A stretch of DNA of 64,000 bases from Tremella fuciformis (lineage: Eukaryota > Basidiomycota > Tremellomycetes > Tremellales > Tremellaceae), in the NCBI GenBank assembly GCA_032768795.1, contig CP136498.1:248001-312000 (forward strand), written 5' to 3'. The notes beneath the pieces were generated by a model. It saw only the letters and a list, made by a program, of their open reading frames with translations, was not told the DNA's origin and ran no database searches. Below are positions 1 to 64,000 of the stretch, piece after piece. Position numbers and translations under genes: made by a program. Numbering within the stretch: the stretch's first letter is position 1; each line of letters opens with the position of its first letter.

Positions 1-2523
1 CGCTGCCAGTGTCTCGCCTCTACAACATTGCCACGGCTTCTTGGCTAGAGTCGGAATACCCCGCCGTAAGAGGCGTGTGACAAGACATGATGAGTGATCA
101 AGGGTGAAGGGCATTCCTCTCCGCAGCAGTTCGACCAAGATAGAATCGGCGGACGGCAACCGGCAGGTCAATCGGCGAGAGCATCCTAAAACCCGTCATG
201 TAAAGAACACGACTCCGAGAATTGACCGAGATGTACCATGTGGCAACCATGCGGCACTATTCCCGTCCAACCTCAGACCAGAGCCCTGCTTCACGTCCAC
301 TATTGCACGGGTCAAGACACTGGTCAAACATACATTCATTATAGCGTACAAAGGGAAGGAGAAGAGTATGTATGATGCCATCGAACTTCGCAGGGATAGG
401 CCGGGTCGGAAACCTGCAATGTCAGCAACATGAGGCTCAAGCGCAAACACAGCAAGGCAGCGAGGGGGATGAGGTAGGAGGGACCTTCGCAACCAGATTG
501 GGTAGGGAAGCGTCAGCACGAGATTGGAGGGAAAGTCGAATCGATTGCACGAAGAGGCGTGCCTCTTGAAGGGAGCGAGAGGGATGTTGACCTGGATGAG
601 CCCCCGCTGTTCTCCCACTTGACCATCCCAGATCACCTCGTTCGAGATACCTTGACCTAGATCGTAATATCGAGAGACGAGCATCGAGTGGTCTGTGTCG
701 AAAGGAAGGATAGGCGGAGAGAGGTGAGGAGAGGCGTAGAGAGGTGAGGCGAGACAGAGGCGAAGCGGAAAGAGGTGAGGCGAAGAGAGGCGGAGAGGGG
801 CGGAGAGGGGCGAAGGCTGGGGCCGAGAGGGTGTGGAGGAAAGAAGGGGAGGCGGGTCGAAGGGAGGAGGGGAGGCGGAGGCGAGGAAAAGGTTCGCTGG
901 GTGAAGGGGAAGGGGAAGGGGGTTCCAAGGGAGGGGACGGGGAGGAGTGGGGTCGAATGGGAAGGGAGGGGCGCGACTCGAAGGGACGCAGGGTCGATGA
1001 AGGGGAAGTGATGAGCAGCGACGGACGGCCGATGTTCGGAAGGGTCGAAGACGTGAGCGATCCAAGAGCGCGTCCAAGTCCGTCCATGCCCGCCAGTCCC
1101 GCCAACCGCTCCGATGCACCTCCGAGAATTGACCTTTGTCCACCGCCTGACCAAAATCCTGCTCGCCAAGCGTTGAAGAGAAGTCGGTAGAAGCGAAGTT
1201 GTTAGGGGACGAGGGATGAGAGGCTAGAACGAAGGGGGATCAGTGAGCCCGCGAGGACGAGCATCAGGCAGTTTAACGTCGCGACCGAGTGACGCCCCTT
1301 TATTGAAGTCGGGGAGACTTGCCAGTGTAGGTCACCGGCGGACCCCGCCCCGAAGAGACGGAACCCGCTTTTACGTCACGGCCAGTGGACGCCGATATCT
1401 TGATCGGGAAAAGCCTGATTAATGTCCCAATGACCAGGGGACGATGGAAGCGAAGACGAGGAAGATAGGCAGCGAAGGTCCCGTCGAGGTGGAGAAGAGA
1501 AGAGAAGAAGAACTGACCAAGATACCAACGGATGTTTGAATTGACTGATCGTGTCTGTTCCGACTCTTGAAGTCGGCAACTCTTGAAGTCGGAGTAGTTT
1601 GTCATTGGCCGTGCGGTGAGCTCGCAGCTCGAATCATGCACTGGGAAGGCTCACCCGTGGTGGTATGTGGTCTGGTTTGCCGTGGGTCGATTCGATTACC
1701 GCCCGGTGAGATAGGACTCAATATGGTATACAGCGAGTTCGAAAACTACAGAGGAGCGAGTGAGGCAGTGGTGTCGTGTATTGGACCACGGGTATGGAAC
1801 GATGCCAGGTACTGACGGCCAGGAGCAGATACAGGGAGGGGGAGGAGGGGGAGGGGTAGCTGATGCCGACGGATTCTGATCACATGGTGACGGTGAGGGT
1901 GAGGGGGTTGGGAGAGGAAGAGAAAGAGAAAGAGAAAGAGATGGTTGGGCGACGATAACGGAGAGCGATTGACTCTTTATACCTTGCCATCGACGACGTC
2001 TGGTCAACTGGTGGGGATGAAGCACATGATACGCCCGGCCTCGGCGCTCCGTGACCGAGCTCGTGGGGAGGAGGGCGAGGTGGAGCAGACCCATTCGTGC
2101 TATTCTCGGCCACCCAAAGGACGGCGCAAGCGAGGGTAACGCTCGCTTCGACCCTCATTTCGATAGATAAGACCAAAGGGCCATCGGTTCAACCTCACTA
2201 CCACTGTGTCGGCTTGATTGCCGAGAGACAGATCTCGCTCGGGATCTCACGCCCTCTCTCTTGGCAACGCTATGACTGTAACCGAGCACCGCCTTTGGGC
2301 CCAGCCCGACAGGTTTCCTAGCGGCGCCCGCGAGCCCGCGAGCCCGCCCGGTCTATCCCGGTAATCCGTCGCGATCAAACAGGAAACTACGTTTGGTAAC
2401 ATAGCCAGGTTGCCGCGGTTCTGCGTATTGGGGAATCCACTTCGCGGCCGGCTCTGACTGTACCAATTAGACAAAGGTAGGATTGTGCGTTTAAGCGGTC
2501 ATCACCGCTAATCGCCAGGGCGT
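1..2523. other. Region without a supportable gene, purine-rich on the plus strand
   Basis: I see no gene here. Between about 690 and 1010 the plus strand is a long imperfect run of GA/GGCG words, which keeps several reading frames open on both strands and yields Pro/Ser/Leu-rich or Arg/Gly/Glu-rich translations that look compositional rather than coding. A second purine tract (AGAGAA units) lies near 1915-1940. No start context, splice-site pair or domain supports a protein. It may hold the distal promoter of the kinase-like gene that begins at 2690. Confidence 0.5.
690..1010. repeat. Degenerate GA/GGCG purine-rich tract
   Basis: Almost uninterrupted purine-rich plus strand built from imperfect words such as GAGAGGTGAGGCG and GGAGAGGGGC. 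The unit drifts, so this is a decayed low-complexity tract rather than a clean satellite. Confidence 0.6.
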
Positions 2524-2585
2524 TTCCGCCACTGCCACAGTGCCACACTGCCGCACTGCCACACTGCCACACTGCCGCACTGCCT
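2524..2585. repeat. Short tandem repeat CACTGCCA/CACTGCCG
   Basis: Seven or so imperfect copies of an 8-bp unit (CACTGCCA or CACTGCCG, some 10 bp) sit about 100 bp upstream of the start codon of the kinase-like gene at 2690, probably in its promoter or 5' leader. Copy number could be polymorphic. Confidence 0.75.
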
Positions 2586-2689
2586 CAGCTAACGCTAGGG
2601 CCCATCATTCAACGCATTGTCCTCTTTTCTCTTCGTCTTTCTTCTCGTTTCTCACTTCTCTATCGTCACTCCGCTTCGAGAGCACTGCA

Positions 2690-5600
2690 ATGAGCGACTA
2701 CGACCCCGACCCTCATCTCGATCTTCGTTTGTCACTCTTTGATCACATACCCTGCTTCCTATGCCCTCATCAACTTGCCGGCCACATGTGGTTCCGGTTC
2801 ACGACGCTACCCCTGGGCTCGAGAGTGATCGCCTCATTGTCCGACTGTATTAGGAATCACGTAATGCCTCCTCTCAACCCGTTCCAGGCGAGAATCCACC
2901 TGGATCAAACTCAGCTGTCGCGCGATACGGACGAGACTGCGCTAGTCGATGTTCCGGTCATCACGGTTTCTCAAGAGCCTCCAGAGGCCGAACCTCTTCA
3001 GCAGCAGCCCCTTGCCACCGCCCCTGCTCCTCACGTGGAATCGCCTACGCCGCTGGGCCGCGTCGACCGCGTTGCAGAAAATGCTTCTGCTTTCCGGAAA
3101 CGGTCCCGATCTCGCCCGTCTACGTCACAGCAAGATGGACTGCAGCCAGCCGTAAAGAAGATCAAACGCCAGTCTCTGAGGTCGTCAGCGTCCAACGTCA
3201 ACAAACCGACGACGCATCCCGCAAAAGACTGGTGGCGCAATTTTCGGGAGAAGTCTGGATGGACCAAGATTCGGTGAGCGTCCATATTTATCTTGGATGG
3301 CAGCTGATTCTAGTTTCTCCTTTGAGCCTACATCCTTCAATAAAGACCTCCAGCAGTTTCGCGACGCGGTCAAGCCGTCGGATGCCTTCGACGACCGAGC
3401 TAAGGAGGACCTGCGAATATTCCTGCAAAACTGGTTCAACATGCTCACCAAATCAGCGAACAACCGTCTCGAGTGGGACCCGAACTACTTCGACGCACTC
3501 GTCGAGTCTGCTCGTGATGCAGAGATCGAAGCGGTTCGGTACGCGCCATCGCACTCAGCCATGTATCTTACTTTCGCGAGCGAAGGATATCGAGCGTTGG
3601 ACGAAGATGATCTTAACCCATTCTCATGGCGTCCGATGTCATTCGACGAGATCCCTCTGCAGAGCGACTTTTTCCAAAACATCTGCCAAGCCGCCAACCA
3701 AGCGTTGACGCGTAGTCAGAACCTATGGGACGACTCGATCGCAGAATCACTCAAGACCCGCTGGGCTCACGCGATCGGTGTCGGAACGGGCACATCGGAT
3801 TTTGCGGCATACGCCCACCCTGCCACTTCCAAGTCGGGGACTGCCGAGGATGGGGCTCTTCAAACTGCTCAGGCTCCGATTCACATGCCCGGAGTGGTCA
3901 CATCTACTCCGTCCAGCGGTGACCAGGCGTCAACCTCTGCCCTGTCATCTGGTCTTGCCACATGTTCGTCTGCGGAGCGGCCTTCGCCGTCCTTGCCACC
4001 AGCAAAAAATTGCAAAGCGATCATCGAGTACAAGCCGTTTCTCACCTTGCGAGATTTGCTCGTCATCCTGTTCATGTTCATGAAGAGCCGCAACAGACTC
4101 AACCTAGACATACCGGACGGCACATCGACGCCTGCTTTTGACGAGGAGCGTAATTTCAAGAGCAAGCTCAAACCCATCTCGTCTGGTATCAAATGGATCC
4201 TCCTCCAGGTGAACCTTCTCAGACCTGAACGTGTATGGTGCTGACTAGAAAAAGGTCGTGCAGCAGATGCACAAGAACGGTGTCCGACACGCCTTACTCG
4301 CTTCACACGAGGCCGCTATACAGCTCGTGCTCTGCGCGGAAGAGATTCAGGTCTCCGGGCTGATCCTGCGCGATCCGTCCATTTGGCCCGATATTCGAGC
4401 GCAATTTGCGTTGATCGTTCGTGATGCCGTCTATCCCGAACCATCTGACCGGCCCGGAAGCCATGAATGGGAATCGGCGTGGCTCTCGGCTCTTCAAAGT
4501 TCAAGCAACCCTCCTTCCTTGCTCGAGAGCGTCCTCGCCATGACGACATACAGGAGCTCCGCAGTAGATATGCTTGAGGATCGCAAGATTAAGTGGGTCG
4601 GCCAGCCCATCAAGGTCCCGGAGGATACTTCCCAATCCACGAAGCCATCACCGGGAGGCCCCGCAACTGATGCTTCTGGGGCTCAATCCCGGGGGTTATC
4701 CCACCAGACCCAATCGTCTCCTTCAACTCTAAATCGACAGGCTCTTGCGAACCTCGGTGTAGCGCTCGACGCGGACATGCCAGTTGATTTTCCGCTCTCC
4801 TTCTTCCGCCCATGGATCGGTGGCAGCCCCGACTTGGGATCGAGCATGGATCGTCTGCGCAAACATCATCAGTCATGGAAATTCGTCAGCGCCCTTCATA
4901 CTGCCGAACAGCGCAGCAAATCCTCAACCGAGTCGGATAAGACGCTTATTTCGCTGGTATCGACAGAGGGGTCGACGCTTGTCGACAGCCCGTCCTCGTC
5001 GCCAAATGAGCCGGGTGTCCCTCTAGCCTTGCAGGGACTCCCAGCAGACTTGATTCCGCATCTCAAGCTGCCGCAAGACCTGAGAACTGGAAAGGAGGCG
5101 CTCGCGGATGTTGCCTCCGCTATCGGTCCGGTTGAAAAGCTGCCTCAACTGCAGGAGCGGACTGCTCTTGATGATCACGCCACACCCGTGCCTCTCATGT
5201 CGACGACCTCTCATGTCAATGGGCTCCCGAAGCCTGCGCAGCTCCATCAGCAGACAGCGCCCTACCTCCACGCCACATACATGCCGTCCGTGCCGATGAA
5301 GATCGAGGCCACGGCCCATCTAGGCTCGGGCCGATTGTATGACGCATACAAAGCCGACGTGTGGTTCCCCGCTGCAACGCGGCCCCTCTGGGTCGTCCTG
5401 AAGTTCTGCGATCTGGCGTCTTTTCCCACAGTCGCCCCTCTACCGGACGACGAGGCCGACGACTCTGTCTATACGATGTACTCGCGATCCGAGGCGATAC
5501 AGCACATCTGGCAAGAGATCGCAGTTCTCACGGGCCCCCTCAAAGGTGAACAGGGTCGCGCTGTCCCTCGTCTGCATGGTCTGTGGCTTTTGGACGATGG

Positions 5601-6112
5601 CAAGCAGAAGATCGAGGTCACTGAGGGAGGATCCGCGAAGGGTGTGAGCAGCGAGGCGGAAAGAGTCCTAGGGAATGCTTCTCTGGTTGTCGTCATCCAA
5701 GAGTACGGAGGCAGGGGGTTGGACGAATACGCCCCTGGGTTCTTGACCTCAGGCCACCTGTGAGCGTCTCGCGCCTCCCCCTATGGTCCGCTCGTCTTCC
5801 ACTCTAGCCCCTGTTCTACATTCTCACCCTTCTCTGGCTCGGCATGTGTAGCGTGGGATAAGCTGATACGGCAGCGACAAGGCTCTACAGTCTCTCGAGC
5901 GCTTACACGCCTGCGATATCCTGCACAACGATATTCAAGCCCGACATCTCTTGCTTCATCCCGAGAAGGACTGTCTTATGTGGTGCGACCTAGAGGCTGC
6001 GGGTCATCCTGAGATGCAGACCGTTCTGGAGGCGGAGAGAAACGCACAGTCGGAACAACTACGCCAGAGAGAGAGGGACCGCGTGAAGGCTATGTTTCCC
6101 GCCCATTGTTAA
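2690..6112 (+). CDS. Family A kinase-like protein A1 (FunK1-type), four exons, 1073 aa
   Basis: Exons inferred as 2690-3273, 3314-4208, 4255-5759 and 5875-6112. All junctions have GT..AG ends and keep one open frame, giving 1073 residues. The N-terminal 200 residues are acidic then basic and of unknown function. Around residues 450-520 lies an E-Y-K then Q-V-V-Q-Q-M segment, split by the phase-0 intron, that resembles the nuclease-like N-terminal part of FunK1 proteins. The C-terminal third is a kinase-like fold: glycine-loop-like GSGRLYDAYK near 850, a VVLK lysine near K876, a helix-C-like EIAVL glutamate near E914, a catalytic-loop-like HNDIQARH at 1012-1019 and DLE in place of DFG at 1033-1035. 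The HxD aspartate is kept, but the usual lysine and asparagine of HRDxKxxN are not, so activity is uncertain. ATG 2690 is the start because it lies in the frame that splices cleanly. Domain reading is strong; the biological role is unknown. Confidence 0.82.
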
Positions 6113-9084
6113 TACCGTAGCGAGACCGAACATGCATATATGAGATCGCCTGCAATTCCCTTGATGAGGCTCATCACGCCCTTCGCAACTATCACACTCA
6201 CCACGGCCTTGGCGCCGCTGGGCTGACAATTGCGCGGGCGGATAGGCTCATCGTTGGGACCACCGCTATCATACGGCCGTCACCAAGGATCAGCCCTCCT
6301 GGTCACGCTGCAAATCCTCCGCAAGGTCATCCGGCATATGCGGTCCCATTCCGGGGATCACAGCGTGCCCATCAGCCTTCTCGCCATCGCAGCGACATCT
6401 CTTCGCTTGCTTCATGCGGGATGGCCGAGGTCAATTATACGACCTTGGAAGGCCAATGGAACCATATGTGCGCCGGTCTCTTCCTACGCACTCGAGGAAG
6501 AAATGTGGCCACGCTGAAGATCCAAGCTTCCAAGATCCATCAGTCCTGCGCGATGGTCACCCTGGTCGTTCCGGCGGGGTCACCAGACGTGTTCTCGTTC
6601 CGTTGCCATGCGCGCGTCCCTGCCTCTCGATCATGACAACGACATGACGATTCATCACCGCTGCCGCGCACGGCTCCCACAATCCATCTCGCCCTCGATT
6701 CGGAGACGCCACATCTGGCCCCGCGCCCACTGCCACTTTTACCTTTGCTAGCCTCATAGCATATCCCGATCGCCATCTAGATACCGACCTTTGGGTTTCG
6801 CGGCAACCGAAGGCGCCTTGCAAGATGACCGCGATCGGAGCTTCGCGCCGCATAGGCGCCTCGTTCTTCATACTGCTTGCAGATGGTACCTGAATGGAGC
6901 GGAAGAGATGTCCTTTGCGCCTGAGTTCACAGCCCTGGTCAAGTCTGCTACCAAGAACGAGTCTCCCCCTGAGACGGTTGATCTTGACCTGAACGAGGGG
7001 GCCGGTGACAGCGGGCCCTAGGACCCCTCGTTCTCAGTCTTCCCGTCGAGATCGATCAAGCATGTTGGGACGCTAAACAATCACGGGGAGAGCAGACCAG
7101 TACTCATGTCGACATTTGCGACAATGTTCAGACAGACAAACATATGTTCTCGACGCCCCACGTGAGTCCTTCGCTCCCCGCTTCTCTTGCGGGCTCGCCT
7201 GTTGCAGCTCGGCGTCGAGGAGTTGACACTCAGCGGCGTCTCGAGTCCGGTCACAAATCGAGGATCCGCGCAATCGAAACCAGTACAGGCTGGACACGCC
7301 TGACCTCGTCATGGTTGTATCATCGATGCAGGACGCCGCCTACGATCATACGCAGCGAAGCTTGGCAACCAAGCGTCTAAAGATCCTCAGGAGTACCGCC
7401 GATAATCCCTCCAATTCCGCCCCGAACTGTATCCCGGCTCCGGTCCCGGCGTGACGATTCGCAACAATGTCCTCACTTCCGGACCCCACCTGAAGTAGAA
7501 GCCGTCCCGACACCGATTGCAGTGTTACCTCAGCGCACGTCGACTTGATCGCCAAAGGCGCCAGAGGCCTCGAGCAGGTTACTCTGCTTCAACAGATCGG
7601 CGCCAGACTAAGCCAACGGCAAAAGGGCCAACAGACCGAGGGACAGCCACCTCCAAACCCTCCACCTCCCAACGGAGGCGCTGAGGGACGCTTGGGAGAG
7701 GAGTTGCAGAGGGAGGCGGGAGTGGGTTTGGCGGCGGAGGAGGTGGTAAAGGGGGATCAGGTGCGGCAGGAGGAGGGGGAGGAGCAGGAGCCCAAGGCGG
7801 GGCAGACGGAGGGGCAAACACTTCGGGTTCGTCCCTTACGCTTGGCTCGGGCAACGGAGTGTACTCAGGCGCTGACACTCCAGTGACGAAGGCCAGTCTC
7901 GCCGCATTCCATCGGGAAGGTGCCACGCAGCATCATTAGCACCTCGCGCGCCTCAACACCCGTTGTCAATAAAGTCGTTGTGATTCGGTTCGGCATCGGC
8001 GGAGTCGGAGACGGACTCTACCGATCCCCTTCCGCAATGTCTCTGTCTCATGCATTTTCAATGCCCCTCTCCTCTACGCCTTCGCTTGCGGGAGACCATG
8101 TTAGGAATCGCTGGGGTCCTCAAGCGGCCGCGTTCTGACACGTATGGATCCTCATACACCAAAACGATCTGTTCAGCTCGTGTTCAAGCCGCGGGCAACA
8201 ATCTCGTCAGGAACACACTCCGATAACCCAGTCTAGAGCCTCAGCTCCGTTTTGACCTGGGAGCTCTGATGAACTGCCTCACTTGCAGTGAAGGCTGTGG
8301 CAAACCCGTCAAAGGCGCCGACAGCGGATATTGAGCCCATCTGGATCATCTTTGCGTCATCACGGCCAGAGGATTGGCCGTCAGTAGGATACTTCACGAG
8401 TTTCTGAGACAGTTCGAGATTTGCGAGTGTGCCAGGTCTCGTTCGTTGAAATCAGCTCATAGCCCAGTCGAACCTCTCTAGCGGAGACCTGTCAGCTCAA
8501 GCTCGTCACCAGCCATTATCCCCGCGTCGCTGTCCCCTCGATCGTCGGCCGCGACGAGTGCATCATCCACGAGACGTTCGAGCTCTTGACGGGGTCTCAG
8601 GATGGTCCAGGAGACTCCAGGAGAAAGGCTGATGCCTCAGGCAGGTGGCAACAAGGGGACGTCAGGCTGCCTGACATGATGTGGTCAGCTACAGGTCCCC
8701 CACCACCACCTCCTATCGCTACTATAGCAACGAATGCTGGTTGAACCGCTCTGCCGGCTCGAGACGTCCGGTTGTCCTACTTCCCCCCTCCTCGATATTC
8801 TGCCGATCTTTCCGGTCTCGAATCGGCTGGCGAGCCTTTCGGCCCTCGTCTCATCCGCCGCGGTAAGAGTATCTGGGGACTAGAGTATCTGGGGACTTGG
8901 CTCCACAACGGTTGGCTCAGGTCCTCCTCCTTCTTCACTTACCCTCATGCCAGCCTCTCCTGCTGAGTGGGCGACACCCGGTTCCAGAACCGAAGTTGCA
9001 GTGGGAGTCGCTTAGATCAAGGCGTTTCCCAACGCGTCTCGCTCCTCGGAGCACCCGGCCACGAGGCGGGAAACCCCCCTCGGC
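6113..9084. other. Decayed coding-like region between A1 and the B1 pseudogene
   Basis: No intact gene. A plus-strand frame is open from about 6130 to 6636 with coding-like codon use but no recognised domain. A plus-strand Gly-rich stretch at about 7685-7930, in frame after a TGA, resembles the Gly-rich linker of the family B proteins, and frames shift repeatedly around it. I read the whole interval as relics of one or more B-like genes, without being able to reconstruct one. Confidence 0.4.
7685..7951 (+). pseudogene. Gly-rich linker relic resembling family B
   Basis: One frame, opened by a TGA at 7682-7684 and closed by a TAG near 7940, encodes a run dominated by glycine followed by a Ser/Thr/Gly tail. 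The intact family B gene on the minus strand (36515-39321) has a comparable Gly-rich linker just before its last intron. The match is compositional, not a true alignment, so the assignment is tentative. No upstream domain in the same frame supports an intact gene. Confidence 0.3.
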
Positions 9085-10692
9085 CAGTGCAGGAAACGCG
9101 CCGTGACCGGCATGGGCCAGACTCTGATGTATCTGGCGACGGCATCCGACATCGTGGGTACGTGGGTTGGCTTGACGGTGATGGGGACGAGAATGGCTCG
9201 AGTTGTGATCCTCGATCCTGTCGTTCGGGTGTTTGCAGTCGAGCGCTCGACAACGCCGGCGACAGCATCTTCGACGGTCGAAAGCGACGCCCTGCCGCTC
9301 GCAGATTGGTTCTCCTGCGCCAACTCGCACCCCGACATTCTCGCATCATTTGTGTGGGACTTGACTCCTCGACCGGAACCCGCCCTGGCCCCCATCCCCG
9401 ATACAGCGCACTCTGGTCGAGCCGCCGTCGACATGCTCGAAGATTTGTCCGAGCCACCGAGGATCTAATGTACGACCGTCGTGCGGATTTGGCCCTCACA
9501 CGGCTAAAGCACCCTTGTCAATCGGATGCTTTCATCATACTTCTTGCCGGCGGCTCCCCGCAGAAAAGTCGTCTATCAACTTGGGCCAAGCTGTACGCCG
9601 AGTTGAGGCTTGACCCCTATGGGTTTGACTTCTACTTCGGTGGTGACACCGGTCTCTGTCCCGTGTGCCTGCATGCCGAAGGTCCTGGTCAGATGATGGC
9701 TGCGGCTGTGGCGGCTGGTATCGACCTGCAAGCAGTGTGGAAACAGGTCTACCCCGGCGCCCAAGCGAGCGGAATGTAGCTGCAAGGCGGTTCCCTTGAG
9801 GAATCTGACTCGGTGAGCGAGCTGGTGAGACAGGAGAGTGTGGATACCAAACGTAGAAAGGGCAGGACATCTCAGACGGCAAGCACGACAAGTCGCATGG
9901 ACAGAGTACACCCTTCGACCAGCACACGCAAAGAAAAGCCAAAAGCCAAAACTTCTGTGTTCCCCACATCCACACCAAAGAGTCAGTCGACGACTGATTG
10001 ACTGATTGCTGAGCTTTGCTCAAGCACAGATTCAAGCAACGACCTGGGACCTGGCATGGCTGCCCGGCGTGACAGTGAACGAGATGCAGAAGATTATGTC
10101 GAGTTTGCGCGTGTGGGCGGATCAGAGACGACGGACCTGCACAAGATGATGAACTTGAGGGCTTATTCCGAGTCTGGATCACCTGTGAACGAGCCAAACG
10201 GCTTCATGAGCTTGCGCCGTCTTTGTTGGAGCTCAGCATTTTGAGCCGTCAACACCGCCACGGCCGTCTTGGCAGAGTTTGATGTCCGACTGCACCAATG
10301 ATGCGACCGACCTCAGCTTTGGAGGGAAGACCGGGCAATGGCAGGCATCGACGTCTGCCCGTGACACCTTTTCGACAGGCGAAGATCCCGTTTTCGACCT
10401 TGGGCCACCGCTCCATCCAGGCGGCCAGTCGTATGGAGCGCTGGACCGGGCCCACCAACATGCGTGTTTCGCCTCTCTCGCCGGCTCGCATTTTGATGAT
10501 CAGTCGGAAAATGAAGTCGGGTCGGATTGGGACTCTGAATGAGTGGACGCTTCATACAGATCAGACGAGGTGCTCACGTATGGCATTCGTGCGCTGAGTC
10601 AGCTCGACTGGAGAGTCGCTTTTGTGGACAGTCGGACAATGGACGCACTCCTGTCCGAAGGAGCGCTAGCAGGGAAGCAAGGCCGACTGTAA
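9085..10692 (+). pseudogene. Family B pseudogene B1
   Basis: Three pieces align by eye with the intact family B protein encoded at 36515-39321. At 9103-9470 one frame carries a segment like its core domain (GTWVGLTVMG, then VVILDPVVRVFAVE). At 9500-9779 another frame carries the next part (STWAKLYAEL and MMAAAVAAG). At 10279-10692 a third piece ends with LDWRVAFVDSRTMDALL, matching the family's C-terminal domain. A frameshift separates the first two pieces, a TAG ends the second at 9777-9779, and an in-frame TGA at 10540-10542 interrupts the last. These breaks make it a pseudogene of the B family lying on the same strand as A1. The 5' end is not defined. Confidence 0.7.
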
Positions 10693-12629
10693 TTACATGA
10701 GCCTGGTGATTGTACCTAAGAGAGCGTGCTGCTACTGACATGAATCTGCCGACCCGCCAGCGGTGCTGCCGGCGCTCTACATATCTCAGCGATCATTGCG
10801 TTAAATTTAGGACTGACCGAGCTAGAAGCGAGTAGCCAGCCTGCGGTCTGAATGCCTCAACCTTCTCCATCAAACGCCATCGACAAGGCTCAAGCTCTAG
10901 AATCGACGAGCTGACTCAGGTAACTTGAGCGAAAAGTACGCTCATGCATGATAGAGGCCCGGTGGCAAGCTTCTTCAATTTAATTCCGAGTGGCCATTTT
11001 TTGATTCCGCTGGCCACTCGGGATCAAATTGAAGAATCTTCACTCACGAGATTAGCCGAGCTTTGTTTTCCATACCACGAGCGGCCGGTTGATAGATTGA
11101 GATTGCAGGATATTGTATTGGCTGCAATTGTGGATGTGGATCACCGGGACTCGGGTGGATTCGCGATGGGAGAAGACGGATCGGGAGAAACGAGAAAAGC
11201 GAACGGCAGAAGGCATATGAAGAGTCATGCCATGACTAGGAACATGCACCTACTTAGGGCTGCTCGTCTTGTCTCGTCTTATGGGCGAGTCTTTGGCTTG
11301 CCGGTGATGACTCACCGAGACGGGCAGGGCTCGCGCCGCCTGGGTGCACGAGTAGGCTGGAGGGTATCTCGAGACCGATACTGGGGACGCCGGCTCGACA
11401 GATATTTCCTCGACAGATATTTGATCCACCTGAGCTTGGATGCAGTGTGCGTGCCTGAATGAGTGCTCGACCGGGTAGCTTGAGTGACTCATTTTTTGTC
11501 ATGCCCCGAGGTGCTACACTTGCAGAGGTACGCTCGAATACAAAATTCTTGTCCACATTGATTGCACTTGCTATGTGCCTGCACATCTGAGTCTATGGGA
11601 AGGTACCAGTCCCGGAATGGGTGCTGGCCTCATATCGTTGTGCTGACAAGGAACACACGTCGACCCGAGATCGAGTTGACTCAAGTCTCGGTACGTTAGG
11701 ATACAGAGCGCGACGATGGTTGCAGTGAGTTCCCTCTTATCATACTCCGTCCGGGCGGCAGGCCTCGCCAGCCCCGTTTCGGGTCACCTGGGTGAGCGCG
11801 AAAGCTGATCCAGATTCAACGGAGCGAGCGCGGACCGCTACGCCTGTAGGTGCCCCATCGCGGCCTGGGCCGACTCTCGCTTTCCCCGCCGGTACTGCTC
11901 ATGCTATCCTCTCGGCGTCATTGTCCCTGACCATCTCCGCCTTTGCCAACCGGCGCCAGCAGTATCCCGAGTCCAGACTTCGCTCCCTCCCTCATCCAGC
12001 TCTTCCTTTGCGTGTTCCTGTTCTCGATCACGGATTAGATGAGGTCGGAGAGTGCGCGGTGGTGACGACGGTACGGAAAGCGGTATTCGGTTGTAGACCA
12101 GCCCTTCCGTACTTTCGTCTGATCCGTCGACGAGCTTGCAAAACTGCTCGGGGCGATGCCACATCTCTCTCACACCGGCGCCACGTCCAACCTGCGTCTA
12201 CCCATCCCACTCATCGCCGGTCCGCATCTCTTGGCAGGCACTGCCGTTTGTACGCCGTTGTAGCCAGATGCCAGCGTTAATCGACCGGACCGGTACTGCC
12301 GCCATGGTCGCATAGCCGAGCTGGCTACCAATGCTTACTTGGTGATCCAGGTCCACGGTCGCTGACTGAATCTTTGGAGCACCTAAGTTCACTCATCTGC
12401 TCCGAGGTTTACTGTAGGGGCCCATGTCCCAAATGTCGACAATTGACCGAGATGTACGAGCCGACCTGTCTTCTCGGTCCTGGGAAATCACCACGGAATT
12501 GTCTCCTTCTTGAGCAGCGGTATGGCGAGAGAGGGGGTCCCATCTCACTTTTACGTAACATTTCTTTATGCGGACGAAACCTCTTTCGACCCCCTTCGTT
12601 TTCATCATTCACACCTGTTACAACCCACA
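10693..12629. other. Intergenic, one palindromic repeat unit, no gene seen
   Basis: Apart from the single palindromic repeat unit near 11.0 kb, I see nothing I can support. Several frames are open for 100-170 codons on both strands, but they overlap each other and show no domain or convincing exon structure. The last part before 12630 should contain the promoter of the small coiled-coil gene. Confidence 0.4.
10976..11035. repeat. Single unit of the palindromic repeat family
   Basis: Two inverted arms, about TTTAATTCCGAGTGGCCA and TGGCCACTCGGGATCAAATT, flank a short spacer containing TTGATTCCGC. The same unit makes up the four large arrays elsewhere in the window, so this is an isolated copy and shows that the unit can exist outside arrays. 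Confidence 0.85.
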
Positions 12630-13287
12630 ATGGCCGAATCCAACATGAGCACTAGTAGTATCATCTCTCCCTCTTCTCTCGTCGGCTCTCGTGGCACTCT
12701 CCCCGACGGATCACTCTCTTTCTCCTCGTATAACGCCGAGACCGCCATGGCTGTCGGAGCTTACGCCTCCCACCTCAAGAGCGTCGTCTCGGCTCAGCAC
12801 ACGATCATGTCAGAGATCGGACCTGCGGCGGGTCTCAACTCGGTACACGACCAGCTCGCAGCGATTGTGGGCACTCTGAGTGACCAGGGCGGTTGGAGGT
12901 CCCTCGTGGAAGCGCAATCGGCCGCGTTCGCAAAGGAAAGGCTCATGGGAATCATGAGCCTATGCAATGCGGGCCTCGAGGCAATCAAGGCTGCCGAGCG
13001 TGATGCAAAGGACGACAAGATCTCCAAGCTTCAGGAGCGAGTTTCGCGGCTCCAGGAGGAGAATCTCGAGCTGGCAGCGGCAAGAGACGAGGCCGAGGCG
13101 CTGGTCAAGGAGAAGCAGGAATCACTCGATGACGCCGAGATCGCGCTCAAAGGTTTTCAAGCTTTCGTCGACAAGGTAAGCAGTGCGCGACGAAGAAACG
13201 GGTCGCTTCACGCTCAATCCGTACTAGGTTGTCGCCGAGGCAGGTGGCCTGACCCAGGCCGTCAGCAAGAAGAGAAAGCAGACGTGA
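12630..13287 (+). CDS. Small coiled-coil protein with basic C-terminus, two exons, 201 aa
   Basis: Exons 12630-13175 and 13228-13287, with a 52-nt intron that starts GTAAGC, ends TACTAG and has phase 0. The start is the ATG in the context ACAATGGC. The protein begins with a Ser-rich segment. The middle is helical: residues about 105-180 form a heptad-like charged stretch (SKLQERVSRLQEENLELAAA and following) predicted as a coiled coil. The last residues, after the intron, are basic (SKKRKQT) and could be a nuclear localisation signal. I do not recognise the family. It has no paralogue in this window and lies alone among repeats, but the splice sites, start context and codon use make it one of the better supported genes here. 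Confidence 0.75.
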
Positions 13288-15084
13288 AAGCCCCTTTTCG
13301 ACCGAAGGCAAGCAATCGTCGGCATTCGTCGGGTCACGTACGTGCACCCTACCTCTATACCCACGACGGATCTTGACAGCAGGAACCTCGATGGACACAG
13401 CCATGATGCGTCACGATGTGTCACGCCGCCAGCTCGGCCGGTCTCGTCTCCGTCCCAGTCAGCCTGTCCGGTGCGGATCACATGAGCGCGTGGTGTGATC
13501 GATTTCAGTGGGAGGAAAGTCTTAAGCGCAATGCGTTATATGTGCGCAGTGAATTTTCCAGAGGGTCTCCAACGTAGAGTCTGCCCGGACGCGTCGTGTT
13601 GTTATGCGGACGTACTGCGGTCAACGACGCCACTTATGAACCGATCGAAATTCCATTTCCCTTGGAACAAACAAGTGCAAGCAAGGTGAGGGAAGATCGC
13701 ACATCACCAAACTTATAGCTCATAGGAGGGACAGGTACCTCGGAACCCGATCCATCCATCGCCTGCAAGGAAAATGTTGCAATTTCGAGTAGTAGGACAG
13801 AGGAAAGGGGAGGACGGGAGGCGGTTCGGCAACACGACATCGCTGTATGCGCTGGTGGCGCCGACAAGCTCTCCTTCCCTGGGGTGCCAGGACCGTACTC
13901 TCATCTCCATGCATGAGAGACAGTCCAATTAATATCCATGACTTGGTCTGCAAGCCCAAGACGTCCCCTCCGTGAAGGGGATGGCGGCCTTGGTGGACCG
14001 CCGGCGGTTCCTCGCTTTCCTCGGAGGACGGGCCAACGGGCCGATTTGGAAACTGTCGGTCGGATTGGTAAAGCAATGATGTGTGGCATGGTCGTGGTCT
14101 TCTGTGCTGCAAGACCGGATGCCATGCTGATCACGGTCCACCGCGCCTACTGGCTGTTGAGCAGGCCGGCAGGTTCGTCCAGAATTGGGGCGTACTCCTT
14201 CGCGGGCAAGATCACGCTGGCGGAGATCACCCGTGGGGTCTCCCACATGCTCACATATGATCTCCTGCCTGTGCACGCAGTCCGCGCGCAGACGGTGGGC
14301 CCGCAATCAGTTTTGTCTTGTCTTCTCGAGCAGAGCGAGCGATCAATTGAGCGATACAGCTCACCCGTGTCGTGATCTTTTGTCGACAGTCTTCATGCTG
14401 AGCGCTTTTCACGCAGAGAAACCCCAATGTTCTCTCCAAAGAAGCAGGACGAAGAGCGTGTGAATCAGCCATTCGAAGCGATGTTTGCACAGCGGGGTCC
14501 AGGTGCATCATGTGGCCCAGTTTGAGTCTGAACGGTTGGAGGGCGGTGGGTGAGGAAAGGGCCCGGGGGGGGGGGGGGGAAGAGGCCTTGTTCGGATAGA
14601 AGAATTCAGGTTCGTATGCTCACTGTCCCAGTGAGCACCCAGGTCGATCGTCCCATCCGCTGCCACAGAGCTCGCAGGAGTCTTCCAGCTCTGCACGGGT
14701 GATGGAGACAAGCGAACAGCGTATTGGAATTCGAAAGACGCTTTCTCTGGGCGTTTGGCCAGTTGCCCTTTTGCAAGTCGGGAGGGGAACTTGCGTACCT
14801 GGAGCCAAACATACGATCATTTGATCCTCCCGGCTGGCAAAAGCGTTCAGAAGGCGAGAAATAGACGCGAGAACTATACGGAACACACAACTATCTGACG
14901 GCGGCCGATGGTCCCCTGCAACCCCCATTGGGCCTGGGACGACCAACCGATCAACAAATGCGCTGCAAATCACGCCAAAGCCGCTTCGACGTGTATATCA
15001 ATCCTGATCAGTCGAGAGATGCCGCTGAGGAACTTCGCTCCGCGACATTCGATCCACCCCCTACCTGGACACAAACTGAAAAGT
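13288..15084. other. No supportable gene; one G homopolymer
   Basis: Overlapping open frames of up to about 145 codons occur on both strands at 13.6-14.4 kb, but none has a domain, a start context or splice sites I would defend. A 15-G run sits at 14565-14579. The right end grades into the first palindromic repeat array. Confidence 0.4.
14565..14579 (+). repeat. G15 homopolymer
   Basis: Fifteen consecutive G after GGGCCC. It is one of several G or C runs of 10 or more bases in this window. The exact length may be affected by sequencing. Confidence 0.8.
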
Positions 15085-15635
15085 TCTACACAGCACATTT
15101 GATTTCGAGTGGCCAAGCGGGATCAAAAATGGGCACTCGGAATCAAACTGAAAAGTCCTACACGTGAATTTGGTCCCGAGTGGCCAGCGGGGTCAAAAAT
15201 GGGCACTCGGAATCAAACTGAAAAGTCCTACACGTGAATTTGGTCCCGAGTGGCCAGCGGGATCAAAAATGGGCACTCGGAATCAAACTGAAAAGTCCGA
15301 ATTTGGTCCCGAGTGGCCAGCGGGGTCAAAAATGGGCACTCGGAATCAAACTGAAAAGTCCTACACGTGAATTTGGTCCCGAGTGGCCAGCGGGGTCAAA
15401 AATGGGCACTCGGAATCAAACTGAAAAGTCCTACACGTGAATTTGGTCCCGAGTGGCCAGCGGGGTCAAAATACGGGATCAAACTGAAAAGTCCTACACG
15501 TGAATTTGGTCCCGAGTGGCCAGCGGGGTCAAAATATGGCCACTCGGGATCAAAGTTCTACGCCACGCGATTCTGGTTCCGAGTGACCAGCGGGGTCAAA
15601 ATATGGCCACTCGGGACCAAATTGAAAAGTTCTAC
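15085..15635 (+). repeat. Palindromic repeat array R1
   Basis: About eight tandem units, mostly near 70 bp, each with a left arm like TTTGGTCCCGAGTGGCC, a spacer with GCGGGGTCAAAAATGG, a right arm like CACTCGGAATCAAAC and a joining segment GAAAAGTCCTACACGTG. Unit lengths vary, so the open frames across the array are repetitive and not genes. Units at the right end change toward the ATATGGCCACTCGGGATCAAA form seen in the 30.8-31.7 kb array. The joining segment reads GAAAAGTYC on the plus strand, so this array has the same orientation as the arrays at 21.4 and 30.8 kb. Confidence 0.9.
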
Positions 15636-16839
15636 TCGAGTACACCGGCGCTGGGCCGATCGCTCTCCTAAGATTGGGGCTCGCAATCACGGCGAAAATG
15701 GCGAGATCGAGCTGATGAGCGCGGCTCAGAACCAGGGAAGTGCCCAGTTTCGCACAGCATCCAGAGAGGACGACCACTTTAACGATGATGGCGGACACCG
15801 ATATAAGCCGTATCAGATATCTCATTATCGGGACGGAGAGCTCGGCCAGCCAGCGAGGATATAAGTGGAATCAAGAAGTCGCTATCTTTCTGGTTTTACT
15901 ACGCTAGGCATCTCCACATCAGGAGTGACAAAGTTTCCGATACCCTTCCTCTTCCATGGTCCAGACCAAAGAGAGTCTGCCTTGTCTTTTGCGCTGCCAT
16001 GGATCTGTCATCGTCGTGAGCGTCCCTTTACTTGAGCACAGGAGAGCACGATGAGAGCGCCAACAAGACCATACCCACGCCCAACCGGCTCTTCTGACCC
16101 CTCATCTGCTTCATCGCCGGTTGACCAGATGAAATTGCAAACGGGGTGGGGCTACCTACCTATCAAAGGGTGGTTCCAAGGATGCTGATGAGGCGAGTAG
16201 AGATCACAGCAGCGCAGTGTCAACCTGCGTATGCAGCCATACAATTACGATTGGTAACATCGATTTTGTGAGCAATAAAAGGTGTGCCAAAGATTGTCGA
16301 GGACAGAGCCCAGTCCTTGCTTCAGCCTCGTCCATGACAGGCCGCAATACGCAAGATTTACCAGATCGAAAGATTGTCCCGTCCGAGCTCGCCGCAACTT
16401 ACAAAGACGATCGCGATTGGCGGAGGAGACCCCCCTCCCACCAACTGGAACCATGCCGAAAGACACATCATTCATTCCGTCTCGAGAGAGATGCTCGCTG
16501 CCGTCTACCGTCAGCCTGTATGCCGACTCGGTTAATGGAGTCAGTAGACCGATTGACCTCTTTGTCCAAAGCTCACTTGCTTCCACTTGATTCGTTGGAC
16601 GGTCAGAGCGCCGGGTCTGGGCAGCGGTCGGGCCATCGGCGATTCCAGCCGCAGTGCCGTTCCGACAAATAGGATCCTCCGGGATAGGCATCGGCACCTT
16701 CGCAACGATGCGATCAGAGAGCCAAGAGCTCGGGGGTGGGCATAACGGATGAGGAGGCAGATGGATCGCAGGCTAGACCTGCCTTGCGAGGAAATCCCAT
16801 TCCTGCCATCACCGCCACAGTCCACGCACCTCACCTCAC
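15636..16839. other. Intergenic, no gene seen
   Basis: Open frames here overlap on opposite strands and none has supporting structure. The segment just after the array carries a plus-strand frame to 15864 that simply continues out of the repeat. Nothing else is identified. Confidence 0.4.
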
Positions 16840-17006
16840 TATTACACAACGATGAGAGCTATGCATTCGGTCTCTCTGGAACACTGTCCATATGTAATAT
16901 CGCTCTGACAGCCTGTGCACGACTGGTCGCTTATGTTCTGATTATCCTGCAGCTCATCCTGCCCAAAGGGGCAATTCTCATCGTATGAGGCGCCTATTGT
17001 TCAACA
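16840..17006 (-). mobile_element. Solo LTR of the copia family, with CTCAC target duplication
   Basis: This 167-bp sequence resembles the reverse complement of the 156-bp LTR of the full copia element at 40262-45938. Shared landmarks are TTACACAACGATGAGAGC, then GGCAATTCT and finally CCTATTGTTCAACA. It is flanked by CTCAC at 16835-16839 and 17007-17011, a perfect 5-bp duplication. Left by LTR-LTR recombination of an older insertion. Confidence 0.85.
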
Positions 17007-19511
17007 CTCACGCCTGGCTATTCTTGGTATCTGGGACGTTAAAAGTAGTTGTGCTCAAGTTTGCATTGAATGGTCTAGTTTAATTTAGTGTTCGAGTGAC
17101 CACAGCTGGGGCGAGAGGACGGAAGGGGAAGGGTCTGTGTGTGTGATATTTTGATAGCGGAAAAGATGAGTGACACTTTGGCTCGTTCTCAACAGGTATC
17201 ACGACCGTAGGTACCCGATTGCTTCATCATCAAAACAAGAAATGGAGCCCAAGCAACAACGAACTTCGAGCCCAAGCCAGAAACAATGACCGCAAAGTCG
17301 TTTGCTTCGCCGTAAATCAGGAGATCCGCGTGTACTGGCAAGACCGGAAGAAGAAGCCCGACTGACAAGCCGCAAGCAATGCTTTGGGAGCGAAACTCGC
17401 ATCAGATCATCGCATCGATGATTACCGATAGGTGCGAGACGTTCCAGCTCAACTGGGCAAGCCATGCATCCCAGCCGGCGGCATCGGCATCGGTATCTGC
17501 GCCTGCCGTATCGACGACCCTCACGTCCGTGGATCGTATGGATCACCGGCTCCAGTCGATCTATGCAAGACTGTGCGAGACTCTTCTGGTCCAGAATTTT
17601 CGACCCCATCTCTGTGCTTCCTCGACAATCTAAGCCTTTGGCTCATTCGACCCTACTTGGTAAATCACGTAACAAGAGAGAGAGGGGGATCTGAGGGCAC
17701 TGGAGGACCCACGAGAATGAGGTCTTATTCTGTCATTCATCGCCATCCTGTGCAGGCAGCAGAGAAGAGGTCCATTAGACTCGCCCCGCAGCTTCAGAGG
17801 GACTTTGTAGAGCTTGTAGCCGGTCCGGTCGTTCCCGCCCTGAGCGGGCCCGTGCAAGCTCTTTCCGCCACATCTTGCAGACAGACGGAGATAGCAAGGT
17901 GCCGCGAAGCTTATCGACCTGATCTCTCTTGCAATGGGACAAGAACCGGTGCGGATCTGTTCAGAGGCGATTGCACGCGATTCGGACAAGCTGGCGAGTT
18001 CCAGGACCACCCTAGGTCCGCCAAATAATCGGCTTTCCGAGCCACCCTCTCGCCGCCACCCGCGAGTCACGACCATACATTCCGGTCATCCAAGCGGTGC
18101 TCCACGCACCACCGGGGCAATGGGGAGTGAAACGACCTTGGTATTCTCGGGAACGATGATGAAACAGCCCGAATCGGATCCGCCACTTGACATTGTCGCA
18201 GCGTGCGTCTCTTGCATTTTAATATTGCAAGGCGGGGCTGAGTCGAGCTAGCTCGCTGTGTCTGGTTCCACTATTCATGCTGCCGAGTCATGCCCAAATA
18301 GGCGCGCTGGCCCGGACCTCACTCGGACCCACTCTTCTCTCTCAGGTTCTGCCCAAACGAGCGGCGCACGCCCACGACGCAGCTCTCGCTCGGCGCACCG
18401 TACCGCTCCCGCCTGAGGCCTGTAGCGGCTCCGTGGTCTAAGGGGATTGCCCATCCCCGTGCCTCTCTTGCGGATCTCTTCCTCGTCCGACTGGCCTGCA
18501 TCAGTAGCCAGACATGCGCTACGAAGCCAAGGCGTCATCACGACCAGGGAGGGAGCTCAACACGTATAGCCTCGATGCCTAATCTGCGACAACAAGGGCG
18601 ACACTCCCTTCCCCCTTCCCTCTTACGATAACGCCGCAAACCTCCTTCAACATTGCCTTGCGACGGTCACAACGCCGCCATTGCTATTGGGTCCATTACT
18701 CTGAAGTTGACCGCAGGTTGCAATTTGTGCAGCACGCTGTATGCTATCGACAACTGGCGGATCATTCGAATAGACGATGCAAGAGCGTCTTGATCGCAGT
18801 TCGGCTGTCGATCGCTCGTCATTAATCGTACATTGACAGAGTGGATCGCGATGAACGTGTTCTCCTGTAGGTCCGTACAGGAGCATGTGGCCAAACCCCA
18901 CGATTGTACAATGTGAATGCGAGTACATGAATCGGACAGGCAGATGATTGGAGCCGTGACCAGCATAGGACCAGACCTGAGCGCCGGAAGCATGGGCATT
19001 TGCATGTCACCCGGAAGGGGGGCGGTGTTCCAATACGAGCGCTGTGTGTCCCGCTGCCTCAAGAAAGGGGGTTGGGTGGGTGAGGGGCGCCGGCTGCTTC
19101 TACTGCATTCGCCGGCTGTCCGCTGTGCTTGCCTTGGTGCAATAGACTAGTTCAACGTGAGGCTCGCCTCCCAAGCGTCTGGCAACGCCGCAGGGAGATG
19201 AGCGTGGCGAATTCCAGAGCTGTCGAGCCTTGAACGAACTGGCTGAGCTGAAATACAACATCGTTTGTGACACCCGTACTGTTATTCCGTCTGTGCAATC
19301 TGGAAACGTGCCGTACGGACGTGCCACACGGCCCGGCATCTCCTCATACATCGTGATCGTCGTCGATGTCATCCAGGGGGTTTCTCTGATCATGATCCGG
19401 TAAAAACGATTATGGTCTTCCCCGCAGAGCCGAGTCGACCCTGGCGGAGCTGACAAGATGCCTACGATGCTCTACCGAATACATGGCGGAACTTTACCAC
19501 CGTAGGATCCT
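17007..19511. other. Intergenic, no gene seen
   Basis: Open frames on both strands at 17.2-18.3 kb overlap heavily and show no domain. I could not find a defensible exon chain in this stretch. Confidence 0.35.
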
Positions 19512-20113
19512 CTTGGTGCGAATGGCCATTTCTGATCCCGCCTGGCCACTCGGGATCAAATTCGCGCGGCCACTTTTAGGACTTTTCAGTTTGATCCCGA
19601 GTGGTCATTTTTGGTCCCGTTTGGCCACTCGGAATCAAATTTGCGCGTTGGCATTTTATAGAACTTTTCAATTTGATCCCGAGTGGCCGTTTCTGATCCC
19701 GCCTGGCCACTCGGGATCAAATTCGCGTGGCCACTTTTAGGACTTTTCAGTTTGATCCCGAGTGGTCATTTTTGGTCCCGTTTGGCCACTCGGAATCAAA
19801 TTTGCGCGTTGACTTTTCAATTTGATCCCGAGTGGCCATTTCTGATCCCGCCTGGCCACTCGGGATCAAATTCGCGTGGCCACTTTTAGGACTTTTCAGT
19901 TTGATCCCGAGTGGTCATTTTTGGTCCCGTTTGGCCACTCAGAATCAAATTTGCGCGTTGGCATTTTTATAGAACTTTTCAATTTGATCCCGAGTGGCCA
20001 TCTTTGATCCCGCTTGGCCACTCGGTATTGCGCGTTGGCATTTTATAGAACTTTTCAATTTGATCCCGAGTGGCCATCTTTGATCCCGCTTGGCCTCTCG
20101 GTATCAAATTGAA
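19512..20113 (-). repeat. Palindromic repeat array R2, opposite orientation
   Basis: About nine units of the palindromic family. The joining segment reads GAACTTTTCAATTTGATCCC, the reverse complement of the joining segment in the arrays at 15.1, 21.4 and 30.8 kb, so this array is inverted relative to them. Two unit types alternate: one joined by ATAGAACTTTTC and GCGCGTTGGCA, the other by GTGGCCACTTTTAGGACTTTTC. The alternation indicates amplification of a two-unit block. Confidence 0.9.
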
Positions 20114-20139
20114 GAAACCTTTGTCGCGCACCGACACAT

Positions 20140-21090
20140 GGGCCGCTCGTTCGTACTTCGTCAACAGGCGCATCGCGCGCGAGCATGGCGGCGAATTGAC
20201 TGCTCGCAGCACAGACGGCGCGGGCGCAACGTTCATAGTTCGCACATCGATGTGCTGCGACCCGACGCCAAGTCGCCGCAGAATCTATCGGTGTTGCGGC
20301 CCCTTCGATTGCAACCTCTGCGGAGAGGTACGCGACTCAACTGTGTTGCCTCTCGCTCAGCCCGACAAGTCTCGCCGGGGGTCTCTTCGATCGAACCGGG
20401 CGTCCATTCTCATTAACTGGTACCGGTGACATTTCGGGCGGCTCTTCTCTCCACGCCCATCTGTCTTTGACCAAGCATTGTCAAGAGCTTGCGTGACGGC
20501 GCGCAAGATTCTGAGACCGCTTTGCGGTGTCTTTGCATCTGCTGCGCTACCTTACCACGGCGCGGGTGCCCGGTTTGCACATCTGCCTGGTACACAGCGA
20601 CGCCAACAATGTGCGCGTGATGGTGGACCGGAGTTGTGGCAATCTGCTCGAAGATCAGCCCTTGCTCCTCCAGGACATCTTTCGGCCTAGAGCGCGCACG
20701 TGCGACGTTTCAACGATTTTCACAAGATGGGGGAGAACTACCGGTTGGTTTGAGCCGACCACATTCGCCTCTCGCCCGAGCTGCAGGTGGAGCCCATCAG
20801 CTTTTCCCGCGTCTCGCTCTGGGCACGCGGACCGCAGTAGTTCTGGCCTTTCGGTTGCTTGCCGCCGCGCCTGGGTTACTTGGTGCCTGAGCAGGTGAAC
20901 CAATTCTACGCCGGCGCCAGCCTTGTGCGATGCGACCTGTATAGCTTCGGCGTGGTGCTTTTCCGCTTGCTCACGATACGCATGTCGGCACGCTCGTGCA
21001 TCAGGTCATGCACGAGCCAATCCCAGCTGTCCCCAGCTTGGCACCGCGCCAACCTACGTTGCTGTCCTCTCGGGCGGACGCGATGAGGCA
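20140..21090 (+). pseudogene. Remnants resembling a bacterial-type hybrid sensor kinase
   Basis: Two separate pieces read like parts of multidomain sensor kinases. At about 20150-20262 a frame gives RRIAREHGGELTARSTDGAG followed by ATFIVRT, the pattern of the C-terminal G2 box of a histidine kinase ATPase domain. At about 20869-20976 another frame gives LGYLVPEQ, then DLYSFGVVLFRLLT, the pattern of the Ser/Thr kinase C-lobe found at the N-terminus of such proteins. About 10 bp later the next frame gives VHQVMHEPIPAVPSLAP, the expected continuation, so a frameshift lies between. The order (histidine kinase end, then Ser/Thr kinase start) fits two neighbouring copies or a rearranged one. Fungal group X histidine kinases share this architecture, so transfer from bacteria is not required. 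Motif-level evidence only; no intact frame. Confidence 0.45.
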
Positions 21091-21362
21091 AAGACGTCAA
21101 CGCTCGTCCCAAAAGTGACATCGACGTGGCCGACACCCTGAGTCGCATCGCTTGTGGAAGCGACGTGCCAGCGCCGCCTGCAAGGCTCGCCCCCCTCGGG
21201 CAGCAATCTTGTTCCGAAGCGTTGCTCTAAGCCTGCGACAGCGAGCGCCGCGACGGTGGCGAGTTAATATCCTTGAGAGGCGGCTCATTGCACGATCGTT
21301 GCGGATGCTGGTGACTCGACCCTCCAAGCAAAGCGCGCTGCATGCCGAGGGTCTCGAGAAAC

Positions 21363-21838
21363 TTTCCAATTTGATTCCGAGTGACCAGCGCAGTCAAAAT
21401 ATGGCCACTGCGCGCTGCATGCCGAGGGTCTCGAGAAACTTTCCAATTTGATTCCGAGTGACCAGCGCAGTCAAAATATGGCCACTCGGAGTCAAATTGA
21501 AAGTAGATGAGTGGCCAGCGGGGTCAAAATATGGCCACTCGGAGTCAAATTGAAAGTAGATGTCTTTCGATTTGATACCGAGTGGTCAGCGGCATCAAAT
21601 TATGGCCACTCGGAGTCAAATTGAAAGTAGATGTCTTCCGATTTGATCCCGAGTGGCCAGCGGCATCAAATTATGGCCACTCGGAGTCAAATTGAAAGTA
21701 GATGTCTTTCGATTTGATCCCGAGTGGCCAGCGGCATCAAATTATGACCACTCGGAGTCAAATTGAAAGTAGATGTCTTTCGATTTGATCCCGAGTGGCC
21801 AGCGGCATCAAAATATGGTCACTCGGGATCAAATTGAA
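21363..21838 (+). repeat. Palindromic repeat array R3
   Basis: About seven units, mostly near 70 bp, of the form GATTTGATCCCGAGTGGCC, AGCGGCATCAAATTATGG, CCACTCGGAGTCAAATTG and AAAGTAGATGTCTTTC. The first two units are joined by a different segment (CGCGCTGCATGCCGAGGG). The array ends about 90 bp before the start codon of the gene at 21925. Confidence 0.9.
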
Positions 21839-21924
21839 GACATCCGATGTAATTTGATTTAGGTTCCTCCGGGTGAACTCTCTCTCTCTCTTTCGCCCTC
21901 GTTTCATCCAGATTACTATTGCGT

Positions 21925-22592
21925 ATGCCCCCCAAAAAGGACACTCGGCCCGTGGCCATCCCCAAGCCGGGCGGGCCTCCCGGTACGTACATCATGGTCA
22001 AGACCGACACGTCCGCTCGATCTAGGTATCCTTCCGAGCAGCTCACCGGTCGGCAGCGCGCGAAAGGCACAGGCAACGGTCGTCCTTGTGGGCGACCCAG
22101 AAAGCAAGTCGTCGTCTTGCCACTTGAAGCTCCCGGTGGTGAAGAGGTCCTTCAGGGTCATCTAGCCCTTCGCGAATCGGTGACAGACGTCGAGGTCGAG
22201 GCTAATCGAGCGCCGGGAGCAAGAAACAGCTCTCGACCAGATTCTCATTCCCCTTACCGTGCATCACCTCTCATCTCATCATCGAACCCCCACCCCAGCT
22301 CCCAGCTGTCGCAAGACGTTTCGGTCACTTGGCAGGATGACGGTCTCGACCCCTTCGACCAATCACCTCTGCGGTACCACGATGAGGAGAGTCGGAATCA
22401 AAACGGAGACGAGGCGGTGTCTGCGGCTCACAATGGAGGACCCTGCTCGAGACTCAGCGACGAGACTTCCGGGTCGACTATACTACCGCCGCATCCGCTG
22501 AGTGCAGGCGAGTCGGATCGGAACAACCGGCTTACTCTGGCCCTCAAGCTCGCCATGTACGACCCAAAGTGGGCTTACAACTGCCTCGGACC
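21925..22592 (+). CDS. AT-hook-like protein of unknown function, first exon
   Basis: Open from ATG 21925 (MPPKKDTRPVAIPKPGG) through about 222 codons to a GTGAGC donor at 22593; without splicing a TGA follows at 22594. The N-terminal 60 residues are basic and contain NGRPCGRPRKQV near residue 55, an AT-hook-like minor-groove DNA-binding motif. The rest is Ser/Pro/Asp-rich and probably disordered, ending with LTLALKLAMYDPKWAYNCLG. Two acceptors are possible, after 22668 and after 22685, each followed by an open Pro/Arg/Leu-rich stretch to about 22865, so the 3' end is unresolved. A nuclear role is suggested only by the hook motif. The gene directly follows a palindromic repeat array. Confidence 0.55.
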
Positions 22593-24175
22593 GTGAGCCG
22601 AGTGTCCAGTCGAGGTGAGTCGGGGTTGTGGTACATGAGCGGACCGGACGAGCAGACTGACGGATCAGGTTTTCTTCTTTCACAGTGTTCCCCCCCTCGC
22701 CATCTGTTGTCTTCCCCCTCGCCATCTTACCCGATTCCCGAGGAAGACTCGACTCGCAATACCCTCATTTGATCTCAATGCGCCGCCTCGCCCCCCTCGC
22801 CTCCTTCTCGTCGCTTGCTCCTCCCACGCTCGCGACAAGGTATGCTCCGCAGACCCGGTCTAAATAAGGGCACGCGCCAATCCACCTGTGCCACCGCCAC
22901 CGCCGTGGTGGTCGTCATCATCAAATCCAGATGGCAGAGCAATCGATTCCATCTCTCCTGGAATGAGTCGTGGCGAGACGTGCGCAAGCCGTTCACAACT
23001 TGATCATATGTTACACCGCCTACCACAAGTTGCGTTCAAAAGCTCTGGGATTCGTGTCAGGTCGTCGTTGCGCCTGCGGGTAGAGAAGTCGAAGAAACAC
23101 GTGCTCGACGATGGCCCCATAGACTCGAAGACTTCAGAAGCCGAACATGCGATTTATGAGGCCGTTGTGGGGTGCATGCATAGATGACAAGCGTAAACAG
23201 TGATGATCATTTCTTATCTCGAACAGCAAAAATTTCAAGCGTCTCTGGCAGACACCGCCCGGCATCTTGACCAGTGCACAAGGCATCAGTGCTTTTCAAT
23301 GTCGCGTGACCATCGTCATCCAGCATATCTCTGAATGTGCGGGTCCGCGTCATACCGTATTGGCGATAGGCTAAGCGACTCCATGCGCTGGCATTTGACG
23401 TCAGGGCATCTGATTGGACGGAGACGCATGGAGAGAGCAAATGTCCGTGCGGGGGCCTGGCAGTTTGGTGTCAGCGACTCCGACCCGTCCTCGTCCTCGA
23501 TCTGAGGATGCGATCTGAAAACACGCACAACACTGACAGATAGACCCAACCTCGCACGCTGCATGGATGTCTCCTGGTGTGTTGAAGAGCTAGTCTCGGT
23601 CCGTGACCTAATCGGTCATTTGGTGGGACGAGTCGTGATTGTGACTGACGTGGTCACACCTGTAGGATACGCCGCCTCGTGAGAGCTCGGAGCTCGCAGC
23701 CCTCAGCTTCCCGTGCGAACTCGACTCGACACGACTAGGGAGGGATACCAGGAAGGGTGAGCCGCGCATGACGAGATCTAATGAGGCGGAAACGGGCAGA
23801 GTGGACGCGATCAGAGGACTCAGAGAAAGAGAGAGAGGGCCCTCCGGGGAGGAGAGGGGCAGTTTCGCTGGGATTGGCAGCGACATCGTATGTCGCGTCA
23901 TCGCAAGTGGTCTTGTACGTGCAAACCAAGGGATGTATGTTCTGTGTACACGTCGGCCGGTGAGTGTGGGGTGCGAACGGTTGTCTGCCCCGTGGCTGAC
24001 ATTCACTCTTCCGCCCGTTTGCTGCGTTAGCGGCGACATGTCAAAAATCCCGTCCACGACTGTACATGGAGAGAACAAGCGTAGATCTTGATCGCGGATG
24101 ACAGTGCACAACAGAAGGATAAGAGATCGAGCAACAATCAGAGCACAAGTCTTCCCGCGGCGACCGATTCCGGAC
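22593..24175. other. Possible 3' exons of the AT-hook-like gene, then intergenic
   Basis: Up to about 23190 there are plus-strand open stretches that could be further exons of the gene beginning at 21925, including one at 22888-23187 ending in a Lys/Glu/Ala-rich segment, but I could not choose a splice pattern. From 23.2 kb to the solo LTR at 24176 nothing is supportable. Confidence 0.35.
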
Positions 24176-24353
24176 TGTTACACAACGATGAGAGCTATGC
24201 ATTCGTCCCTCTCTGCAGCTCTGTACATATATGAGCCATCGCTCTGGCAGCCTGTGCGTGGCCGCTCGTTCATGGTCTTATTGTCCTACTCCGCATCCTT
24301 CCTAAAGAGGCAATTCTGACCCAATGAGGCGTCCTCGGAGCCTATGTTCAACA
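24176..24353 (-). mobile_element. Solo LTR of the copia family
   Basis: This 178-bp sequence begins TGTTACACAACGATGAGAGC and ends GTTCAACA, matching the reverse complement of the active copia LTR with differences and extra sequence in the middle. Flanks are CGGAC (24171-24175) and CGGAG (24354-24358), a 5-bp duplication with one mismatch. Confidence 0.8.
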
Positions 24354-26401
24354 CGGAGAGTGTGACAAAATGTCGAGACAGAGCGGCTATTCCGACAGCA
24401 ACAGATCGCTTCAGCTTTAGAATTTACAATGGGCTAGTTTATGAAAGCATTTTTACAGGCGACGAATCGCAAGTCGGCGATCCAGAGAAAAAGACCTCCC
24501 TTTGATGACCCCTTTCAGCATTTTCACCTTGAACCGCAAATAGCCGGTCGAGCCGGAATCAAGCACGATGGTCAATCACTTCTCTCCCACGAGCAGAATG
24601 ACCGGCTCGTGCTCAGCTCGACGAGCTCTGGTGGCTTTTGACAGATCGTCAGCACCGCACGTCACGTCACATCAAGAGAGAAAGACGGCCCTCTGCAAGA
24701 CTTTTTCTTTGCGCACAATGACTGCGCCGCAAGGTCTTGGATACTTCCTCTACTCTACGCCGTGCTACCTTTCTCTCGCTGCCGCACACACGGGCCTGTT
24801 GAGAGTAAAGTGCACTAAACCGACGTCGCTTGGCAGTCACCAAACCCAGACCCGCCCCCCAACCCCCACCCCCCACCCCCCACCCCCCCCCCCCCCACCC
24901 CCGCGGGGTCCCTCGTCACAGGTCTCTTCGCAACCACTTCAACTCTACGTCAATGAGATTCGTGTCTCTGAGTCTGCTCGCTCTACCTCAGGCAGGCAAG
25001 GACTAAGTCCGTACTCTTTTCTTTGAGGATGGTGCTTCTCACTCTCGATGACTTGCGACGCCACCTTGTCAGTTTACCTCTTCCGACCGTTGTCGGTGAG
25101 TATGACAACGCTGACAATGACGATGACGCTCACAACGTAACCTTGATCTTGGCGCGCACAACCCTCTGTGTACCGCGGCGAGTCTACACACGTCATGACC
25201 ATGTCCCAAGCCGCCCAAAGGGGCGCTTCTGACTGTGACGAAGTACAGTCACTACAACTGCGATCCCGGATGATAAGTAAAGCATGCAGCCAGCGCCAAC
25301 GAATTTGAGGCTGCTCTCAAACGAGGCGAAGCGGGGATACTTTGTCCGACCTCACCATGTGGGACGGAAGAGCTCACAGTGACAATTTTGGACCCGACTT
25401 GGTACGACAGATGTTCGACGCCCAAGGCCTCCATCTTTCTGTCCGAGACATTCCTCAATGTACTTTGCTAGGTCGTACCGCATTGTTGGAATTCACGTCA
25501 CGATTGTGATAGAGTACATCTCGTATTACACGTACTAGTTCTTCTCAGATCTTCTCACACGTCCTCTCCTCTGATCGCTCTCTCCCCCTTGCGCGCTTCA
25601 TCACAGGCTAAGAGCAACAAGGACAACGTCTCTCATCGGACTCTGCTCATCGACGCTCACCTTTCACAAGGTTTCGCATGAACAGCATAAAGGGGCAAGA
25701 CCTTCGGCTCTGGTGGTGGTCAAGAGGAGGTGGGAATGGTCAGAGGAGTAGTGGACCCAAGACCGTCTGATCTCCTCACCAAGGACGAAGATGCCCTTGT
25801 CGCAAAACACAAGTACATTAAAGTCGAACATGGCGTCTGGCGGACCGTCACGACACGGTACGTAACATCATTTGTGAGATCAAGCTGTTGCTTTCCCCTT
25901 CATTTCGACACGTTGTCGAGTGCGCCCCAAGACTCTGGAGCATCTGATTAAGGACGGCCTTGCCGGACTCGGATTTCGGCATGAGGAATTTCGTACACCG
26001 TGGCATACAAGGGAGAAAGCTCATCCTATTGTTCCCGCCGTCGCTGTCGCTGACTCTCAGGGACGAGGTTCAGGCTGTTTTCGAGCGAGCAACTTCCTAA
26101 ATTGGTCGGCGATATACATGGCGACATTGCCCCACGACATGTTTGCTCGGGTGCTGCGGGACCGTCATCATCATCAACCTCATCATCAACATCGACGAAG
26201 ACCAATCTCAAGTTGAGACCGATCAATCGCGGACAAACAAGATCAAGAATGAGGAGCGCGGGGAGAGACGAGCCACAAGCCGTGAAGGATAGCTTCTGTT
26301 GGTCCACGCCCCGACCTTTCTCTTTCGATAGAACGTCGACTATTGTTAGACTACGATCAAGGTGTAGAGGCGCCATGACGTCTGACTCCTAGCTGCCTAC
26401 A
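24354..26401. other. Intergenic with a C-rich tract; no gene seen
   Basis: A frame at 24568-25026 is open through the C-rich tract, and another at 25.7-25.95 kb reads coding-like up to a GTACGT, but I could not join either to a convincing second exon in frame. No domain was recognised. Confidence 0.35.
24856..24902 (+). repeat. C-rich tract with C14 run
   Basis: A run of CCCCCA-type words culminating in 14 consecutive C near 24883-24896. It is one of the G/C homopolymer sites that recur across the window. Confidence 0.8.
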
Positions 26402-26577
26402 TGTTACAAAATGAGCGTGGTATGCATCGCCCTCTTGGGGCCGAATGTACATATATATCAAGCAGTCAGACGGCCTGTGCGCAGCAGCATCGCCGTCGTC
26501 TTATTGTTCTCCTCCGCATCCTGCCCAAAGAGGCAATTCTGTCCCTATGAGGCGTTCACGGTGCTTATTGTTCAACA
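26402..26577 (-). mobile_element. Solo LTR of the copia family, with CTACA target duplication
   Basis: This 176-bp sequence runs from TGTTACAAAATGAG to CTTATTGTTCAACA and includes CAAAGAGGCAATTCTG, in reverse orientation relative to the full element. CTACA occurs on both sides (26397-26401 and 26578-26582), a perfect 5-bp duplication. Confidence 0.87.
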
Positions 26578-27361
26578 CTACATCCCTGGAAGCCGATCTC
26601 CAGGGCGTCATGAGGCCCCCTCTGGATTTTGCCCTCGGTCGTCTTTTCTTCATCGCCCTCGGCGGAAGGGATCTAGAAATCCCTTCACCCCCAATCTCGG
26701 CTGTCGATGGTCGTACCGCGCTCATAAGGGGCATTTCGTCGTGGGGATAGCCATCTTGGCTGGAAATTTTTGAGGAGCCATGGGACTGGATGCCAGCCGC
26801 CTCGACGTGCAATGCGCATCGCTCTAACCATGTGTCCGCATGCTTTGCGACTATAGCATTTGAGATTCATGCCGCTTTCCTTGAGGGTCGCACGTGTCAG
26901 AGGAATCGCGCGAGTGATCGAAACTTCCTTTTATGTGTGGAACGTGCCGTCAAATCTCATAGGCGCCAGTTTGCCGATCAGAGCCAAGACAGACGCTTGG
27001 TCCCGCCCAACCCTACCCCGTTCGGCCTAGCTCCTTTCCCGACGACGGCTTGGGTTAGCAGAATCATGCAAGCTGTACTGGCAATCGAATGGTGTCTTTG
27101 GTTCGGGCGGTACAGCGCAGCGCATTGCAGCGAGCAAATCCGTGATGGGCAGGCTATTTCTTCAGCGATGTTGCGGTTTCGAAAATTCCTGACTCGGTGA
27201 CAAGAGCGCGGTCGAATTGCTACCACAGGCGAACATGGCGCAGAGGGACAAAATGAGATTACAGCAATCAGGGGCTCAGCTCGCACAGGTGGTGTGACAG
27301 AGGGAGTCATGATGAGCTACTGCACCACACGAGCCACCAGCAGTCGCGCCCAGCCGCAGTA
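26578..27361. other. Intergenic, no gene seen
   Basis: Frames of about 100-136 codons overlap on opposite strands. No domain or exon signal is convincing. Confidence 0.35.
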
Positions 27362-27493
27362 CCCTTGAACGGAGGACGCGTCATAGGGTCAGAATTGCCT
27401 CTTTGGGCAGGATGCATTGCAGGACAATAAGACCCTTGAGCAGACACTCGAGCTGCAGAGACGCCGACCCTACAGCTCACATCGATGTGTAAA
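27362..27493 (+). mobile_element. Degenerate solo LTR of the copia family
   Basis: The plus strand carries CGTCATAGGGTCAGAATTGC followed by CTCTTTGGGCAGGATGC and ends near GATGTGTAAAA, matching the forward LTR. The left end has decayed (CCTTGAACGGAGGA in place of TGTTGAACAATAGG) and no target duplication is visible. Confidence 0.65.
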
Positions 27494-28550
27494 ACGGCAC
27501 AACCAATTTGAAAGAGAACCAACGCATGGTCGCACGGACATTCCGGGCGTCGAATATCGATGACGCGATCCTCCAAGGACGTCGTAGACATGACCGTCTT
27601 TGTTGGCGGGGTCGGGATCAGGCCCGCCCACCATAGGTCGAGCGGATACTGTACTCGACTGTGGCCAAGATGAAATGCAAGGCTTGTCTCTAACTGATGT
27701 CTATTGTACGCTCTCAGCCTGCCGTCAGCAGGCGTCCTATCCTATGCATTACGACCTGATCGAATCGTTACTTGACGCGCGCCCTCAACGGCTCTTGGTC
27801 GTACATCATTTCGAGTTCTGCGACGCGAGCCTATCAGTGACCTGATGTCGGGTTAGGTGAACACGGGTGGGTCGTGTCAGATGGAAAATACACTTTTTAA
27901 AGAGAGTACCAGCTGAGAACTCAACATATACATGTCTGGTGGAGAGGTAATCGGCTACTACGGCTTTCCGTGAGGACGTAGTTCATTACACCCGAAACTC
28001 ATAGGGCTCAATCGCCTCGAATGAGAGCACGAGCTTGGAATTCGGTCACAAGTCATGCCGGTTGATAGATATGCCAGGATATGTTACAGTTAAGAGACCC
28101 CCTACTTCTTTGCCGAGAAGTTCGACATGGATTACCAAAGGGGTGATCGGCTAGGGCGTCGTCCAAAAGAACGGCAGGGAAGGCGCTCTAGAGAGAGAGA
28201 TCGCCGCAGCAATGCATAGCTATTGTGACATCCGTTTCAGGTCGCCGGGTTATCATCGGCAAACCGATTTCGGCAGAACCAGCAGATAAAGATGCGGGTG
28301 CGTAAGAGGTGAGCTATCTACCACGATCAACAGCGCCACTAGGGCTAAATGACAAAACTAGCCCATACATTTTGCTGCTAGGATATGGTACAATACTTGG
28401 TACAGTGATGGTGTCTGTCAATACATCAGATAACAAACAAAAGTGTGGTTAAATTATAGCACGCCGCGGGTGCTTTGTCCGGATGTTTCCGATTCTAACC
28501 GTCCGCGCAATCTCGACCTGATGAGAATTCATGGGTACCGAAACCATTTC
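27494..28550. other. Intergenic, no gene seen
   Basis: Only short overlapping frames. The stretch is AT-richer than its surroundings around 27.9-28.5 kb. Nothing else is identified. Confidence 0.4.
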
Positions 28551-28703
28551 TGTTACACAATGAGGGTTGTATGCGTTCGCCGTCCTGGGGCCGGATCCAC
28601 GTATTTGATGCAGTCACACGGCCTCCGCACAGCAGCATGACTGTCGTCCTAGGGTTCTGGTCTGCAATGTACCCAAAGAGGCGGTTCCGGTGCGCAATGA
28701 ACA
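28551..28703 (-). mobile_element. Degenerate solo LTR of the copia family
   Basis: Begins TGTTACACAATGAGGGTTGT and includes ACCCAAAGAGGCGGTTCCGG, in reverse orientation. The terminal CCTATTGTTCAACA has been lost or replaced, and no target duplication is visible. This is an older copy than those with intact ends. Confidence 0.65.
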
Positions 28704-30842
28704 CGATTCGACGTATGGCCTCGTGTATCAGCCGGCAAGAAGTGACGGCAACGACCGGTTGAGGATCGTCTAGAGCGCTTTCCGGGAGCCTCTCAAGGCC
28801 ACGAAAGTTGATGCGCAGCTGCGGGAAAGGGAGCCGGTCCAGAAAATACTGGCCCGCGAGTGAGGCGACCGGTTTGCGTAGGGAAGTCTGGGATGAGACG
28901 TTGATTGGATTGAAAGGAGGATCGCGAGCTCCGGAAGGGCGGGGGTTGGGTACACGAGAACAGTCGTTCATAGTGTGCATGAAATACTTACTAATACGCT
29001 GACAAGCGAATATCACTTGGGATCTGACTCGTCCGTTTGTCGATAAGAGGAAATACGAGTGGCAGATGGATGGAGACCGGAGGTAGACTTGGTCCAGACA
29101 ACACAGTGGACAGCCCGACGACAAGAACTTGAGAAGCAAGGTCCTTCGATGAGGTTGAGAGATTTAGACCCAAGGCGGACGACATGACTCATCGGCCGCA
29201 CCGCCATCGTCTCGTGCTGATCCATCTCTGCGCGACTGGCTTGCACCTTCCTCCAATGATGACGGACTGAGGACTAAATGACAAGGTGATTGACTTGCCT
29301 CTTCAAGATCACTTTGGGAGCCCGATCGATGTCCGTCCATTCGCCCCTCCGGATCCTTCTCCCTTTTGGGGTGCTGACCCAAAATTTTACGCAAAGAGCA
29401 GAAGACCTGCAGGCATCTCGGGTTGTGATTTGAGGGTTTGATCAGAGTCCCGAGGCAAAGCATCACTTGACTTCGCATAACCATTCGTTGCCTGCCTGAA
29501 CGGGAACGAGATATCCTTAGATCCGCGCAACCGGTGGTCCGGCTCATTCAAATGGCTTTGATGAGTCCCCCACTCTCAAGTCCGCCACGGAGCAAGAGGG
29601 TAACAGAGCATTGGATAGACCGCCAGTATGACCCAGGATCGGGATGCGACACCACATCACACGACTGGGCGGTTATGGGAAAGGTGAAGGCGAGGTCGGG
29701 ATGTGTGTGAGAGGAAGAGGGGGGGGGGTGTTGATTGTATGCGGTAGGTCGGTCGCCAGGGCCGCTCAGCTCGAGTGACGACGGGGCAGCCCAAACAGGG
29801 CATGCGTTGACCCGCTCTGCTGGAGAGGGGGCGGCGTGGTGATGTCCCAGCGTGTCTCGGTCAGATGTGGGGGACGTGGAGACTTTGCACAGCGTCTGCG
29901 AGAAAAGGTCTCTTCGGCATCGGCGCGCGCTCTGTAGACGGTTGTCGGGGAGTGGAGAGATGTTGTTGACTGAGAAGGATGCAGTGCAAGGTGGCGAACT
30001 AGGAGACTCTCTTGCGGTAAAGCAGGCGTGTGGTTGCTTAACAAGCCTGCAGTCTTCGAAGCGAATCGAACACGCGAGCCCTCTGGCACGGGAAGGTTGA
30101 CGACATCGCAATACGGGTGCATCAGCCAAGAGAAAGCATCCATCTCTGCGAGCGAAAGAGAAGCTGGCGGCGACGCTTGCCGGATCGGTTGGAGGCAAGC
30201 GAGGTCTGACGGGTGAGTCGCTCACCTCCATTCCACCACATTCTCTGAGCTGGCGGTCAACTGTGACACGGGAGGCGAGACAGAAACGGATCGATCTGCG
30301 GGTGAGAGGTTTTGCTATCACTTGACGAGGGAAGGACGAACGATGCCGCCTGTCTGCAGGGTGTCGAGGATTGACTGCATTGTAAGCATGCTTTGGCCAT
30401 GTATTGACTCCACAACCACGGGAGACATATACTGCCGCATCCATCGAAAGTGACATCCAGTTTGGAGCCAGGCGGAAAAGTAGAGGGGACACGATTCGAC
30501 TTGGGCAATACCCCGGGAGGAGAACGGTTGATCTCAGACAGCTTCAGGACATGGTACTCATGTCGGAGCTGTCTCTGCTGGTCATGTTACTGATCCAATG
30601 TGGGTGGTCGTGGGGTTGAGCCAGAGAAGTCAACCATTTGAGCCTACGACGAGTGTCAGCAATGAGTATCGCGGGGACTCACGGATCATGATCCCGTCCC
30701 GGTCGGCTCTGACGGGTCGGCGAGAAGTGAAATCTGGCTTGGGGGTCGTGCGGTGCGTGTGATGGGAAGCAAGGCGGAGAGGGGACAGAGGCGTAGGACA
30801 CCGACGGAGTAGAAAAGGTATGTGACTGCAGATAACTCTACT
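28704..30842. other. No supportable gene
   Basis: A minus-strand frame is open for about 314 codons at 29548-30492, with a second open frame inside it. The translation is rich in Pro, Arg and Ser with no domain and no splice pair, so I do not call a gene. A 10-G run lies at 29719-29728. Confidence 0.35.
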
Positions 30843-30844
30843 CT

Positions 30845-31670
30845 GTCATCCGAGTGGCCAACGGGATCAAGAAATGGCCACTCGGGATCAAATTGAATAG
30901 TTCTAGACCATGCGATTTTGGTTCCGAGTGACCAGCGGGGTCAAAATATGGCCACTCGGGATCAAATTGAAAAGTTTCTAGGCCACGCGATTTTGGTTCC
31001 GAGTGACCAGCGGGGTCAAAATATGGCCACTCGGGATCAAATTGCAAAGTTTCTAAGCCACGCGATTTTGGTTCCGAGTGACCAGCGGGGTCAAAATATG
31101 GCCACTCGGGATCAAATTGAAAAGTTTCTAGGCCACGCGATTTTGGTTCCGAGTGACCAGCGGGGTCAAAATATGGCCACTCGGGACCAAATTGAAAAGT
31201 TCCACGCCACGCGATTTTGGTTCCGAGTGACCAGCGGGTCAAAATATGGCCACTCGGGATCAAATTGAAAAGTTCCACGCCACGCAAATTTAATTCCGAG
31301 TGACCAACGGGGTCAAAAATGGCCACTCGGGATCAAATTGAAAAGTTCCACGCCAAGCGAGTGACCAACGGGGTCAAAAATGGCCACTCGGGATCAAATT
31401 GAAAAGTTCCACGCCACGCGAATAATTCCGAGTGACCAACGGGGTCAAAAATGGCCACTCGGGATCAAATTGAAAAGTTCTAGGCGAATTTAATTCCGAG
31501 TGACCAACGGGGTCAAAAATGGCCACTCGGGATCAAATTGAAAAGTTCCACGCCACGCGGAACTTAATTCCGAGTGACCAACGGGGTAAAAAATGGCCAC
31601 TCGGGATCAAACTGAAAAGTTCTATAAAGTTGATTCCGATTGGCTTTACGGAGAACTTCTCAAATTGATC
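30845..31670 (+). repeat. Palindromic repeat array R4 (largest)
   Basis: About twelve units. The first half has a 75-bp period with ATTTTGGTTCCGAGTGACC, AGCGGGGTCAAAATATGG, CCACTCGGGATCAAATTG and AAAAGTTTCTAGGCCACGCG. The second half has shorter units with AATTCCGAGTGACCAACGGG. Because 75 is a multiple of three, both strands stay open in repeats of 25 residues; these are not genes. Confidence 0.92.
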
Positions 31671-34289
31671 TCGAGTGACCTTGCCGACGGTGAGATTTGC
31701 CTCGAGGTATGTCAGGCTGTTTTCCCTTGCCTGCGAAGACACTCGTTCAGTGAAGCGCTTCCGTCACAGATGGATGGAGGCCCACAGCTCCTCGTCGTCT
31801 GGGGCGGTGAGCGACAGAGCCAGGACGCCCCTTTCCCGGGAGGGATAAGCGCGAAAATCTGAAGTTCGTGGGCCCATCGCACCATTTGTGATGAGCGCAG
31901 TTGAGTGCACGGCCGGGAAGGTTCGCGACCCCGTCGCTCCCCTTCTTCCAGAATTTACTGGCTCTCTTGCAGGCATGTTGCACACGAGGAAGTCGGCGCA
32001 CAATATGACGGAGAAATATAAGATAGTGGGATTGGAAGGAAAGGTCAGTGAGGCGCTACGGCTGTACCGATTCATAGATTTACTTGATCGGGCGACGTCT
32101 CCCCTTTAGCAGTTGAGGAGCTGCGGGCGCGGAGAAGCAGTCCGAGCAAGAACGGAAGTAACATGCGAGCGTGATGTGGATGTTGCGAGGGACTCCGAAA
32201 CCTCGGGATCGAAAGTTGGGTAAGGTTGACGCTAAGCTCTCAGAGATTCGGAATAGAGCAGCCTTATCTTCGTCGACACTGCTGGCTATATCACCTGCTG
32301 TCCCGCCCGCCCATACTCCATGATGAGCGCAATCCCGTTAGTCCTTCATAGTGACTAAACTTTGGGCTAACTCATAACTCTTGCAAGCCAGATCCTCTAC
32401 GCTCCGGCTCGTTCACAAAAGTGGACAACGTGATGTCGGCCAAACCAAAGCGATAGTCAGGGAATGAATGTTAGTCGTCAACGATAAGCCATCAGTTGCT
32501 GTGCAAGTGCCAAAGAGTTGGTGAGCAAGGTCAAAACCCCGTCAAGCGCAAGTCGAAGCAGCTTGCCTGGTAGACGGGGAGACACGACTGAGCGAATTAA
32601 CCGATTCTGGTACTCGGTATGTCATGAAAGGGCTGTGTGCGGCTTTCAGCATGGGCAGATGGTACTGTAGTTTGATGAGCGTGTCATGTGGCTTCTTGGT
32701 CCTTGTGCGACAACCAGAGAAGTGCAGACCCCTGGTTTGTCCCACACTTGTTTGTAGATTTCGATGAGCACAGTGGATCTCCAGACGGTGGTGTTCGCTG
32801 TGAGCCATGTCGAGCGAATGGGGTCCGCGCGCAAGGCCACTGGCTCGGTGGGGTTCATCTGATGTAAGGCGGACATGTCATCCTCTGGTGATCTCCACCT
32901 GATCAAGGATGGTGTCTATATCTCAGTATAGCTAGCTGTACGGGGCGCGGGACTCTCTCATACTCCTGACATATCCGTGTGAGTGTCACCTGCGCTTGAT
33001 GCTCCTCATCACTGCGGCGACCCCCGGGGCTCTCTCCACCCGACTGAAAGGTTTCCAGTCCGATCACACGTCGTCCCGGCAAGATCCCTGCTTGCAGCGT
33101 CAAGATCATGTCGGTGGTGGCCGACACGTCGAGACGGCTTATACACAACACACATGTCCTGCGGTATAAGCGCCGACTCGCCGTTAAAGTTCCGATCTCT
33201 GCCCACTTGTTCAGATTGTCGGGGGTCGCTAGTGCGTACCGCGGGGGCCTTGCTGGCTGCAGCGGCTGCAGCGGTTGATGTGGCTGTGGCGTTGATGGCG
33301 AGGATCACTATCAAGCGTCCCGTACTTTCTGCGTCGCCGCTTCTGTTTTGTCCGCCAGCTCCAGAAGCGTATCAGTCAGGGAGATCAGTTCTAGAGTGCA
33401 ATACTTTCAGCCGAGAGTCTCTGTAGTCAGAGTCCACCCTTGAGGTACAAGCGCTCGAAGATGAGCAAAGTCTTTAGAATGTCGATCGGCCTCAGTACCC
33501 TTGTCTATCAAGGTTGGTGCTACTCGGTCCCAGCGCCTTTGTTGACCGCAGACCTAGCCAGATACCTGCGGTATCAAGACGGCAAGAGAGCGTGTAGCTT
33601 ACCTGAGCTTGCCAGATGCTTCTGGGCTGCTGACAGGAATGCGGCCATCACCTTGCGTATGGTCCTATCAAGTAGTCTTTGGCATGTTGAGAAGCCTCGC
33701 CACCATTGTCACCAAATTTTGCAAGCATTCCGCCAGCACTCGCTCCAGACGCCGCAAAGCGCTTTCATAGCACGTTTGATGCCAAAATACTTCGTGCCAG
33801 ACGCATAGTCGCTGCATGCCCGCTTCTTGCGCTTCCATAGCGGTCCGCTCTGCTTGGCCCTTGTGGTTGGCTGGGATCCGATGGGAACTCATCTCGAGCA
33901 CGGTTAGGCTTGCGGCATACCTGGCACAGAATCTTCAGTCAAGCGCCGCCAGGGTTAGGTCAACCTCGCTCTTCTTCACGCGACTCTTTGTTCACTGTTT
34001 TCTCTTCCTAGTGTGCCTGCAGTTCTACCATGTCAGGCACTCACCTCCTCTAGATGAGGAGCGGTCGTGTGCCCTCTGGCCGCCTTGTCAGGATAGGCCC
34101 CTTCCCGTCGCAGATCCACCGGTCTTTGTCCCCCTTACCCGCCGCACCTTCAGTACCGGCAAGCATTCAGCTTCCCTCCCTCCCCCTCCCCCCCCCCCCC
34201 CCCCCCTTCCCCCCTGCTCTCCGGGCCCCATTTCCGGATGTACGCCGAGCGCCGTCAATAGCCATGGAAACCAGTCTCCTAAGACGTCG
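31671..34289. other. Intergenic, no gene seen
   Basis: Frames of 60-150 codons on both strands have no recognised domain. A plus-strand frame at 33440-33808 reads somewhat coding-like, but no neighbouring exon supports it. A 19-C run lies at 34188-34206. Confidence 0.35.
34188..34206 (+). repeat. C19 homopolymer
   Basis: Nineteen consecutive C within a wider CCCTCC-rich stretch, just before the copia gag relic. Confidence 0.8.
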
Positions 34290-34680
34290 AGCAGGAAAAC
34301 CATTGATCGACCTCGAAGCTCTCGCACGACCCTGCCGGGTTCCCGGGGGACTGTCGAGATCACGTTGCCGCTAGGCGATTGCTGGAAGGTGGCTTGAAGC
34401 ATTTCCTACGAGCCAGGATGAGTAGCCGCTACTATCAAACGAAAGATGGCCGGATCGATCTCGCCAACAGAGCGTGACCCCGAAGGTGTCAGACTGCCGA
34501 GGATAAGCACTAAGACGTGCGCAGGAGTTGGATGCTGCAGGAGACATCCTTAAAAGCCGTTCGTCTCGGCATGGAAGACCTGTTGTCCGCCATCGACATG
34601 AGGTCTATTGCGGCACGACGCACGAGAGTGATCACCTCGGGAATTAGGGCGGTATACAGTCAAGACTGTGAGACATGTAC
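34290..34680 (+). pseudogene. Relic of a copia gag gene
   Basis: Scattered frames match the start of the gag region of the full copia element at 40764. At about 34353-34397 the reading TVEITLPLGDCWKVA aligns with AVEVALQLGDCWNAA of the intact element. At about 34553-34610 the reading KAVRLGMEDLLSAIDM aligns with EAVRLDIEDLLAAADM. The two pieces lie in different frames with stops between them, and no LTR is visible nearby. This is a 5'-truncated or internally eroded older insertion of a related element. Confidence 0.65.
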
Positions 34681-36514
34681 TTACGAGGCCACCCTTGAGC
34701 AGACAAAATGAGGGGCGATGTAGAGAGATTTTCGACCGCGACCTCTGACGGCAAGTGCATCTGGAGCGATAGAGAGCGGGGGCAAAACCCCGCATCGATG
34801 TTCCTTCATCCGCCTGCAGCCGGCTGAACAGCTCGGTTCAATCGAATCGTGCAATCCAAGCACTGCAGACGTTTTCTCGTCTTCCATCTAGGCCTCGGGT
34901 GTCGCGGATGGACGGCATAGTACATGTTCACCAGTCCGGGGTGGTGCTCAGGAACCGCGAAGACGTCGTCAAGATCGTCAAGTGTGGTGGAGAGGCTCGG
35001 AAGGAAGACGGGACTGTATCACTTGGGGAGGAAGCTAGGGCTTTCTCAGAGACTGGTCATGTATTGTCGATACTGCTGTGACAAGGACCATCGCACGACC
35101 GTATCTGCTGTCAACCGGTGGAAAGATCACATGGAATGTCTTGGCAGTCGCATTCCCGAAAGTGACGATGATGAAGATCCGACCTGTCCAATGTGTGCAT
35201 ATTCTTCCAGAGCACAAACTGAGGGATTTACATATTTGAAGAACCGACCGACATGTCTACATACCTGGAGAGTGGCACGAAGACTGAAATCATCGTACTA
35301 CGAATGCCCTGGGAAAGAGCCCATCCGAAAGCCAAAGCCAAAGCCAGAGCTTCTGCGTCTTCCTCTTCCTCTTCCTCTTCCTCTTCCTCTTGCCCTTTCT
35401 CTGGCCTCGATCCGCCAACATACTTACAGTCTGCTTGATTCTCCTCCACCACCTTATCCGTTTTTCCGATGGTAACCGCCTTTGTTCCTTCCCCCTGGGT
35501 TTTCCCTCCGAATCGCGTCTCGCCATACACAGTCCCGCCCACGCCTACGCTAGTATCCGCCCTGACACCGATCCCGAGCGCAGGAAATCCATGAGCTGTG
35601 TATCCTGAGACCTCGATCGCATCTGACACACTCGCCGACATCGCTCCTTCTCCTGCAGTGAGTTACTGGAGATTCGTCATGACTGCCAGGATCCGCGAGA
35701 TGGATTCGGCTATGGGCACTTGCATGCGACAAGTCCTGATTGGTCCGTTTCAGCCGTGCACACTCTGCGTGGAAATTGTCAATCTCGACCATGTATAGAG
35801 AACCTCGGCCGCAACTGTGGTCGCGGATCATCCATTGCGGATCGAGGAGTAGTCTGATCGATGGTCTTGAGCGGTCTGCAGAGCGGGTCGGAGGAGATGG
35901 ATGATCGGGATTGACGTTCAAGAGCCACTCGGCTTTCCGGCCGAGGCTGGAGAAGTGTCAAAGTCCGTGTCGTGACTGTGAATGTGGGTGTCAGTTGCCC
36001 GCACTCGTCATCGTCAAAGTCGATCCTCGTTGGACGCTCTTCACTCCTTCGCTTATCGAGTTTTGGTCATTTGATCGGCCTCTCTTTGGCGATCTCGGCA
36101 GAGGACCTTCTTCATCACTGGTGCCATCTAGAGCATCTCATCAGTAATTTCGCCTCCGATGAAGTGCTTTGGCGAGACCTCGACGCACCCTCCACGAAGC
36201 CAGCCCACTGCTCTTGGTCTTTGATCAGATCGGCCTTGCTCCACGTGATCGTCTCTCGTCCGCCGGATTCGAGGCTTTACTCAACGGCGAGACAGCCGTT
36301 AGGGCCCGGTGGAGCTTGGAACCAAAGCGGACGAGTAGGATATTAGTGATTCTGATTTGGGGAAGCCTTGTCAGGCCGTGACCCTCATTTCGTACGACTG
36401 TCGGAAAGATTGCCGGGAAAGTAGTGACATGTATGCATATGGTCATAATCATGAATAAGATACGAGTACCTGGCGTTCACTTGAATCGGTGCCTCGCATC
36501 GAGTTCCTGGTCGC
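34681..36514. other. No supportable gene; CTTCCT microsatellite
   Basis: The interval downstream of family B gene B2 holds a CTTCCT hexanucleotide repeat and overlapping open frames whose poly-Glu or Leu/Pro runs come from that repeat. By analogy with the other modules a family A partner might be expected here, but I found no kinase motif. Confidence 0.4.
35355..35394 (+). repeat. CTTCCT hexanucleotide microsatellite
   Basis: About six copies of CTTCCT. It produces poly-Glu on the minus strand and Pro/Leu on the plus strand in translation. Confidence 0.85.
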
Positions 36515-39321
36515 CTAGACTTTGGCCTGGGCTGCTGCTGGGACTGCTGCTGCCTCCAGAATGACCTTGCCTGCTTCGACGATCAGACTGGTCATCTCCT
36601 CCCGACTAATGATGGCCACCTTCGTCCATCCCGCCGCTTCCATGGCTCGCACAGCGCATGGCAAGAAGAATTCCTCGTCAGAGGGATCGACGCGGGCCGC
36701 TTCCGAAGAGTCAGTGAGTCTCGCAGGGCTGACGTCTGAGAATCTGTCCGGGAAGTCGACATCGGGGTCCGAACCCTCCCAATGCGCTCCGAAGCCGGGG
36801 TCAGAGGCTCGTAAATAGTCGCGTTCGGGAGACTTGAGGTCGGGACCATCAGAAGGACCGTCTTGGTCATCAGACTCAAGCTCCTCGTCGGGCAAGGAAG
36901 CGCGCTTTCGATGGTCCGACCGAGGGAACTTGGGACGATGAAGCCGATGCGCAAGCGGGTCGGAGATAAGCGAGGAAACATCCGTCTCATCGGAGCTGAG
37001 GGAGCGGGACAAGGGGGGAACGGCTTGAGATGAGAAGCGTCCGCCTGCGGCTGCAAACCCATAAGACTCCAGTGCATTTGGAAGTTCGGGTCCTGCAGAG
37101 GAATCAGTCTGCGTAAACGAACACAAACTGCTTACTCACGCTCGGTAGGCTCGTCGCCAGCGCCCAGAGGCTGGACCGACGCCTGGCGGTTTTTCCCGCT
37201 GCCCATGGCTTGAGAATTGCCATGATCACCACCGTTGTCACCACCTGCACCGCCTCGCTCATCATCAGGACTCGGTCCACCTCCCCGTCCATGATGCGAT
37301 CCACCGCCACCGCCACCTCCATCGGTCCCGCCGCCCTGTCCACTGCCACCGCCTCCGCCGCCGCCGTTATCTCCACTCCCGCCTCCTTTGTCGTCCCGTC
37401 GGGCGAGGCGAGGGGGATTCATGCGCAGGGCCCTCGTCTCCTTGCCGGCCGCGTGACCGTGTGATGAAGTTCCGTGTTTACGCTGATCGCCGAGACGAAG
37501 CTGCTCATCCATCGCCTGTAGCTCCTTATCCTCGCCAGCGTCCGGCTGAAGCCAGACTGCGGTTGAAGAAGATTCACGGTATCTGTCCCTGACAGCTGGT
37601 AGCAGAGATGCACGCGCCGCAGCCGCTGCCATCATCATGGCCCCGTCGCCGGTCCCAGACGCGTGCACAATACCCGCTTCTGTAGACGAAGAGACAGAGA
37701 AAGCCGCCCAGAGCTTCTGCCAGGTGGGTAGCTTGTTGTCCCCTTTGAGCTGCTTTGGGTGGACGAGGGGCTTCAGAGGAAAGTCGTACCTCTCGAAGGC
37801 GACAATTTGGTGAGCGGTCATGACCATGCTCCGAACAGCGGCTATGGCGGCGACGTCGACAATATTTCCGGATCGATCCTGTGCGTCCAGCACCCTCTCA
37901 ATATCCCAAGCAAGGGTGGTGTGATCGACCCGACCCAGAAAGTCGGGTATGTCGGTGATAGCCCGCGGAAAACCCTGCCCGACTTCGATGGCGAGGGTTC
38001 TCTCGTCCGGATCAAGGACAACGATACGGGAGAAACGAGTCATACACGCCAGGGTGCCCATCCAGGTGCCGCATATCTCGTTCGCCTGTTGGATGTACAT
38101 CATCGCTTGTCCCCAACCAGTGGTGAGGCGAGCCTTGAGCGCGGCGGGAATATCGTCTGGTGAGGACGAGCGGAGGAGTCGCTCGTAATCCGGCCAAGTC
38201 ATGTGGAAAGCCTTGTCCTCGCCGACGAGGAGAGCGCATTGAGTCGCCGAGCCCGCGATTGGGGATGACGAAGGTGGGAGGAAACCGTCTGTAGAATCAC
38301 CAGGACGGAAAGCTGACTGCTTCAAGGCCGAGGATGAAGTGAGTGTCCGGAAATGCGTCACCGACTGGATTCTGCGGAGCACTCTGGTGGCGAGGCCGCT
38401 CTTGACGTCCTGATTGCGGGTACGATTGACGTCTGGAGATCCGTCGACGCCCATCGGGGGATCGGAAGAATGTGCGAGACGGGCCTCTTTCGCTGAATTC
38501 GGGCCGATGGTTGAGGATGGGACGGGAAGAGAGCGAACTGCGGGTCCGCGAATGGAAAGGGTATGATCCGGGATCCGAATACCTGCTCTCGGGACGTCCG
38601 TCTGTCCCTCCATGTGCAAGCTATATGAGCGCTTTGTGCTCTGGCTGCTGCGCTCGGCGGTCGTGTGCCCGACCAGGGCGTACACTCGTGTGCGGTGGGG
38701 GGATGGAGGAAACTCCGGTCGGGAAGCGGAAGCAGAAGTGGGTCTCGCGTCCGTATGCTCTGCGGGAGCGGTGGCAGCGATGGAGGTCGTGGCCGCTGCG
38801 AATCGTCAGCCTTAGACTTCGTTAAATCTGACCATCTACTGACATCCTGCCTGTGAGCGGCTCGTCTTTCGCCGCTTTTGTGACCCCGTCATCGCTTTGT
38901 AATGATCGTAGAGCTTGGAGAATTCCTGGAAGGTTCGGGAGTCCTTCAACTGGACCGAGAGCGAATGAGGATGTGTGGCGACTCGGAGCTTACTGAGATC
39001 CTGTTCCGCGAAGTGTGACACGCAGAGTGATGACGCTCCCAGTTTCGCTTGAATGCTGAAATCGGAAGTCTCGGTCAGACATAATGATCGCCAAATGAGC
39101 GCCCAGCATATTTGTTGATCTGGCTCCGAGCCAGGCTCGCATCTGACCATCGAGATGAGATCCTGAAAGGGTCTGATCTCGTCGGATCGCTTCGTCAGAA
39201 CCGGAGGATAGAGCGAACCATACGTCTTTGAAGGGAACTTGGTTACGGACATCCAACGAGTGTCGTCATCGTGAAGTTTACCGGTCAACAAACGACCGAG
39301 AGAGAACGACTGCAGTGGCAT
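36515..39321 (-). CDS. Family B protein B2 (FunK1 N-terminal-like, no kinase), three exons, 903 aa
   Basis: Exons on the minus strand: 39321-38844, 38795-37140 and 37092-36515, with introns of 48 and 47 nt (donors GTCAGT and GTGAGT, acceptors CGCAG and CTGCAG); the frame is continuous for 903 residues. The start is the ATG of MPLQSFSLGRLL. The core domain at residues about 385-435 contains MMYIQQANEICGTWMG and RIVVLDPDERTLAIEV, the pattern shared with the other B genes and resembling the N-terminal region of fungal FunK1 proteins. A Gly/Asp-rich linker occupies about 625-680. The last exon ends with a small domain (GWTKVAIISREEMTSLIVEA) that is the family's C-terminal hallmark. There is no kinase motif. 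It lies 230 bp downstream of the 3' part of A3 on the same strand. The function is unknown. Confidence 0.75.
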
Positions 39322-39550
39322 AGTGAGAGGGATGTGAAGAGAAGGTTGAACGGAGATGAGGTTGGGAAGAGACGAGACAAAGTGGAGAATGATGTGAAGA
39401 CACAAAGTAGAGAGAATCGATCAACGCGCTTGGACATTCTCGGTCCACCTCAACTTTCCCACGGCCATCCGAGTTGTGGCAACCACGTGAACGCAGAGAG
39501 TCGAACAATGTGAAGAGTCTCAGACTATCCGTGTGATCGCTGGGCAACTT

Positions 39551-40261
39551 TTACACCACAGGCCGAGCAATTAGACCAATCTCGCACATGAGAAATCTAC
39601 CCATCGACTCGGGACTGCGCTTGGCGTGATCGAAGTTGATCAGGCGCCAGTGCTCGGACTCATATCCATCAATGCCATGCTCAAGAAGACCATAGGCAGG
39701 CAAAAGGCATTGACTCGGCGAGCCTTCGAGTCCACTGCCGTCCTGATTGATGCAGATCGGGGTGACGATGTGTCGAAGCTGCACGTCATCGTGTGAAAAG
39801 CCCGTGTGTCTGCGCGGACGAGCGACCAGGACTGCGATGCGGTGTCTGCAACAGTCGGTCATTCGTAAGTACAGGAGCAGTATCTGTCGTGCGAGCGCCG
39901 GGCGGGCAGGCAGAGGGAGGACAAACACCTCACCAATCGTCGTTTGCTAGGAGGTCTTTCATTGTCATTCTCCTTCCGATGGCGCCAGGGAAAACGAGCC
40001 GCACGGGCTCCATAGTCATGACTATGAAGCCTCGGCTCGGACCCAGGAGGGCGTGTAACATTTGAGTACCAGACGGTCCTGAACTGAGACCAATGGTCCC
40101 GCATACATGGCAAGTTGGCGCGATGCAGATTGCACGAGCTCGTCGAGATCTGCCCTTACGGGACTGTGCAATGTCAGTTCGAATAATTTGATGGCCACAG
40201 GAATCGAGACACCCCTACGCGCAGCCAGAGGAGAAGGCGTGGGAGTGATGGGCGGAGTGCC
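39551..40261 (-). pseudogene. 3' part of family A gene A3, severed by a copia insertion
   Basis: Read from the element outward, the minus strand gives RRGVSIPVAIKLFEL (beta-3 lysine region), then ELVQSASRQLAMYAGPL (helix C), then in a shifted frame VMTMEPVRLVF and MKDLLANDD. After an intron with donor at 39933 and acceptor at 39846 it gives FSHDDVQLRHI (HxD loop) and RLINFDHA (DFG position). These match A1 and A2 block by block, including the phase-2 intron just before the catalytic loop. A frameshift near 40015 and a probable stop at the splice junction add to the copia insertion as breaks. The gene is therefore dead in this copy. Confidence 0.72.
40257..40261 (+). repeat. Left target-site duplication GTGCC of the copia element
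   Basis: GTGCC directly precedes the 5' LTR and is repeated at 45939-45943 directly after the 3' LTR. Confidence 0.95.
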
Positions 40262-40417
40262 TGTTGAACAATAGGCCCCGAGAGACGCCTCATAGGGTCA
40301 GAATTGCCTCTTGCGGCCAAATGAGTAACCTTATGTAGATGGCTTGAGCAGAGCGACAGCTCATAAGTAGAGAACTGCAGAGAGAGACGAATGCATTGCT
40401 CTCATCATTGTGTAACA
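40262..40417 (+). repeat. 5' LTR of the copia element
   Basis: 156 bp, TGTTGAACAATAGG to ATTGTGTAACA. Compared base by base with the 3' LTR I see no difference. The element's promoter should lie here. Confidence 0.95.
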
Positions 40418-40763
40418 GATTAAAAGTCCCAAGTCTCAGCCCGAGACTACAGAGAGCATAACGGGCTGTCTATCGAGCCGTCGCCGCTGCCGCAGACGCT
40501 CTAGACACCGCCACAAACCGAGCCGTCGCCGTCTACATCGCCGCGGACGCTCGAGGAAGTTCCCAGCCGTCAGAGAAGGCTAGAGGAAGAACGAGAACAC
40601 CTCGTAAGCACACAGGGAGAGCGTCGGGCCTAGTAACAGGCGCTCTATCGCGAAAGTCGTCCCCAGCGAGGTATCGTTCCGCTGACGCACACTCTGCCGT
40701 CATATCTATCAAAATCAGCACCCCCGCGTGCGCACAGACCATCCCTTACATACCTTTATCGCG

Positions 40764-43700
40764 ATGTCAGCCACCAGAGTCAACATCGACGCGATCCCAA
40801 AGCTCTCGCATGATCCTTCGTCATATGCGCCATGGCGGGCGGCCGTAGAAGTCGCCCTGCAGCTTGGAGACTGCTGGAATGCAGCCTTGGGCCTCGATCC
40901 CGAGCCAGGGCGTGTCGCAGCTACCGAGCGTCGCACTCGAGCAGGATCCGTCATGCCGACGGGATCCGAGGCTGGCGCGTTCAGCAGCGAGGATAAGAAG
41001 GACTGGGAGAGGTGGCAAGCCCGAGAGAGCAGGGCACAGGCGATGTTGAAGGGAACGGTCTCGGAAGCCGTTCGGCTCGACATTGAAGACCTACTCGCTG
41101 CAGCCGATATGTGGCTGTATTGCGACAAAATGCACGAGGCCGACCTCCTGGAGAATCAGCGCATTGTTCATGCCCGCCTGTGGACTCTAGACCTGCGAGG
41201 GGACGCCTCTGCGGACGAAATGAGCGCTCACGTCGAGACGTTCTCCAAGGCGATTTCGGACGGCAAGCGCGTCGGGATCGTCCTGAGCGACACCGAGCGC
41301 GCTCAGAGATTCCTTGCCACGATCCTTGACCCCGCCTTCAACATTGTGAGGGCTGAATTGGCCCCCATCGCCAAGGACAAGCAGTCCTGGGCCGTCGTGC
41401 TCTCGAAATACACCACCGAGATCGCGCGACGAAGGGCTAGGCCGCCTCAAGGCCGTCAAGGTAACGGTGGTGGCAAACCGCTCGCGATGGCTGTCGAGCG
41501 CCGCCCTCGGTTCGAGAGAGACAAGGCCAATGACGAGTGTCGACATTGCGGCAAGAAAGGTCATTGGGAGCGTGATTGCCGCAAGAAGGCTGCAGAACTG
41601 CAGCGCGGCGGCCTGCAGGGCCGCGGCGGACGCTCTGCTCGGCAGAGAGGCGGCCGAGGTGAACGCAAGGGCGTTCAAGACCGTCAGGACGTCGTCGCCG
41701 CAGCCGACAAGAGGATCACGATTCCTCCTAAGGCCGACTCGGGACTGCTCGCTGCAGCCCTGGAAGTTGACATGGATCCGTGGGCCGGTTTGACTGTTGC
41801 CGCCACCGAATGGGCCGAGCTCGATGATGATAGCGACGATCGCATCGTCTTTCCTGACCAGCTCGACAACCCGTGGTTCGAGGATGGGTCTGCAGAGGCC
41901 AGTAATGACGCCCTGTTCACCGCAGACACTCTGCAGGTCGAGTCAGAGGCCGTCGAGCCCGTTTGGGTGCTCGACAGCGGAGCTACCGACCACTTGACAC
42001 CGCACAGGTCGATCCTAAAACGCGTCCGCCGTCTCGAGACGCCCCGAGTCTTTGGGCTAGCCAGCGACACCGGCACAATGCAGGCCATCGAAGTAGGCGA
42101 GATAGATCTTGTCCTGTCGTCTGGGCAACGCCTCACGCTCCGAGACGTCTACCACGTCCCGACAGCTCGAATCAGCCTCTGCTCCCTGTCAAGGCTGCTG
42201 CGATGGGGCTGGCGGGCGGATCTCAAGGGTGACGGCGGAACGCTCGAGCGACGGCAGGAAAGGCTAGCTCTGCGAAAGAAAGGCTCGCTTTGGACCGTGC
42301 GACTCGGCAGGACGCACCCTACGATCCTGCTTGCAACCGCAGTCGACGCTAGATCACCGCTCGAGGCTGAACATCAGCGTCTCGGTCATATAGGCATCGA
42401 GCGTCTGAAAGAGCTGGGTAGGAAAGACCTACTTACCGAGCCCTGGCGAGTCTATAAAGACGATCCGTTCGTTACCGCTGCATGCGAGGTGTGCGCTCGC
42501 ACCAAAATTACCAGGCCGCCGAAGGCCGGTGACGCCCCGCTGCTCAGAGGCGGCGGCGACGGTGTCGGCGTTGATGTCGACATTACCGGGCCATTCGAGA
42601 CGTCCGTTGACGGATGCGAGAACATGCTCGTGGCTATCGAGCGCTCGAGCAAGATCCTTGGCGTGGTCCCGATAGGCCGGAAGTCAGAGGCGTTCAACGC
42701 CTTGCAGCAGTTCGTAGCCAAGATCGAGCGGCAGCTCGGAGATCGCGTCCGAGTCATTCGCAGCGACGGCGGAGGCGAGTTTGATAGCCTGGAAGCCCGA
42801 GCGTTCTATCAGTCAGCCGGTATTCAACATTACATGACGCCTAGGTACACGCCCGAGCTCAACGGGGCGGCTGAACGAACGATACGCACCGTCAAAGACA
42901 TGATAGCCGCCATGCTGGCCGATAGCCGCTTGCCTCATTCCTACTGGTCTTTCGCAGCCCGTTACGCCGCAGTAATCATCATGAAGCTGTCTGTGTCAGC
43001 CAGGACGGGCTTATCGGCTTGGAGCGCGCTTACAGGGCGGGAGAGAGGCCTAGATTCCGTCCTGCGATTCGGGCAAAGGTGTCATGCGCAGATCCCGTCT
43101 CAGATTCGCCGCAAGGCGTCGTTTACGATAGAGCGCGGCGAGGCGTGTCGGATACTCGGTCAGAGTGAGACCCAGAGCGGATGGATTGTGCAGCTTGACG
43201 CCACGGGCGAGATTGCCCATCGAAGAGACGTCAAAGTGCTTGAGATGTCGGAGGACGATGAGGCCGATGTCGGTCACGTGACCCAAAGCGACCAAGCACA
43301 GCTCATACCGGTTGGATCGATGGGAGGCAAGATCGCAAGTCATTCAAGCCAGGATGATGATAGAGACGATCTGGAGGTACCTGGAGATCAGCCTGAGCCG
43401 GGGCAAGCTCAGAAAAGTGTCGCTGGAGTAGAGATCTCAGAGGAAGAGCTCACAATCAACGATCCCGCAGTTGCCGTGTCCAACACACCCGAGCAGCCTC
43501 GGGTCCCCCGTCCATCCCGTCTTCCTGTAGCCACCAATCGTTCCAGGATTCCCGTTGCCGACAGGTGGACGTATGTACCAGTCGTCGAGACCCCGCCGGC
43601 ACCTCCCGTGGCCGCCAATACCGTCGGACGGCCCGTCCGCGAGAAGAAAGCGCCCGCAAAGTTCGGTGCGATCGTTGAGCGGCTGCATAGCCCTTTCGCT

Positions 43701-45788
43701 TTCCTATCCGCCAATGCCGCCGACGGCCCCGTGATGCCTGTAGATCCCAGGAACCTAGCCGAGGCGATGGCTAGCGATGACAGAGGAGAGTGGATTGCCG
43801 CCATGGAGAAGGAAATTGCGAACATCGAGAGTAAGGGGACATGGCAAGAGGTCAAACTTCCTGCAGATCGCAAGGCAGTCGGATCGCGTTGGGTATTCAA
43901 AGTCAAGACCGATGCCGACGGCCACGTCGTCAAACACAAGGCTAGGCTTGTCGCACAGGGTTTCTCGCAGGTGCCGGGCGTCGATTTTGAAGAGACGTTT
44001 GCGCCGGTAGGCCGTCTCGGATCTCTGAGACTGTTGCTAGCCATCGCTGCAGCCGACCGCATGATTGTCGCACAGGCCGACGTCGAAGGAGCGTATCTGA
44101 ACAGCCCAATCGACACAGAGGTCTACATTCGGTATCCGGACGGGATGCGGCGGAGACCAGGCTGCGACGCTCTGCTGCTGTTGAAGAGCCTGTACGGCCT
44201 AAAGCAGTCAGCAAGGAACTGGTGGGAAGAGCTAGGACGAGTCTTACATCGACAGGGCTTCCTGAGGACGAACGGTGACTGGGGACTGTATGTGCGGCAG
44301 GACCGACAAGGCCGAATCGTGCTTGTCTTGGTCTACGTCGACGACATCGTGATTGCCGCATCATCGCAGGGGGAGATAGACGACCTGTGGACCGCCCTAA
44401 AGGCTGAGTGGACGATCACTGTCATAGGCGACGTCGGAACCGTGCTTGGGATGAAGGTATCGCAGGACAAGGCTAGGCGGACGATCTGGCTGAGTCAGCC
44501 CGCATACATCGACAGGGTGCTCGAGAGGTTCCCAGAGCACGCTCGGCGACGCACCAGATCAACACCGTTGCCGCAGGATGCCAAGATCGATGCAGAGGAC
44601 GTGTCGACGGCCCTAACGCCCTATCAAGAACTTGTCGGATGTCTCCTATGGCTAGCGGGCTGCACCCGCCCGGACGTCATGTTCGCGGCCTCGTATCTAT
44701 CCCGAGCGCTCGCTGCACCTACCCGTCAGCATTGGGACCTCGCACAAGGCGTCCTGACCTACCTAGCCCACACACGGACTGTTGGGCTCAAGCTAGGCGG
44801 CGGGAAAGATGACGGGCTGCAGGGCTGGGTAGATTCCGACTGGGCAGGCTGCAAGGAGACCCGGCGGTCAACCACGGGTTGGTTGATGGAGTTCAAGGGC
44901 TCGCCGATCACCTGGTCGTCCAGGCGGCAGGCTACCGTGTCAACATCCACCGTCGAGGCCGAATACATCGCTGTCGCAGAAGCAGCCAAGGAGGCAGTTT
45001 GGCTCAGGAATCTACTCTGTGAGCTAGGACTCGAGCAGAGATCACCAACGCCGCTCTCCTGCGACAACCAGGGGTCCATCAGACTCGCAGGACAGCCTAC
45101 TACTCACTCTCGAACCAAACATATCGACATAAAGCATCATTTGATTCGGGAACTTGTTGACACAGGCAAAGTCAACCTGCGGTACGTCAGCTCTGCAGAC
45201 CAGAAGGCAGACATCCTCACCAAGTCGCTCCCCGCCGCCGCCCACGCGCGCCATTTTGAAGCTCTGGGTCTGGGCCGTCCGCCTGCCGGCGCGGAGCGCG
45301 CTCTTGTCCACCTAGCGGCTGCATTCAGCGATCTAGAAGGCTTCGGCGGTAGCGGGAAGATGTTGAATGACAAAGTCAGTCGCGCTCCGAATCGTCTGCC
45401 ACACCACGTGGTCAAGCCAAAACGCCGAAATGCCGCTAGTCAAACCCATCAGCTCGCACATCAGCAACGCTTCGCTGCATGCGCACGGGGAGTGAGAGAC
45501 TTTATGCATGCAGGGGGAGCCAGAGGATCCCAAAGAGGATCAGGGCTACCGGCAGACACCAAGATCATCGATTTTGGGTCGGTATTGATGGAGAACGGCC
45601 GGACGCCTTCCCATCAGCCTGAAGGAAGTGTTGGTCTGGACCGTGCGACGCTCGCGACGCGCGGTCTCGGGCCTCTATCGTCCTGGAGCGAAGATCAACA
45701 GGCTTGGGGATGCCCGGTAGGTCCTTGGCACAACCGCCAGACCTGTTGCGGCCACCTGCAGCCTGCAGACTTCGAGGGGGAGTGTTGA
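40764..45788 (+). CDS. Copia gag-pol polyprotein, 1674 aa
   Basis: A single frame without frameshift or stop. Gag occupies the first 260 residues and ends in a CX2CX4HX4C zinc knuckle at 259-272 (CRHCGKKGHWERDC). The protease motif LDSGAT has its aspartate at D404. The integrase zinc region starts near H537, and its catalytic triad reads D606, D668 (RSDGGGEF) and E704 (GAAER). Reverse transcriptase has YVDD at 1191-1194. RNase H has DSDW from D1357 and TKHIDIKHH near 1450-1456. The usual copia end (ADILTKSLP at 1482) is followed by about 170 further residues that run through the polypurine tract into the 3' LTR. ATG 40764 is chosen because the upstream in-frame codon at 40728 is GTG. It encodes the whole machinery for reverse transcription and integration. 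Confidence 0.95.
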   Translation: MSATRVNIDAIPKLSHDPSSYAPWRAAVEVALQLGDCWNAALGLDPEPGRVAATERRTRAGSVMPTGSEAGAFSSEDKKDWERWQARESRAQAMLKGTVSEAVRLDIEDLLAAADMWLYCDKMHEADLLENQRIVHARLWTLDLRGDASADEMSAHVETFSKAISDGKRVGIVLSDTERAQRFLATILDPAFNIVRAELAPIAKDKQSWAVVLSKYTTEIARRRARPPQGRQGNGGGKPLAMAVERRPRFERDKANDECRHCGKKGHWERDCRKKAAELQRGGLQGRGGRSARQRGGRGERKGVQDRQDVVAAADKRITIPPKADSGLLAAALEVDMDPWAGLTVAATEWAELDDDSDDRIVFPDQLDNPWFEDGSAEASNDALFTADTLQVESEAVEPVWVLDSGATDHLTPHRSILKRVRRLETPRVFGLASDTGTMQAIEVGEIDLVLSSGQRLTLRDVYHVPTARISLCSLSRLLRWGWRADLKGDGGTLERRQERLALRKKGSLWTVRLGRTHPTILLATAVDARSPLEAEHQRLGHIGIERLKELGRKDLLTEPWRVYKDDPFVTAACEVCARTKITRPPKAGDAPLLRGGGDGVGVDVDITGPFETSVDGCENMLVAIERSSKILGVVPIGRKSEAFNALQQFVAKIERQLGDRVRVIRSDGGGEFDSLEARAFYQSAGIQHYMTPRYTPELNGAAERTIRTVKDMIAAMLADSRLPHSYWSFAARYAAVIIMKLSVSARTGLSAWSALTGRERGLDSVLRFGQRCHAQIPSQIRRKASFTIERGEACRILGQSETQSGWIVQLDATGEIAHRRDVKVLEMSEDDEADVGHVTQSDQAQLIPVGSMGGKIASHSSQDDDRDDLEVPGDQPEPGQAQKSVAGVEISEEELTINDPAVAVSNTPEQPRVPRPSRLPVATNRSRIPVADRWTYVPVVETPPAPPVAANTVGRPVREKKAPAKFGAIVERLHSPFAFLSANAADGPVMPVDPRNLAEAMASDDRGEWIAAMEKEIANIESKGTWQEVKLPADRKAVGSRWVFKVKTDADGHVVKHKARLVAQGFSQVPGVDFEETFAPVGRLGSLRLLLAIAAADRMIVAQADVEGAYLNSPIDTEVYIRYPDGMRRRPGCDALLLLKSLYGLKQSARNWWEELGRVLHRQGFLRTNGDWGLYVRQDRQGRIVLVLVYVDDIVIAASSQGEIDDLWTALKAEWTITVIGDVGTVLGMKVSQDKARRTIWLSQPAYIDRVLERFPEHARRRTRSTPLPQDAKIDAEDVSTALTPYQELVGCLLWLAGCTRPDVMFAASYLSRALAAPTRQHWDLAQGVLTYLAHTRTVGLKLGGGKDDGLQGWVDSDWAGCKETRRSTTGWLMEFKGSPITWSSRRQATVSTSTVEAEYIAVAEAAKEAVWLRNLLCELGLEQRSPTPLSCDNQGSIRLAGQPTTHSRTKHIDIKHHLIRELVDTGKVNLRYVSSADQKADILTKSLPAAAHARHFEALGLGRPPAGAERALVHLAAAFSDLEGFGGSGKMLNDKVSRAPNRLPHHVVKPKRRNAASQTHQLAHQQRFAACARGVRDFMHAGGARGSQRGSGLPADTKIIDFGSVLMENGRTPSHQPEGSVGLDRATLATRGLGPLSSWSEDQQAWGCPVGPWHNRQTCCGHLQPADFEGEC

Positions 45789-45938
45789 ACAATAGGCCCC
45801 GAGAGACGCCTCATAGGGTCAGAATTGCCTCTTGCGGCCAAATGAGTAACCTTATGTAGATGGCTTGAGCAGAGCGACAGCTCATAAGTAGAGAACTGCA
45901 GAGAGAGACGAATGCATTGCTCTCATCATTGTGTAACA
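45783..45938 (+). repeat. 3' LTR of the copia element
   Basis: 156 bp, identical to the 5' LTR by direct reading. Its first 6 bp include the stop codon of the gag-pol frame. Confidence 0.95.
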
Positions 45939-45943
45939 GTGCC
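45939..45943 (+). repeat. Right target-site duplication GTGCC
   Basis: Directly follows the 3' LTR and is identical to 40257-40261. Confidence 0.95.
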
Positions 45944-47955
45944 GAGTGCGGTGAGCACGTGCGTTGAAGGGAGCTCAGAAGCGAATTCAGAGTGATGCGT
46001 ATGTGAAGAGACAAGGTCGTGGGCCATGACAGGCATACGCCACACGCCAGCATCAGGAACGAGATTGAGTGCGGTCCCTGGGCGGCCGGGACCATCTGGC
46101 CTTCGTAAACGTCGAACAAGCCTGCTTGCCCAATACTCGTTCCAACATGTATACTGTTAACAGACTACGCACCATCGATATCGATCATGGATCTGGGCAA
46201 GCTTGTAAATAACGGGACGAGGCGGTTCACAGTGTAATGGGGGAATGGCTGGCGCAGTGCGCAATCCCACGAGCATCTGTTAAACAAAAGTGACCGGCCA
46301 GTCGAGTGTCAAGGGCATTGATCGCCGTCTTGTAACAGCATCGGGCACTTGGCTCTGTATGGCGATCTTCGTGTTCGGGTTCAAGCTGTTATTCAGGGGT
46401 GGTCTACCTTTCCCCCGACAGTCCCCTCTGTTTCGACCGATCTCACGGCTGGTCCCCTCGTCGGTGTTGCCGTAGACCTTGCTAAATTCCTCGGCACAGG
46501 CGCATCCTGGGCGTCCCGTCCGACTTCCACGCCGAGGTCATCGGGCTGCCATTTAGCCCGCGTCGTTTCCCCATTCTGGAGCGAGTAGACCAAGAGCGAG
46601 AAGTATAGAGGCGAGGTTCGGATTGGGTCCCATCAAAGTGTCGACGCGCAGGACGCATCTGGAGACGGAGATTCTATCTGGGGATTCGGGGCGGAAGAGG
46701 AGAAGTGATGTCGAGTTGAAGAGTACTGCATAGAGGACTTTGTGGCAGTGTAGCTCGGCATAAATCTGGGGCATTTTTAGCTAGGAACCTTTGACTCTCT
46801 CACGAGGTGCTCAGCAACTCACCTGCAAACACAAGTCCAGAAAAGTCTCCCGATCGGTCAACCTCCCGCCATCGTCCTTGCCCGCGAGGTTTCCTGCAGC
46901 ATCGATAGGGAGTCGGAATCCCCGGGCGCTGAAATCGGCAGCCCGTTCTATGCCTTGCATCTTCGAGTCCTCTGCTGCGTCCCTGCTATTGTACTTGAGA
47001 ACGGCTGTTGGTCGGACGGACCCGGGTGAGGTGTCAGAGGGAGACAAGGTGAGGATTAGATCCGCAATGCCGGGTGTCTTGCGTTGCTTGACGGTAGTCC
47101 ACTCAGCGCCCTTCAGCGGTTGTGCGTCTGGATGAAAGATGGCTGACGTCCGCAGCAGTACATTCACTGATTCGACAGGGAGAAGGCGGATGGCGGCACA
47201 TTGCTCATGTTCGTAGCGAAGGGTCGCCTTGCTGGAGAAGCGCTGTCGGGAGTGGGCATAAGGGCCAGTCCAGCTTGCGACACTTTTTCGCTCCGCCTGG
47301 AGCAACTCGGGCGTCTGGGGAGACGAGCGATCGGTCTCTTCCTCAGCGTCATCTTCGTCGTGGGCGGATGCCCCCCTCACATGCCTCTTCAGAACTGTGA
47401 AGAGGGGATGAAGCAGATCACTGCGCAGCGTGAATGTGATGCCTCGGGGATGCCGCTGAGTAAAGTTGGTTCTGAACGACTGGGACATCTTCGTGCTCCT
47501 GCGGGAGGCGGGTCCGGGAGAAAATGCCTCGTCGTGCTCAGACAGGATGTCAGATACTCGCGGCGCGAGCGCAGCGTGACGGCTGCCCTCGGATCGCGTC
47601 ACAGCCTATGCATTTCGGGAGAGAGAGCGCGCTTCCAATCGTCGAAGCGAGTTTCGATTCCCTATGCGGTCTGCAGAAAAGGGAATGCATCGAGATCGCG
47701 TCACCGCGTCCCAAACGGTCGAGGGGGGTGCTGACTGGCCTCGAAAGCGGGAAATGGGCTGTAAACGGGGATGTCGGCGGTTTCGAGAATGAGTCGGGCA
47801 TCACGAGCCTGTTGCGGGTCCACGTAGAAGACTGGTGAAGATGTGGTACCATCTCCAAGATCAATCGAGGTTGTAAGCAGCACCGACGAGACACGCGTCG
47901 TGTCTAAATATCTCGAATCAAGGCGTGTGTGGCGAATCCGCCGGCTAGAATCTGC
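45944..47955 (-). pseudogene. 5' part of family A gene A3, severed by a copia insertion
   Basis: Minus-strand pieces follow the family A layout. An N-terminal piece at 47955-47705 contains SSPVFYVDPQQARDARLILE. A large exon at 47605-46823 ends in RETFLDLCLQ and joins, over a clean 57-nt phase-0 intron (46766-46822), to an exon starting IYAELHCHKVLYAVLFN. A1 and A2 have a phase-0 intron at the same place. That exon stops at 46553. Further along, GLFDVYEGQMVPAA at about 46120-46075 matches the kinase glycine-loop region of A1 (GRLYDAYKADVWFPAA). The frame leading into the target duplication is continuous with the 3' part beyond the element. Two junctions (47.7-47.6 and 46.55-46.14 kb) remain unresolved, so some damage may predate the insertion. 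Confidence 0.68.
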
Positions 47956-48162
47956 TCAGTCATCTTGCCTCCCTCATGCCGTTACTTAAACTTACAAACA
48001 GGTATGCATAGCCTGTTACGGCGTACTGCTGCATGATAGTGAACTTCACGAGTGCAGACCTTAGTGCAACGTCCGCCGTTCCGAGACGAAGAGCAAGCAC
48101 ACACAATGTCAGCGAAGTTCCGGGCAGTATGTACATTCAGAGTCGCATCGATTCGAAGCTAT

Positions 48163-50791
48163 TTACTTGATGGACATGAATGGGCCTTCCGGATGCCCGT
48201 GCGCGGGGTCGACCACTTGTCCAATCCTTCCCTTGTTGCCTTCCACTGCATCCGGAACATCCAGCTCGGGGCGTAGCTCGGAGTGCGCAGTAGCGGGCTC
48301 GGGAACGGGAGAGGCGGGCCTTGCGACTCTCTCTGTCAACGACTTGTCCGCCAGCATGAGAACCGCGTCCATCTGCCTGGGATCGACCAGCACGACCGAA
48401 TAGTCCGGATATGCTGTCGCAAGGCAGTCCATCAGGATTCGAAGAGATGGTGAAGGGGGAGCGTTGACTGTTTTTGAGCTCTTCCTCCCTCCAACTTCCT
48501 GCTCCCCACTGGGCTTTGTCGTTCCCCAGCGGAAGATGTGGTCTGGATGGGATATCATGATGTCCTCGCAAACGCGCCGGACAAACGGAGCAGCTGGCCG
48601 GAAGTAGAGCAAGCAGGAGGATGGGGAAGAGCAGCGCTCGGAGAGGATAAGAGAAGACGACATACGACTAGTCAGATAGACATTTGACTTGGGGCGGCAG
48701 CGCGATCGCACATGAGACCAATCGACTTCGACCTCGGTCTCGACTAGGTCTTCCAGGGGGACGTCGTTATTGCCGACCGCCATAGAAGGTTTTCTGTCTT
48801 GCTGGCCTTGAGCGGCCTAGCCGTTAGCACTTGGCTCTGTGGCAGCAGACCCGGTATACCCGCTCAACGACTGCATGTGGCCGTAATGGAGAAGGAGAGC
48901 TCTGAATAGGGAGCTGAGGATGATTCAAGTGGCTCACGCGGTGGTGCCGATCACCAGGACCTTGATCGGGGTGATCCGAGCCAGATCGTCGAGACTCGGG
49001 TGCTTCTCCCGATTGTCCGCCCCCGGCGGACGTTTCTCCTTGTGCACTCCACTCAGCATCTTCGGTGTCCTCTTCCTCTCCATCACCGTTGTAATCGCCT
49101 GAAGGATCTTGCTCGTCGTCCGGGCCTCGCCCCTCACCCGCGTCCCATCGCCCCCGCTTGTTGGGATCTTCAGACTCCCTGGAACCATACACCGTCTCAT
49201 AAATCGCATGTCCACTGCGTGTCCTGTCCAACTCCATCGCCCACTGGTGTGCAGCATTGCGAATGATGCGAGCGACATCGTTGGCGGCACCAATAGATGC
49301 CAGTCGAGGACACGTGATGGGGTGATGGAGGAGAACATTGGAGGTGTGCATGAACAGGTTCCAGAGAGTTTGGCAGCCCTCGATGTCGATCGAGCCAGAG
49401 GGGTTGAAGAGGCGGTTCGGGGTTCTGGAGGCTAGTGGTTTGGAGATACTGTTGATGAAGGTCGAGAGGGGTATCCTGCCTACTTCTGCTGCTTCATGGT
49501 TGGGATGGAGCACATCTGCCACCGGATCGCTTGCTCCGCCATATGCGCGATCGACAAGCGCAGGTTCGGCGGGCGCAGGGTTGTTTTCAGCTGTTGTTCT
49601 TGCCATGGCTGCTGTGACACGCTGCGCCCTTGCAATTTGAGCCGCAAATAACTCCCTGGTCTCCGTATCGGCCTCCCATATCACCGTCGTTTCATCGACA
49701 ACGCAAAACCGGACAAAGCCTTCGCGGTATCCCCAGATTCCCCAATTGGTGCCAAAGGTTTCGTGCTCTATGAGACCATAGGCCAGTGCCTTGATTGCCC
49801 CATGTGCGGCCATGTCCAGACGTTCCTTCCGTTCTCCGGTCATCGCTTTGATGTAAACTCGGTCGTCCCGCTCTGTCTCAACTTGTCCGCCCGTTGATAC
49901 TCTGTGTGAGGCGTCACGACCACGGCGTCCCGTCTCAGCTCTTCGAGCCAGCGTCGTTCCCGCTACCTCAACTGATGCACGAGGGCGCGGTGGGGCTGCA
50001 GGAGCCGACGCGTAGTGACTAAGATCCGGTTTCACGATCCCCGCGTGCCTATATGCCGTCTCAGTTCGCCCGGCGCGCAGGTCGGAAATAGCGACTCGAG
50101 TAGAACTACCCGCTTCACGTGAAATAACGGGTCGGCCAGATGGGACCGATATGAACCGGTACGAGCCATTCATGGACGAGGTCGCGGGTGTTCGGTTGAC
50201 TGACTTTAGGGTCAGAGTCGTGTGCAAGGATGTATACTCCGCCGCATCCCAATCGGGTTCCAATGGTACTTCTCGTGGGCGCTTGACTTGGAAGATTTTC
50301 AATTTCTTCTTCTCCATGCGTCTCTGCAGGATCTGAAGCTGAACGGGGGAATCCCGAACTCTCCTCGGTGCGTCCGGAGAGCTCGTGCGGAGATTCTGAT
50401 CCCGATCGAGGAGCAAGTCGGTCCCTGCGTTCCAGCTACCGATGTGGATTCCAGTTGCGAAATTGACTTCGTATTCTCGTGAACCATACGTGTACGTTAA
50501 AAACATGTCCGCCATGGTCGAGTTGACCCGTTCCTCTGAGACGTTTGCGATAGGATCGCCATTTGGGTAGAAGTAGTGGCGTCGAAGGTCCAGCAGTCGA
50601 TGTTCGGGCGGGTTGTTGGGAATGGTGATGGACCAGTCCAGTTGCCGACCAAAGGTACCCGGGGCGTACGAGGACGGGTTGGACGAAGGGGCTGTGATGG
50701 AATGCGGAGTGAGCGGGGGATCGGATTCGAGCGTGCTTGCGGTGGACTGATCGGACAGACGAGGTGCGGTGCGGATGGTTGGGGGGGGCAT
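48163..50791 (-). CDS. Family B protein B3 (FunK1 N-terminal-like), two exons, 835 aa
   Basis: Exons 50791-48938 and 48816-48163 on the minus strand, with a 121-nt phase-0 intron (donor GTGAGC, branch GCTAAC, acceptor GGCTAG). The start is taken at MPPPTIRTAPRLSD; an in-frame ATG at 50833 would add 14 hydrophobic residues. The core domain at about 345-375 reads TFGTNWGIWGYREGFVRFCV then VDETTVIWEAD, the counterpart of the B2 core. A Gly/Glu/Asp-rich linker precedes the intron, as in B2 and B4. The C-terminal exon contains VVLVDPRQMDAVLMLAD at about 756-772, the family's hallmark. There is no kinase domain. It is divergent from B4 and is followed on its own strand by A3. Confidence 0.75.
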
Positions 50792-51132
50792 GATGTGCGA
50801 CGCTGCGATGTGAGGTGGGTAGAAGAGTAACATCAATCAACCAACAGGAAGGCAGACCATGCCAAATGCAATGCCTAAACAGCGTGCCTGCTAAAAAAGA
50901 AGCGGAATCAAATCTTACTGGAATAGGCGTGCAACGTGGTGTGACTAGCAAGATGGCCGAGACGGGGTCTCTCTCCTTTTCTTTCGTCACGTGTCTCTGA
51001 TCAGCATGCCTGATCCTCATCATCAACAGCCGATAGTGGAACCTCGTTCTACGTCTACATCGAATCCGACCTCGACAGCAGTGATCGCTCTACATCGCTC
51101 AGCCGCTGTCGGATACCATCCCCTGACAGGCT
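50792..51132. promoter_or_regulatory. Shared upstream region between divergent B3 and B4
   Basis: The 341 bp between the two inferred start codons must hold both promoters if the starts are right. I see no clear TATA box. Because B3 and B4 are paralogues in head-to-head array, the interval is the centre of the inverted arrangement. A plus-strand frame with ATG at 51006 could encode an alternative N-terminus of B4 after splicing (CCCTGACAG acceptor at 51129). Confidence 0.5.
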
Positions 51133-53339
51133 ATGCCCCGCGATGGCATCATCCACATTCGCCCTCTAAAGGACGCCATATCTCTCAGCCGACCGATCCT
51201 CACCCGATGTTACCATCGCTTCCACGGATCTCGAAGATATACTGGGGAGAACGAGTATCGGAAAGACCTGAGGGATGTCTTCAACAGCCTGATCGCTCCT
51301 CCCGTGCTGGGCAGGGTCGAGATGGACGACGAACTGAACATGCGCGACATGGCTCGGGACGAATGGGACTCGATGATCGAGGTGCATTGTCTGCGAGACC
51401 TTTTCGATCAAGAGGCCGCAGACCGCTCGGCCTCGACAACAACGACGACGACGAACTCGTCGTCGTCGTCTCAAGCCTCGACGCGGAAGAGTAAGAAATA
51501 CGGGCCGACGACACCTGGTCTTGCCACACGCCTTATGGAGCGATTCGATGAGCTCGGTGTTGAGTCGTCGAATCGGTACAGCGACGACTTGGTCCAGGTG
51601 GGCGCAATCGGCGAGCTCAAGTTCAATAGGGACACGCCCGACGACGGACCGAGTCGTGATGCTCAGCTGCTCGAGGCGATCTGTCAGATCATATGGTACA
51701 TGCGGTGCGGTTCCAGGTTGTTCGGCCTGCGCATGGGCATACTCATCATCAACGGCGAATTCAAACGATTCTTCGTGATGGACGAGACGAGGTTGGCTGT
51801 CGAAGTCGTGTCTACCTCTACCTCTATCCGATCCCTCGCCGAGCTCTTACATTCGACCCCTCACAAGGCCCGATCGACATCTCGCACTCATGCGAATCAC
51901 GATATCCTGAGTAAAGGCATGGGCGACGACCAGTGTCGCCAGCTGTGTACGTTGCCCAATCAACTTTTCCGCGATCTCACCGCTTCGGACCAGACATTCG
52001 ACCCGCCAGCGGGATACAATGTCGCCGTGCTAGACCGTTTGATGGGCTTTTGGGCCACGGCACTGGAACGAACGTCCGAGTTGCAACACGATCGTCGGCG
52101 CCATACCGGCCTGCAACCAGTGAGTGTCGCCAGCCATTCCCATCTCCAGCCCAACGCTCTCAGAGCTCATTCGCAGCTGGGTCCGAGCTTGACTGCCGCG
52201 ACAGCTGCAACACTCGCCCCCTCGCCTGACCTACCCCGCACTCCTCATCACATGTTCACCTCGGCCGAGATGCCCTGTTTGACGTTCGAGATCGACGGGG
52301 AAAGTACAGCGCAGGTCGGACGGCTCAAGCATCATTACCACTCGCTTCTTCGCGCCAGCGACAAGGCTGCAAAATCGAAGCGGAGACGGTTTTTGGCACC
52401 TCCTGATATCGGGTCAAGTGAGCTAGACGGACACCGCCGGGGCCACGACGATGACCCCGACCAGGACGGGTCGAACGATAGAGGAGGTGACATGCGCAGA
52501 AGGACTCGGCCGGGGCAGGGAGCGGATACCAGGTTAGGCAGACAGGGAGGGGAACAGGCCCAGAGCGGCCAGGGTGGGTCGTCCGGGAAGGACAAGAAAG
52601 AGGGCAAGTACAAGGACAAGGCCGAGGACAAGGTCGCAGACAAGGAGCGGGTTTCGGATGCGGATGCGATGGCGGGTGAGTCTCACTTTCTATTTCTGAT
52701 CTGATCAATGCCAAGGATCATGCCTGACAGGCTCCAGATCGGACCGCGCGGTCGACACGGACCCACATTGTCGAGCAATGGCGCAACAACGTCACGCCCG
52801 GAGTCGAGATTCAGGTGGAGGAGGGAGACGACTGTTCGGATCCACTTGCCCTTGCTCCCGATCACGAAACCGACGATTGCGACATCTCCACATCGGCCGA
52901 CACCTGCCGGCGGGCCCGCCGCATTCGCTCCCTGCTGAATACTATGTCTACTACCAAGGCCGAGTGGACGCTGTGCGAGGTTAGCCCTGCCGAGATGGAC
53001 GATCTTTTGCACGTCCACCCATCTCCTACGGTACCCGTACCCGTACGTGTACGCGGTACTCGCATCTGTAACGATACCACCCAAGCGCTGGCGCTAGACG
53101 TCGACGGGGCTCCTACGGATCCGCCGCCGGCGACAGCTACAGAAACAGATACGAACAGTCGGTCGAGCTCGACAGGACCGTCCACTCCGACGTCAGCGGC
53201 AGGTCCCGGGACCGGTTGTTTGGCGCTTCCTCTCAAGCCCACGTCGGGACGCGAGGCAATAACAGAACGGCGCGTCGAGGTTCTGGTCGACCGCCAACAA
53301 CACCTGGAGCACGACCACGACTACCTGGTCCATGACTAG
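51133..53339 (+). CDS. Family B protein B4 (FunK1 N-terminal-like), two exons, 714 aa
   Basis: Exons 51133-52675 and 52738-53339, with a 62-nt intron (donor GTGAGT, branch CTGAC, acceptor CTCCAG) that keeps the frame. The core shows GELKF at about 160-164, then GSRLFGLRMGILIINGEFKR and FFVMDETRLAVEV at about 194-226. GELK followed by this strand pattern is what the N-terminal part of FunK1 proteins looks like, and the E-x-K pair recalls PD-(D/E)xK nuclease folds. A Lys/Asp/Gly-rich linker precedes the intron. The last exon has EWTLCEVSPAEMDDLLHV at about 589-608, the family C-terminal domain. A Thr/Ser run near residues 100-115 is encoded by an inverted triplet repeat. The start is uncertain because an acceptor-like CTGACAG immediately precedes it. 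Family A gene A2 follows 487 bp downstream. Confidence 0.75.
51434..51471. repeat. Inverted triplet repeat inside B4
   Basis: ACGACGACGACGA is followed at once by ACTCGTCGTCGTCGT, a near-perfect inverted repeat that could form a 12-bp hairpin. In frame it encodes Thr residues followed by Ser residues. Confidence 0.8.
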
Positions 53340-53826
53340 GAGGTAGGTGTATTGTTCGCGCCAATGCATGTATTCTAGTTGATGATGTATGCGTTGCCTT
53401 GCCCCAGCCGGCCGGCTCTTGCTTCCCTGCGTTTCTGCGTTTCTCAACCCGCCATGGAGAGCTGGCTTGAGCTTGTCGTCGATTCTATAGCTTAAACGGC
53501 AGATTAGCCGGTCTGGCCTGTTCTCTCACGGTCATCGTCCCCAGCGCCAGCGAGCGCAGCGCAGCATTGTAGAGGAAACGTGAGCCCCCGCCTCCCTCTT
53601 CACAGGATCAATGCAAGGGGTGGATCCAGCCGAGGCGTGTGCGCAGCATGACCGCTATCAGGGTGCCATATTCCTGTATCCCACTGTCGCCGATAAAGTG
53701 GGGGGCTATGATAAAGTGATCTGATCTCGCCTTTGTAGGCTTCAGGTTGGGTTGTGTGCGGTCTGTCTCCTCTGATCCCCTCTACGAGTACTCGAGTACC
53801 AGCGTTTACAGTATCCGTAGTCTAAG
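53340..53826. promoter_or_regulatory. Intergenic between B4 and A2, presumed A2 promoter
   Basis: 487 bp between the stop of B4 and the start of A2 on the same strand. I see no coding signal. It presumably holds the B4 terminator and the A2 promoter, although a single long transcript joining the two cannot be excluded from sequence alone. Confidence 0.4.
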
Positions 53827-56445
53827 ATGGACGTCGACGCCACCGCCTCTTTCAGCAGGACCGTTCATGTTAGTTATCACCTTGATTGGCTCCCATCTGA
53901 CCGAGCGACCGCCGTCTTCGGTCTCAACCTTCCCCGCCTTGAGACCACGCTCACACAGGCCGATGCCGTCTCGTCGACCGAAGCCAGAAGAGCCAGGTCG
54001 GCCGCTCGAGCCGAGGCGAGGCAGGAGAGGGACAGGGAGCGAGAGCGAGAAGACCAAATACCGAGATCGACTTCACCATCAGGGGATCTCCAACCCACAC
54101 CCACCATTGCCTCCACATTGACAAGCCCCCCTTCCTCTGCACCGCGTCGCTCCGCAATACGGTCATCGTCCGGCGCATACTCTTACTCAAACTTGGACAT
54201 TGCGGTGCTCGTCTCACTCGCCAGGATACAATCACCCACACCGCCTCCTTCGGTCCGACCATCATCGCCCTCCACTCCGAAACTCGCCCTCACACTCTAT
54301 CACAGCGCTTCCTGTCTCGACAATGTGCTCTCTGATCTACTCGAGTTCGTCAACGTTCCCGCCGTCGCGACACTCCCCGTCTTGCGGGATCATCTTCTGC
54401 AGAGCATTGGAACCGGACGCCAGATGCCCGTGGCCACACCGCACACCGAGTTGATGGCAGATGATCCTCTGTGGATCGCCGCGGCGCTTCGCTACGATAT
54501 CCGCCGTACCATACAGACAGGCGCTGTACACGGCGACGAAACATCCTTGACTCAATCTTGGTTCAAGAGACTCTCAGACGCGGCCAACCAATTCGTCAGT
54601 GCCGTTGCCAAAAGTGAGAACGACTTGGCCCAGTCACAGTCATGCTCGACGGCCACGACGGGAACCCGTTTCGCTCCATCGATATGGGATGGTATAGCCC
54701 CGAATGAAAACCCTCGACCCGATCTCCTCTGTCCCAATGCGACCTTTGATGCCAAGGCGTCCATGTCTTCTCTCGAAGCGTTCAGTGCCGTGCTCCGAAC
54801 CGCCCATCGAGCCGAACTGTTCATCGTCCCAGATCTTGTACCAGAGGATGCCGTGTTCAAGACCAACATCAATGTTTACGACATCATGGGCGAGGTCATG
54901 AACCCGAACGATCGGCATGCAGGAGCCGTGTCGCTCATCGTACAGGTAAGTTTGCCCTGATGTTGCATGACTGAACCCCCAGGTCGTGACGCAGATGCAG
55001 CTCTACCGCCGACGGTACGGCGTCGTCACAGCCTGGAATAAAGGATTGGTGATATGTCGCACCGGTCCGACCACGTTTGCGCTTAGCGACTGGTTCATGC
55101 CTACCGCACCGGGTCGCGATCGAATAGAGTCGACCACCTTTGCCGTACTGTGTGCCCTGCTCCTGGTCAATGCTTCCTCGGCCCTCGACCGAGAACGAGA
55201 TTTGATACGCGTCGATCTGGTGGACACCGCATTAGAGGAGGTGATGGAAAGACGCAAGAAACGCAGGCTAAAGAAAGCGTCACAGGCTGCGTCTGTACGG
55301 ACAAACGAGGCGTCAACGTCGACCCATCATTCCACGGCGGATGCGCCATCCGGTTCTTCCCCAATGGATGAGCTCCATGCTCATGAACCATTCTCATCCG
55401 ACCTGGACTCGCCTGATGTGAGCCTGTCTTGGCCGCCGCTCGTCTGGGGATTCAGCTAACGCGCAAATAGCCGTCGCCCATCACGCCCAATTACCCGTCC
55501 TTCTTGGACAATCACCAACCACGACTTTTCCCCTCTTCTCCGTCCTCCTCTCCTTACTCGGAAACAGATATGCCTTCTCATCCGAAATGTCCAACGCCGT
55601 CAGACACCTTGAAAGGAGACGGTGCCCTGCACATTTCTCTATCCCCCATTCTCCTGACTCAATCCCAACAGATACGCGTTTCGAGCCGACAGCACATCCC
55701 CGTCCATCTTCTGCCCACATATCATTTCGATCCCATTGGGGAGTGTCGTCCGGTGCACGTCGAGCTCGAGGGCTTCCATTCGCAAGGTCGTTATTGGACC
55801 GCGTATTGTGGTAACGTCGGCGGCAAAGCCAGGGTCATCGTCAAGATCTGTCGTTTGGCTGCTTTTGCGGACGAGGACGACGACTTGCAAGCCGGCGATG
55901 TGTCATGCGATGACGCGACGAGCGAGATTGAACACGAGATGTGCGTAGTGCGATCTCGCGCGCTTGCGAGTCGGATCACTTGTGCGCCCATCTTGTACGG
56001 TTATTGGAGCGGCACCCGTGTCGCATCGTCAGGATCGCCGTCGCCGATGGGTCTCCGCTCACGGCCGATGCTCACGAGGGATAAGACCAGGCTGATACTG
56101 GCCGTCATGGAAGATGTCGGGGGCGAATATTCTCCGACCGAGCTGCACGTCAAGCGGTGAGCGAGTGACATACATTCTCCCTTTCAAAATCGCTAATGCC
56201 TCTGCAGGGACGAGATCGTTGCGGCGTTTGAACAGCTCCATAAAGCCGGCTTCATCCACGGCGACGTCGCTGCTCGGCACGTACGCTGCGGCACAGATTG
56301 GGACAAGAAGAGCCTTGGCCGACCGAGACTGATCGATTTTGGTCGGACGAGGATAGCGTCGGACGATGAGATTGCCGCGGAACAACAAGTCGTGCAAGAC
56401 ATGCTCGCGCGCGCGTCGTGGTCTTCGGTGTACAAGATAAGATAG
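53827..56445 (+). CDS. Family A kinase-like protein A2 (FunK1-type), four exons, 825 aa
   Basis: Exons 53827-54945, 54983-55417, 55471-56156 and 56208-56445; introns of 37, 53 and 51 nt start GTAAGT, GTGAGC and GTGAGC. Residues 1-373 are mostly of unknown fold with an Arg/Glu-rich segment near 60. The phase-0 intron after LIVQ, followed by VVTQMQLYRRRYGVV, sits where A1 has its ILLQ/VVQQM junction. The kinase-like part has a beta-3 lysine (ARVIVKICRL, K643), a catalytic loop FIHGDVAARHV (H764, D766) and LIDFGRTR (D790-F-G). The phase-2 intron just before the loop is also shared with A1. Unlike A1 the DFG motif is intact, although the loop lacks the usual lysine and asparagine. A weak donor at 56428 could instead splice to an exon at 56511-56987, giving 978 residues. 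Confidence 0.8.
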
Positions 56446-56510
56446 CGTGAGGGGGATAGCGTTCCAAGAACGGCTCAACCTCTGAGAGTCGGCTTCCCCC
56501 GGGCACTCAG

Positions 56511-56987
56511 ATACCGCGACAAGACCTGTCGTTCACTTGGTTCCCACCTCAAGCGCAGTCCACGCAGCATCATGGATCACAGACCGCCGGAGTTTCCTCA
56601 CTATCAGCCCCGACCAGGCCCAGCGACGATCCTACTGGACGGCAGGTGCTTCAACCGGACTCTTCCAAACCGCAAACCACTATTTCTGGGCGCAGCGAGA
56701 TGTGTGAGACCGACGAAGAGGAGATGTCGGAGTACGAGACAGAGAGATGCCGGGCGGCCAAGGGCAAGGCGAAGGCGGCTGCCGAACCCCAAGATGAATG
56801 GAAGGATGCACGTTGGCAGTACCCCTGTCGGAGAGCAGGAGTATACTGTACTGATATGCGCTGGACGAGACGACTAAGAGGGGCCAGAGAACCAGTTACT
56901 CGTGATCCACCACGTGTCGTCCACCTAAGCGTTTCGTCCACCGTGCATGACAATGCCGCCGTCGACGTCAATGAGCAGAAATCATGA
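56511..56987 (+). other. Possible fifth exon of A2
   Basis: After a good acceptor (GCACTCAG) the plus strand is open for 158 codons in the phase that would join a donor at 56428 (TCG|GTGTAC) of A2. The translation starts IPRQDLSFTWFPPQAQS and contains an acidic then Lys/Ala-rich stretch (ETDEEEMSEYETERCRAAKG). The donor is weak, and A1 has no matching tail, so this may instead be non-coding or a separate small gene. Confidence 0.35.
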
Positions 56988-57077
56988 TGCATGCAAGCTG
57001 GAGCTATGAGACTTTACACAGCTGTAGATGGACCCGGTGTGCATGCTTGGTGCGGCTCTTGAGGCTGCCGGTTGCCT

Positions 57078-58215
57078 CTAGCCTGCGCAGCCGTCCTCCT
57101 CCTTCCCCTGGCCTCTGTCTCCCTTGCCTGCCGGTCCGCCAGCTCTGGGGCGTGATCCGCTGAATGCTCCAGGTCGTACAGCTGTCCCTGGGGGGGGGGG
57201 GGGGGGGGGGATCTTCCTACGCTTCCCCCTGGCCACCTTATCCAGCCTCTGGGCCTCTCTTGTTGCCTCAAGCTCGCGTCGCGTGAAACTGCTGTTGGCG
57301 ATGACAAGTATTGAGGGCCTTCTCCGCCACTGCCTTGGCGTCCACATCGCCACGACGGAGCTGCCGAGTGTAGGACCGAAGCGTGCGGATCGTCTGAGGC
57401 GTCCTGAGCTCGCTTTGGGCCTGCGGCGGCGGGGTGACGGGCTGCTCGGGCTCGGCACCAATCAAAATCCCAGCATCGAGCGGCCAGCGACCAGCCTTTC
57501 TCCACGCGCTGCAAATCTGCCGCGATGTGGCTGCCTCTTGCCAGGCCTCATGGAACCAGCTCCAGAAACGACCCTTGGGCGCACTCTCGTTGCATGTCGC
57601 AAGCCGATAGTCGTCAAGCCGCCGAAAGTTGGCCACTTTCAAGTGGTTGAAGACGTTGACATCCAGAGGCTGAAATTGGTCGGTGAGACTTGCCGGCATG
57701 ATGATGACAACAATGTTACGATCCCATCAGCCCTGAAGGAAGCCGACCTAGTCATGGAAGTTGGCACCGTTGAGAAAGAGCAGTCGGCGGCGGGACGCAG
57801 GCGGGGGTGGTCCCCACGGTGGCGACGACGGTGATGTGCTCGCCACCAGTCCCAGACTGGCCTGGGGAACCCTGGGCATGGCGGGCGTGGTCTGGGGGGC
57901 CAATGCAACTGACTTTGTGGGTGTCTGAGAGCGTGAAGTACTTCTCATCCATGTGGAAGATCCCCGCGTGCGTGTAGGGGACGGTATCATACACCTCTTT
58001 CACCTGCAGGCGTCAGCGGGGCGTCTCAAGATCACAGGGCTGCTCACAAGGTTGTACCACGCCCGTCTTGTCTCTGGGGTGTCCGCCTGACGTCGTGAGA
58101 GCTCGTGGTAGGTGTGGAACCGACTTGAAAGGCGGTCGGGATGTCGCCGCACAAACTGGCCGACCCAATCCTTATGAATGACGACCAGCAAGGCCTTCAG
58201 CGAGTGCGCGCACAT
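57078..58215 (-). pseudogene. Inactivated pogo-like DDE transposase
   Basis: Minus strand. At 58215-58048 the frame reads DWVGQFVRRHPDRLSSRFHT and continues to WYNL, the CENP-B-type helix-turn-helix of pogo-family transposases. A 44-nt phase-0 intron (58004-58047) leads to GIFHMDEKYFTLSDTHKV, the first catalytic aspartate block. Then come FLNGANFHD, where the usual LDGHxSH has lost its aspartate, two in-frame stops, and QFQPLDVNVFNHLK, the typical QPLDxxxFxxLK block. The frame shifts again near a 21-G run. The N-terminal DNA-binding half is not recognisable upstream. The stops, the lost catalytic residue and the frameshifts make it non-functional. Confidence 0.78.
57190..57210 (+). repeat. 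G21 homopolymer
   Basis: Twenty-one consecutive G inside the transposase relic, the longest homopolymer in the window. It translates as poly-Pro on the minus strand and probably marks the frameshift in the relic. Confidence 0.85.
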
Positions 58216-58833
58216 GTCGAGGCGTCAAGAGGGTGCCGCGGGACGCATAGTCGTTGATTTTGGCGACGGACTTGGTGAGTGACACCCAGAAGTTGCCGAC
58301 CGGTTCGTCAAGGAGGCTAAGCTCGGCGAGCCTGGGTGATTCTTTCCGTTGAAGACCTGTTGCCCGCTCAGCACTTGCAATGAGTGATGAGGAGCAACAG
58401 GAGGCGACATTCTACAAGGTCGTCAAGAGACGGCGTCATGAAAGCTTGTGGCACGCTGTTGCCTCGTCGAGGCTCGGTAAACCTAATTCCAGCGCCATGG
58501 TCGCCGTTCTTGGTTGAGTAGGTTCTCTAGTGGGCTGCGTTCGTGCCTGCTCCATCTGTTGGGGCTGTATCTCAATCCTAGTGCGTTGGTCGAGTAGCTC
58601 TTGATAAGTGGCTCCTTGGACCAAGTGCAGGGGATTGCCTTGCACAAACAAAGTAACTCGGGGCATTTCTCCCTCCGCTAACCGAATTGGGTGGATAGTG
58701 TGAAGCATGTACTCCACCCTTATCCACTGGGTACTCTGTTGGTGGAGCTTCGAATGGAGCGGTTCTTGAGTCACCGTCACCAGTTGCTGGTTGCTTATCG
58801 AGTGGTCGCTCGAGGTTCGACAACGGTGACGAG
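58216..58833. other. Stretch between pogo-like relic and Mutator-like element
   Basis: Minus-strand frames of about 60-146 codons are open here, one containing QEPLHSKLHQQSTQWIRVEY, but I recognise no domain. It may include the decayed 5' part of the pogo-like transposase. Confidence 0.35.
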
Positions 58834-59756
58834 TGTCACGGGGCCGGACCGGTCGTCGACTGATAGGCCCTCTCACACGAGCTTCCTGTCAATCTGTCTC
58901 TGTTCTCCACGAGAAGGTGTGTCACGCGCTGGGGGCAAAGGGTTGGCTGAAACCGACCGTAAGACTGAGGGCCGCGGTACTAACAAAGTAGTATTGATAG
59001 GGCTAGTCTCTGGCTCGTAAAGCAGGAAGACAACTCAGGAGGGAACTGCGGTTGTTGGGTTAGAACCAACTGTGTGACTGATCGATGGAAGAAAGAATGA
59101 GATCCATTGCTGGAGAAAAGAGAACTATGGAAGAAAGTACAGGGAATATATCTTTTTCACGCATCCATGGTTTTCCTGTTCATCCAACTGTTTTCCATAT
59201 CGAATCGAACCTACATCGGAATCCTCATATCGCAATTACTTCTTACAGTAACAGTTGGAGCTTAATCTCATCGATAGCGAGGAAGTGATTACATCGGTCG
59301 ATGTCTGACATCATAGGTCGAAGAAGTGATGTTGTCAAGTTGATGACCCGAGGTAATAGGTTGGGCTGGGATCTGATCATAGTCATGACATCATGCAGCT
59401 GTTCTGCCTGAGGTGCAGTCATGACAAGGTGTGGCCTACAGCCTCTCGTGCGTTGACAACGCGGCTGCGCCGTGACTTTCTATCCATGGGACTCACTACC
59501 ACGGTGCTAAGGACCGTCTATGGGTGAGAGCTTGTATATATATCGCCCGTGCCCTCCTCTGCACCACCTTGGGCTTTCTCCTTGAAACATCGACGAGGCT
59601 CGAGCTCTAGGGTCGTCAAGGCTACTCGAGGCTCGTCAAAGCTACTCGAGGATCAACGATATGCTCACATGTCTGACAGGTGTGCTGGGCTGTGCTGGGC
59701 TGGGACGAAGATTGTAGGCGTGCGTTGGTGATCATGGAGGCGTGGCCGATGTGACA
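58834..59756 (+). repeat. Left inverted repeat of the Mutator-like element, interrupted
   Basis: 58834-58921 and 59426-59756 together match the right arm continuously. The break falls at AAGGTGTG, which is present on both sides of the intervening 504 bp. Confidence 0.78.
58922..59425. mobile_element. 504-bp insertion inside the left inverted repeat
   Basis: The sequence is absent from the right arm and is bordered by an 8-bp direct repeat AAGGTGTG (58914-58921 and 59426-59433), as expected for a target duplication. It contains TGTTGGGTTAGAACCAACTG near 59053 but has no clear terminal inverted repeats and no coding region. It could be a small hAT-like or other non-autonomous transposon, or one carrying a solo LTR. 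Confidence 0.55.
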
Positions 59757-60106
59757 CTCTGCCTTCCTCTGAAATTGAGCTCCTGCGAGATGGCGGGCGA
59801 GGTGGGGCAGCTTGTTTGGCCTGAGCCTTTGCCCCCGCCTTGCGCTAAGCTGTATCTTCTGGTCAGAAAAAGTTTAAATTACAAACGGTTCAAAGTCTTA
59901 TGTATCTAGTTACGAACTTTAAGACTCAAACAGTCTTACCTACGAACCGCCACAAAACCATGACGTGTCTATCCTTATCACCCCCCTTTCTCACCATCAA
60001 AGAGGTGGTGCTTGCCATCAACGACGTCGTTCTTGTCGTGCTCTGCTTCCGTGCGCATACACAGCCTTGGATACCTTTATGAGCGACATACATGCATAAA
60101 TGATGT

Positions 60107-60695
60107 TCAAAGCATCCAGGTCATGTCCAGAGCGATGTCGGGCGGTGGTCGCATGCAGGTGGTCCGTTTATGACCAGCTTGTCCGCAATTGCCGCAGCAA
60201 TTTGGTCGCTGCGGCCCAGGGAAGGCCAATCTTGCCTGGGACGATGTTCCTGCCTGTCTTGCTTGTGAGGCCTCTGTTGGGGCGGTTCCTTTGAGTCTGC
60301 GCTTAACGCCAGGCCCCCCAATGCCTCCCTTCATGTCCAGTGGGCGCGCATTGTTGTCATACTCGAGATCTGCGAGCAGGACCACGGGCAATGGCCTGCT
60401 GTAGGTCTTTCTCCATGACTTGGCCGACCAGACCTGAGAATTGAAGCTGACTGTCAGAACACATCTCATGCAGCCAAGAGACGACCTACAGCTTGGCAGA
60501 CCTCTTTAGCAACCTCGCAACGGCAATGACATGCCGGCAAGCCAGCCCCATGTCTCTCGGACGCCCGCAAGAGCATAGGGCCATGCCGGTCAACCACCAC
60601 AGCTCGACATCTCTCTCACGCTCGGGAAGGTTGGGTGGGGCTGCAAGGGTGATAGTCTTGGCTCGGGTGTGCTCGAAGGTGCTTTCGGACAGCAT
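60107..60695 (-). pseudogene. MULE transposase C-terminal fragment (SWIM finger, CCHC knuckle)
   Basis: Minus strand. At 60695-60486 the frame gives LCSCGRPRDMGLACRHVIAV, a CxC...CxH SWIM zinc finger. At 60469-60107, beyond a GTAGGT..TTCTCAG intron-like gap, it gives VWSAKSWRKTYSRP and later CCGNCGQAGHKRTTC, a CX2CX4HX4C knuckle. The order SWIM then knuckle is that of the C-terminus of Mutator-like transposases. The two pieces do not join in frame over that gap, and the catalytic DDE domain is missing, so this is a truncated remnant within the element's inverted repeats. Confidence 0.75.
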
Positions 60696-60798
60696 GACAT
60701 GGATGCCGCCCGCACGGACTTGCTCGGCATGAACGTAGTTGAAGGCGACATTGGTGTAGGTCTGCAGGTGCTCTGTGGCCGCTGTCCGTCTCTCAGCC

Positions 60799-61203
60799 TG
60801 TCACGTCGGCCACGCCTCCATGATCACCAAAGCACGCCTACGAGCCTCGTTCCAGCCCAGCACGCCTGTCAGACACGTGCGCCTATCGTCGATCCTCGAG
60901 TAGCCTCGACGACGCTCGAGTAGCCTCGACGACTCTAGAGCTCGAGCCTCGTCGATGGTGTTTCAAGGAGAAAGCCCAAGGCGGTGCAGAGGAGGGCACG
61001 GGTGATATATATACAAGTCCTCACCCGTAGACCGTCCTTAGCACCGTGGTATTGAGTCCCATGGATAGAAAGTAACGGCGCAGCCATGTTGTCGACGCAC
61101 GAGAGGCTGTAGGACACACCTTCTCGTGGAGGACAGAGACAGATCGACAGACAGCACGTGTGAGAGGGCCTATCAGTCGACGACCGGCCTGGCCCCGTGA
61201 CAG
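60799..61203 (-). repeat. Right inverted repeat of the Mutator-like element
   Basis: About 405 bp, complementary to the left arm. It includes tandem CTCGAGTAGCCTCGACGA words at about 60895-60935 and an AT-rich GATATATATAC box near 61003-61013. Confidence 0.8.
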
Positions 61204-61206
61204 TAC

Positions 61207-61729
61207 TCTATTTCTTGGATCCTGATTCTAATACTCTTTCTCCTATGTGTTGAGTCATGACATCGAGAGCGCGTGTCCATGTTGAGACGACGGCGGGGTG
61301 ACGGCGGCGGAACTTCGACACCCAGTTCTCTCCCAGCTGCTCGACAGACGACTATAGAGACAACGGCAGAGTGGGGGACAGAGAGGACACCGGCATTGCT
61401 GTGAGGGATAGCCGTGACTGGCGGAGGTAATTCACAACGTTGTGGATCTCCTTGTGAGTCGGGGGATGGCCAATGAGCAACATGCGACAAATGTAGTCCA
61501 CCAGAGACGTCTCCTCAGCCGGTGTCATGGCTTGAAGGTGAGCTGCAGCCGTCTTGTGATCCTGTGCACCCAATTTTATGCGGTTGTGGATGGTGGATCT
61601 TGGGACGCCAATTTGAGCCTCTAAATCGCGTAAACTTGGGGAGTTCTTGGTAGGATCAGCAATCCCTGCCTTGTAAGCGTTGACTGCAGCCTGGCGGGCC
61701 GGATTTGAGTCGGTCTGCATGATTGTCAC
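61207..61729 (-). pseudogene. N-terminal fragment of a pogo-like transposase
   Basis: Minus strand. The first piece has a psq-type helix-turn-helix (LRDLEAQIGVPRSTIHNRIK), followed by MTPAEETSLVDYICRMLL and GHPPTHKEIHNVVNYL. After an intron-like gap ending CTATAG it continues LGENWVSKFRRRHPA and TRALDV, the CENP-B-type DNA-binding domain. It then stops at TAG 61207-61209, 4 bp from the edge of the Mutator-like element. The catalytic domain is absent. It is the same superfamily as the relic at 57-58 kb but not the missing half of it, because the CENP-B part is present in both. Confidence 0.75.
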
Positions 61730-63518
61730 GGTGACAATGAGTGGTAGATGTCAACACTGACGGGATGTTGACGTGTCGTCCATAAAGAGGGGGGGGGGGG
61801 TGTGTCCATAAAGGGGGTGGTTGACGTTACGATCAGCTCTGATTGATTGGTGACCGATACAGCGTTATGTTCTAATAACTGGATCAGGGACAATAATGAT
61901 TACCACCTCAAACTGTCCGGTCAGGCGAGAAGTATCGACATTAGCCATCTTTTCAGGGTAAGGGGGTTGTCAGAGTCGGCGACAGCAAAGGGGCCTCAGT
62001 TGCCTGACTCTTGACGTATCGCAATGTCGGATTTTCGCATTGATCTAGATCGTGTTTTGGGCATTCAAGATCCTGGGACACCTTGCCAGAAGACGGTATC
62101 TTGCTTTTCTCGAATATTGTTATTTCAAACGACCTTTGGCAGAGGTAAAGAATGCTCGCTCTCGCACTTGCGCTCACACCCCAGACGTCATTTCAAGCTC
62201 CTCGTCCCTCGTCCAAGAGACGTGTGCCCCGATCGGCCTATCACAAAGATTCTGCATGTCGCCTTCCCGTAAACACTCCTCTTTGGACCGCTTGCCATAC
62301 TTCCAACACTCCACGCCTTAGATTGACAATGTTGACAACCTGGTTCAAGACCAGCCGGTCTGACAATGCGATCATCGTACCCACGTCCGTGGTTGATGCT
62401 GTTTGATCAGGAGCAGGAGCACGTGCACGTGGTGACAATCCGCTCATGAAGGGCAAGATGCCATTTTGGAATGACCGCCGAGTGAGCACGTCCTCTCCAT
62501 GTGCGGCAAGGTCGAGGAGGAAGATGACCATTGGACCTGTTGACGGGGCCTCATGCGTAGGTGAGATCTATATTCAGCAGCTTCGCTTGGCATGAAGATC
62601 AAGGTTGTCCATCACCACACCAAAGGGAGAGAAGAATCAAAGCTTACGAGTGGTAGGATCTCGATAGTCCATTGGGCACCTGCATCTGAATCCAATTTGG
62701 GTAAGAGATCCTCGAGACGACTTCGCACCAACTGAAGCATGATCAGCAGCAGCTGCTTTGGCGATATTGGCATCCATCCATCCATCCATCCTTCCATCCA
62801 TCCTTCCTTCCATCCATTTGTCCATCCATCCTTCCATCCGTCCACAATCATCTATCCAATTGTCGACTGCTCGTGCGTCGCCAGGCCTAGACCGCCGTGA
62901 TGAGAAAGACGCGCGCAGACGTAGGGGGTAATGTGGGCGAAAAAATACTCACACTCTCAATAGGTAGACTCGTGGTCGTACCGGAACGATGATGGGTATA
63001 TATGGTCGCTCTCCCATTTCCACGCCTGCCGTGACAACAGACCAACCACCAGATCCATGACCCAGCCTGCTCCGCCGCCGCCAACGTTGGTGTGGCTCTG
63101 GTTGTGCTTGCGCCAACGGATGCACCACAACACAACACGATCCTTTCTTCTTCCTGCTCATCCTCCTCTTCTGCTTGTCCGCCGTCATTGTCCACTTGAT
63201 GATTGGTCTCCGTGTCCTGTACCTCCCTCTGTCTTCTACGCTGAGCACACCATTCTTGCCATGCAACCCGCTGCAGCTCCTGCGGCTCCTGCGTCTGCTC
63301 CTCCTCCTCTTGGACTAGACCTCAAGAACGGGCCTTTGGCTGCTGCAAAAGACAGAGTGGGGCAACGGTCATACTCGGGCCTCGTGATGACAACAAACGT
63401 TGTCCGAGTGAACCGGGTAGACGTGTGTCACGATGCTGCGCTCTCCCGTTGGCAGAGGCCCTCTCGCACAATATCAGAGTCAAGGATAAAGGATAAAGGG
63501 GTAGAAACGAGGATGTCG
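61730..63518. other. Simple repeats, no gene seen
   Basis: Contains a 12-G run (61789-61800) and a CCAT/CCTT tetranucleotide tract. Open frames at 62.2-62.5 and 63.0-63.5 kb have no recognisable domain. Confidence 0.4.
62768..62840 (+). repeat. CCAT/CCTT tetranucleotide microsatellite
   Basis: Alternating CATC and CTTC tetranucleotides. The Gly/Trp/Met/Asp-rich open frame on the minus strand is an artefact of this repeat. Confidence 0.88.
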
Positions 63519-63600
63519 AGGTAGAATCCTCGTCGAGGTTGGATCCTCGTCGAGGTTACAAGGTCGTCGAGGTAACAAGGTCGTCGAGGATACAGCGTGA
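63519..63600 (+). repeat. Tandem GTCGTCGAGG motif cluster
   Basis: Five or so copies of (G)TCGTCGAGG separated by 8-10 bp (TTGGATCC, TTACAAG, TAACAAG). A similar GTCGTCGAGG/CTCGAG word array lies inside the inverted repeats of the Mutator-like element, and further copies occur at 63.77-63.84 kb, so this may be an end of a related element. Confidence 0.6.
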
Positions 63601-64000
63601 GTGCGGCTCAGCCACGCTGTGTGCCACGGAGAGAGTGAGATCGTCAATGATGATCCATGAGACTCAATCAGAGAGTGCTGAAGAACTACGACGGGCGCCT
63701 GGGGCATCCTATATGACTCTGCGCCTGCTTTCCGTCGTCGCGCGTTCATCCAACGTCTACTCCCTCGTCGAGGTTCTCCAGCCCGAGGTAGGTCACGTGT
63801 CGGCCACGTGAGAGGTGTCGGTCACGTGCGTAGGTCGTCGAGGGCGTGGCCGTCGTGACAACGTGAGATCAATCTCGAGATTTGTGCCTGCTTCCTCGAG
63901 TTGTACGCCTCGGTAAAAGCTCCCTGGTCAATGATTGACTGTACAAGTAGAGTCATTTCGTTGGGTCGATACTCTACCGTTGTGGTCTTGTCCTCTTCTT
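63601..64000. other. Window end, no gene seen
   Basis: Contains CACGTG palindromes near 63796, 63807 and 63825 and more TCGTCGAGG words, but no supportable gene. Confidence 0.4.

What the first reader, a model, noticed from the sequence alone, without database searches (positions are those of the whole stretch)
45944..56445. Inverted pair of two-gene modules: kinase-less B gene next to kinase-like A gene
B3 and B4 are divergent paralogues with start codons about 340 bp apart, and each is followed on its own strand by a family A gene (A3 leftward, A2 rightward). B2 lies just beyond A3, and A1 is followed by a broken B1. B proteins look like the N-terminal half and A proteins like the C-terminal half of FunK1-type kinases, so the modules may be split or partnered versions of one ancestral system. 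Repeated co-duplication suggests joint function. Seen: order, strands, shared motifs and exon structures. Inferred: joint function.
Basis: partly seen in the sequence, partly recalled or inferred. Interest (0 to 1): 0.78.

Follow-up and report, generated by a model that had tools for sequence, protein, structure and literature searches.

The report
Clustered nuclease-like and kinase gene families
A fungal gene cluster holds two fast-diverging, unnamed protein families, one with motifs of a DNA-cutting enzyme and one that joins such a part to a small kinase; they share neighbourhoods, but the two-gene modules do not look like copies of one ancestral pair.

Summary
Gene order, strands and the 341-bp gap between B3 and B4 are as reported. 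Corrections: (1) A3 is cut in its kinase domain by a young Copia element (identical LTRs, 5-bp target duplication); its apparent end at 45944 is the element's edge. (2) A proteins are not 'C-terminal halves': they have an N-terminal half of their own, mostly with an ExK-like motif, plus a short kinase. B proteins are stand-alone and show a PD-(D/E)XK-like pattern: ExK in 15 of 16 cores, QxxxY in 14 of 16. Homology between the A and B halves is not shown. (3) Neither is FunK1 by Pfam. (4) B3 and B4 fall in different, deeply split subfamilies, and the closest relatives of B2 and A2 elsewhere lack the partner found here; repeated co-duplication is not supported. (5) Tight A-B pairing outside the window is marginal (3 of 12 within 7 kb, p about 0.1), but both families crowd onto two small contigs (27 of 38 loci on 6% of the assembly). 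B4 and A2 have spliced matches in an outside collection. Most likely a lineage-specific nuclease/kinase conflict system, in architecture like REase-kinase Crinkler C-termini; fold and function are untested.

The parts
2864..6107 (+). A1: N-terminal half with IIEYK and QMHK motifs, then kinase (K, HND, DLE). Exons 2864-3273, 3314-4208, 4249-5759, 5875-6107; the two 40-nt introns are weak calls
   Evidence: gene model; profile matches (A1 helped to build the profile); relatives
6845..9465 (+). B1: decayed B remains, at least one and perhaps two copies (6845-7144 resembles the N part of B227, 9016-9465 the B2 core); a stop inside each matched stretch
36515..39321 (-). B2: stand-alone nuclease-like protein (GEDK, QAMMY), glycine-rich stretch, C-terminal tail; 73% relative on C10
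39450..40261 (-). A3, part behind the Copia element: VAIK lysine piece and HDD/NFD piece of the kinase; 3' end not settled
   Evidence: the two flanks read apart
40262..45938 (+). Copia LTR retrotransposon inserted in A3; identical LTRs, target duplication GTGCC at 40257-40261 and 45939-45943
45944..47903 (-). A3, part before the Copia element: N-terminal half and kinase glycine loop; start codon not settled
   Evidence: relative A126
48163..50791 (-). B3: KPDL, GERK, QxxxY place reads KALAY; C-terminal VDPRQMD tail after one intron
51133..53339 (+). B4: GELK and QIIWY kept, PD place reads PG; SPAEMD tail. Exons 51133-52119, 52177-52675, 52738-53339
   Evidence: spliced protein P0001 (letters)
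53827..56445 (+). A2: N-terminal half (RPDLL, TFDAK, QMQ) and short kinase (VIVK, HGD, DFG) ending 36 residues on, counted from the DFG aspartate. Exons 53827-54945, 54983-55417, 55471-56156, 56208-56445
   Evidence: spliced protein P0005

Best explanation
A and B are two lineage-restricted, fast-diverging families that share chromosomal neighbourhoods. B is a stand-alone PD-(D/E)XK-like protein with a disordered glycine/acidic stretch and a short conserved tail (S/T/D-P/R-x-x-M). A joins a nuclease-like N-terminal half to a minimal kinase that, in A2, ends soon after its DFG motif. The likely mechanism, by analogy with the REase-kinase C-termini of Crinkler-type proteins, is a nucleic-acid-cutting or -binding module whose activity is set by the attached kinase in A, with B proteins as stand-alone variants, some of them catalytically decayed. 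No secretion signal seen by eye, crowding on two small contigs, mobile elements in and beside the genes, decayed copies and rapid divergence point to intracellular conflict (genome defence or self/non-self) rather than housekeeping. Shown: genes, motifs, locations, subfamilies, Copia insertion. Inferred: fold, catalysis, partnership and role.
For: Of 16 B cores (14 of the 23 genome loci plus P0003 and P0004) ExK is in 15, QxxxY in 14 and PD-hydrophobic in 9 as cut; three of the other seven show a PD upstream. ExK or DxK in A1, A2, A218, A793, A633, A281, A124 but not A3. Kinase lysine, HxD and DFG aspartates in 6 of 6 aligned A kinases; their profile matches solved protein kinases at E 1e-6. 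27 of 38 loci on C9+C10, 6% of the assembly. Spliced B4 and A2 proteins outside. In Crinkler-type proteins REase-kinase fusions are about one sixth of C-termini and the kinase is thought to regulate the REase (passages of PMC5289972).
Against: No fold evidence: AlphaFold models have mean pLDDT 39.4 (B4, 4 rows) and 36.0 (A2, one row) and were not searched. No window protein passes a Pfam cut-off; the B profile finds no solved structure below E 0.046. The A and B nuclease-like halves do not match each other beyond shuffles (E 0.075; 3 of 60 shuffles reach the score; P 0.13 with the shorter cores). B4 lacks the PD aspartate, B3 and B366 the Q, B370_C4 the ExK glutamate, so some B proteins may not cut. 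Tight pairing outside the window is marginal.
Confidence: 0.45

Rival explanations
1. Split or partnered FunK1: B and A are the two halves of one ancestral FunK1-type kinase, duplicated together.
For: A is kinase-like and one A (A793) reaches PF17667 at E 0.0018, below cut-off. B3-A3 and B4-A2 have the same order.
Against: A has both halves. Window A and B do not match PF17667 at E up to 10. B3 and B4 lie on two sides of a split with 98/99 support, and B3's best hits in the genome are C9:12, C9:366 and C10:775, not B4; A2 is sister to A630 and A1 to A793; no A match beside B370_C10 in 29 kb and no B4-like match beside A630 in 30 kb.
Confidence: 0.1
2. Injected effectors of a plant- or host-associated fungus, Crinkler-like, acting in host cells.
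For: REase-kinase architecture (passages); fast divergence and clustering on small contigs.
Against: No secretion signal seen by eye at the N-termini of B2, B3, B4, A2 (no predictor run). No Crinkler header (PF20147) in the genome, but that search rang in none of 14 controls and so shows little; no Crinkler match among the window proteins scanned. Organism and lifestyle unknown.
Confidence: 0.15
3. Remains or passengers of mobile elements: A and B are cargo genes of transposons and mean little to the host.
For: Copia in A3, NDC10_II (Crypton-like) element between A218 and B227, transposase fragments in the window; decayed copies.
Against: No repeats of 60 bases or more that bracket A-B units among the 9 direct families and the 25 of 41 inverted pairs shown; spliced matches of B4 and A2 outside.
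Confidence: 0.15
4. Adjacency is only a by-product of both families living in the same chromosome parts.
For: With contig fixed and the window left out, 2 of 12 A loci lie within 6 kb of a B (p 0.24) and 3 of 12 within 7 kb (p 0.10); with A clusters collapsed 1 of 12 within 2 kb (p 0.43) and 3 of 12 within 6 kb (p 0.08). Head-to-head pairs within one family also occur (B97/B100, A124/A126).
Against: With the window 5 of 15 within 6 kb, p 0.02 (0.017 by rotation); 5 of 12 within 15 kb outside it, p 0.03. The B search is incomplete, so distances are upper bounds.
Confidence: 0.45

Closest known systems
REase-kinase C-termini of Crinkler-type (CR) proteins, Zhang et al. 2016 as described in PMC5289972 (passages seen; the 2016 paper itself not seen)
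   Same: nuclease-like half joined to a protein kinase in A; diverse, multi-copy
   Different: no Crinkler header found (weak test); a second, larger family here (B) has no kinase; REase fold not shown
FunK1 (Pfam PF17667, Pkinase_fungal)
   Same: fungal kinase; expanded in part through lineage-specific chromosomes in Fusarium oxysporum (PMC6001611, passages seen)
   Different: no window protein matches the family at E up to 10; A793 and A218 only below cut-off
Kdo/APH-type kinases (PF06293, PF01636)
   Same: best Pfam kinship of A kinases with Pkinase: A793 above cut-off for Kdo and APH; A2 and A630 below for Kdo
   Different: eukaryotic multi-domain proteins; the kinase ends soon after DFG in A2
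PD-(D/E)XK nucleases with a QxxxY motif (motif recalled, not from a call)
   Same: PD, ExK, then Q-x3-Y in order in the better kept B cores
   Different: no match to a solved structure below E 0.046; several copies lack a motif residue

Membership tests
FunK1 (PF17667) | match to the family profile above its cut-off | tested here: not met
   no window A or B at E up to 10; A793 17.5 and A218 11.4 bits against 24.1
FunK1 (PF17667) | family present in the genome | tested here: inconclusive
   3 hits, one over the cut-off; all three read by eye as other ordinary kinases; exon-wise search
Crinkler (CR) proteins | N-terminal header domain (PF20147) | tested here: inconclusive
   none in the window proteins or genome, but no control rang
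Crinkler (CR) proteins | REase-kinase C-terminal architecture | tested here: inconclusive
   motif order fits in most A; fold not shown
PD-(D/E)XK superfamily | PD ... ExK motif (motif level only) | tested here: met
   ExK in 15 of 16 and PD in 9 of 16 B segments; three more with PD upstream
PD-(D/E)XK superfamily | alpha-beta core fold | tested here: inconclusive
   model mean pLDDT 39.4; strand, helix, strands at ExK and QxxxY but low confidence
PD-(D/E)XK superfamily | nuclease activity | not testable with these tools
   needs a protein assay
protein kinase-like superfamily (A) | VAIK lysine, HxD, DFG aspartate | tested here: met
   invariant in 6 of 6 aligned A kinases; PDB kinases at E 1e-6

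The most novel reading that the evidence does not exclude
A and B form a two-component nuclease/kinase conflict system (genome defence or self/non-self killing) housed on accessory-like small chromosomes of a fungus, in which stand-alone, partly decayed nuclease-like B proteins regulate or neutralise kinase-bearing A nucleases, and new pairs are assembled by reshuffling distant subfamilies rather than by copying pairs.
Probability: 0.13. Interest if true: 0.8.

Novelty: new variant of a known kind. Interest (0 to 1): 0.48.

Why it matters
This genome holds about 39 loci (four of them weak) of two families in which no window member passes a Pfam cut-off. If the nuclease-kinase reading holds, it gives a fungal counterpart of REase-kinase toxins with a stand-alone nuclease-like partner family, and a concrete place to test intragenomic conflict in fungi. 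If not, the case still corrects the record: the symmetrical B3-A3 / B4-A2 arrangement looks like a copied module and is not one, and A3 is a freshly interrupted gene.

Tried and rejected
Rejected: FunK1 membership; recent inverted duplication; 'A lacks an N half'. Led nowhere: B profile against solved structures (nothing below E 0.046); B against A profiles; AlphaFold of B4 and A2, models too poor for a fold search, so none was run; relatives in viral and prokaryote contigs (none confirmed); the pattern TTAGGG x4 (no match in the assembly, so I cannot say that the contigs are whole chromosomes). Literature searches showed no title or abstract start on this pair of families; they were seen as listings, and only passages of PMC5289972 and PMC6001611 were read.

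Rows dropped before the adjacency counts: weak hits C9:428061, C11:295626, C8:309894, C10:481053, C1:3425573, C7:750024, C6:1795669, C6:616065, C5:1646878, C1:3734251 (E 0.0025 to 0.32). Kept although weak: C9:420834, C5:2318169, C4:683110, C9:243501. A126 was found after the counts and is not in them; with it there are 16 A loci. The distance thresholds were tried one after another without correction.
Full report
What is there. The window is C9:248001-312000 of an unnamed 28.14-Mb, 11-contig assembly. Fungal origin is inferred from many short introns and gene style, not tested. Gene models by a small splice-aware script give A1, decayed B1, B2, A3, B3, B4 and A2 in the order and strands of the finding. 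B3 and B4 start codons are about 340 bp apart (50791 and 51133). Two models are backed from outside: P0001 agrees with B4 with two introns removed (57 nt at 52120-52176 and 62 nt at 52676-52737), P0005 agrees with A2 but for four residues at one splice site, which moves that acceptor by 12 nt. Both come from the source marked 'lgn', longest contigs 2445 and 3063 nt against coding lengths of 2088 and 2478 nt, as separate mRNAs would give (inference: the calls do not describe the source).

A3 is broken. A 5.7-kb Copia element (RVT_2 3.9e-62, Pol_BBD 3.8e-14) lies at 40262-45938 with identical LTRs (a 157-base direct repeat, the last base being the first of the target duplication) and GTGCC on both sides. 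A search with its LTR scored 40 matches of 151 candidates, at 93-100% identity, over most contigs. On the minus strand the sequence right of the element holds the A3 N-terminal half and a glycine loop (IGQAGLFDVYEG), the sequence left of it VAIK, then HDDVQLRH and NFDHAK. The finding's left border, 45944, is thus the edge of the element, and 'B2 lies just beyond A3' describes the order before the insertion. Identical LTRs mean a recent insertion; whether it is fixed is unknown.

What A and B look like. Eight aligned B proteins share E-x-K, a Y and an R among six invariant columns. Over 16 cores (14 of 23 genome loci, and P0003 and P0004), ExK is in 15, QxxxY in 14, and a PD-hydrophobic motif in 9 of the segments as cut; upstream parts of B366, B775 and B2056 show KPDF, KPDL and PDG. 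B97, outside that census, reads PDM, AENK and QCLIY. B4 reads PG for PD, B3 and B366 lack the Q, B370_C4 the glutamate. Behind a glycine- or acid-rich stretch comes a short tail, V/I-S/D/T-P/R-x-x-M, in seven of the eight aligned rows; the B4 row ended before it, and its tail SPAEMD is in P0001. A proteins have ExK-like motifs in the N half (A1 EYK, A2 DAK, A218 ESK, A793 ENK, A633 EIK, A281 EFK, A124 EYK; not A3), then a Q motif, then a kinase with lysine, HxD and DFG-type aspartates in 6 of 6 aligned. The N halves are conserved in relatives that did not build the profile: A1 with A281 and A124 (E 1e-9), A3 with A126 (E 2e-19). The kinase profile finds solved kinases at E 1e-6. The B and A nuclease-like halves are alike in motif order only: profile comparison gives E 0.075 and 3 of 60 column shuffles reach its score. 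No window protein passes a Pfam cut-off. Two AlphaFold jobs gave mean pLDDT 39.4 and 36.0 and are not used as evidence.

Not co-duplicated. A tree of 18 B cores has these groups: B3 with B12, B366, B775; B4 with B552, B419, B347, B370_C4 and the outside P0003 and P0004; B2 with B370_C10 (91/91); B100, B227, B804, B2056 (86/94); B1 is left open in the tree, though blastp ties it to B2. The split between the B3 group and the other 14 rows has 98/99 support, the B4 group 98/95. B3's own branch is long, so its place is less sure, but its best hits in the genome are C9:12, C9:366 and C10:775. Of six A kinases, A1 is sister to A793 (95/94) and A2 to A630 (96/99); A3 was not placed because its kinase is split. 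Around the 73% relative of B2 on C10 no A match was found in the 29 kb read, and around A630 no B4-like match in 30 kb, only a B2-like fragment 11 kb away. A3's relative A126 stands head to head with an A1-type gene. The symmetrical arrangement is thus a meeting of distant subfamilies.

Neighbourhood. Single-protein searches and profiles gave 15 A and 23 B loci. Contigs C9 and C10, 6.0% of the assembly, hold 27 of 38. With B positions drawn at random within their contigs, 3 of 15 A loci lie within 2 kb of a B (expected 0.83, p 0.05), 5 of 15 within 6 kb (1.58, p 0.02) and 8 of 15 within 15 kb (3.1, p 0.005); rotating each contig's B set as a block gives p 0.05, 0.017 and 0.003; with clusters of A collapsed, 1, 3 and 5 of 12 (p 0.43, 0.08, 0.03). 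Without the window, 2 of 12 at 6 kb (p 0.24), 3 of 12 at 7 kb (p 0.10), 5 of 12 at 15 kb and 6 of 12 at 25 kb (p 0.03 each). The thresholds were not corrected for. One outside pair, B227-A218 on C5, has the order B then A on one strand and an NDC10_II element in the gap; two others, B552/A556 and A793/B804, are divergent. Pairing is therefore suggestive, co-clustering clear.

Mechanism. The best reading is a nuclease-like module, alone in B and kinase-tied in A. In Crinkler-type proteins REase-kinase fusions make up about a sixth of C-termini, the REase is believed to carry the toxicity and the kinase to regulate it (passages of PMC5289972). Expansion of kinases, FunK1 among them, through lineage-specific chromosomes is known from Fusarium oxysporum (passages of PMC6001611). 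Neither makes this a member of those families. An intracellular conflict role is inference from decay, divergence, location and mobile elements.

Noticed in passing
window 15046-15635, 19480-20110, 21354-21863, 30826-31633: Arrays of 70-80-base tandem repeats, each unit an imperfect palindrome (CCGAGTGRCCA ... TGGCCACTCGG), in both orientations, over 16 kb; nature unknown.
   Followed up: no
window 58834-61202: Inverted repeats (89-92%) around a region with a weak SWIM zinc-finger fragment (below cut-off); looks like a decayed DNA transposon.
   Followed up: partly
window 57271-57726 (-): DDE_1 transposase fragment, E 4e-8.
   Followed up: yes
C5:222500-225000 (loci L031, L032): NDC10_II tyrosine-recombinase-like (Crypton-like, name recalled) gene pieces between A218 and B227.
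   Followed up: partly
C10:97040-102000 and C10:123608-126200 (L025, L047): Head-to-head pairs within one family: B97/B100 and A124 (A1-type)/A126 (A3-type), like B3/B4 in the window.
   Followed up: partly
whole assembly: No exact TTAGGG x4 stretch in any contig: telomeres are missing or of another kind.
   Followed up: no
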